DNA from: Pseudonocardiales bacterium
Lineage (GTDB): Bacteria > Actinomycetota > Actinomycetes > Mycobacteriales > Pseudonocardiaceae
Assembly: GCA_026393175.1 (NCBI GenBank)
Contig: JAPLAT010000272.1
Coordinates: forward strand, 1-35,645
DNA length: 35,645 nt
Direction of reading: 5' to 3'
Shown: in pieces, positions 1 to 35,645 of the stretch
Position numbering within the stretch: position 1 is the stretch's first letter
How the letters are laid out: each line of letters opens with the position of its first letter
Made by a program: the position numbers and the translations under genes
The notes under the pieces: generated by a model
The model's input: the letters and a program-made list of their open reading frames with translations, nothing else
The model's database searches: none
Told to the model about the DNA's origin: nothing

Positions 1-302
1 GCCCGCATCCGCTTCTTCACCGCGGTGCCGCCCTCGGCCGGGCCGGTGACGAGCCGGACGTCGCCCGCGAGCCGGCGGCGCAGCCGGGCGCCGTCCGCGT
101 CGTCGGCCAGCGCCGTGACCAGCGTGACCGCGACGCCGGACGCCGCGAGCACTGCCGCCGCCAGCCCGGCCCCGCCGGGCCGGTCCCGCTCGGCCGCGAC
201 GTCGAGCACCGGCACCGGGGCGTCCGGGCACAGCCGGTCCGCGCTGCCCTCGACGTCGACGTCGAGCAGGACGTCGCCGACGACGACCACGCTCCCGTTC
301 AC
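1..302 (-). CDS. PfkB-family sugar kinase, N-terminal part (cut by window edge)
   Basis: About 100 N-terminal residues of a ribokinase/PfkB-fold carbohydrate kinase; the rest lies outside the window. The GTG start overlaps the hldE stop codon in a GTGA junction, which implies translational coupling. Visible features are the opening beta strand with GDVLLDVDVEG (residues about 9-19), a substrate-loop sequence RPGGAGLAAAVLAASG near residues 45-60 (compare PGGAANVA in hldE), and a KKRMR stretch at the edge. The family phosphorylates sugars or sugar phosphates with ATP. Because the gene follows an intact bifunctional hldE, it is a second heptose-kinase-like gene in the same operon. Its substrate is unknown: it could act on heptose, or on another sugar of the glycan. 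Family assignment is fairly sure, role is inferred from context. Confidence 0.75.
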   Translation of the reverse strand, partial: MNGSVVVVGDVLLDVDVEGSADRLCPDAPVPVLDVAAERDRPGGAGLAAAVLAASGVAVTLVTALADDADGARLRRRLAGDVRLVTGPAEGGTAVKKRMR

Positions 303-1834
303 GAGCTCACCTCCGCGTCCCGGATCCGCTCGACGATCGCGGCCGTCGAGTGGTCGGACAGGTAGTCGAGGACCCGCACGCGGCCGCCGAGGCGCTCCAC
401 GACCGGGGTCTCGGTCAGCATCTGCGGCGTGTAGTCGCCGCCCTTCGCGTACACCTCGGGGCGGATCGCCTCCAGCAGCGCGACCGGGCTGTCCTCGTCG
501 AAGGAGGTCACCAGGTCGACGCCGTCGAGCGCCCCGACCACCCCGGCGCGGTCGGCGAGCGGGTTGACCGGGCGCCGCGGGCCCTTGAGCCGGGCCACGC
601 CGGCGTCGCTGTTGAGGGCGACCACGAGCACGTCGCCCAGCTGCCGGGCCTGCCGCAGCGAGGCGACGTGGCCGCGGTGCAGCACGTCGAAGCAGCCGTT
701 GGTGAACACCACCCGGTGGCCGAGCCTGCGGTGCTCGCCCAGCGCGGCCAGCAGGTCGGGCACCGACAGGACCCGGCCGCGGTCGGCGTGGGCGAGCCGG
801 GCGGTCAGCGCCCCGGTGTCGCACACGGCGGTCCCCGGGCGGGTCACCACGACGTCGGCGGCGGCCTGCGCCACCGCGAGCACCTCCCCCGCCGTGGCGT
901 CCATGCAGCGGGCCAGCGCGGCCGCCGCGACGAACGTGTCGCCCGCGCCGCAGGCCTCGGACTGCGGGACGGCGGCCGCGGCCGCGGCCCGCAGGACGGG
1001 CCCGGGACCGCCGGGCAGCAGCAGCGAGCCGTCCACGTCGAGGGTGAGCAGCACGTCCGCGCCGCCGACGCGGTCGCGCAGTGCGCCGTGGTGCCGCACG
1101 CCCCAGGCCGGGCGGTCGGTCACCGGTGGGGACACCCCCAGTGCCGTCGCGGCCTCGGCGAGGCTCGGCGTGACGACGTCCGGGCGCAGCGACGCCCAGG
1201 CCGCCACGTCGTGGGCGTCCACGACCAGCAGCGCGATCTCGTCGCGGCGCCGGCGCAGGCGCTCCCGCACCGCGTCGGGCAGGGCGCCGAGACCGTAGTC
1301 GGCGATCACGACGGCGTCCGGGGCGGTGTCGAGCAGTGCGTCGACCGCCTCCACCAGCGCCGCGACCGTCTCCGGGCGCGGCGGACCGGCCGGCCCGGCG
1401 TCGAACCGGGCGACCGTCTGCCCGGCCGTCGTCAGCCGCCGCTTGACCACGGTGTGCCGGCCGGGCTCGGTCACCGTGTGTGCGGTGCCGATCCCGCGCC
1501 GGGCCAGCGCCCCGTCCAGCACGGCGGCGTCGGCGTCGTCACCCCGCACGCCGACGAGCTCCACCCGGGCGCCCAGCGCGGCGAGGTTGGCGGCGACGTT
1601 GGCGGCGCCGCCGGGTGCGGAGCGGGTCTCGGCCAGCTCCACGACCGGCACCGGGGCGTCGCGCCCCAGGCGGTGCGCGGGACCGGAGAGCCACTGGTCG
1701 AGCAGGGCGTCACCGAGCACGAGCACGGACGGCGCCGCGCGGGCGATCCGCCCGGCCAGCGCCGCCGGGGCGGGCGGCACGGCCGGGGACGGCGGCAGGG
1801 ACGGGGAGGCGGACGGCGGGGTCGGGTGCCTCAC
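299..1834 (-). CDS. hldE: Bifunctional heptose 7-phosphate kinase / heptose 1-phosphate adenylyltransferase
   Basis: A 511-residue protein with the full HldE (RfaE) architecture. The N-terminal PfkB kinase (about residues 25-330) shows GDALLDQ, the sugar-binding loop APGGAANVAANLAALGA and the catalytic GAGDTF motif. The C-terminal nucleotidyltransferase (about 370-505) shows FTNGCFDVLHRGHV, LNSD and KGGDY. Known family role: phosphorylation of D-glycero-D-manno-heptose 7-phosphate at C1, then, after GmhB removes the 7-phosphate, adenylylation to ADP-heptose; cytosolic. The GTG start overlaps the upstream SDR stop (GTGA), and the stop overlaps the next kinase. gmhA and gmhB sit in the same operon, so the pathway is complete to ADP-D,D-heptose. 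The N-terminal 20 residues are Pro/Ser-rich and may not be folded. Confidence 0.93.
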   Translation of the reverse strand: MRHPTPPSASPSLPPSPAVPPAPAALAGRIARAAPSVLVLGDALLDQWLSGPAHRLGRDAPVPVVELAETRSAPGGAANVAANLAALGARVELVGVRGDDADAAVLDGALARRGIGTAHTVTEPGRHTVVKRRLTTAGQTVARFDAGPAGPPRPETVAALVEAVDALLDTAPDAVVIADYGLGALPDAVRERLRRRRDEIALLVVDAHDVAAWASLRPDVVTPSLAEAATALGVSPPVTDRPAWGVRHHGALRDRVGGADVLLTLDVDGSLLLPGGPGPVLRAAAAAAVPQSEACGAGDTFVAAAALARCMDATAGEVLAVAQAAADVVVTRPGTAVCDTGALTARLAHADRGRVLSVPDLLAALGEHRRLGHRVVFTNGCFDVLHRGHVASLRQARQLGDVLVVALNSDAGVARLKGPRRPVNPLADRAGVVGALDGVDLVTSFDEDSPVALLEAIRPEVYAKGGDYTPQMLTETPVVERLGGRVRVLDYLSDHSTAAIVERIRDAEVSS

Positions 1835-2595
1835 GGCCACGACGGCTCGGTCGAGGCGGCCACCACCATCTCGCGGACCTCGCAGCCCTCGGGGCGGGTG
1901 AGCGCGAAGAGCACGGCGTCGGCGACGTTGGCCGGGTCGTTGAGCTGCGCGTCCGGCCCGGGGCGGTACTGCTCGGTGCGGCCGTCGAAGAAGGCGGTGT
2001 CCATGCCGCCCGGGACGAGCAGGGTGAGCCCCACCTCGCCGGCCAGCTCCGCAGCCAGCGCCCGGCTCATGCCGATCACCCCGAACTTCGACGCGCAGTA
2101 GGCGCTGGCGTCGGACAGGGCGCGCAGGCCCAGCGTCGAGGCGACGGTGACGATCCGGCCGCGCGAGCTGCGCAGGCGGGGCAGGGCGGCCCTGATCACC
2201 GCGGCCGTGCCGAGCAGGTTGACCTGCACGACGCGGTCCCAGTCCTGCCCGGGGACGTCCTCCAGGCGGCCGCACCGGTCGGTGCCGGCCGCGGTGACCA
2301 CGCCGTCCAGGCCACCGGCGCGGGCGGCGAGCTCGGCGACGGCGGTCTCGGCCTCGCGGGCGTCGGCGAGGTCGACCACGGCGGTGGGGGCGTCGGCCAG
2401 CTCGGGGCCGACGGCGTCGCGGGGGTCGACGCGGTCGAGCAGCAGCGGCCGGCCGCCCGCGGCGAGCACGGCGCCGGCGACGGCCCGGCCGAGTCCGGAG
2501 GCGGCGCCGGTCACGAGCACGGTGCCGACGTCGCGCGCAGCCGAAGAAGGGGCGGTGCTGTCGGACGGGGCGGTGCGGTCGAGGGTGCGGGTCAC
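1831..2595 (-). CDS. Classical short-chain dehydrogenase/reductase in heptose operon
   Basis: A 254-residue classical SDR. The Rossmann nucleotide-binding motif TGAASGLG lies near residue 30, and the catalytic Ser and YCASK (YxxxK) lie near residues 160-177. The GTG start has GGAGAG three bases upstream; the reading frame further upstream is a shadow of gmhA. The first about 20 residues are Ser/Thr/Asp-rich and disordered-looking. It is 23 bases after gmhA and overlaps hldE by four bases. It is too short, and its motifs are wrong, for HldD, the extended-SDR epimerase of ADP-heptose. It may oxidise or reduce a heptose intermediate or another sugar; that is inference from location only. Confidence 0.85.
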   Translation of the reverse strand: MTRTLDRTAPSDSTAPSSAARDVGTVLVTGAASGLGRAVAGAVLAAGGRPLLLDRVDPRDAVGPELADAPTAVVDLADAREAETAVAELAARAGGLDGVVTAAGTDRCGRLEDVPGQDWDRVVQVNLLGTAAVIRAALPRLRSSRGRIVTVASTLGLRALSDASAYCASKFGVIGMSRALAAELAGEVGLTLLVPGGMDTAFFDGRTEQYRPGPDAQLNDPANVADAVLFALTRPEGCEVREMVVAASTEPSWP

Positions 2596-2618
2596 GATCT
2601 CTCCAGGGGGGTCGGGGG

Positions 2619-3257
2619 TCAGGACGCGACGCGGCGCAGCGCGGGCGCGCGCCGGGCGAGCGCCGCCTCGACGGCGCGGCAGAGCATGTGCACGGCGACG
2701 AGGTGGCCCTCCTGCACGGTGGCGGTGTCGCCGGGCAGGCACACCGCGTCGGTGCAGGCCTGCGCGAGCGGGTTGGGGCCGGGGCCGGTCAGCGCCCAGG
2801 CGTGGGCGTCGCGGCGCCGGGCGGCGGCCGCCGCTTCCACCAGGTTGGGGCTGGCGCCGCTCGTGGACAGCAGCAGGACGACGTCCCCGGCGCGGGCGTG
2901 CGCGTCGACCTGGCGGGCGTAGACCTGCTCGAAGCCGTAGTCGTTGCCGATCGCGGTCAGCGCCGAGGTGTCGGCGTGCAGCGCGATCGCGGAGAACGGC
3001 TCCCGCTCGCGGTCGAAGCGGCCGACGATCTCGGCGGTCAGGTGCTGGGCCTCCGCCGCGCTGCCGCCGTTGCCCGCGGCGAGCAGCCTGCCCCCCTCGG
3101 CCAGCCGGGCCGCGAGCACGCTCCCCCAGCCCTCCAGGGTGGGGGCGGCGGTGCGCAGCGCGGGCAGGGCGTCGGCGAGGCACTGCACGTGCTGCACCAG
3201 GGGATCGACCGCGCACCGGGGGTCGAGCGGCGCGGGATCGGCGAGCGGGCCGCTCAC
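2619..3257 (-). CDS. gmhA: Sedoheptulose 7-phosphate isomerase (SIS domain)
   Basis: A 212-residue SIS-domain protein of the usual GmhA length. It converts sedoheptulose 7-phosphate to D-glycero-D-manno-heptose 7-phosphate, the entry step of nucleotide-heptose synthesis, in the cytosol. Diagnostic stretches are AAGNGGSAAEAQHLTAEIVGRF (phosphosugar-binding Ser and His/Glu residues, about 58-79), DTSALTAIGNDYG, LLLSTSGASPN and the C-terminal EGHLVAVHMLCRAVE, whose Glu and His match the zinc/catalytic positions of GmhA. The GTG start overlaps the upstream glycosyltransferase stop (GTGA). The family call is strong; the operon with hldE and gmhB supports GmhA over other SIS proteins such as DiaA. 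Confidence 0.92.
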   Translation of the reverse strand: MSGPLADPAPLDPRCAVDPLVQHVQCLADALPALRTAAPTLEGWGSVLAARLAEGGRLLAAGNGGSAAEAQHLTAEIVGRFDREREPFSAIALHADTSALTAIGNDYGFEQVYARQVDAHARAGDVVLLLSTSGASPNLVEAAAAARRRDAHAWALTGPGPNPLAQACTDAVCLPGDTATVQEGHLVAVHMLCRAVEAALARRAPALRRVAS

Positions 3258-4459
3258 GACGCGGCCCCGAGCGGCGCCCGGACCTGCAGCACCTGTTCGT
3301 ACACCGCCGCCGTCGCGGCGGCGACCTGGGCCCAGCCGTAGCGCACCTCGGCGCGCTCCCGGCCTGCGGTGCCGAACGCCTCGGCGGTCGCCGGCGAGGC
3401 GAGCAACCGGCGCAGGGCGACGGCGAGGGCCCGCGGGTCGCGCGGGGGGACGTGCACGCCGGTGACCCCGTCGACGACGGTGTCGGCGAGCCCGCCGACC
3501 GCGCTCGCCACGACCGGGCGGGCGCACGCCATCGCCTCCAGCGGGACCATCCCGAAGGGCTCGTACCAGGGCACGCACACGACGGCGTCGGCGGAGCGGA
3601 GCAGGGCGGGCGCGTCGGCGCGCGACACCGGCCCGACGAACCGCACCCGGTCCCGCACCCGCACCCGCTCGGCCAGCGCGGAGAGCCGCGCCCGGTCGGG
3701 GTCGTCGTCGCCGGTGCCGCCCGCCACCACGAGCTCGGTGTCCGGGACGCGGGTGAGCGCGAGAACGGCCTCGTCGACGCCCTTGCGGCGCACCAGGCGC
3801 CCGAGCGAGACGAGCCTGCGGAGCGCACCGCGCGGCGCGGCCGGGCCCGCGGGGGTGAACTCGGCGGTGTCCACGCCGCACGGCACGACCTCGGTCCGGG
3901 CCCGCGGCGCGCCCATGCGCACCAGCTCGTCGACCTCGTCGTTGCACGTCGCGACCACCCGGTCGACCTGCCGGGCCAGGCAGCACTCCGCCCGGATCCG
4001 GCCGGGCGGGCTGCTGTCGGCGTCGCCCTGGTGGCGGCGCTTCACCGTGCCCAGGGCGTGGAAGGTCTGCACGGTCGGCACGTCCAGGTCCCGCGCGGCG
4101 GTCAGCGCGGCCAGTCCCGACATCCAGAAGTGCGCGTGCACCACGTCGGGCCGATCCGCCCGCCACGCCCGACCGAGCGCGTGCGCCATCGCGGGCACGT
4201 GCGGCACCAGCTCGTCCTTGGGCAGCGGGACCGGCGGGCCGGCGTCGAGGTGCCGCACCCGCACCCCGGCGTCGGTGGTCACGGTCGGGGGGAGCCCGGC
4301 GTCGTCCCGGCGGGTCCACACGGTCACGTCGTGCCCGGCGCGGGCGAGCGCCTCGGCGAGCGCGCGGACGTGGACGTTCTGCCCGCCGGCGTCCGGTCCA
4401 CCCGGGTCGGCGAGCGGGCTGGCGTGCTCGGACACCAGGTCGATCTTGCGCGTCGGCAC
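3254..4459 (-). CDS. GT4-family glycosyltransferase
   Basis: A 401-residue GT-B retaining glycosyltransferase of family GT4. The N-terminal domain has the early loop SEHASPLADPGGPDAGGQNVHV typical of MshA/sucrose-synthase-like GT4 enzymes. The C-terminal domain has LVSLGRLVRRKGVDEAV and the EX7E-type segment WYEPFGMVPLEAMACARPVVAS that binds the nucleotide sugar. The chosen start is the GTG with AGGAGG and a 5-base spacer; an in-frame GTG two codons upstream (4465) sits on top of that ribosome-binding site. It follows the previous glycosyltransferase by 15 bases and overlaps gmhA by four. The substrate cannot be read from the sequence. Its place in the heptose operon suggests it builds a heptose-containing glycan, but a separate mycothiol-type role cannot be excluded. 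Confidence 0.88.
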   Translation of the reverse strand: MPTRKIDLVSEHASPLADPGGPDAGGQNVHVRALAEALARAGHDVTVWTRRDDAGLPPTVTTDAGVRVRHLDAGPPVPLPKDELVPHVPAMAHALGRAWRADRPDVVHAHFWMSGLAALTAARDLDVPTVQTFHALGTVKRRHQGDADSSPPGRIRAECCLARQVDRVVATCNDEVDELVRMGAPRARTEVVPCGVDTAEFTPAGPAAPRGALRRLVSLGRLVRRKGVDEAVLALTRVPDTELVVAGGTGDDDPDRARLSALAERVRVRDRVRFVGPVSRADAPALLRSADAVVCVPWYEPFGMVPLEAMACARPVVASAVGGLADTVVDGVTGVHVPPRDPRALAVALRRLLASPATAEAFGTAGRERAEVRYGWAQVAAATAAVYEQVLQVRAPLGAAS

Positions 4460-4474
4460 GGTCACCTCCTGGTC

Positions 4475-5596
4475 TCAGACGGCGGGCCGGACGGCCCGGT
4501 GCGGTTGCGTGCGGTGCGGTGCGGCGGGATCCGGTGCGGCGTGGTCCCGTGCGTTCCGGTCCCGCGCGGTGTCGTTCCGTGCGGCGTGGACCGGGGTGCG
4601 GGGCGCGTCGGTGCGACGGGCCCCGACGGCGGTGCGCCGATCGGCCGTGACGGTTCCGAGTACCCGGTCCCAGTCGTCGAGGAACCGCTGCAGGCCGTAG
4701 CGCTGCAGGGCGTGCGCGCGGGCGGCCGCCCCTCGCCGCCGGGCCAGCGCCCGGTCGGCGACCAGCTCGGCCAGCGCGGCCCGCAGCCGGTCCGGGTCGG
4801 TGGAGCACACGCCCGCGTGCGGCGGGACGGCCTCCAGCGCCTCGGTCGAGGCGAACGCGACGACGGGCATCCCCAGGTGCATCGCCTCGAGCAGCGAGAG
4901 GCCGAGCGAGGTCCAGCGCAGCGGGTGCAGGTAGGCCCGGCGGCGGGCGAGCTCGGCGTGCATCCGCGCCTGCGGCAGGTCGCCGCACCCGCGCACGCCC
5001 GGGCCGAGGTGGGTCTCGAGGCCGTCGGTGCCCATCCCGAACACGTCCAGCGGCACGGCGGCGGCGAACCCGGGGAGCAGGTCGGTGCCCGTGACGCGGC
5101 TGCGGCGCAGCGGCTCGTTGACCACCACCGCGGCCGAGTCCAGGTCACCGCTGAACAGGTGGCCCGGGTCGACGATCCCGTGCTCGACGACGGTGGTGCG
5201 GGTCGACCCCGCGTCCCACATCACGTCGTTGAAGTGCGTGACGTGCACGATCGTCACGTCGTCGCGGTCGGCGGCCGGGTGCCGGCTCGACGCGGCGGGC
5301 CCGCGCGGGGCGTTGTGCTCCACGAACACCACGGGGACGTCGCGGCCCGGGACGCGGCGCAGCCAGCGGGCGGCCAGGTCGAACTCCTCGGGCCGCTGCA
5401 GCACGACCACGTCGACCGGCTCGTCGCCGAGGCGCTCGGGGGTCACCTCGACCGCGGAGGACGGCCACTCCCAGGCCTCCGGCCGCCCGCCGCCCCACGG
5501 GCCGCGTTCGGGCAGCACGGGCAGCAGGTAGCGGTGGGGACCCTGGACGAACGAGGTCGTCCAGGAGCCGTGGACGTGCCAGAGCAGGATGTTCAT
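4475..5596 (-). CDS. Glycosyltransferase with low-complexity C-terminal tail
   Basis: A 373-residue GT-B-like glycosyltransferase. It starts MNILLWHVHGSWTTSFVQG; the C-terminal nucleotide-sugar domain carries SLGLSLLEAMHLGMPVVAF near residues 235-255, a GT4-like EX7E region. The ATG overlaps the upstream heptosyltransferase stop (ATGA). Residues after about 320 form an Arg/His/Pro/Ala/Asp-rich tail encoded by degenerate GTGCGGT-like repeats (4490-4600), which looks like a recent repeat expansion rather than a folded domain. Donor and acceptor are unknown. Context (GT9, GT4, gmhA, hldE) suggests assembly of a heptose-containing surface glycan. Confidence 0.82.
   Translation of the reverse strand: MNILLWHVHGSWTTSFVQGPHRYLLPVLPERGPWGGGRPEAWEWPSSAVEVTPERLGDEPVDVVVLQRPEEFDLAARWLRRVPGRDVPVVFVEHNAPRGPAASSRHPAADRDDVTIVHVTHFNDVMWDAGSTRTTVVEHGIVDPGHLFSGDLDSAAVVVNEPLRRSRVTGTDLLPGFAAAVPLDVFGMGTDGLETHLGPGVRGCGDLPQARMHAELARRRAYLHPLRWTSLGLSLLEAMHLGMPVVAFASTEALEAVPPHAGVCSTDPDRLRAALAELVADRALARRRGAAARAHALQRYGLQRFLDDWDRVLGTVTADRRTAVGARRTDAPRTPVHAARNDTARDRNARDHAAPDPAAPHRTQPHRAVRPAV
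4490..4600. repeat. Degenerate GTGCGGT-type short repeats in a glycosyltransferase 3' end
   Basis: The plus strand reads as imperfect iterations of GTGCGGT, GTGCGTTCCGGT and GCGGCGTGG. On the coding (minus) strand these specify an Arg/His/Ala/Pro/Asp-rich tail of about 40 residues. The periodicity is irregular, so this is low-complexity slippage-prone DNA and not a clean tandem array. Confidence 0.55.
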
Positions 5597-6633
5597 GCGG
5601 GCACCGCCGATCGGTCGAGGGGGGTCAGGTGGTGGACGGCCGCGACCACGTCCCGCGCCGGGACGCCGGCCAGGCACGGGTGCCCGGGGACCGGGCACTC
5701 GCGGGCGCGGGTGTCGCGGCAGGCGGCCCGCTGGTCCCCCAGCAGCACGTGCCGCACGCCCTGCGGGCGCCACCGCACCGCCGGCACGACCGGCGCGAAC
5801 AGCGACACGACGGGGGTGCCGACGGCCGCGGCGAGGTGCGCGGCGCCGGTGTTGCCGGCGACGAGCGTCCCCGCCCCGGCGAGCACCCGGGCCAGCTCGG
5901 CGAACGAGGTGCGCCCGCCCAGGTCGACGCCGTCGCGGCCGGCGACGTGCGCGGTCAGGTCGCGCTCGTCCGGCCCGCCGGTGACGACGACGCGGTACCT
6001 CCGCGCGGCGAGCAGCCCGGCGGCCTCCCGGAAGTGCCCGGCGGGCCACCGGCGCGCGGTCACGGCGGCACCCGGGTGCAGCACGACGGTGCGCGGGTCG
6101 CGCTCGACCGGCGGGACGCGGACGGCGGGCGCGCCGTCGTCACCGGGCGGGAGCCGGTAGCCGGCCGCCGCGGCGATCCGCAGCGCCCGCCCGGTCTCCG
6201 GCAGGTCCTCGGGCAGGTCCTCCCCCGGCCGCAGCCGCACGTCGAGCAGCGAGCCGGGGTGGTCCACCGACGCCCCGGTGATCCGCCCGACCCCGGCAAG
6301 GCGCAGCAGCAGCGCGGTGGGCAGCGGCGACTGGTGGAAGGAGGTGAGCAGCACCGCCGCGGACAGGTCCAGGGCGCGCAGCCGGGCGACGACGTCGGCG
6401 ATGTAGTCGGGGCGCACCGGCGGGGCGGGGGTGACCACCCAGGGCGCGGTCCACTCGACGACCTCGGCCACGCCGGGCAGCAGCCGCCCGGCCGGGGCGC
6501 CCGCCGGGCCGCAGAGCAGCACGACCTCGGCGGCCGCGGCGACGGCCCGCACGGCCGGGCCGGCGAGCAGGACGTCGCCCGCGCCGTCCAGGCGCGCGAC
6601 CAGGACCCGCGGTCGCGGCGCGGGGCCGGTCAC
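5593..6633 (-). CDS. GT9 heptosyltransferase-like protein
   Basis: A 346-residue GT9-family protein (ADP-heptose:LPS heptosyltransferase fold). Motifs seen: RVLVARLDGAGDVLLAGPAVRA at the N-terminus, VLHPGAAVTARRWPAGHFRE near residue 190, VVTGGPDERDL near 225, and LVAGNTGAAHLAAAVGTPVVSLFAP near 265-290, the donor-binding segment. GT9 enzymes add ADP-activated heptose to a growing glycan, normally LPS core in Gram-negatives. Actinobacteria lack LPS, so the acceptor here must be something else. A cluster of four Cys near residues 310-325 (ACRDTRARECPVPGHPC) is also typical of the family. The GTG start overlaps the gmhB stop, and the stop overlaps the next glycosyltransferase. Confidence 0.9.
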   Translation of the reverse strand: MTGPAPRPRVLVARLDGAGDVLLAGPAVRAVAAAAEVVLLCGPAGAPAGRLLPGVAEVVEWTAPWVVTPAPPVRPDYIADVVARLRALDLSAAVLLTSFHQSPLPTALLLRLAGVGRITGASVDHPGSLLDVRLRPGEDLPEDLPETGRALRIAAAAGYRLPPGDDGAPAVRVPPVERDPRTVVLHPGAAVTARRWPAGHFREAAGLLAARRYRVVVTGGPDERDLTAHVAGRDGVDLGGRTSFAELARVLAGAGTLVAGNTGAAHLAAAVGTPVVSLFAPVVPAVRWRPQGVRHVLLGDQRAACRDTRARECPVPGHPCLAGVPARDVVAAVHHLTPLDRSAVPA

Positions 6634-7250
6634 GCGCCCACCCCGCCCCCGGCTCCCACCGGGCCGTCGGGTGCCGGGTCGTCGGGCCGGTCACCGCCGG
6701 ACAGGGCGTCGTCCGAGGTCACCCCGTCCAGGATGGCCCGGGCGGCGGCGAGCAGGTCGCGGCGCACGACCGGGGCGTCGGCGATCTCGGTGAGCTGCGT
6801 GACGGGCGTCGGCACCAGCACGGAGCGGGCCCCCGCCGCCGCGGCGGCGCCGATGTCGGCGGCGATGTCGCCGATCACGGTGACCCGCTCCGGGGGGATC
6901 CCCAGCGCGGCCGCGGCGGAGAGCACCATCCCCGGCGCCGGCTTGCGGCAGCCGCAGCCGTCCTCGGGACGGTGCGGGCAGAGCCGCCACACGTCGAACG
7001 GGCCGAGCAGTTCCTCGACCCGGGCGTTCACCGCGTCCGCCTGGTCGCGGGTGAGGAGCCCCCGCCCGATCCCGGACTGGTTGGTGACCACCCCGGTGCG
7101 CAGCCCGGCGGCCCGGAGCAGGCCCAGGGCGGCCACCGCGGTGGGCACCGGCCGCACCAGCGCGGGATCGGCGCAGTAGGGCTCGTCGACGATCAGGGTG
7201 CCGTCGCGGTCGAACAGCACCGCGGCGGTCGACCCGGGAGCGGTAGTCAC
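6630..7250 (-). CDS. gmhB: D-glycero-beta-D-manno-heptose 1,7-bisphosphate 7-phosphatase (HAD)
   Basis: HAD-superfamily phosphatase of the histidinol-phosphatase/GmhB group. Motif I is LFDRDGTL, motif II is VVTNQSG, and motif IV is VIGDIAADIGAA. The zinc-loop sequence CPHRPEDGCGCRKP is the signature of GmhB. It removes the 7-phosphate of heptose 1,7-bisphosphate between the two HldE reactions. The start is uncertain: GTG at 7250 gives 206 residues with a normal nine-residue lead-in; TTG at 7283 adds 11 residues. Neither has a clear Shine-Dalgarno sequence. The last about 28 residues are Gly/Asp/Pro-rich and beyond the usual fold. This appears to be the first gene of the minus-strand heptose operon, and it overlaps the GT9 gene by four bases. 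Confidence 0.9.
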   Translation of the reverse strand: MTTAPGSTAAVLFDRDGTLIVDEPYCADPALVRPVPTAVAALGLLRAAGLRTGVVTNQSGIGRGLLTRDQADAVNARVEELLGPFDVWRLCPHRPEDGCGCRKPAPGMVLSAAAALGIPPERVTVIGDIAADIGAAAAAGARSVLVPTPVTQLTEIADAPVVRRDLLAAARAILDGVTSDDALSGGDRPDDPAPDGPVGAGGGVGA

Positions 7251-7271
7251 GGGAGAAGTGGTGTCCGCCCA

Positions 7272-7291
7272 GACGTCAGGCAAACGTCAGG
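7272..7291. repeat. Two ACGTCAGG direct repeats at the gmhB start
   Basis: ACGTCAGG occurs at 7272-7279 and again at 7284-7291, a 12-base period, roughly one helical turn. It lies just upstream of the GTG candidate start of gmhB and across the TTG candidate. It could be a regulator half-site pair; function is inference. Confidence 0.4.
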
Positions 7292-7300
7292 AGGCAGACC

Positions 7301-7340
7301 TACTACTCCCCGTGATGAACTACTACTCCCCGTGACGAAC
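7301..7340. repeat. 20-base tandem repeat upstream of the heptose operon
   Basis: Two head-to-tail 20-base copies (7301-7320 and 7321-7340) begin TACTACTCCCCGTGA and differ at one position (7316 T, 7336 C). They fill most of the 99-base gap between the ALDH stop and the chosen gmhB start. They are much less GC-rich than the surroundings. A partial inverted copy (GTCACGGGAG) occurs at 7246-7255. Likely a promoter/operator region for the heptose operon, by position. Confidence 0.6.
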
Positions 7341-7349
7341 GGCGCGTCC

Positions 7350-8714
7350 TCAGCCGCCGGGAACGGCGACGTGGACGACCTTGGTCGTGGTCATCTCGTC
7401 GAGCAGCTCCGGCCCGTAGCCGAAGCCCCGCCCGCTGGCGCCCCGCGGCTGGGCGGCCCCGCCCGGGGCACCGCCGAACACCGCGTTGACCTTGACCGTG
7501 CCGACCGGCAGCTCGCGCCACGCGGCCTGGGCCCGGGCCATGTCGGCGGTGAGCACGGTGGCGGCGAGCCCGTAGCGACCCGCGGCGGCCTCGCGCAGCC
7601 CCGTGGCGAAGTCGGGGACGACGCGGACCGGGGCCACCGGCCCGAACGTCTCCTCCGCCAGCACGGCCATCCCCGGCGTGCAGCCGGTGAGGACCGTCGG
7701 GGGGTAGAACGCGCCGGGGCCGTCCGGGACGGCCCCCCCGGTCAGCGCCGTGGCCCCGTCCGCCAGCGCGGCGGCCACGTGGCCGTGCACGTGCTCGCGG
7801 TGCCGCTCGTCGACGAGCGGGCCGATCCGGCCCGCCCACGCCTCCGCCTGCCCGGCGAGCGCGTCGAGGAAGGCCGGCGCGACGGCGGCGTGCACGTACA
7901 CCCGCTCCACGGAGACACAGATCTGGCCGGCGTTGGCGAACGCGCCGAGGGCGGCCTGCTCGGCCGCCCACGCCGGGTCCACGCCGTCGTCGACGAGCAG
8001 GGGGTCGTTGCCGCCGTTCTCGAGCACGGTGTGGGCGCCGGTGCGGGCGCAGACCTCGGCGATCGCACGGCCGGTCGCCGTCGACCCGACGTGCGCGACC
8101 ACGTCGACGTCCGCGGCGGCCAGCCCGGCCCCGACGGACCCGTCGCCGTCGACGATCTCCAGCACGCCCGGCGGCAGGTGCTCGGCCACCAGCTCGGCGA
8201 ACCGGCGCCCGGTCTGCGGGCAGCGCTCGCTGGGCTTGTGCACCACCGTGTTGCCCGTCGCCAGCGCCGCGCCGATCAGCCCGGCGGCGACGGCGACGGG
8301 GTCGTTCCATGGGGTCAGCACGGCGACGACGCCGCGGGGGCCGGGCACCATGAGGTCGGTCGCGGCCCACGCCCCGTGCAGGGTGCGGCCGCGGTGGACC
8401 GGACCCAGCTCGGCGTACTGGACCAGCGTGCCGGCGCCGGCGTCGACACCGCCGCGGGCGTCGTCGCGCGGCTTGCCGGTCTCCCGCTCGTTCAGCCCGG
8501 CCAGCTCGTCGGCCGCGGCCCGCACGGCCGCGGCGGCCGCGTGCAGCGCGGCGCCCCGCTCGGCGGCGGGCGTGCGGGCCCACCCGGGGGCCGCGGCCCG
8601 CGCGGCGGCCACGGCGTCCGCCGTCCGGTCCGGCGTGGCGTGCGGCACCCGGCCGACGACCTCGCCCGTGCGGGGGTCGCGGACGACGATGGTCCGCTCC
8701 TCCGTCGCGGTCAC
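7350..8714 (-). CDS. Aldehyde dehydrogenase family protein
   Basis: A 454-residue NAD(P)-dependent aldehyde dehydrogenase, slightly shorter than the usual 470-500. The oxyanion-hole Asn is in TPWND, the general-base Glu is in the altered motif LENGGNDP (normally LELGGK-like), and the nucleophile Cys is in GQICVS near residue 275. The family oxidises aldehydes to acids; substrate is unknown. The GTG start overlaps the stop of the DUF2795 gene (GTGA), so both are expressed from the GGTT-N15-GGGTAC promoter at 8918-8942. A detoxification role under stress fits this promoter but is inference. Confidence 0.88.
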   Translation of the reverse strand: MTATEERTIVVRDPRTGEVVGRVPHATPDRTADAVAAARAAAPGWARTPAAERGAALHAAAAAVRAAADELAGLNERETGKPRDDARGGVDAGAGTLVQYAELGPVHRGRTLHGAWAATDLMVPGPRGVVAVLTPWNDPVAVAAGLIGAALATGNTVVHKPSERCPQTGRRFAELVAEHLPPGVLEIVDGDGSVGAGLAAADVDVVAHVGSTATGRAIAEVCARTGAHTVLENGGNDPLLVDDGVDPAWAAEQAALGAFANAGQICVSVERVYVHAAVAPAFLDALAGQAEAWAGRIGPLVDERHREHVHGHVAAALADGATALTGGAVPDGPGAFYPPTVLTGCTPGMAVLAEETFGPVAPVRVVPDFATGLREAAAGRYGLAATVLTADMARAQAAWRELPVGTVKVNAVFGGAPGGAAQPRGASGRGFGYGPELLDEMTTTKVVHVAVPGG

Positions 8715-8908
8715 GCCTGCCCGCCCAGCTCGCCCTTCAGCTCCTTCATCACCCCGTTGGGGCCCTCGACCTCGCGCACCCCGCGCAGGGCCTCCACCAG
8801 CTCGGCGTCGGCGCCGTTGCGCTGCGCGAGGTCGGCCAGCTGCGGCCCGTCCATCGGGTAGTCGGCGCCCGCGAGGGCCTTCTGGACTTCGGTCACCTGA
8901 AAGCTCAT
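8711..8908 (-). CDS. DUF2795 small protein
   Basis: A 65-residue protein that begins MSFQVTEVQKALAGADYPMD and continues with GPQLADLAQRNGADAELVEAL, which matches the DUF2795 pattern of short actinobacterial proteins. No enzyme motifs. The biochemical function of the family is unknown to me. The ATG is nine bases after a GGGTAC hexamer and no clear Shine-Dalgarno sequence fits between them, so the mRNA is probably leaderless or nearly so. It is translationally coupled to the aldehyde dehydrogenase. Confidence 0.85.
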   Translation of the reverse strand: MSFQVTEVQKALAGADYPMDGPQLADLAQRNGADAELVEALRGVREVEGPNGVMKELKGELGGQA

Positions 8909-8917
8909 GGCCGCGAC

Positions 8918-8942
8918 GTACCCGGCCGCGGGACCGGTAACC
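8918..8942 (-). promoter_or_regulatory. SigB/SigF-like promoter of the DUF2795-ALDH operon
   Basis: On the minus strand GGTT (8939-8942), 15 bases, GGGTAC (8918-8923), then nine bases to the ATG at 8908. It matches the GNNT-N14-16-GGGTAC/T consensus described for Streptomyces SigB and the related mycobacterial SigF. One of the clearest copies in the window. Confidence 0.7.
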
Positions 8943-8964
8943 GCCCCGGGCGGCGGGCCCGGCC

Positions 8965-9327
8965 TCAGCCCGCCCAGCGCCCGCTCAGCGCGCACAGCGC
9001 GGCCCAGGTCAGGGCGAAGCCGACGATCCGGGGGCGCCGGTCGCGGGCGGGCAGGCGCAGGCCGAACACGGCGGCGTCGGCGGCGTCGGACAGCACGCGC
9101 GCAGCGACCGCCGTCCGGAGCGCCGGGCCGCGCGGGGCGAGCACCATCGCCGTGCCGATGGCGATGTCGCGCACCCCGATGCCGCCGATGAGCGTCCGCA
9201 CGTCGGGCGCCGCGCGGTCGTCCGGGCCGGTCAGCCCGCACGGCCGGGCCAGGACCTCGGGGCGGACGACGATCGCGACGCTGTAGGCGGCGGTGATCGC
9301 GCCGAGGACACGGGGCAGCAGGTGCAC
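8965..9327 (-). CDS. Small membrane protein, DUF4267-like
   Basis: A 120-residue protein with about four hydrophobic segments (residues about 5-22, 45-65, 70-90 and 100-118). The order of segments and the motif GGIGVRDIAIGTAMVLA near residues 48-64 resemble DUF4267-type integral membrane proteins, whose function is unknown. The GTG start has AGGAG five bases upstream, so the start is well supported. A GATT-N15-GGGTAC promoter-like sequence (9364-9388) would give a leader of about 30 bases. It faces away from the YihY gene at 9465. Confidence 0.75.
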   Translation of the reverse strand: MHLLPRVLGAITAAYSVAIVVRPEVLARPCGLTGPDDRAAPDVRTLIGGIGVRDIAIGTAMVLAPRGPALRTAVAARVLSDAADAAVFGLRLPARDRRPRIVGFALTWAALCALSGRWAG

Positions 9328-9363
9328 GGGAACTCCTGGGGTCGCGGTCGGGTCGGCGCCCGG

Positions 9364-9388
9364 GTACCCGGGGCCCCCGGGGTGAATC
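9364..9388 (-). promoter_or_regulatory. SigB/SigF-like promoter upstream of the DUF4267-like gene
   Basis: Minus strand GATT (9385-9388), 15 bases, GGGTAC (9364-9369). The -10 hexamer is part of a palindromic CGGGTACCCG (9361-9370). The gene start at 9327 has its own Shine-Dalgarno sequence, so this transcript would have a normal leader. Confidence 0.55.
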
Positions 9389-9390
9389 GC

Positions 9391-9416
9391 GCAGGTGTGA
9401 ACCGCAGGTGTGAACC
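9391..9416. repeat. Perfect 13-base tandem repeat in a divergent promoter region
   Basis: GCAGGTGTGAACC occurs twice head to tail (9391-9403, 9404-9416). It lies immediately upstream of the minus-strand -35 (9385-9388) and about 50 bases before the YihY start, a good position for a transcription-factor site acting on both genes. Function is inference. Confidence 0.6.
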
Positions 9417-9464
9417 GGGCGCGGCCGGGGACCCCGTCCGGGAACGAGCCACCGAGGGAGAACC

Positions 9465-10478
9465 ATGACCACGACCGGAACCCGGCCAGGGGAACGCGCC
9501 GACACCCCGACGGACATCCCGCCCCGCGGCTGGTGGCAGGTGCTCCGCCGGGCGTTCGCCGAGAGCAGTGCGGACAACGTCTCCATCCTCGCGGGCGGGG
9601 TCGCCTACTTCTCCTTCCTCGCCCTGTTCCCCGCGCTCGTCGCGGCGCTCACGCTCTACGGCCTCGTCGCCGACCCCGCGACGATCACCCGCCAGGTCGG
9701 GGCGCTCGCCGCGGCGCTGCCGCGGGAGGCCCAGCCGATCGTCACCGGGGCGCTGGAGCCGCTGACCGCGTCCGGCGGCAGCACGCTCGGCATCGGCCTC
9801 GTGGTGTCCGTGCTGGCCGCGCTGTGGAGCGCCTCGGGCGGCACGGCGGGCCTCATCTCGGCGATCAACCTCGCCTACGACGAGGACGAGACCCGCGGGT
9901 TCCTGCGGCTGCGCGGGACCGCGCTGGCCCTGACGCTGGGCGCCATCGTGTTCGTGCTGCTGGCCCTCGGCCTGGTCGCGGTCGTGCCGGTGCTGCTGGA
10001 CGCGCTCGCCCTCGGCGTGGTCGGCACGGTGATCGCCGAGGTGCTGCGCTGGGCGCTGCTGGTCGGCGTCGTCGTGGTGGCGCTCGCCGTGGTGTACCGC
10101 GTCGCGCCGGACCGGGACGCGCCGCGGTTCCGCTGGGTGAGCCCGGGCGCCGTCGTCGCCACGGTGCTGTGGGTGGCGGGCAGCGTCGCGTTCAGCCTGT
10201 ACGTGAACAGCTTCGGCAGCTACGACGCGACCTACGGGGCGCTCGCGGGCGTGGTCGTGCTCATGCTGTGGCTGTACCTGACCGCCTACATCGTGCTCCT
10301 CGGTGCGGAGATCAACGCCGAGTCGGAGCGGCAGACCCGCCGCGACACGACGCGGGGAGCACCCGTGCCGATGGGCGAGCGGCGGGCGCGCGCCGCCGAC
10401 ACCATGGCCGGGGACGGGGACGGCGGGGACGGGGCCGGCGGGGATCAGAGCGCGTCGAGCGCGAGCGCGAGGCGGTAG
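9465..10478 (+). CDS. YihY/BrkB (UPF0761) family inner-membrane protein
   Basis: A 337-residue membrane protein of the YihY/virulence factor BrkB family. The diagnostic N-terminal segment DNVSILAGGVAYFSFLALFPALVA (about residues 37-60) is followed by WSASGGTAGLISAINLAYDEDE and several further membrane helices, ending with LMLWLYLTAYIVLLGAEINAE. The family's substrate is not established; transporter and ribonuclease-BN labels are historical. The ATG has GGGAG five bases upstream. The C-terminal about 50 residues are polar, Gly/Asp-rich and overlap tail to tail with the opposite-strand paralogue for 34 bases. Confidence 0.9.
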   Translation: MTTTGTRPGERADTPTDIPPRGWWQVLRRAFAESSADNVSILAGGVAYFSFLALFPALVAALTLYGLVADPATITRQVGALAAALPREAQPIVTGALEPLTASGGSTLGIGLVVSVLAALWSASGGTAGLISAINLAYDEDETRGFLRLRGTALALTLGAIVFVLLALGLVAVVPVLLDALALGVVGTVIAEVLRWALLVGVVVVALAVVYRVAPDRDAPRFRWVSPGAVVATVLWVAGSVAFSLYVNSFGSYDATYGALAGVVVLMLWLYLTAYIVLLGAEINAESERQTRRDTTRGAPVPMGERRARAADTMAGDGDGGDGAGGDQSASSASARR

Positions 10479-11287
10479 CCGAGCAGCACGAGCACGTGCA
10501 GCAGGTAGAGCCACAGCGCCAGCGCCGCCACGGCGCCGACGACGGGCAGCCCGCCGAAGGGCAGCGACCACTCGACGGGGATCGCCAGGAACAGCAGGAA
10601 GCCCTGGAGGAACCCGGCGAGGACGGCGCCGGTGGCGAACGCGCCGAGCAGCAGCGCCCGGGGCCGCGGCGCGGCCGGGGCGACCGTGCGGAACACGATC
10701 GCGAGCGCGGCCGACACCACCACCCACACGACGTGGAAGGCGACGACGACACCCCCCACGAGCGACGCGCCGCCTGCCGCGTACAGCGGGGCGACCGTCG
10801 GCGCGGCGGCCAACAGGGCCAGCACCAGCAGCGGACCCGCCGCGACGACGGGCAGCAGCCCGATCCGGCCGCGCCACCCGGTGAGCGCGTCCGCGGCCGG
10901 CCCGGTGAGCTGCACGAACGCCCGGCGCAGCCCCTCGCCGTAGAGGCTCGCGGGGAACAGCAGCACCGCGGCCCGCCCGGCGTCGAGCCCGACGGCGACG
11001 TCGGTGAGCGTCCGCACCGCCTCCGGCGTGCCGTGGCCGCCGGGGATCCCGGACAGCACGGTGGCGACGGCGCCGACGACCCAGTCCGGCCCGGTCAGCA
11101 GCGCGGTCGCCCAGAGCGCGAGCATCACCGTCGGCACGATGCCCACGAGCCCGAAGAACGTGGCGCCGGCGGCCCACAGGGCCAGGTCGCCGGTCGGCGC
11201 CGAGCGCCCCAGCCCGCGGCCCAGGTCGCGGGCCATGGCGCGCAGCCGCGACCGGCTCCCCGCGGCCCGCGCTCGCGACCCGGTCAC
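10445..11287 (-). CDS. Divergent YihY/BrkB-like membrane protein
   Basis: A 280-residue protein with about six hydrophobic segments. The signature region reads LWAAGATFFGLVGIVPTVMLAL (compare AGGVAYFSFLALFPALVA in the neighbour), then FPASLYGEGLRRAFVQL at the position where the family has the Ala/Ser-Gly-rich loop, and ends VAALALWLYLLHVLVLLGYRLALAL. It is therefore a distant paralogue of the convergent gene. The GTG start overlaps the stop of the carotenoid desaturase-like gene (GTGA), so it is expressed with the carotenoid group. Function unknown. Confidence 0.78.
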   Translation of the reverse strand: MTGSRARAAGSRSRLRAMARDLGRGLGRSAPTGDLALWAAGATFFGLVGIVPTVMLALWATALLTGPDWVVGAVATVLSGIPGGHGTPEAVRTLTDVAVGLDAGRAAVLLFPASLYGEGLRRAFVQLTGPAADALTGWRGRIGLLPVVAAGPLLVLALLAAAPTVAPLYAAGGASLVGGVVVAFHVVWVVVSAALAIVFRTVAPAAPRPRALLLGAFATGAVLAGFLQGFLLFLAIPVEWSLPFGGLPVVGAVAALALWLYLLHVLVLLGYRLALALDAL

Positions 11288-12780
11288 CGCGGCCCGCCGG
11301 TCGCCGACCCGACCTGCTCGGCGACGATCGCCGCCGACAGCACCACCAGCGGCAGCCCGCCACCGGGGTGCGCCGACCCGCCGACGAGGTGCAGGCCCGG
11401 CACGGCCGAGCGGTTGGCGGGGCGGAGCAGGGCGGCGGCCGGGCCGTGCGAGGCCGTGCCGTAGATCGACCCGCCGGGGGACGCCGTCTCGCGCTCGAGA
11501 TCGGCGGGGGTGCGGATCTCCCGCCAGCGCACCCGGTGCCGGACGTCGGTGCCGCGCGCGGCGAGCGTCGCGAGCACGTGGTCGGCGTAGCGCTCGCGCA
11601 GGCCGGGGTCGGCCCAGTCCACGCCGCGACCCGGGGCGTGCGGCGGGGCGTTGACCGGCACGAACCAGCCCTCGGACGCGTCGTCGGGGCGCATCGCGGG
11701 GTCGTCGGGGGCGTGCACGTAGACCGTCGGGTCGGCCACCGGCGCGGGGCGGCGGCCGAGCACGGCGTCGAACTCGGCGTCGTAGTCGGCGGGGAACCAG
11801 ACCCGGTGCGCCGGGCCGGGTTCCCGCCCGTCCAGCGCCAGCAGGAGCGCGAAGCCCGACAGCGACGGGCGCCGCCGGGCGAGCACCCGGCGGGCGCGGC
11901 GGGCCGCGCGCCCGCGCAGCAGGCGGCCGTAGAGGACCGCGGCGTCGGCGTCGCAGACGACCACGTCGGCGGGGACGTCGTGGGAGCCGCCGCGCCCGGC
12001 CAGCCGCACCCCCGACACCCGCCCGCCCGCGGTCCGCACCTCGACGACCTCGGACCCCAGGTGCACCCGCACCCCGAGGTCGACGGCGCGGCGCAGCAGG
12101 GCGTCGGCGATCCCGCGCAGCCCGCCGCGGACGTACCAGGCCCCGAAGTGCTGCTCGACGAAGGGGGTCACCGACAGCACCGAGGGCGTGCGGCGCGGGT
12201 CGGAGCCGGAGTAGGTGGCGTAGCGGTCGAGCCAGGTCCGCAGCCGCGGGTCGGCGAACGCGGCGCGGCCCAGCCCGCGCAGGGTCGTCCACGGCGCGAC
12301 CAGCCGCAGGTCGGCCACCCGCCGGGAGAAGCGCAGCAGGTCACGGGCCCCGTCGAGCGGGCGGCGCAGCACGTCGTCCCCGACGAGGTCCCACAGCCGG
12401 GCCGAGCGGGCGTGGAGCACCGACCAGGCGGCGCCCGCGCCGTGCCCGAGGGCCGCGTCCAGTGCCGCGGGCACGGCGGCCGGGTCGTGCGGGACGTCGA
12501 GCACGGTCCCGTCGGCGAAGCGGTAGCGGCAGGCCGGGTCGACGGGCACGAGATCGGGCCCGGGCCCGCCGGTGTCGGCGAACAGCTCCTCGAGCACGCG
12601 GGGCATCGTGAGCAGCGACGGCCCGGTGTCGAAGGTGAACCCGTCGCGGCGGAACGTGCCGAGCTTGCCGCCGTGCGTGGCCGCGCGTTCGTGCAGGTCC
12701 ACGTCGTGGCCCTGCGCGGCGAGCCGCGCGGCCACGGCGAGCCCGCCGACGCCCGCCCCGACGACCACCACCCGACTCAC
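11284..12780 (-). CDS. CrtI/CrtD-type carotenoid desaturase-like FAD oxidoreductase
   Basis: A 498-residue FAD-dependent amine-oxidase-fold protein of the phytoene desaturase family. The N-terminal dinucleotide motif is VVVGAGVGGLAVAARLAAQGHDVDLHE, then GGKLGTFRRDGFTFDTGPSLLTMP, which is diagnostic for CrtI-type enzymes. The C-terminal family motif is LHLVGGSAHPGGGLPLVVLSA. Enzymes of this group desaturate or isomerise carotenes; next to a CruF-like hydratase and a GT2 the best fit is a CrtD-like 3,4-desaturase. The substrate is inferred. The GTG start overlaps the GT2 stop, and the stop overlaps the YihY-like gene. Confidence 0.85.
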   Translation of the reverse strand: MSRVVVVGAGVGGLAVAARLAAQGHDVDLHERAATHGGKLGTFRRDGFTFDTGPSLLTMPRVLEELFADTGGPGPDLVPVDPACRYRFADGTVLDVPHDPAAVPAALDAALGHGAGAAWSVLHARSARLWDLVGDDVLRRPLDGARDLLRFSRRVADLRLVAPWTTLRGLGRAAFADPRLRTWLDRYATYSGSDPRRTPSVLSVTPFVEQHFGAWYVRGGLRGIADALLRRAVDLGVRVHLGSEVVEVRTAGGRVSGVRLAGRGGSHDVPADVVVCDADAAVLYGRLLRGRAARRARRVLARRRPSLSGFALLLALDGREPGPAHRVWFPADYDAEFDAVLGRRPAPVADPTVYVHAPDDPAMRPDDASEGWFVPVNAPPHAPGRGVDWADPGLRERYADHVLATLAARGTDVRHRVRWREIRTPADLERETASPGGSIYGTASHGPAAALLRPANRSAVPGLHLVGGSAHPGGGLPLVVLSAAIVAEQVGSATGGPR

Positions 12781-13967
12781 GGGCGGCCCCCGGGCAGCCG
12801 CCTGCCCTTCCAGGTCAGGGTGCCGCGGCGGTGCCCGGCCCAGGACCGTGCGAGCAGGCCCAGCAGCGCGGCCACCGACAGCGGGTGCGCCCACGCGTCC
12901 GGCCAGGCCGGCGTGCCGGTGCGGCGGGCGCTGACCACGCGGCTCAGCACGGCGGCCAGGTAGCCCACGGCGCCCGCGGCCGAGCCGCGCACGGCGGCGG
13001 CCGGGGGCACCAGGTAGGCCAGGGCGAGCAGCGCGGCCACGGCGACCGACCCGCCCGGCCCGCCGAAGGCCGACCACAGCGACTTGCCGTACCCGGCCAC
13101 GAGCTCGGCCCCGCCGTCGTACATCCGGCAGGCCGCGAGCGAGGACCCGTCGGCCAGCCCGACCCGCCCGCCGGAGCGCTTCACCGCGCGGGCCAGCGCG
13201 ATGTCGTCGAGGACCGCGCCGGCGACGGCGGCGAAGCCGCCCGCCCGGTGCAGCGCCGCGGGGTCGACGAGCAGGAACTGCCCGTTGGCGGCCGCGAGCG
13301 CGGGCCGCGGGGACCGCTCCGCGCGGCGCAGCGGCAGCAGCACCGACCACGACCACACCTGCAGGGGCTGGACCAGGCGCGGCAGCGGGCCCGCGGCCAG
13401 CTGGCGCGGCCAGGGGCAGAGCAGGTCCAGCGGCGCGCGGCCGGTCCGCCCGCGCAGCAGCGCCACCGCCGCGGCGACGGCGTGCGGGGCCAGCACGACG
13501 TCGGCGTCGACTAACACCAGCACGTCGCCGCGGGCCGCTGCCGCGAGCTGCGCGCAGGCGTGCGGCTTGCCCGGGACCCCGTCGGCGGGCGGGCGGCCGG
13601 TGAGCACGCGGAGCCGGGGGTCGCCGCCCGCGGCGGCGCGCACCCGGTCCGCCGTGCCGTCGGTCGAGCCGTCGTCGAGCACGAGGACCTCGACGTCGGC
13701 CAGGCCGGTCTGCGCGAGCAGCGACCGCACGGTCGGGGCGATCCGGTGCGCCTCGTCGCGGGCCGGCACGAGCAGCGAGACCGGCTCCGCCACCGCGGGC
13801 GGGACGGCGGGCGGGGTGCGCAGCGCGCGCAGGTTGACCAGCTGGTGCGCCGCGCCGAGGACGGCGAGGGCGGCCCCGGACCGGACGGCACCGGCCCCGA
13901 GGGAGCGGGCACGGCGGGACGGGGCACGGGCCGGGCGGGGGCGGACGGCCGGGGTCGGGCGCTTCAT
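12777..13967 (-). CDS. GT2 glycosyltransferase, CruG/CrtQ-like
   Basis: A 396-residue membrane-anchored GT2 enzyme. It has a basic N-terminus, a hydrophobic helix near residues 30-50, then VSLLVPARDEAHRI, VLVLDDGSTDGTADR and LVDADVVL (DxD). ANGQFLLVDPAALHRAGGF and a DDIALARAVKRSGG motif follow; three C-terminal helices end the protein. This arrangement is that of carotenoid glycosyltransferases CruG and CrtQ and of related hopanoid enzymes. It sits between cruF-like and desaturase-like genes, so glycosylation of a hydroxylated carotenoid is the best inference. A TACGCT hexamer eight bases before the ATG, without a Shine-Dalgarno sequence, suggests a leaderless start. Confidence 0.82.
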   Translation of the reverse strand: MKRPTPAVRPRPARAPSRRARSLGAGAVRSGAALAVLGAAHQLVNLRALRTPPAVPPAVAEPVSLLVPARDEAHRIAPTVRSLLAQTGLADVEVLVLDDGSTDGTADRVRAAAGGDPRLRVLTGRPPADGVPGKPHACAQLAAAARGDVLVLVDADVVLAPHAVAAAVALLRGRTGRAPLDLLCPWPRQLAAGPLPRLVQPLQVWSWSVLLPLRRAERSPRPALAAANGQFLLVDPAALHRAGGFAAVAGAVLDDIALARAVKRSGGRVGLADGSSLAACRMYDGGAELVAGYGKSLWSAFGGPGGSVAVAALLALAYLVPPAAAVRGSAAGAVGYLAAVLSRVVSARRTGTPAWPDAWAHPLSVAALLGLLARSWAGHRRGTLTWKGRRLPGGRP

Positions 13968-14030
13968 CGGCGCCGAGCGTAAGCGGGCGGCCGGACCCCG
14001 GCAGGACGGCGGAGCGCCGGGGCGGGGCCC

Positions 14031-14055
14031 GGTTGGACCGGCCCGCAGCGGGTAA
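14031..14055 (+). promoter_or_regulatory. SigB/SigF-like promoter upstream of the CruF-like gene
   Basis: GGTT (14031-14034), 15 bases, GGGTAA (14050-14055). The CruF-like start is 54 bases further on and has its own GGAGG, so the leader would be about 45-50 bases. Confidence 0.55.
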
Positions 14056-14109
14056 CCGCGCGGGGAACCGGATCGGACGAATCGGACCCGTGGTCCGTTG
14101 GAGGTCGTC

Positions 14110-15009
14110 GTGCTGCACCGCTCCCCCGTGCCGCCGGGCACCACCGTCGCGTGGGCGCTCGTCGGGGCGGCCGTGCTCGTGCAGATCGGCTACCCGCTGG
14201 CCCCGGAGGCGTGGCGGACCCCGGTCACGGTCGCGTCGGTCCTCACGTTCGCCGCGGCGTCGCTGGCCGACGTCGCCCGTGTCCACGGGCGCCGCGGTGT
14301 CCTCGGCCTCGTCGGGGCCGCGGGGCTGGGCGGGCTGCTGGCCGAGGCCGTCGGGCTGCGCACCGGGCTGCCGTTCGGCGCGTACTCCTACACCGGGACG
14401 CTGGGCCCCGAGGTGCTCGACGTGCCGGTGGTCGTGCCGCTGGCCTGGATGATGATGGCCTGGCCCGCGCTGGTGGTGGGCCGGACCCTGGCCCGCGGTC
14501 CGCTCGGGGTGGCGCTGCTCGGGGGCGCGGCGCTGGCCGCCTGGGACCTGTTCCTCGACCCGCAGATGGTCGCCGCCGGGCACTGGACGTGGGCCGACCC
14601 GTACCCCGCCCTGCCGCTCGTGCCCGGCGTCCCGCTGGGCAACTACGCGGGCTGGGTGCTGGTGGCGGTGCTGATGGTCGCGGTGCTGCACCGGGTCACC
14701 GGCCCGGCCCCGCCCGCCGTGCCCGGGCCGGCCGCGGCCCTGTACCTGTGGGCCTACGCCTCCTCGGTGCTCGCCCACGCGGTGTTCTTCGGGCTCCCCG
14801 GGTCCGCGCTGGTGGGCGGCATCGGGATGGGGGCGCTGGCGGTGCCGTTCGCCGTCGCGCTCGTCCGCTCGCGGCGGGCTTGGGCTCAGGAGGGAGCGTC
14901 CCCGAGCGCGACGGTGCCCCCGCGCTCGACGACGCGGAGCCGGTCGGTGAGCCCGCGCGCGGCCATCTCCGCCACGAAGTCCGACAGCGGCGAGCGGAAG
15001 ACCGTGTAG
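14110..15009 (+). CDS. CruF-type carotenoid hydratase-like membrane protein
   Basis: A 299-residue polytopic membrane protein of the carotenoid biosynthesis (CruF) family. The typical GLPFGAYSYTGTLGPEVLDVPVVVPLAW segment is near residues 85-115, AAWDLFLDPQMVAAGHWTW near 142-160, and GVPLGNYAGWVLVA near 172-185. CruF enzymes add water to the end of acyclic carotene ends (1'-hydroxylation), in cyanobacterial myxol and archaeal bacterioruberin pathways. The GTG at 14110 has GGAGG with a 5-base spacer, preferred over a TTG at 14098. The last about 40 residues are Ser/Arg-rich, hydrophilic and encoded in DNA that also codes the MBL protein on the other strand, so they are probably not a functional domain. 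Confidence 0.85.
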   Translation: MLHRSPVPPGTTVAWALVGAAVLVQIGYPLAPEAWRTPVTVASVLTFAAASLADVARVHGRRGVLGLVGAAGLGGLLAEAVGLRTGLPFGAYSYTGTLGPEVLDVPVVVPLAWMMMAWPALVVGRTLARGPLGVALLGGAALAAWDLFLDPQMVAAGHWTWADPYPALPLVPGVPLGNYAGWVLVAVLMVAVLHRVTGPAPPAVPGPAAALYLWAYASSVLAHAVFFGLPGSALVGGIGMGALAVPFAVALVRSRRAWAQEGASPSATVPPRSTTRSRSVSPRAAISATKSDSGERKTV

Positions 15010-15689
15010 TCGTCCGTGTGCACCGGCACGGTGACCCCGGGCCCGATCAGCTCGACGAGGTCGGTGCCCTGCCGCCCGTCCATCGTCACCAGTACGCCGA
15101 GCACGCGGGTGCCGCCCAGGTGCGCCACCATCACGTCGATCCCGGGGAACCGGTCGCGCACCTCCCGCAGCCAGGGCCGGCACAGCGTGTCCCCGGTGAC
15201 GTAGACGCGCAGCACCCGCCGGCCGTCCCGCTCGAGGTCGAGCACGCTCCCCATGACCGGCGGCAGCGCGCGGTGCACCACGGCCGGGCCGTGGCGGCCG
15301 GGCACCGCGGTGACGCGGAGGGTCTCCCCGCCGCGGGTCGCCTCCCACGTCTCCCAGGTCGGCAGCCCGGTCGCGGCGCGGGAACCCCGGCGGCGCAGGG
15401 CGCGGGCGGCGTGGCGGGTGGTCACGACGGGCAGGTCCGGCGGCAGCCAGCGCCGCGCCACCCGGTCGAAGTGGTCCCCGTGCAGGTGCGAGAGCAGCAC
15501 CGCGTCCAGGGGCGGGAGGTCGTCGGGCAGCAGCGCGGGTTCGGTCCGGCGCCGGGACACCAGGCCGTAGCCCAGGTGGACCCGCTGCCCGCGGTGCAGG
15601 AAGTTGGGGTCGGTCAGCAGCGTGAAGCCGCCCAGCCGCAGCAGGCAGGTGGCGGTGCCGCCGAAGGTGAGCGAGCCGGGCGCGGTCAC
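14886..15689 (-). CDS. Metallo-beta-lactamase-fold hydrolase, UlaG-like
   Basis: A 267-residue MBL-fold metal-dependent hydrolase. The fold begins LTFGGTATCLLRLGGFTLLTDPNF. The zinc motif is LLSHLHGDHFD (HxHxDH) near residue 66-76, with further ligands in GRHGPAV, VTGDTL and VPVHTDDY. It resembles the UlaG/NAPE-PLD branch, whose members hydrolyse phosphodiesters or lactones; substrate unknown. The GTG start overlaps the stop of the GT9 gene, so they form an operon. Its 3' 124 bases overlap the 3' end of the CruF-like gene on the opposite strand. Confidence 0.87.
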   Translation of the reverse strand: MTAPGSLTFGGTATCLLRLGGFTLLTDPNFLHRGQRVHLGYGLVSRRRTEPALLPDDLPPLDAVLLSHLHGDHFDRVARRWLPPDLPVVTTRHAARALRRRGSRAATGLPTWETWEATRGGETLRVTAVPGRHGPAVVHRALPPVMGSVLDLERDGRRVLRVYVTGDTLCRPWLREVRDRFPGIDVMVAHLGGTRVLGVLVTMDGRQGTDLVELIGPGVTVPVHTDDYTVFRSPLSDFVAEMAARGLTDRLRVVERGGTVALGDAPS

Positions 15690-16687
15690 GGCGCACCCGC
15701 GCCGCAGGTCCGCAGCGTCCCCGGGGACCCGGCGGGACCGCCCGGCGGGTGCAGGAGGGCGTCCGCGGCGCCCAGCACCTCACCCACCGGCACCCCCAGC
15801 AGGGCCGGGTCGGGATCGTCGGCGAACGGGTCGCCGCGCCGGTCGCCCGCGGCCGTCAGCACGCGGTGCGGGCCGGCCGTGGGCGGTCCCCACCGCGACG
15901 GCGGGACCGGGCCGAACAGGACTACCGACGGCGTCCCCAGCGCGGAGGCCACGTGCGCGATCCCGGTGTCCCCGCACACGACGAGGTCCGCCGCGGCGAC
16001 CAGCGCGCAGAGCTCGGGCAGCGACGTCGCCCCGGCGAGGACGGCCGTGTCGTCCAGCCCGGCGCGCCGGGCGACGTCCGCGGCCAGCGGCCGTTCCGGC
16101 GCCGACCCGGTGACCCGCACCCGGCGGCCGGCCCGGGCGAGGGTCGCGGCCACCTCCGCGAAGCGGGCCGGCGGCCACCGCTTCGCCCCGTACCGGGCGC
16201 CGGGGTGCACGAGCACCCCGCCGGGCCCCGCACCCGGGTCCGGCGGGTCGATGCGCAGGTCGGCGGGGTCGGCGGGCACCCCGTGCGCGGCCACCATCGC
16301 GCACCAGCGCTCCCGCTCGTGGACGCGGTCGTCGTCGTCCCACGCCGGGCCGTCCCAGCCGGGCGCGGCGAACCCGATCCGGACGCGCGGGCCGGTGCGG
16401 TCCAGGGCCGCGTGGCTCTGCGGGCCCGCGCCGTGCAGGTTCACGGCGACCTCGGGCGCCGGGCCGGGCCAGCGCAGGTCGTCCGGGGTGTCGGTGGGCA
16501 GCAGCGCGTCGACCGCGCCGGTGAGCGCGGCCAGCGGGCCCAGCGCCGCCGGCGCGGCGAGCACGAGCCGGTGGTCGGGCCGCGCCCGCCGCAGCGCCCG
16601 CAGCGCCGGGACGGCCACGAGCAGGTCCCCCAGGTGCAGGGCCCGCAGGACGAGCTGTGTCGGGCGGCGATCGGCGGAGGGCGGCAC
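15686..16687 (-). CDS. GT9-family glycosyltransferase (heptosyltransferase-like)
   Basis: A 333-residue GT9 protein, second of this family in the window. The N-terminus reads QLVLRALHLGDLLVAVPALRAL. LVHPGARYGAKRWPPARFAEVA near residue 155-175 and LVVCGDTGIAHVASALGTPSVVLFGPVPPSRWGPP near 240-275 are the family donor-binding segments. The GTG at 16687 is nine bases after GGGTAT on the minus strand and has no clear Shine-Dalgarno sequence. Longer versions of the frame run into the divergent P450 coding strand and are not real. Donor and acceptor unknown; a link to the ADP-heptose operon 8 kb away is plausible but unproven. Confidence 0.85.
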   Translation of the reverse strand: MPPSADRRPTQLVLRALHLGDLLVAVPALRALRRARPDHRLVLAAPAALGPLAALTGAVDALLPTDTPDDLRWPGPAPEVAVNLHGAGPQSHAALDRTGPRVRIGFAAPGWDGPAWDDDDRVHERERWCAMVAAHGVPADPADLRIDPPDPGAGPGGVLVHPGARYGAKRWPPARFAEVAATLARAGRRVRVTGSAPERPLAADVARRAGLDDTAVLAGATSLPELCALVAAADLVVCGDTGIAHVASALGTPSVVLFGPVPPSRWGPPTAGPHRVLTAAGDRRGDPFADDPDPALLGVPVGEVLGAADALLHPPGGPAGSPGTLRTCGAGAP

Positions 16688-16696
16688 CGGCCGGGG

Positions 16697-16721
16697 ATAC
16701 CCCCGGCGGGCGCGGTCAACC
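16697..16721 (-). promoter_or_regulatory. SigB/SigF-like promoter of the GT9-MBL operon
   Basis: Minus strand GGTT (16718-16721), 15 bases, GGGTAT (16697-16702), nine bases to the GTG at 16687. It is back to back with a similar plus-strand promoter for the P450. Confidence 0.65.
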
Positions 16722-16728
16722 GGGGCCC

Positions 16729-16754
16729 GGATGGGCGGCGCCGCGGCCGGGTAC
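16729..16754 (+). promoter_or_regulatory. SigB/SigF-like promoter of the P450-FUSC operon
   Basis: Plus strand GGAT (16729-16732), 16 bases, GGGTAC (16749-16754), ten bases to the GTG at 16765. The -35 is a weaker match than the others. Confidence 0.5.
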
Positions 16755-16764
16755 GCCGCCGGGC

Positions 16765-18171
16765 GTGACCTCGACACCGCAGAGCCGAGCCCCGAGCACC
16801 CGACCCGCGGGAGACCCCGCGACCGATCCCGGAACCGGCGAGGGGGCCGCCGCCGGGGGGCACGCCCCGGCGCGCGCCTCGGCGCGCGACACCGCCCGCG
16901 TGCTCGGCGGCGTGCTGGGCCCGATGCTGGCCCAAGGCGTGATCGCCCGCCGCCCGCGGATGACGGCCCTGGCCCAGCGCCGGCACCTCGACGACCGGGC
17001 CGACGCGATCCTGCGGCGGATGCGGGAGCGCTACGGCGCCGGGCCGCTGCGGCTGCGCGTCCCCGGCCGCTCGGTCGCGCTGCTGCTCGATCCTGACGAC
17101 GTCCATCGCGTGCTGCGGGACTCACCCGAGCCGTTCGCGGCCGACACCCGCGAGAAGCGTGGCGCGCTGGGGCACTTCCAGCCCCACGGCGTCCTGGTCT
17201 CCCACGGTGCGGTGCGCGAGGAGCGGCGCCGCTTCGCCGAGGCCGTCCTGGACACCGGGCACCCGGTGCACCGCCTGGCCGGCACGATCGGCGTGACCGC
17301 GCGCGAGGAGGCGGCGCGCTGCGCCGACCTGGCGAGGGTGACCGGCACGCTGGACTGGCCCGCGTTCGCCGCGGCCTGGCGGCCGATGGTGCGCCGCATC
17401 GTGCTCGGCGACGCCGCCCGCGAGGACCGCGAGGTGAGCGACCTGCTCACCGCCCTGCGCGGCCGGGCCAACTGGAGCTACCTCGCGACCCGGCGCCCCG
17501 ACCGGCTCCGTCGCCTGCGCCGGCGGCTGGGTGCCTACGTCGACGCCGCCGAACCGGGCAGCCTGGCCGGGCTCGTCGCGGCGGTGCCCGCGCCGGACCG
17601 GGCGGACCGGGTGGACCAGATCCCGCAGTGGCTCTTCGCGTTCGACCCGGCGGGGATGGCGACGTTCCGGGCGCTGGCGCTGCTGGTGGCCCACCCGGAC
17701 GTGCTCGCCCGCGTCCCCGGCGACGACGGCACCCTGCTGCGCGGCGCCGTCCTGGAGTCGGTGCGGCTGTGGCCGACCACCGCCGTCGTGCTGCGCGACA
17801 CCACGGCCCCGACGCGCTGGGGCGGGGCCACCCTGCCCGCCGGGACCGCCCTGGGGGTGGTCAGCTCGTTCTTCCACCGCGATCCCGCGACGGTGCCCGG
17901 TGCGGACCGCTTCGATCCCGACCGCTGGTCCGACGGGCGCGCCGACGACGGGCGCACCCTGCTCCCGTTCAGCGCCGGACCGGTCGTCTGCCCCGGCCGG
18001 GAGCTCGTGCTCCTCGTCGCCGCCGAGTTCCTCCGCGCGCTGCTGGGGCGCGCCACCCCCGCCCTGACGGACGGCCCGCTGGACGCCGCGCGCCCGCTGC
18101 CCCACGGCCTGGACCCCTTCGGCCTGCGCTTCGCCGTGCCGCCGGACCGGCCCGGGGACGGGCGGGGGTGA
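16765..18171 (+). CDS. Cytochrome P450 with altered I-helix motif
   Basis: A 468-residue soluble P450. The heme-binding loop is FSAGPVVCPGREL near residues 400-412 (Cys ligand), and the ExxR pair is in LESVRLW near 332. The I-helix reads FAFDPAGMATFRALALL: the usual acidic residue of the AGxD/ETT proton-relay motif is Ala, with the following Thr kept. The first about 40 residues are Pro/Thr/Gly-rich. The substrate is unknown. The GTG has no Shine-Dalgarno sequence and lies ten bases after GGGTAC, so it is probably nearly leaderless. It overlaps the downstream membrane protein gene (GTGA). No ferredoxin or reductase is nearby. Confidence 0.87.
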   Translation: MTSTPQSRAPSTRPAGDPATDPGTGEGAAAGGHAPARASARDTARVLGGVLGPMLAQGVIARRPRMTALAQRRHLDDRADAILRRMRERYGAGPLRLRVPGRSVALLLDPDDVHRVLRDSPEPFAADTREKRGALGHFQPHGVLVSHGAVREERRRFAEAVLDTGHPVHRLAGTIGVTAREEAARCADLARVTGTLDWPAFAAAWRPMVRRIVLGDAAREDREVSDLLTALRGRANWSYLATRRPDRLRRLRRRLGAYVDAAEPGSLAGLVAAVPAPDRADRVDQIPQWLFAFDPAGMATFRALALLVAHPDVLARVPGDDGTLLRGAVLESVRLWPTTAVVLRDTTAPTRWGGATLPAGTALGVVSSFFHRDPATVPGADRFDPDRWSDGRADDGRTLLPFSAGPVVCPGRELVLLVAAEFLRALLGRATPALTDGPLDAARPLPHGLDPFGLRFAVPPDRPGDGRG

Positions 18172-19280
18172 GGGTCGACCCCCGCGCGCGGGACCGCGCC
18201 GCGGGACGGTTCCTCGGCGGGCTGCGCCGGGACGGGCGCGAGCGCGAGACGGTCGTCCAGGCCGGCAAGGCGGCGTTGGCCGCCGTGCTGGCGCTGCTGG
18301 TCGCGAGGGCGACCGGGGGCCCGGCCGCCGAGCACGCGTTCCTCGCCCCGTACGCAGCCGTGCTGGCCGTCGCGACGACGGTGCGCCGCTCGTGGTCGGG
18401 CGCGGCGCGGCAGGCGGCCATGGTCGTCGCCGGGGTGCTGCTCGCGTTCACGGCAGCGCGGGTGCTCCCGGGCGTGCTCGTCGGGCTCGCCGCGGTCGTC
18501 GTGGTGGGGTTGCTAGCGGGTCGCTGGCGCCGCTTCGGCGACGACGGGTACTGGGTGGCGATCACCGCCCTGCTGCTGCTGGTCAACGGCAGTGCCGCCG
18601 AGCCCGGGGGCCTCCTCTCCTGGGTGCTGTTCAGCGTCACCGGGTCGGTGATCGGTGCGCTGGTCAACACCGTCGTGCTGCCCCCGCTGCACCTGCGCGA
18701 CGCGCGGGCCGCGATGCAGTCGCTGGCGGCGCAGGTCACGGGGGTGCTGCGGGAGATGGCCGACGGCGTCGGGGAGGGCTGGGGCCCGACCCGGTCGGTC
18801 CGCTGGGTGCACGGGGCCCGCGGTCTCCGGCTGACGATCCGGCGCACCGACGACGCCGTGTGGGACGGCCGCGACAGCGCCCGGTGGAACCCGCGGCGGC
18901 GCGGCATCGACCGGACGGGCTCCCCCCTCACCGAGCACGGCACCGTCGAGCGGTTCGACCGGCTCACCGAGCGGGTGGTCCACGTGGCCGTGCTGCTCCA
19001 CGACCTCGCCGAAGGCGCGGACCAGCCACCGGACCCGGGACTCGCGGAGCTGCTCGGGCGCGTCGCCTCGGCGGTCGACGTGCTCTGCGCCCGCGCCGCC
19101 GCCGGCACGGACCGGGGGGACGGCGCGGACGCGCCGGACGAGGCGGTGGAGCTCCCCGCGGAGGGCGGGCGCGGGGACCCGGGCGCCGAGCCGGCGCACG
19201 CGCGCGCCGCCTGCCTGATCACGCTCTCCGACGCGCTCGGCGACCTCGGCCGCAGCGGCGACGCGGTCCGCGGCGCGTAG
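18168..19280 (+). CDS. FUSC/ArAE-like membrane protein
   Basis: A 370-residue protein. The N-terminal half (about residues 25-165) holds five to six membrane helices, including HAFLAPYAAVLAVATTVRRSWSGAARQAAMVVAGVLLAF and DDGYWVAITALLLLVNGSA. The C-terminal half is soluble and helical, with a Glu/Asp/Ala-rich acidic segment near 305-345. This is the plan of FUSC/aromatic acid exporter (ArAE) family proteins, which are usually about twice as long or act as dimers. Export of an organic acid or P450 product is inference from the GTGA overlap with the P450 gene. Confidence 0.78.
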   Translation: MRVDPRARDRAAGRFLGGLRRDGRERETVVQAGKAALAAVLALLVARATGGPAAEHAFLAPYAAVLAVATTVRRSWSGAARQAAMVVAGVLLAFTAARVLPGVLVGLAAVVVVGLLAGRWRRFGDDGYWVAITALLLLVNGSAAEPGGLLSWVLFSVTGSVIGALVNTVVLPPLHLRDARAAMQSLAAQVTGVLREMADGVGEGWGPTRSVRWVHGARGLRLTIRRTDDAVWDGRDSARWNPRRRGIDRTGSPLTEHGTVERFDRLTERVVHVAVLLHDLAEGADQPPDPGLAELLGRVASAVDVLCARAAAGTDRGDGADAPDEAVELPAEGGRGDPGAEPAHARAACLITLSDALGDLGRSGDAVRGA

Positions 19281-19308
19281 GTCCGCCCGGAGCGGGCACC
19301 CGGTCGGC

Positions 19309-20037
19309 GTGGGTGTGCAGATCCTGGTGGTGGACCGGCGGCCGCTGCTGCGCAGGGGGCTGGAGGCATTGCTGCCCCCGGTGAGCGACGGGCGGTTGCG
19401 GGTGGTCGCCGGCACGCACCTCGCCGGCGCCGCGGCCGAGCTGGTGCGCAGGCACGCGCCGGACCTGGTGCTGGTCGATCTGGGGCTCGAACATCCCGGC
19501 GGGGTGCGCGCGGTGGCCGCCGCGCTGCGGGTCGACCCGCGCACGGCCGTGCTCGCGATGGCGGCGGGCCGGGCCGAGGACGACGACGCGCTCGCCGAGG
19601 AGGCGCTGGCGGCCGGGGCGCGGGGCGTGCTGGACCCGGTGCTCGAGCCCGAGGAGCTGGTCACGCCGCTGCTGGCCGCCGCCGAGGGGTGGGCGGTCCT
19701 GCCACCGCGCCTGCTGCGCCGGATGTCCGCCGCCCGCTCCCGACCCGACGGCCCGGGGGCGCTGCTCGACGCGCAGCAGCGGCGGCTGTGGACGCTCATC
19801 GCCGACGGGGCGGGCACCCGGCGGATCGCCGCCGAGCTCCACGTCTCCGACCGCACCGTGAAGCGGTTGACGGCGACGCTGCTGCGGCGCCTGGGCGTCG
19901 CCAGCCGCACCGAGGCCGCGGCACTCGCCGGCCGGCAGGGGCTCGGTGCTGGCCCCGGGGGGCCAGCACCGGCACCGGGGGGCCGCGCACCGGGGCACCC
20001 GGAGGAGGGCGGCGAGCGCCGCCGACCGAGCACCTGA
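19309..20037 (+). CDS. NarL/LuxR-type response regulator with degenerate receiver
   Basis: A 242-residue protein with an N-terminal receiver-like domain (1-120) and a C-terminal LuxR HTH (about 150-210; GAGTRRIAAELHVSDRTVKRL then LGVASRTEAAALA). The phosphoacceptor Asp57 (LVLVDLG) and one N-terminal acid (D9) remain. The second acid is Arg10, the switch Ser/Thr is Ala (VLAMAAG), and the conserved Lys is missing (GVLDPVLEPEEL). Phosphorylation-independent control is therefore likely. The 30-residue Gly/Pro tail covers a 26-base hairpin. No histidine kinase is adjacent. The manganese catalase starts 12 bases downstream, so autoregulation or control of that gene is plausible. A GCGT-N15-GGGCAC sequence ends nine bases before the GTG. 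Confidence 0.83.
   Translation: MGVQILVVDRRPLLRRGLEALLPPVSDGRLRVVAGTHLAGAAAELVRRHAPDLVLVDLGLEHPGGVRAVAAALRVDPRTAVLAMAAGRAEDDDALAEEALAAGARGVLDPVLEPEELVTPLLAAAEGWAVLPPRLLRRMSAARSRPDGPGALLDAQQRRLWTLIADGAGTRRIAAELHVSDRTVKRLTATLLRRLGVASRTEAAALAGRQGLGAGPGGPAPAPGGRAPGHPEEGGERRRPST
19945..19970. repeat. 26-base perfect inverted repeat inside the regulator's 3' end
   Basis: Two 12-base arms, left beginning GGTGCTGGCC, separated by two bases; the GC-rich hairpin would form in the mRNA about 80 bases before the catalase start. It could attenuate or stabilise the regulator-catalase transcript; this is inference. No T-tract follows. Confidence 0.5.
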
Positions 20038-20049
20038 CGAGAGGGCGCG

Positions 20050-20901
20050 ATGTTCTACCACACGCAGAACCTGCAGTTCGAGGCCAAGCCCGACGCCCCC
20101 GACCCCGCGTTCGCCCGCCGCTTCCAGGAGGTCCTGGGGGGCAAGTGGGGCGAGATGACCGTCGCGAACCAGTACCTCTACCAGGGCTGGAACTGCCGGC
20201 TGCCCGGCAAGTACAAGGACATGCTGATGGCCATCGGCACCGAGGAGATGGCCCACGTCGAGCTGATCTGCACCATGATCGCCCGGCTGCTCGACGGCGC
20301 GCCGCTGTCCGCCCAGGAGGCCGCCGTGGACGGCAACCCGGCGACCGCAGCGGTGTTCGGCGGCAGCAACCCGCAACACGCCATCGTCACCGGTGGGGGC
20401 GCGTACCCCGTCGACAGCAACGGCATCCCGTGGTCGGGCGCGTTCATCACCGCCAGCGGCAACCTGCACGCCGACTTCCATCTCAACGCCACGGCGGAGA
20501 TGCAGGGCAGGCTGCAGGTCGCGCGGCTGTGGAACATGACCGAGGACCCGGGGGTGAAGGACACGCTGCGCTTCCTGCTCGCCCGCGACCACTACCACCA
20601 GCAGCAGTGGCTGCGCGCGATCCAGGACCTGGAGGCCGAGGGCCTGGACAAGCTGCCCGTGCCCGACGCGTTCGACGTCGACCAGGAGTCCCCCGTGCGC
20701 GACGCCGCCTACCAGTTCATCGACTGCTCGGACGGCGACCAGGCGGGCGCGGGGAGCTGGGTGGACACCGAGGCCCTCGACGGCAGCGGCCGGACCCTGT
20801 CCTACGTCAAGGGCACGCCGTCCGGCGACAAGCCGATCCTGCCGCCGGGCGACCCGCGGCTGTACGGCACTCCCCCGCCCGACATGGCCCCGAAGGCCTG
20901 A
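20050..20901 (+). CDS. Manganese catalase
   Basis: A 283-residue non-heme catalase that dismutates hydrogen peroxide with a dinuclear manganese centre. The four-helix ferritin-like bundle carries the ligands: Glu in WGEMTVANQYLYQ (about residue 36), GTEEMAHVELI (Glu66/His69 region), NATAEMQGRLQVARL (Glu near 154) and LARDHYHQQQW (His near 184-187). The start MFYHTQNLQFEAKPDAPDP is typical of the family, and length is normal. ATG at 20050 has GAGAGG upstream. Likely co-transcribed with the regulator 12 bases upstream, and followed by a strong hairpin. Confidence 0.95.
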   Translation: MFYHTQNLQFEAKPDAPDPAFARRFQEVLGGKWGEMTVANQYLYQGWNCRLPGKYKDMLMAIGTEEMAHVELICTMIARLLDGAPLSAQEAAVDGNPATAAVFGGSNPQHAIVTGGGAYPVDSNGIPWSGAFITASGNLHADFHLNATAEMQGRLQVARLWNMTEDPGVKDTLRFLLARDHYHQQQWLRAIQDLEAEGLDKLPVPDAFDVDQESPVRDAAYQFIDCSDGDQAGAGSWVDTEALDGSGRTLSYVKGTPSGDKPILPPGDPRLYGTPPPDMAPKA

Positions 20902-20942
20902 CCCGCCGGGATGCCCCCGGGTCCGGACGAGCCGGACCCCAC

Positions 20943-20984
20943 CCGCGACGGCCCCGGCGTCCCGCGACGCCGGGGCCGTCGCGG
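20943..20984 (+). terminator. Strong hairpin after the manganese catalase
   Basis: A perfect 19-base-pair stem (20943-20961 with 20966-20984) and CCGC loop, 42 bases after the catalase stop. No T-tract follows, as is common for high-GC actinobacterial terminators. Confidence 0.75.
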
Positions 20985-21023
20985 TCACCCCATGACCGTC
21001 CGCCCCCCACCACGGAGGACACC

Positions 21024-22577
21024 GTGCCCCTGACCTACCCGACCCGGCCCGGCGACGTCGACCGGCTGATCGCCGACGACCACGCCGTCGTCGAACGGCA
21101 GTTCCAGCACCTGGAGGCGCAGCGCGGCGACCGTCGCACGCTGGTCGACCAGGTGGCCTTCGAGCTGGCGCTGCACGCGGACGCCGAGGAGCGGACCCTC
21201 TACCCCGCCATGCGGGCCGTGGGTGACGACGAGGGCGCCCGGCACGCGCGCGGCGAGCACCAGGAGGTGAAGGAGCTCCTCGCCGTCCTGCAGAAGGGGC
21301 AGCCGGGCGAGGCCGGGTTCGAGGAGTCGCTGACCCGGCTCATCGCGGCGGTGCGCGAGCACGTCGTCGAGGAGGAGGGGGTGCACCTGCCGCGCTTCCG
21401 CAGCAAGGCGGGGCCGGACCGGATGACCGAGCTCGGCGAGGAGTTCCTCGCCGCGAAGCGGGCCGCCCCCACCTACGCCCATCCGAACGCCCCGGCGAGC
21501 CGGACCGGTCACCAGCTGCTCGACGCCGGAGCCAAGGCCGTCGACGCCGTCCGCGACAAGGTGTCCGGCCGGGGCAGGCGCCTGGCCACCGACGCGTCGG
21601 GCCTGCTCGACCCGCAGGCGCAGCGCGTCGTCGACGCCTTCGCCGGGCTGGAGCCGCAGCCGCTGGAGATCCTCGAGCCCGACCAGGCCCGTCACCAGCC
21701 CACGCCGGTGGACGCGGTGGCCGCGATCCTGGCCGAGGACGGCCGCTCGACCGATCCCGAGCCGGTCGACGAGGTCCAGGACCTGGTCATCGACACCGAG
21801 GGCGGGCCGCTGCGGGCCCGCGTGTACCGGCCGGCCGGCGTCGACCGCGACGTCCCGGCCCCGGTCGTCATGTGGATCCACGGCGGCGGGTGGGTGCTCT
21901 ACGACGTCGACACCTACGACGCGTCGTGCCGCGGGGTCGCGAACCGCACCGGGGCGATCGTGGTCTCCCCCGAGTACCGGCGCGCGCCCGAGCACGTGTT
22001 CCCGGCCGCGCACGACGACGTGCTCGCCGCCTGGCGCTGGATGCGGGAGAACGCCGCCGGGCTGGGTGGGGACCCGGCGCGCCTGGCCGTCGGCGGCGAG
22101 TCGGTGGGCGGGAACATGGCCGCGGCGACCTGCCTGGCCCTGCAGGCCGCGGGCGAGCCGCTGCCCGCCGCCCAGGTCCTGGTCTACCCGCTGACGACGG
22201 GCCGCCAGCTGGGCGAGTCGATGGTGGACGCGGCCGACGCCCGTCCCCTCAACCGGCCGCTGCTGTCCTGGATGGCGATGCACGCGTTCCGGGGCGTGCC
22301 CGAGGCCGCGAAGGACCAGCGCGTGGACCTGCTCGCCGTGCCGGCCGACCGGCTCGCCGGGCTCCCGCCGACGCTCGTCATCACGGGCGAGCGTGACGTC
22401 CTGCGCAGCCAGGGTGAGGAGTTCGCCCGGCACCTGGAGGCCGCCGGGGTGGCGACCACGGCCACCTGTTACGAGGGCGTCATGCACGAGTTCTTCGGCG
22501 CCGCCGCCGTGCTGGACAAGGCGGCGCAGGCCCAGCAGCAGGCCGCGGACCACCTGCGGGCCGCGTTCGCCGCGTGA
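21024..22577 (+). CDS. Hemerythrin domain fused to an HSL-family esterase
   Basis: A 517-residue two-domain protein. Residues about 11-150 form a hemerythrin (HHE) domain with candidate iron ligands His20, His51, Glu55, His79, His113 and Glu117. A charged linker of about 70 residues follows. From about 215 to 517 is an alpha/beta hydrolase of the hormone-sensitive-lipase/acetyl-esterase type: oxyanion motif HGGGW at 286-290, nucleophile Ser360 in GESVGG, Asp458 in GERDVL, His488 in VMHEFF. All catalytic residues are present. The GTG has GGAGG with a 5-base spacer. Hemerythrin domains bind O2, NO or peroxide through a di-iron site, so the esterase may be redox- or gas-controlled; that is inference. 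There is no stop or frame change between the domains. Confidence 0.9.
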   Translation: MPLTYPTRPGDVDRLIADDHAVVERQFQHLEAQRGDRRTLVDQVAFELALHADAEERTLYPAMRAVGDDEGARHARGEHQEVKELLAVLQKGQPGEAGFEESLTRLIAAVREHVVEEEGVHLPRFRSKAGPDRMTELGEEFLAAKRAAPTYAHPNAPASRTGHQLLDAGAKAVDAVRDKVSGRGRRLATDASGLLDPQAQRVVDAFAGLEPQPLEILEPDQARHQPTPVDAVAAILAEDGRSTDPEPVDEVQDLVIDTEGGPLRARVYRPAGVDRDVPAPVVMWIHGGGWVLYDVDTYDASCRGVANRTGAIVVSPEYRRAPEHVFPAAHDDVLAAWRWMRENAAGLGGDPARLAVGGESVGGNMAAATCLALQAAGEPLPAAQVLVYPLTTGRQLGESMVDAADARPLNRPLLSWMAMHAFRGVPEAAKDQRVDLLAVPADRLAGLPPTLVITGERDVLRSQGEEFARHLEAAGVATTATCYEGVMHEFFGAAAVLDKAAQAQQQAADHLRAAFAA

Positions 22578-22586
22578 CACGACCGC

Positions 22587-22691
22587 TCAGACGCGGAAGA
22601 CGCCCAGCGCGAGCAGCAGCACCGCGGTGAGCAGCACCGACAGCAGCAGGGAGCCCAGGCAGCCGAGCCTGCTGGAGAACAGCCCGATCAC
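22587..22691 (-). CDS. 34-residue single-helix membrane protein
   Basis: Reads VIGLFSSRLGCLGSLLLSVL and continues as one hydrophobic helix to GVFRV. The opening FSSRLGCLGSLL pattern is one I associate with tiny hypothetical actinobacterial membrane proteins. GTG at 22691, with GGGG seven bases upstream. It is convergent with the esterase gene (nine bases between stops). Function unknown; existence judged on composition and recurrence, not on a domain. Confidence 0.5.
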   Translation of the reverse strand: MIGLFSSRLGCLGSLLLSVLLTAVLLLALGVFRV

Positions 22692-22997
22692 GTCGTCGCC
22701 CCGGTGTACGGCGTGCCGGGGCCGGGCGGCGGGCCGGTGACGCGGTCGCCGGGCCGGGTCGCGGTGGGCGCCGCTCCGACCTCCTCGGCCACGGGCCGGG
22801 TCGGTGCTCGCACGGGTCCTCCAGACGGGTCGGGCCGCGCCGGAGCGGGCGGCCGTGGCCGGCGGGTACCCCGTGCGCGGCGCCGCACACCGACGCCCGC
22901 ACCGGGCTCGTCGCCCGCGGGCCTCAGACGTGTTTCCCCGCGTCCCCACCGGGAACGCCCGGGTCCTGTTCCCGCCGACGACGAGAGGTGCTCTCCC
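22692..22997. other. Intergenic region upstream of clpC-like gene
   Basis: 306 bases without a convincing gene. It contains a palindromic GGGTACCC (22864-22871) that on the minus strand has GTGT 14 bases upstream (22887-22890), a possible promoter for the small membrane protein. It also contains a GTTT-N15-GGGAAC element and an inverted repeat CGGGAAC-N11-GTTCCCG (22950-22974) before the Clp gene. No CIRCE or HAIR heat-shock operator was recognised. Confidence 0.5.
22932..22956 (+). promoter_or_regulatory. Possible stress promoter of the clpC-like gene
   Basis: GTTT (22932-22935), 15 bases, GGGAAC (22951-22956), 41 bases before the ATG. The -10 departs from GGGTAC at one base, and the same GGGAAC forms one arm of an inverted repeat, so it could instead be an operator. 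Confidence 0.4.
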
Positions 22998-25523
22998 ATG
23001 ACCGGCTTCCTCGGTCCGGAGGATCCCGACCCCGACGAACTGCTGGCGCGCTTCCTCGGCGCCACCGGCGCCCGTGGCGCCGCGCGGCGGGTCGACCTCA
23101 CCCGGCTCCTCAGCGCGGGGGCGCGCGAGCTGCTCAGCGTCGCCGCGCAGGTGGCGATGGACCGCGGTGACACCGACCTCGACGCGCTGCACCTGCTGCT
23201 CGCCGCGACCCGGCTGGAGCCGACCCGGCAGTGGCTGGAGCGGTCCGGGGTGGATCCGGAGCCCCTCGCCAGGGCGCTCGAGCAGGGACTGCGCCGCGCC
23301 GAGCCGACCGGCCGTGCCCCCAGCCTCACCCCCGCCGCGAAGCGGGCGCTTCTCGACGGGCACCAGGTGTCCCGCTCGCTCGGGTCGACCTACATCGGCC
23401 CCGACCACGTGCTGCTGGCCATCGCGGCCAACCCGGAGTCGGCGGCCGGGCGCCTGCTCGCCGGGACCCGGCCCACGCCCGGGCGCCCGGCGGAGGGGTC
23501 GGCCCCGCGGCCCTCCCCCGCGGCCGCGGCCGACCGGCCGTCGGAGACCCCGACGCTCGACCAGTTCGGCCAGGACCTCACCGCCGCGGCCCGGGCCGGG
23601 AAGCTCGACCCCGTCGTGGGCCGGGCCGACGAGATCGAGCAGACCATCGAGGTGCTCTCGCGCCGCACCAAGAACAACCCGGTGCTCATCGGCGAGGCGG
23701 GCGTCGGCAAGACGGCGGTGGTCGAGGGCATCGCCCAGCGCATCGCCCACGGCGACGTCCCGGACACCCTCGTCGGGCGCCGCGTGGTGGAGCTGCAGCT
23801 CTCCGGCGTCGTCGCGGGCACCCGCTACCGCGGCGACTTCGAGGAGCGGATGCGGGCGCTGATCGACGAGATCCGCGCCCACGGCGACGAGCTGGTCGTC
23901 TTCATCGACGAGCTGCACACGATGGTCGGCGCGGGCGGCGGGGGCGGCGACGGCGGGGGCGGCGCCATGGACGCCGGGAACATGCTCAAGCCGGCGCTGG
24001 CCCGCGGCGAGCTGCACGTCATCGGCGCGACGACGCTGGACGAGTACCGCCGCCACATCGAGGCCGACGCGGCGCTCGCCCGCCGCTTCCAGCCGGTCAT
24101 GGTGCCCGAGCCGAGCTGCGCCGACGCGATCGAGATCCTGCAGGGGCTGCGCGACCGGTACGAGGCCCACCACCAGGTGCGCTACACCGAGGAGGCGCTG
24201 CGGGCCGCGGTGGAGCTGTCCGACCGCTACATCACCGAGCGCTTCCTGCCCGACAAGGCCATCGACCTCATGGACCAGGCCGGGGCCAGGGTGCGGCTGC
24301 GCACGCGCACCCCGTCCACCGACCGGCGCGGGCTGGAGCAGCGCCTCGAGCAGCTGGAGCGCGACAAGGACCAGGCCGTCGCCGACGAGCAGTACGAGCG
24401 GGCGAGCGAGCTGCGCGACCGGATCGCCGAGGTCCGCGCGCAGCTCGCCGGGCCCGCCTCCGGGATCGACGGCAGCGAGGTCCCCGAGGTCGCGCTGGCC
24501 GACATCGCCGACGTCGTCTCGCGCTCGACCGGCATCCCCGTCACCCAGCTCACCGAGGCCGAGCGAGACAGGCTGCTCAAGCTGGAGGACGAGCTGCACG
24601 CCCGGGTCGTGGGCCAGGACGACGCCGTCCGCGCCGTCGCCGAGGCGATCCGCCGCTCCCGCGCCGGGCTCGGCGACGACGACCGTCCGGTCGGCAGCTT
24701 CCTGTTCCTCGGGCCCACGGGGGTCGGCAAGACCGAGCTGGCTCGGGCGCTGGCGGTCGCGCTGTTCGGCGAGGAGGACCGGATGGTGCGCCTGGACATG
24801 AGCGAGTACGCGGAACGGCACACCGTGGCCCGGATGGTCGGCGCGCCCCCCGGCTACGTGGGGTACGGCGAGGCCGGGCAGCTGACCGAGGCGGTGCGCC
24901 GCAGGCCGTACTCGGTGCTGCTGCTCGACGAGATCGAGAAGGCGCACCCGGACGTGTTCAACGTGCTGCTGCAGCTGCTCGACGACGGCAGGCTGACCGA
25001 CGGCCAGGGCCGCACCGTCGACTTCCGCAACACGGTGGTCGTCATGACCAGCAACGTCGGCTCCGAGCTGATCACGAACCGCGGGATGACGCTCGGCTTC
25101 GGCAGCCCGCGCGGCGGCGACCCCGCCGCCCAGGAGGGCCGGGCGCTGCAGGACACGCTGATGCCGCGGCTGCGCGAGGTGTTCCGCCCGGAGTTCCTCA
25201 ACCGGATCGACGAGATCATCGTGTTCCGCCGGCTCGACGCCGAGCAGCTCGAGGCCATCACCGGGCTGCTGCTGGAGGACACGCGGCGGCGGCTCGCGGC
25301 CCAGGACGTGACCGTCGAGGTCGACCGGGCCGCCGTGCGCCGCCTGGCCGAGCTCGGCTACCAGCCCGAGTTCGGCGCCCGTCCCCTGCGCCGCACCATC
25401 CGGCGCGAGGTCGACAACCGGCTCTCCACGCTGCTGCTGGCCGGGGAGCTCACCCCCGGCTCGCACGTGCACGTCGGCGTGCGGGACGGCGAGATCGACG
25501 TGCAGGTGACCGGCGCGGGCTGA
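22998..25523 (+). CDS. ClpC-like AAA+ unfoldase (ClpA/ClpC family)
   Basis: An 841-residue Hsp100 ATPase. The N-terminal Clp-N domain (about 30-155) is divergent. D1 has Walker A GEAGVGKT (about 232-239) and Walker [11 protein letters not shown] (about 300). A UVR/middle region, [20 protein letters not shown], is at about 450-470. D2 has GPTGVGKT (about 572-579) and [12 protein letters not shown] (about 640). MTLGFG near 698 corresponds to the ClpP-docking LGF loop, so it should feed substrates to ClpP. The D1 insert has a Gly-rich loop ([15 protein letters not shown]). A ClpC-type main chaperone normally sits elsewhere in actinobacteria, so this is probably an accessory stress paralogue. ATG with AGAGG about nine bases upstream. 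Confidence 0.92.
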
Positions 25524-25584
25524 CCGCGCGCCGACCGACCGACCCGTGCGCCGCCGACCGGTGGGCACCCGACAGGAGGTTCCG

Positions 25585-25767
25585 ATGGACGTGTGGGTGT
25601 GCGACCGCTGCGGCGGCGCCGATCTCCCCGCCCTGCCGTGCGCGTGCGCCACGCCGTTCGACCCGGTCGAGGTGCGGCGCCGGCACCGCGACGCCGTGCG
25701 GCGGGCCCGCACGGCCGACCGCCGCGGTGCCGAGGAGGCCCGCCGCGCCCGCCGCCCGGCGGCCTGA
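25585..25767 (+). CDS. 60-residue protein with CxxC/CxC putative zinc site
   Basis: Starts MDVWVCDRCGGADLPALPCACA: Cys6, Cys9, Cys19 and Cys21 could bind one zinc. The rest is an Arg/Ala-rich basic helix that may bind nucleic acid or protein. ATG with AGGAGG five bases upstream, 61 bases after the clpC-like gene and 16 before the mannosyltransferase, probably in the same operon. I do not recognise a named family; an adaptor for the unfoldase is only a guess from position. Confidence 0.7.
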   Translation: MDVWVCDRCGGADLPALPCACATPFDPVEVRRRHRDAVRRARTADRRGAEEARRARRPAA

Positions 25768-25783
25768 CGGTGCCCCGGCACCG

Positions 25784-27307
25784 GTGACGACCACGGCCGG
25801 GTCGGGCCGGACGGCGCGGCCGTCGCGGACCGACCGCACCGCGACGCCCCGGCTGCTCGGGACGACCGGGGCGCTGCTCGTGGCCGTCGGCGCGCTCGGG
25901 GCGGGCGCCCTGCCGGTGCCCCACCCGCTCGCCGGGCTGCGCCTGCTCGGGCTGCCGGCCCGCACGGCGACCCTGTCCCTCGCCCTGGCGTGGGCGGGCG
26001 CGGCCCTGCTCGTCCTGGCCTGGGTGCGGATCGCGGTGCTGGTGCGCGCGGGCGGCCCGGACGCGCCCCCGCGCGGTGCGCTGGCCCGGGCCGCGGTGCT
26101 GTGGACGCTGCCGGTCGCGCTCGCGCCGCCGGTGTTCTCCCGCGACGTCTACAGCTACCTCGCGCAGGGGGCGACGCTGGCCCGCGGCCTCGACCCGTAC
26201 GCGCTGGGCCCCGCCCCGGCCCTGGGGATGGACGACCCGCTGGTGCGCAGCATCCCCGCGGTGTGGCGGGACACCCCGTCGCCCTACGGACCGCTGTTCC
26301 TCGGCCTGTCCCGCGGCGTCGCCGCGCTCGCCGGTGACGACCTCGCGCTCGGCGTCCTCGCGCACCGCGCGCTGGCCCTGGGCGGCATCGCGCTCATCGT
26401 GCTCGCGGTCCCAGCGCTGGCGCGGCGCGGCGGGGTGGACCCGCGGTTCGCGCTCTGGTGCGGTGCGGCGCACCCGCTGGTGCTGTTCCACCTGGTCGGC
26501 GGCGTGCACAACGAGGCGTTGATGATCGGTTTGATGCTCGCCGGGCTGGAGCTGGGCCTGCGCGCCGGCGACCGCCTGCTCGACCCCCTCCTGCTGGCAG
26601 GCGCGGTGCTGATCGTCGCGGCCGCGGCGGTCAAGCTGCCCGCGCTCGTGGCGCTCGGCGTGCTCGGCACGGCCAGGGCGCGCGGTGGGGGGCCGCGGGC
26701 GGTGGTGGCGCAGGGCGCCGTGCTCACCGCCGTCGCGGGCGCCGGCACGGCCGTGCTCATGGCCGTCGCCGGCGTCGGGCCGGGGTGGCTGGGCGCCCTG
26801 GGCGTGCCCGCCACCATCGACAGCCCGTTCTCCCTCACCACCGACGCCGGCTACGTCGCGGGGGCGCTGGGCGTGCTCGCCGGGCTCGGCGACCACACCG
26901 CGACCACCGTCGGGCTGCTCCGGACCGCCGGGGTGGTCGGCGCCGTCGCGGCCGTGGCGGCGACGCTGCTGGCCGTGCAGCGCGGGCGGCTGGACCCCGT
27001 CGCCGGGGTGGGCGCGGCCCTGGCCGCCGTCGTGGTGCTCGGGCCCGCCGGGCAGCCCTGGTACCTGGTGTGGAGCCTGCCCGCGCTCGTCGCGTCGACG
27101 GCCCTGCCGTGGGTCCGCCGGCCGCTGCTCGCCGTGTCGGTGCCGCTGGCCCTGGTCCTGGCACCCACCGGTGGGCTGTTCCCGTTCCGCGGCTTCCAGG
27201 CGGCGCTGGCGATCGCCGCGGCCGCCGTCGTCGTCGGGTGCGCGCTGTGGCTCGTGCGGCGGGTCCGGGTGCCGTCGCGGCGCGCGCAGGACCGGGTCTC
27301 CGGCTAG
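25784..27307 (+). CDS. Polyprenol-phosphomannose-dependent alpha-1,6-mannosyltransferase, MptB-like
   Basis: A 507-residue GT-C protein with about 12-13 membrane helices. The first extracytoplasmic loop carries FSRDVYSYLAQG (about 120-131), which includes the catalytic acidic residue of the family, then GLDPYALGP and DTPSPYGPLFLGLSRGVAAL. GGVHNEALMIGLMLAGLELG follows, and the sequence GQPWYLVWSLPALV is near residue 425. These match MptA/MptB of corynebacteria and mycobacteria, which extend the mannan core of lipomannan at the outer membrane face. GTG start 16 bases after the small Cys protein. The exact linkage made is inferred from the family. Confidence 0.85.
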   Translation: MTTTAGSGRTARPSRTDRTATPRLLGTTGALLVAVGALGAGALPVPHPLAGLRLLGLPARTATLSLALAWAGAALLVLAWVRIAVLVRAGGPDAPPRGALARAAVLWTLPVALAPPVFSRDVYSYLAQGATLARGLDPYALGPAPALGMDDPLVRSIPAVWRDTPSPYGPLFLGLSRGVAALAGDDLALGVLAHRALALGGIALIVLAVPALARRGGVDPRFALWCGAAHPLVLFHLVGGVHNEALMIGLMLAGLELGLRAGDRLLDPLLLAGAVLIVAAAAVKLPALVALGVLGTARARGGGPRAVVAQGAVLTAVAGAGTAVLMAVAGVGPGWLGALGVPATIDSPFSLTTDAGYVAGALGVLAGLGDHTATTVGLLRTAGVVGAVAAVAATLLAVQRGRLDPVAGVGAALAAVVVLGPAGQPWYLVWSLPALVASTALPWVRRPLLAVSVPLALVLAPTGGLFPFRGFQAALAIAAAAVVVGCALWLVRRVRVPSRRAQDRVSG

Positions 27308-27319
27308 GTGTCCTGCTCG

Positions 27320-28111
27320 CTAGGCGGTGCGCGACGCGCCCGCGGGCAGGCGCCCGGCGGTCCGCGCGGTGTGGCGCACGAGGGCCCGCGCCACGGCGAG
27401 GCGGGCGGGGCCGGCCTCGACGAGGTCGAGGTGCGAGCCGGTGACCTCGACGTTGTCGGCCTGCTCGTCGACCGACGAGCGCCACGGCACCAGCCGGTCC
27501 TGCCTGCTGTAGACCGAGGTGAACGGCACCGGCACCGGGGCGCGCAGGCCCCGGCGGTAGTCCGCGCAGCACGACCCGACCAGGCAGGTGGACGAGGCCG
27601 TGTTCGGCAGGCCCAGCGTCCCGGCCGCCATCACGGCCAGCGCCGGGAGGGCCACCGGCAGGCCGAGGCGGAACAACGAGAACGGGGTGCCCACCGTCAC
27701 CAGCGACCGCACCGGCGCCCCGGGGTCGGCGGCGACGGCCCGGCCGAACTGCCCACCGCGGCTGTAGCCGACCACGTGCACCCCCTCGCCGCCGCCGTCC
27801 CGCCGGGCCGCCCGGTCCACGGTCGCCCGCAGCTCGTCGACGCTGCGGCTCCCGCAGTCCATCCCGGAGTGCAGCGTGTGCGTGACGACGGAGTAGCCCA
27901 GGTCGCACAACCAGTCCCGCATCGGGGCCAGCACCGCGTCGGTGGTGCAGAACCCGCCGACCAGCACGACCGCTCCCCGGCCGCGCAGGTGCGCGGGTAC
28001 GCCCTCGTCGGGGTCGCGGCCGCCCGCGCCGGTGATCACGGCGCGCCGGACGGTCGCGTAGGAGGTGAGCGACAGGCCGGGCAGCCCGGCGAGGTGGTCG
28101 ACGAGGGTCAC
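27320..28111 (-). CDS. Alpha/beta hydrolase (lipase-like)
   Basis: A 263-residue alpha/beta hydrolase. [17 protein letters not shown] near residues 50-65 is the oxyanion strand. The nucleophile motif is [15 protein letters not shown] (GYSRG). Asp in [11 protein letters not shown] and His in GSHLDL complete a likely triad. Cys-rich TCLVGSCC precedes the cap end. Probably an esterase or lipase with a short N-terminus and no signal peptide; substrate unknown. The GTG lies nine bases after GGGTAC (28121-28126) on the minus strand without a Shine-Dalgarno sequence. It converges on the mannosyltransferase with 12 bases between. Confidence 0.82.
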
Positions 28112-28120
28112 CCCGTCCGG

Positions 28121-28126
28121 GTACCC
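28121..28126 (-). promoter_or_regulatory. GGGTAC -10-like hexamer nine bases before a hydrolase start
   Basis: Same spacing to the start codon as other units here, but no good GNNT -35 is found at 14-16 bases (best is CCAT). Listed as a weaker member of the set. Confidence 0.4.
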
Positions 28127-28201
28127 GCGCCGGGGGCGGTCATGGTGTGGTCCGCGCCGCACCCGGCACCCCGCCGGCAGCCCGTCCACGCGCCGAGCGG
28201 C

Positions 28202-28226
28202 GTTTGGAGCAGTTCCGCCCGGGCAT
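28202..28226 (+). promoter_or_regulatory. SigB/SigF-like promoter of the methyltransferase gene
   Basis: GTTT (28202-28205), 15 bases, GGGCAT (28221-28226), nine bases to the first ATG at 28236. Strong -35, -10 with one departure. Confidence 0.6.
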
Positions 28227-28235
28227 CTGAACGTC

Positions 28236-28886
28236 ATGATGCTCATGCGCGCCCCCGGGGTGTACCGGGCCGACACCGACACCCGGGTGCTCATCGACGA
28301 GATGCACCGCGGTGCCTACGCCGCCGGGCGGCGGGTGCTCGACGTCGGCACCGGGACCGGCGCGATCGCGCTGGCGGCGGCCCGGGCCGGGGCCGCGTCG
28401 GTCACAGCCGTCGACCTCTCGGCGCGCTCGGTCGCCGCCGCCCGGCTGAACGCCGCGCTGGCCGGCGTGCCCGTCGACGTGCGGCGGGGCGACCTGTTCG
28501 GCCCCGTCGCCGGGGAGCGCTTCGACCTCGTGGTGAGCAACCCGCCCTACGTGCCCGCGGCCACGGCCCGGCTGAGCCGGCACACCCGGGCGCGGTGCTG
28601 GGACGGCGGGGTGGACGGTCGCGCGATCCTCGACCGGATCTGCGCGGGGGCGCCCGACGTCCTCAGCGAGGACGGCCAGATCCTGCTCGTGCACTCGGCG
28701 CTGTGCGGCACGCAGGCCACGGTCGACGCATTGGGCAACGCCGGCTTCGCGCCCACCGTGCTGGCCAGGGTGACCATCCCGTTCGGCCCGGTCCTGCACG
28801 CCCGCGCCGAGATGCTGGAGCAGCGCGCGCTCATCACCCCCGGACAGCGGGTGGAGGAGCTCGTCGTCGTCGCCGGGATCCGCTGA
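28236..28886 (+). CDS. HemK/PrmC-like class I SAM methyltransferase
   Basis: A 216-residue class I methyltransferase. The SAM motif is [15 protein letters not shown] near residues 32-46, motif II is [17 protein letters not shown], and VVSNPPYVP near 104-112 is the NPPY signature of N5-glutamine and N6-adenine methyltransferases. It lacks the N-terminal helical domain of full PrmC, as do HemK2-like short forms, so protein glutamine methylation is likely but the substrate is open. Tandem ATGs at 28236 and 28239; no Shine-Dalgarno sequence, consistent with a leaderless start nine bases after GGGCAT. Confidence 0.85.
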
Positions 28887-28900
28887 CCGGCGCGCCCGGT

Positions 28901-28925
28901 GCGTGCCCGGCGCGGTGGCGGGTAC
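28901..28925 (+). promoter_or_regulatory. SigB/SigF-like promoter of the SDR gene
   Basis: GCGT (28901-28904), 15 bases, GGGTAC (28920-28925), nine bases to the ATG at 28935. Minimal -35 but perfect -10 and spacing. Confidence 0.55.
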
Positions 28926-28934
28926 GCCCGGGAC

Positions 28935-29741
28935 ATGACCACCTCCCTCGGGATCAGGCCGCTCGCCCTCGTCACCGGCGCGTCGAGCGGTATCGGCTAC
29001 GAACTGGCCAAGCAGTTCGTCGGGCACGGCTTCGACCTGCTCCTCACCGCGGAGGACGACCGGCTCGAGCGCGCCGCCGCCGTCCTCGACCAGGCCGGCA
29101 CCGGGTCGGTCGCCACCGTCCGGGCGGATCTGCGCACCGCCGAGGGCGTCGAACGCGTCCACGAGGCCGTCGTGGCCACCGGGCGGCCGCTGGCCGCCGC
29201 CGCGCTGAACGCCGGCGTGGGCCGGGGCGGCGCGTTCGTCGACATCGACCTCGCCGACGAGCAGGAGATCATCGACGTCAACATCTCCTCGACGGTGCGC
29301 CTGGCCAAGCACCTGCTGCGCGACATGACCGCCCGCGACGAGGGGCGCGTCCTCATCACCTCGTCGATCGCCTCGACGATGCCGGGCACCTACCAGGCGG
29401 TCTACAACGCGTCCAAGTCGTTCCTGCAGTCCTTCGCCGAGGCGTTGCAGGAGGAACTCGCGGACACCGGCGTGACGGTGACCTCGCTGATGCCCGGCCC
29501 GACGGAGACCGACTTCTTCGACCGCGCCGACATGAAGGACACCCGCGTCGGCGTCGCGCAGAAGGACGACCCGGCGCAGGTGGCCGCGCAGGGCTTCGAC
29601 GCGCTGATGAGCGACCGCCGCACGGTGGTCGCGGGGTCGCCCACCACCAGGGCGTCGGGCGTCCTCAACGCCCTGCTGCCCGACGCGGTGAAGGCCCGGA
29701 TGCATCGGAACATGGCCCGGCCGGGGTCGGCGGGACGCTGA
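28935..29741 (+). CDS. SDR-family oxidoreductase
   Basis: A 268-residue classical short-chain dehydrogenase. Nucleotide motif VTGASSGIGYELA (about 14-26), NAG motif in ALNAGVGRGGAF, catalytic Ser in LITSSIAS and YNASK near residue 157. It is most like the broad YqjQ/DltE-type SDRs; substrate unknown. The C-terminal KARMHRNMARPG is short and basic. ATG is nine bases after GGGTAC with no Shine-Dalgarno sequence. The 48-base gap from the methyltransferase contains its own promoter-like sequence. Confidence 0.87.
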   Translation: MTTSLGIRPLALVTGASSGIGYELAKQFVGHGFDLLLTAEDDRLERAAAVLDQAGTGSVATVRADLRTAEGVERVHEAVVATGRPLAAAALNAGVGRGGAFVDIDLADEQEIIDVNISSTVRLAKHLLRDMTARDEGRVLITSSIASTMPGTYQAVYNASKSFLQSFAEALQEELADTGVTVTSLMPGPTETDFFDRADMKDTRVGVAQKDDPAQVAAQGFDALMSDRRTVVAGSPTTRASGVLNALLPDAVKARMHRNMARPGSAGR

Positions 29742-29743
29742 CC

Positions 29744-29769
29744 CCGCCTGCCCGCCCGGTCAGGCGGGC
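29744..29769. terminator. Bidirectional GC-rich hairpin between convergent genes
   Basis: Complementary arms CCGCCTG (29744-29750) and CAGGCGG (29761-29767), or alternatively GCCCGCC and GGCGGGC, directly after the SDR stop and over the end of the minus-strand short ORF. No T-tract. It could end transcription from both sides. Confidence 0.5.
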
Positions 29770-29882
29770 GGACGCAGCCCGGCCACCACCCGCAGGTCGT
29801 CCACCAGGGCGGTGACGGCGTCGTCGCGCCGCTCCGGTGGCGTCCCGCGCGGCGCGGCGGGGCGCAGCGCGTCGAGCGTCAT
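29760..29882 (-). CDS. Possible 40-residue protein coupled to the small membrane protein
   Basis: Short reading frame MTLDALRPAAPRGTPPERRD and on to GLRPPA. Its ATG overlaps the stop of the upstream gene in an ATGA junction, which is the main support. No domain recognised; its end lies in a hairpin. Confidence 0.35.
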   Translation of the reverse strand: MTLDALRPAAPRGTPPERRDDAVTALVDDLRVVAGLRPPA

Positions 29883-30157
29883 CCGGGCTCGCCGCGGCGC
29901 TTGCGGTGGAGGATCCAGGCCAGGTCCACCAGGGCGACGACCGCGACCACCCCCAGCACGACGGCGAACCAGACGAGCCCGGCGCGGGCCGCGAGCACCG
30001 CGCCCACAGCGCTGACCACCAGGCCGAAGCCGGCCAGCACCGCCCGCAGGGTCAGCGCGCTGAGCCCGGGGGTGGACCCGCCGACACCGGCGGTCGGGTC
30101 GTGGTACCCGGGAAGGCCGCGCTCGTACTCGGCGCGGGTGCGGCGGCGTGCGGACAC
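29879..30157 (-). CDS. 92-residue membrane protein of unknown function
   Basis: A basic N-terminus (SARRRTRAEYERGLPGYHD) is followed by two hydrophobic helices (about residues 37-57 and 62-82) and the basic end HRKRRGEPG. Probably a two-helix integral membrane protein; DUF6343-like in general plan but I am not sure of the family. The GTG is supported by AGGAGG with a 5-base spacer. A GTTT-N15-GGGTAG sequence lies about 40 bases upstream, at the end of the pncC gene. Confidence 0.72.
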   Translation of the reverse strand: MSARRRTRAEYERGLPGYHDPTAGVGGSTPGLSALTLRAVLAGFGLVVSAVGAVLAARAGLVWFAVVLGVVAVVALVDLAWILHRKRRGEPG

Positions 30158-30198
30158 GGGGACCTCCTCGGTGGCGGGTGCGGTGGCGCGCCCCCGGC

Positions 30199-30223
30199 CT
30201 ACCCGCCCGCGGTCCCGGGAAAC
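30199..30223 (-). promoter_or_regulatory. Possible SigB/SigF-like promoter inside the end of pncC
   Basis: Minus strand GTTT (30220-30223), 15 bases, GGGTAG (30199-30204). The GGGTAG is also the last Gly codon plus TAG stop of the upstream gene, so chance is a real possibility. Confidence 0.4.
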
Positions 30224-30720
30224 GCGTCCGCGTCCGAGGGCGCACCCGCGCCGAGGGAGCTGACCAGCAGCCGCAGCGCCAGCGCGGTCGTGACCGCGCA
30301 CACCCGCGCGGGATCGCCCGCGATCCGGTGCTCCTCGCCGCGCACGCCGGTCCCGTCGCACACCGCCAGGAAGACGGTGCCGGGCTCCTGCCCGTCCTGC
30401 GGGTCCGGTCCGCCCGCGCCGGTGACCGCGACGGCCACGTCGGCGCCCAGCAGCCGCCGGGCTCCCCGGGCCATCTGCGCCGCGGCCTCCGCCGTCACGA
30501 CCGGGCCCTCGGGCACCCCCAGGACCTCGTGCTTGACCCCGGCCGCGTAGGCCACCAGCCCGCCGCGGAACCAGGCGGAGGCCCCGCCCGACACGGCCAG
30601 CGCCTGGGCGAGCATCCCGCCGGTCAGCGACTCGGCCACCCCCACGCTCCGCCCGCCGTCCCTCGCCAGGACGGACACCTGCGCCGCCAGCCGCTCGCGC
30701 ATCTCCTCGTCGTGCCGCAC
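30199..30720 (-). CDS. pncC: CinA C-terminal domain protein, NMN deamidase-like
   Basis: A 173-residue stand-alone CinA C-terminal domain. The diagnostic VGVAESLTGGMLAQAL (about 25-40), AYAAGVKHEVLGV, and VAVTGAGGPDPQDGQEPGTVFLAV match PncC, which hydrolyses nicotinamide mononucleotide to nicotinate mononucleotide in NAD recycling. The TG(I)AGP loop here is TGAGGP. The N-terminal COG1058 domain of full CinA is absent, as usual for PncC. GTG at 30720, ten bases after the stop of the large regulator gene, so probably in one operon. Confidence 0.85.
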   Translation of the reverse strand: MRHDEEMRERLAAQVSVLARDGGRSVGVAESLTGGMLAQALAVSGGASAWFRGGLVAYAAGVKHEVLGVPEGPVVTAEAAAQMARGARRLLGADVAVAVTGAGGPDPQDGQEPGTVFLAVCDGTGVRGEEHRIAGDPARVCAVTTALALRLLVSSLGAGAPSDADAFPGTAGG

Positions 30721-30730
30721 GTCGGGACGG

Positions 30731-33292
30731 CTACCCCGTCCGCGGCGACTCCACCCCCGTGACGGGCACACCGAGCAGTGCCTCCACGCCGGTGAGCGCG
30801 AGGATCCGGGCGACCGCGCCACCCGGCTCCAGGCACGCGTCGACCGGGAGGCCGCGCGCCCTGGCCCGCTCCACGGCGTCCAGGAGGAGCGCGACCCCGG
30901 CGCTGGCCACGTAGGCGGTGGCGGTCAGGTCGAGCACGATCCGCGTGCCGGGCGGGGCGTCGGCGACCGCGGCCCGCACCCGGTCGCCGATCGCGCCCGC
31001 GCCCGCGAGGTCGATCTCCCCGTCGATCGCCAGTCGCCGCTCGCCCCGCGCCTCGGTGACGGTGACGTCCGCCGGCACCGGCGTGCCCGCCCCGCCCGCG
31101 CGGCGGGCCGGCACGGGCACGCCCGGGGGCGCGGGCGGCACCCGGAACCCGACGCGGGTCCCGTCCGCACCTGCGGCCACGTCGACGTCGGTGCCGATCG
31201 CCCGGATCACCTCCAGGCCCCGGCCGCGGAAACCCGGGTCGGGCGGGGCGGGCCGCCAGGAGCCGGAGTCGGCCACCTGCACCTGCACCGCCCCGTCGGC
31301 GCGCCGCGTGAGCCCGACGGCGACCTCCCCGCGGGGCCGCTCGCGGTAGGCGTGCTCGATCGCGTTCGCGACGGCCTCCCCGAGCGCGAACTGCAGGTCG
31401 TCGGCCTGGTCGGCGTCGAGTCCGGTCGCGAACGCCCACCGCTCGACGGCCCGGCGCATCCGCCGCAGCTCCTCGGCCCGGGCCGGCACGGCGCCCCGCC
31501 ACGGCGGGGGCAGGAGGCGGGTGACGACGAGCGCGACGTCGTCGGCCGGGTCGACGTCGTCCAGCAGCGCGCGGAGCAGCGCGTCGGCCAGCCGGGCGGG
31601 CGGCTGTGCCGCCTCCCGGGCCCCGGCGGCGGCCAGCCGGGCCAGCCCCTCGTCGAGCCGCTCCCCCCGGCGCTCGACGAGCCCGTCGGTGTAGATCACC
31701 AGCGTGTCGCCGGGGGCCAGCGTGCACGCGTGCTCGGGGAAGGCCGACGGCCGTGCACCGCTCAGGCCCAGCACCGGCCCGAGCGCGCCCTCCAGCGGCG
31801 CCCCCGTCTCCCCCTCCAGCACGACCGGCGGCGGGTGGCCCGCGCTCGCCCAGCGCACCCTGCCGGACTCGCGGTCCAGCAGGAGGCACGCGGCGGTGGA
31901 GGCGCGGGCGGCCGGCACCCGCGCGCAGAAGCGGTCGAGCTGGCCCAGCGCGGCGGCCGGGCCGTCGCCGCGCAGCAGGGCGACCGCGAGCGCGGTGCGC
32001 AGCCGGCCCATCAGCGCCGCCGCCGCGGGGCCCTTCCCGACCACGTCCCCCACGACCAGCGCGACGGACGTGGCGTCGAGCTCGATCACGTCGTACCAGT
32101 CGCCGCCCGCCTGCGACCCGTCCGCGCCGGGCAGGTACCGCGCCGCCAGCGCCAGCCGGTCGAGCTCGGGCAGCCGCTCCGGGAGGAGGCTCCGCTGCAG
32201 GGTGTCGGCGATCTCGTGCTCGACCTGCTGCAGGCGCGCGCGGTCGAGCGCCTGCGCGCACTGCGCCGCCAGCGTGAGCACCGACTGCCGCCGGCCGGGC
32301 GACCAGTGCGGCGGGTCGCCCGCGAAACCCATGCCGACCGCACCCACGGCCCGGTCGTCGAGGACCATCGGCACGGCCACGTCGACGTCGGGGGCCGACG
32401 GGGACCCGCTGAAGCTGCGCTCGCGCCAGGCCAGCTCCGAGCGGCGCGCCAGCCACACCGGCTCCCCGGTCCGCACGGCGTGCGCGAGCGGGTGCGCCGC
32501 GTCGGCGGGCAGTGCCGCCGGACCCGGCGCGGCCGCGGGGTCGCCCAGTAGGTCGAGGTCGGGGCCCGGACCGCGGACCGCCACGACGAACGAGGTCGCG
32601 CCGAGCTCCCGCGCGGCGGCGGCGATCGCGGCGACCACCTGGTCCGGGGTGCGGGCCCGGGACAGGGCCGCGACCATCGCGGTCAGCTGCTCCGCGCTCT
32701 GCCGGGCGTCGCTCTCGACCTGCAGCAGCCGCGCGCGCTGCAGCGCCTGGGCGCACTGGTCCCCCAGCGAGACGACCGCCGCGCGCTCGTCGGCGTCGAG
32801 CTCGCGGTCGTCGAGGAAGCCGATCCCGACCGCGCCGATCAGCTCGCCCCCGGCGACCAGCGGGAGCCCGAGGACGCCCCGGTAGCCGTAGTCGTCGAGC
32901 ATCCCGACCAGGTGCGGGTAGCGGGTGCGCCACGCGGCGGGGCTCTCGGTCCACACCGGTCCCCGGTGCCTGGCGGCCTCGGCGACGGGCGCCGGGGCGT
33001 CCAGCGGCATGGTCGTCCAGGCGTCCCGGGCCCCCTGGACCCAGCCGCCGAGGGTCATGGCGTCGAGGCTGTCGGCCCCCCTCAGCTCGAACACCGCGAC
33101 CGAGGTGGTGCCCAGCAGCCGCCCGAAGTGCTCGACGGCGGTGTCGACGACCGCGCCCGGCGTGGCCGCGGCCGACAGCGCGGCGGCGGCGTCGGTCAGC
33201 AGGCGCAGCCGGTCGAGCTGGCGCCGCAGCTCGCCGACGTCGTCGGGTGCGGTGCCGTCGTCCGGGACGGGCGGGGACGGGGACGGGTGCAC
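30731..33292 (-). CDS. GAF-GAF-PP2C(SpoIIE)-HATPase-STAS multidomain stress regulator
   Basis: An 853-residue soluble protein with five modules. GAF1 (about 35-170) and GAF2 (about 190-345) share VGDQCAQAL/LAAQCAQALDRARL-type ends. A PP2C/SpoIIE phosphatase (about 360-590) keeps its metal acids in GGDWYD, VGDVVGKG, YTDG and PADDVALV. A GHKL/RsbW-type ATPase (about 600-720) has QFALGEAVANAIEHAY (N-box) and GRGLEVI. A STAS domain (about 745-845) has a candidate phosphorylatable Ser in YVASAG near 797. These are the phosphatase, anti-sigma kinase and anti-anti-sigma parts of a SigB/SigF partner switch, fused. GTG at 33292 has GGGAGG eight bases upstream. It is 55 bases after topoisomerase IB. 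Confidence 0.9.
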   Translation of the reverse strand: MHPSPSPPVPDDGTAPDDVGELRRQLDRLRLLTDAAAALSAAATPGAVVDTAVEHFGRLLGTTSVAVFELRGADSLDAMTLGGWVQGARDAWTTMPLDAPAPVAEAARHRGPVWTESPAAWRTRYPHLVGMLDDYGYRGVLGLPLVAGGELIGAVGIGFLDDRELDADERAAVVSLGDQCAQALQRARLLQVESDARQSAEQLTAMVAALSRARTPDQVVAAIAAAARELGATSFVVAVRGPGPDLDLLGDPAAAPGPAALPADAAHPLAHAVRTGEPVWLARRSELAWRERSFSGSPSAPDVDVAVPMVLDDRAVGAVGMGFAGDPPHWSPGRRQSVLTLAAQCAQALDRARLQQVEHEIADTLQRSLLPERLPELDRLALAARYLPGADGSQAGGDWYDVIELDATSVALVVGDVVGKGPAAAALMGRLRTALAVALLRGDGPAAALGQLDRFCARVPAARASTAACLLLDRESGRVRWASAGHPPPVVLEGETGAPLEGALGPVLGLSGARPSAFPEHACTLAPGDTLVIYTDGLVERRGERLDEGLARLAAAGAREAAQPPARLADALLRALLDDVDPADDVALVVTRLLPPPWRGAVPARAEELRRMRRAVERWAFATGLDADQADDLQFALGEAVANAIEHAYRERPRGEVAVGLTRRADGAVQVQVADSGSWRPAPPDPGFRGRGLEVIRAIGTDVDVAAGADGTRVGFRVPPAPPGVPVPARRAGGAGTPVPADVTVTEARGERRLAIDGEIDLAGAGAIGDRVRAAVADAPPGTRIVLDLTATAYVASAGVALLLDAVERARARGLPVDACLEPGGAVARILALTGVEALLGVPVTGVESPRTG

Positions 33293-33347
33293 CGGCTCAG
33301 CCTCCCGCCCCGGCCCGTCCTCCGCAGGGCGGGGCGCGGCGGGCCGG

Positions 33348-34409
33348 TCACGCCTGCTCGAGCAGGCGCACGACGGCGCGGTCGAGCACCGCCCGGCCGG
33401 CGTCGTCGGACGGGTCGAGCGGCCCGGCCCGGCGCAGCGCCCGCAGGATCGTCGCGCCCTCGGTGAAGCGCTCGACCACCCGCGGGTCCACGTACGACGC
33501 CCGGGCGACGGTCGGGGTGTTGCCCAGGTGCTCGGACACCGTCCGCACCGCCTCGTTGACCATCCGCTTGCGGGCGCGCTCCGAGGTGGGGACACCGCCG
33601 TTCTCCGCGGCCGCGGCGGCGAGCGTCACCGCCCCGAGCACGGTGGCGTTCCAGGTGCGCAGGTCCTTGCAGGTGTACTGCTCCCCCGCCAGCTCCTTGA
33701 CCCCGGCGTTGAGGTCCTCGGCGCGGACGTCGTGCCAGTCCCGCCGGACGCGGTAGGCCAGCAGGTCCTCCCCGCCGCCGCGGCGGCGCAGCAGCCCGCC
33801 GACGAACCGGTGCAGCACCGGGTCGCGCAGCGCCACGGTCCGCTCGATCGCGCCCTTGGCCAGGTAGCACACCTCCACCGCGCCGCGGCGCAGCCGGACG
33901 TGCTCGCGGCGCAGCGTGGCCAGGCCGAAGGTGCCCTCGTCCTCGTCGTCCCCGCCACCGGGGGCGTACTCCTCGCCGCCCGCGCGGAACACCCCGACGT
34001 CGAGCATCCGCACCCCGCCGGCCAGCACCCGGTCGCGCCCCAGCCCGCGCTCGCCGAGACGCCGCGCGACCTCCGCGCGCACCGCGGGCATCCGCTCGCC
34101 CAGCGTCAGCACGCGGTCGTACTTCGCCACGGACCGGTGCCGGTTCCACTCGTCGTGGTAGCGGTACTGGCGCCGGCCCGCCGCGTCGGTGCCGACGGCC
34201 TGGATGTGCCCGGCCGGGTCGGGGCAGATCCACACCTCGCGCCAGGCCGGCGGGATCACCAGCGCGCGGCAGCGGGCCACCCCGTCCGGAGCGGTCAGGG
34301 TCGCGCCGTTCTCGTCCAGGTACCCGAAACCACGGCCGCGACCGCGGCGCGACCACCCCGGACCGGCCGGGTCGCTGCGCACGAGCCCGGCGGGCATGTC
34401 GTCGTCCAC
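33348..34409 (-). CDS. DNA topoisomerase IB
   Basis: A 353-residue type IB topoisomerase of the bacterial/poxviral size class. It relaxes supercoils through a 3'-phosphotyrosine link. The N-terminal domain reads RGRGFGYLDENG and IPPAWREVWICPDPAGHIQAVG. The catalytic domain has RHRSVAKYDRVL, YTCKDLRTWNATV and LGNTPTVARASYVDPRVV with the nucleophile Tyr306. A short Gly/Asp/Glu-rich insertion (GGGDDEDEG) lies near residue 150-158. The GTG is nine bases after GGGTAC and has no Shine-Dalgarno sequence. Likely first gene of the operon with the multidomain regulator and pncC. Confidence 0.94.
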   Translation of the reverse strand: MDDDMPAGLVRSDPAGPGWSRRGRGRGFGYLDENGATLTAPDGVARCRALVIPPAWREVWICPDPAGHIQAVGTDAAGRRQYRYHDEWNRHRSVAKYDRVLTLGERMPAVRAEVARRLGERGLGRDRVLAGGVRMLDVGVFRAGGEEYAPGGGDDEDEGTFGLATLRREHVRLRRGAVEVCYLAKGAIERTVALRDPVLHRFVGGLLRRRGGGEDLLAYRVRRDWHDVRAEDLNAGVKELAGEQYTCKDLRTWNATVLGAVTLAAAAAENGGVPTSERARKRMVNEAVRTVSEHLGNTPTVARASYVDPRVVERFTEGATILRALRRAGPLDPSDDAGRAVLDRAVVRLLEQA

Positions 34410-34418
34410 GGGGCGGTG

Positions 34419-34442
34419 GTACCCCGACGGCCCACCTCAAAC
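34419..34442 (-). promoter_or_regulatory. SigB/SigF-like promoter of the topoisomerase IB operon
   Basis: Minus strand GTTT (34439-34442), 14 bases, GGGTAC (34419-34424), nine bases to the GTG at 34409. Among the best matches in the window, and it would drive the regulator gene too. Confidence 0.7.
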
Positions 34443-34448
34443 TCCTGT

Positions 34449-34473
34449 GTGTCGCCCGGCGCACGGTGGGTAC
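34449..34473 (+). promoter_or_regulatory. SigB/SigF-like promoter of the small acidic protein
   Basis: GTGT (34449-34452), 15 bases, GGGTAC (34468-34473), ten bases to the ATG at 34484. Divergent from the topoisomerase promoter. Confidence 0.65.
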
Positions 34474-34483
34474 GCCCGGCGGC

Positions 34484-34663
34484 ATGACGACACCCCACGA
34501 CCGACCCGACCTCGACGACGTCCTCGACCCCCACGAGGAGGCCCGGCCCGACCACCGCGAGCACGCGAAGGCGTCCCCGCACCCCGACGACGACGCGCTG
34601 GCCCGGCGCACCGAGCACGAGCGCCGCGAGGTCGAGCGGGACCGGCGCGCCGCCGAGGGCTGA
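34484..34663 (+). CDS. 59-residue highly charged hydrophilic protein
   Basis: MTTPHDRPDLDDVLDPHEEA, then His/Asp/Glu/Arg-rich to RRAAEG, with no hydrophobic core. It looks intrinsically disordered, like many small stress-induced hydrophilins; that role is inference. Start is fixed by the promoter and by lack of other upstream ATG in a good position. No Shine-Dalgarno sequence is seen. Confidence 0.6.
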   Translation: MTTPHDRPDLDDVLDPHEEARPDHREHAKASPHPDDDALARRTEHERREVERDRRAAEG

Positions 34664-34673
34664 GCGTCCCGGC

Positions 34674-34699
34674 GGTTCGTCCCCGGCCGCGCCGGGCAC
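34674..34699 (+). promoter_or_regulatory. Weak SigB/SigF-like promoter of the truncated TPP enzyme gene
   Basis: GGTT (34674-34677), 16 bases, GGGCAC (34694-34699), eight bases to the ATG at 34708. The -10 departs from GGGTAC at one base. Confidence 0.4.
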
Positions 34700-34707
34700 C
34701 TCAGGGC

Positions 34708-35430
34708 ATGGCGAACCCCATCCCGCAGACCCCGACGACCGGGGACGAGCCCCGCCGCCCCACGGTCGCCGACCACCTCGTCGACCGCCTGGCGTCCTGG
34801 GGCGTCCGGCACTACTACGGCTACCCGGGGGACGGCGTCAACGGCGTGACGGCGGCGCTGCAGCGCCGCGACGACACCCGGTTCGTGCAGGTCCGCCACG
34901 AGGAGACCGCCGGGTTCGCCGCCGCGGCCCACGTCAAGTACGGCGGCGGCGCGATCGGCGCGGCGCTGGTGACCTCCGGGCCCGGCGCCCTGCACCTGCT
35001 CAACGGGCTCTACGACGCGAAGCTGGACCACCAGCCCGTCGTCGCGCTCGTCGGGCAGACCGCGCTGACGGCGCAGGGCGGGGGCTACTACCAGGAGGTG
35101 GACCTGGCCTCCGTGTTCTCCGACGTCGCCGGGTTCCTCGCCCAGGTCGACGACCCCAGCCAGGTCCGCCACCTCGTCGACCGGGCCTGCCGCACGGCGC
35201 TGGCCCACCGCACCGTCGCCGTCCTGATCCTGCCCAGCGACGTGCAGGACGCGGCCGCGGTCGTCGACCCGCCGCAGACCCACGGGCACTACGCCACGTC
35301 CAACGCGCCCAGCTCGCGCACGACCGTCCCGCCCGAGGCGGACCTGCGCGCCGCCGCCTACGTGCTGCGCGGCAAGGCGCCGAAACTCGCCGCTGCGCTC
35401 GCCACCGCCCCTCAGCCCGCCGCCGCGTAA
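34708..35430 (+). pseudogene. Truncated TPP-dependent oxidase/acetolactate synthase-like gene
   Basis: A 240-residue frame that holds the N-terminal TPP-binding (PYR) domain of the pyruvate oxidase/acetolactate synthase family: VADHLVDRLASWGVRHYYGYPGDGVNG, the cofactor-activating Glu in RHEETAGFAAAA, TSGPGALHLLNGLYDA and the VLILPSDVQ end. A normal member is about 550-600 residues with a central FAD/DHS-like domain and a C-terminal PP domain. Here similarity stops at LRAAAYVLR, the start of the central domain; an Ala/Pro-rich tail ends at a TAA. Without the PP domain it cannot bind TPP in the usual dimer way, so it is probably broken by an insertion or deletion at about 35360-35375. Confidence 0.8.
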
Positions 35431-35605
35431 CCCAACGAAACTCCACCGCAGCACACCACTCGTTTTTTTCCCCTTTTGGAGCGGGTTGGCGCCCGTTTTG
35501 ACCCCTGGGCTTTGATGCCCGTCTGAAAGTTTGGGCGCCAACTCGTTCCTCTCTCTGACTCGAATTTGTCATAGTGCGCTGGCACCACCACGCGCGGATA
35601 GCAGG
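35431..35605. other. Low-GC segment after the truncated gene
   Basis: Composition drops sharply, with runs such as TTTTTTT (35463-35469) and CCCCTTTT, unlike any other stretch in the window. It contains an inverted repeat and a promoter-like AT-rich patch (about 35560-35575) before a new start codon. I read it as the edge of horizontally acquired or inserted DNA. Confidence 0.6.
35485..35542. repeat. 10-base inverted repeat GTTGGCGCCC...GGGCGCCAAC
   Basis: Perfect 10-base arms at 35485-35494 and 35533-35542, 38 bases apart. The inner part has two related segments, GCCCGTTTTGA (35491-35501) and GCCCGTCTGA (35517-35526). Could be a terminator, a small palindromic element or a mobile-element end site; it cannot be decided from this window. 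Confidence 0.6.
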
Positions 35606-35645
35606 ATGAGCCTCGGAGATTCCGAACCGCTTGCCGAGAGGGACC
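35606..35645 (+). CDS. Possible start of a new gene (cut by window edge)
   Basis: ATG with AGG close upstream, then SLGDSEPLAERD with codon use less GC-biased than the neighbours (GAT, TCC, CTT). Only 13 residues are visible, so no family can be given. Confidence 0.35.
   Translation, partial: MSLGDSEPLAERD

Follow-up and report, generated by a model that had tools for sequence, protein, structure and literature searches.

A conserved actinobacterial fusion of a hemerythrin-like HHE protein with an HSL-type carboxylesterase, a possible bifunctional detoxification enzyme

One gene in a 35,645-nucleotide stretch of DNA from a Pseudonocardiales bacterium (contig JAPLAT010000272.1; hereafter the window, meaning the whole stretch analysed) encodes a hemerythrin-like HHE protein and a complete HSL-type carboxylesterase in a single chain, and the same fusion recurs in other actinobacterial genomes. 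Our preferred reading, to which we give an even chance, is that the protein is a bifunctional actinobacterial detoxification enzyme for ester and peroxide.

The reading frame extends over 517 codons from the GTG at 21024 to the stop ending at 22577 without an internal stop. PF01814 (Hemerythrin/HHE) is matched at residues 14–124 (E 5e-13, 50 bits, above the cutoff of 25.3) and PF07859 (Abhydrolase_3) at residues 282–491 (E 1e-63, 214.9 bits, above the cutoff of 25), so that the original prediction of an unbroken frame from HHE domain to esterase was correct, with exact coordinates and both domains in this one frame. The G+C content at the three codon positions is 0.82/0.49/0.97, as in high-GC coding DNA, and this profile together with homology places the gene on the plus strand. 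A minus-strand gene was rejected; the interval is open on that strand too, as often happens in high-GC DNA. A longer open reading frame in the same frame, 19689–22577, was also discarded, because its 5′ extension overlaps the Mn-catalase gene, which is read in a different frame, and the homologues start at the equivalent of 21024. When 13 members of one fusion alignment were searched with Pfam at E 0.001, PF07859 was detected in all 13 and the HHE domain in 9. The features of the gene are collected in Table 1.

Table 1. Features of the fusion gene and its upstream region in the window (fractions refer to the 60 aligned fusions)
Feature	Position	Strand	Basis or conservation
Mn-catalase gene, directly upstream of the fusion	20050..20901	+	
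Perfect 16-bp inverted repeat with 4-nt loop, between Mn-catalase gene and fusion	20946..20981	.	read by eye
GGAGG, probable ribosome-binding site, 5 nt ahead of GTG	21014..21018	+	sequence
HHE-esterase fusion gene, 517 aa, GTG start, TGA stop	21024..22577	+	
HHE helical domain, residues 1-147 (Pfam 14-124)	21024..21464	+	
His20, ligand candidate, helix 1	21081..21083	+	His in 57/60
His51-Glu55 (HxxxE), ligand candidates, helix 2	21174..21188	+	57/60 and 54/60
His79, ligand candidate, helix 3	21258..21260	+	54/60
His113-Glu117 (HxxxE), ligand candidates, helix 4	21360..21374	+	57/60 and 55/60
C-terminal tail, residues 148-186, APTxxHPxAP...VDxxRDxxSGR, resembling stand-alone HHE proteins	21465..21581	+	
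Joint LATDASGLL, residues 187-195	21582..21608	+	
HSL-type carboxylesterase including N-terminal cap region, residues 196-517	21609..22574	+	
Ser360, nucleophile in GGESVGG	22101..22103	+	Ser 53/60, Gly 7/60
Asp458, triad acid	22395..22397	+	invariant in aligned rows
His488, triad base	22485..22487	+	invariant in aligned rows

The source assembly is fragmented (712 contigs, 90.45% complete, 5.66% contamination), which speaks for an assembly or frameshift error as the maker of the fusion. Other genomes speak against it. A scan of the genome contigs of an 84,980-species collection with an N-terminal alignment of the fusion family found 61 loci, 55 of which have one frame through both domains (open frames of 516–544 codons), while five are interrupted in frame and one runs off its contig. 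The same joint is seen in 55 of these 61 loci of other records, and end-to-end matches (starting at residue 8 or earlier and ending at residue 513 or later) occur in at least 13 of 150 genomes of the order, the window included; among the matches listed, two further genomes of the order have partial matches (L021, and L022 at a contig end). These continuous homologues refute the artefact, which we regard as having practically no chance of being the explanation. The same domain order is thus found in other genomes, and the worry attached to the original prediction, that homologues might always be split, was not borne out.

The fusion occurs in Pseudonocardia, Micromonospora, Spirilliplanes, Paractinoplanes, Plantactinospora, Blastococcus, Modestobacter, Geodermatophilus, Nocardioides, Streptomyces, Kocuria, Kineococcus and Promicromonospora, as well as in MAGs. 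It is nevertheless rare: in a phylum-wide sample, a model of the HHE domain and joint matched 66 of 396 genomes, and only the window's match extends beyond residue 194. Unrelated fusions would escape the scan, because its two patterns derive from this fusion family. Among plasmids, 1093 records matched, with no fusion among the matches listed; a single record, from Sphingopyxis, spans 80% or more of the query, with 30% identity, and is annotated as alpha/beta hydrolase and TonB receptor. At G137:C396:8170-8769, two adjoining pieces share 66–70% identity with the esterase part and may represent a fusion that has decayed or been interrupted.

We compared 60 fusion sequences, namely the window, the 55 scan loci, L014 and L018–L020, in which two Kocuria rows are identical and from which L012, a duplicate of L071, was dropped. 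T189, D190 and L195 of the joint are present in all 60 and S192 in 59. Upstream of the joint, the tail of stand-alone HHE proteins, APTRPHP.AP...VDRxRDxxSGRG, corresponds to residues 148–186 of the fusion (as read in 8 of the 30 HHE rows). Downstream of it, an M-x-LDP start aligns at about residue 194 in 11 of 21 stand-alone esterase loci, the others being different or unclear. Because the limits of the fused parts are those of the stand-alone genes, the fusion most likely arose by the joining of two entire genes. The 60 fusions lie on one side of a branch both in the esterase tree (78 rows, including 18 stand-alone enzymes; L002, L005 and L031 left out; SH-aLRT 99) and in the HHE tree (90 rows, including 30 stand-alone proteins; SH-aLRT 95). 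Both are quick trees in which the program flagged long branches. A single origin of the fusion would be the simplest reading of these sequences.

HSL-type esterases are recognized by an HGGG oxyanion motif, a GxSxG serine, and the Asp and His of the triad. The set is complete in the window copy, with HGGG at residues 286–289, and the predicted intact triad of Ser360, Asp458 and His488 is there, with its residue numbers right. The protein scored below the NCBIfam equivalog cutoffs of two families, the LipP1 family (NF058653; 260.1 against 350) and chloramphenicol hydrolase (NF033149; 183.7 against 500). The fusions carry GES at the nucleophile, whereas the 14 stand-alone esterase relatives compared carry GDS (L002–L006, L008 and L031 left out for poor or doubtful gene ends or distance). 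AlphaFold2 with the 60-row alignment gave a whole-chain model with a mean pLDDT of 94.6 and a pTM of 0.93, a confidence that suggests a defined arrangement of the predicted domains. Residues 191–516 of the model align with Est8 (4ypv) at Z 44.2 and rmsd 2.1 over 312 residues. The HHE module joins the esterase directly before helix 197–208, which we take to be, as in HSL enzymes, part of the N-terminal cap above the active site.

For the metal site, the original prediction counted six to seven ligands, and six candidates are recognizable (Table 1); the seventh is absent, the canonical HxxxH partner being Lys83. Lys occupies position 83 in 58 of the 60 fusions, and Glu occupies position 118 in 56. 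In the available part of PMC9388753, the ligand motif of sensor hemerythrins is H-HxxxE-HxxxH-HxxxxD. The fusions do not carry this O2-sensor motif as given there, their third pair being H79/K83 and their last acid E117/E118. The best sequence match of the HHE module among solved structures, and the sole one at E ≤ 1, is the hemerythrin-like protein (HLP) of M. kansasii (6q09; phmmer E 4.7e-7). Since esterases took up the Foldseek and VIA-align matches of the full-length model, residues 1–189 were modelled separately (pLDDT 91.8), and the predicted fold is a helical bundle of the PF01814 kind. Its top fold match is again 6q09 (Z 14.6, rmsd 3.5, 153 aligned), followed by 3cax (Z 12.4) and FBXL5 (10.6), with de novo helical bundles at Z 10.8 and below; a best Z of about 14 also arises for helical models that have no true relative, and the Foldseek E value against 6q09 is a weak 0.011.

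Weak catalase and high-affinity NO-peroxidase activities are reported for the M. kansasii protein (Mka HLP) in the accessible text of PMC8913304, where its ligands are four His, two Glu and one Tyr, a pattern that the authors hold to be unique to mycobacterial HLPs. MsmHr is described in the part of PMC4295536 at hand as spectrally di-iron and as affecting the response to H2O2. By analogy, the ligand set and the likeness to HLP and MsmHr would favour peroxide or NO chemistry over O2 sensing. Residues 15–146 also scored 41.5 against the PA2171 ribosome-binding persister protein family (NF053874), below the equivalog cutoff of 190.

Both sites are complete in 46 of the 60 fusions. The HHE ligands are incomplete in seven, counting L080 in which only E55 is missing, Ser360 is replaced by Gly in seven, and no copy is defective at both sites, which is an observation on few and related rows and not a test. 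All six ligands are present in 53 fusions, including the seven Ser-to-Gly copies. Parsimony on the full-length tree places three changes for loss of the HHE site and one for loss of the serine. Because the HHE ligands have been lost in some lineages and the catalytic serine in one, coupling between the sites is no condition for retention of the gene. The Ser-to-Gly copies belong to Micromonospora, Plantactinospora and one further genome of the Micromonospora family; their HGGG, Asp and His are intact, and the copies hardly differ from one another (dS 0 to 0.14). Both of their domains have an elevated dN/dS (esterase 0.13–0.61 in the pairs that differ, HHE 0.18–1.72), a figure resting on few changes at such low divergence, compared with 0.07–0.19 (esterase) and 0.08–0.30 (HHE) in eight intact pairs. 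Relaxed constraint and a recent spread of these copies are likely. The near-identical copies across Micromonospora species and Plantactinospora (L084, L085, L088, L090, L091, L097 and L014) have partly different flanking genes (flanks of L014 excluded), and the spread is therefore suggested to have been horizontal.

Five residues of the HHE domain, P9, D13, R25, H29 and G35, are each found in 58 or more of the 60 fusions, including all of the six rows that are clearly poor in ligands, and in only 0–3 of 28 stand-alone HHE proteins (L007 and L125 left out). These fusion-specific residues and the invariant joint suggest, at the level of sequence, that a specific contact between the domains may be selected even without iron. 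Such a contact fits equally well with the HHE domain as a scaffold, as a gate or as one half of a bifunctional enzyme.

No fixed operon surrounds the fusions when genes are called with our own codon-usage gene caller. A Zn-dehydrogenase gene lies near 22 of 56 readable fusion loci and 2 of 40 control stretches (Fisher p 9e-5), a p value that overstates independence because the loci are related (Blastococcus supplies 11 of the 22) and the controls were not genus-matched. The 56 loci are the 55 continuous ones and the window, with L014 and L018–L020 left out for their short flanks, and the controls are 40 chosen stretches of 17.5 kb from 11 genomes of the order. The dehydrogenase lies within three genes of the fusion in 20 loci; in 8 it is the next gene downstream, on the strand of the fusion. 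Because the member tested scored 347 bits, under the cutoff of 637 for glutathione-independent formaldehyde dehydrogenase, we call it only formaldehyde dehydrogenase-like. An MRJP-family gene (PF03022) lies directly downstream in 16 of 56 loci, overlapping the fusion by 4 bases in 14; none of the 40 controls contains such a gene. The window copy has neither neighbour; it is followed downstream by a Clp-type ATPase gene. A conserved operon with the Mn-catalase gene was considered and rejected, as a gene of the same cluster was found among the called neighbours of only one other locus (L076, five genes upstream). The inverted repeat at 20946–20981, which has no T run, is possibly a terminator or a processing hairpin. 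Of 62 upstream stretches scanned for a SigB/SigF-like promoter motif, 4 carry it, compared with 1.2% of random and 1.9% of shuffled stretches. This is a slight excess, and the motif is absent upstream of the window fusion.

Elsewhere in the window, on the minus strand, genes resembling HldE, phosphoheptose isomerase, GmhB and heptosyltransferase (ADP-heptose type) lie at 299–7220 and 15686–16687, with matches mostly below the curated cutoffs, although an actinobacterium should have no LPS. Also on the minus strand, a carotenoid-desaturase-like gene adjoins an HpnB/CruG-like glycosyltransferase gene (11284–13967), and a GAF-SpoIIE-ATPase-STAS protein adjoins a bacterial topoisomerase IB (30731–33292 and 33348–34409).

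As a bifunctional detoxification enzyme, the protein would have arisen, most simply once, from two complete proteins, a stand-alone actinobacterial HLP-like HHE protein and an HSL carboxylesterase, with the fixed TDASGLL joint leading into the capped N-terminus of the latter. The esterase would cleave esters with small or medium acyl groups, the HHE site would bind two irons and consume peroxide (or NO plus peroxide) instead of sensing O2, and in many relatives the neighbouring Zn-dehydrogenase would handle the released alcohols or aldehydes. The two modules would be docked, and either chemistry could be lost alone. The domains and their sites, the HLP likeness, the equal limits of fused and stand-alone genes, the majority of copies with both sites complete and the metabolic neighbours argue for this scheme. 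On the other side of an evenly balanced case are the window copy, which lacks both recurrent neighbours, the 14 of 60 fusions with one site incomplete, the weak Foldseek E value, the Tyr-containing ligand pattern, which the Mka HLP authors regard as unique to mycobacterial HLPs, and the HHE domain's detection by Pfam in only 9 of 13 members.

The original prediction saw in the fusion a gas or redox switch of ester hydrolysis, in which the state of the di-iron site (O2, NO or peroxide) would move the attached cap and open or close the esterase. Its structural core stands: HHE domain and HSL esterase are conserved in one chain, the HHE module leads into helix 197–208 at the esterase N-terminus, the whole-chain model is confident, and the fusion-specific residues suggest a specific domain contact. 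The switch itself did not hold up as well. The canonical sensor motif (HxxxH, HxxxxD) is not present, fusions are retained with incomplete HHE ligands or without the serine, and the recurrent neighbours are enzymes; we consider gating by the di-iron site unlikely. A purely structural use, in which the HHE bundle would dock, fold or oligomerize the esterase and the metal site would be a relic, agrees with the retention of the HHE region and its fusion-specific residues despite ligand loss, and with an HHE dN/dS of 0.11 to 0.33 in four ligand-poor pairs. A relic would not explain why six ligands persist in most fusions and in every Ser-to-Gly copy, and we rate this use as quite improbable. Similarly doubtful is a mixed scheme in which peroxide or NO chemistry in an HHE domain seated on the esterase cap would gate the active site, with the Ser-to-Gly clade as a pure sensor or binder. 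The bifunctional enzyme remains the reading that we prefer.

Both domains are well known, and the fusion is assembled from known parts. The HHE-esterase pairing was not found described in the literature searched (titles and the starts of abstracts of the papers listed); the list of 56 architectures that belongs to PMC4919030 may include it. With its exact joint, most simply one origin, and lineages that have lost one site or the other, the fusion is a natural setting in which to ask whether an HHE domain regulates its partner enzyme, assists it or only props it up. If gating were true, it would be a di-iron-gated carboxylesterase, for which the ligand-poor HHE and Ser-to-Gly relatives would be ready-made controls.

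Among known systems, the esterase half resembles Est8 in fold and sequence and is similar to the HSL-type carboxylesterases LAE6, EH1AB1 and EstDL136, but all four are stand-alone enzymes; likewise, the stand-alone HHE proteins of Streptomyces size lack an esterase. Mka HLP (PDB 6q09), the Rv2633c homologue, has four His and two Glu in its reported ligand set, as do the ligand candidates of the fusion HHE domain, and one of its Tyr residues aligns with Tyr60 (present in 57 of 60 fusions); it is a monomer without another fused domain according to the accessible text of PMC8913304, whereas the window HHE domain carries an esterase. The HxxxEE motifs of MsmHr (MSMEG_2415) are comparable to H51xxxEE and H113xxxEE of the fusion, but MsmHr has no esterase and is reported to repress SigF expression (PMC4295536, available part). 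Bhr-DGC, Bhr-HD-GYP and DcrH likewise combine an HHE domain and an output domain in one chain (PMC9388753); in contrast to the fusion, they have the seven-ligand motif and signalling outputs, and are not esterases.
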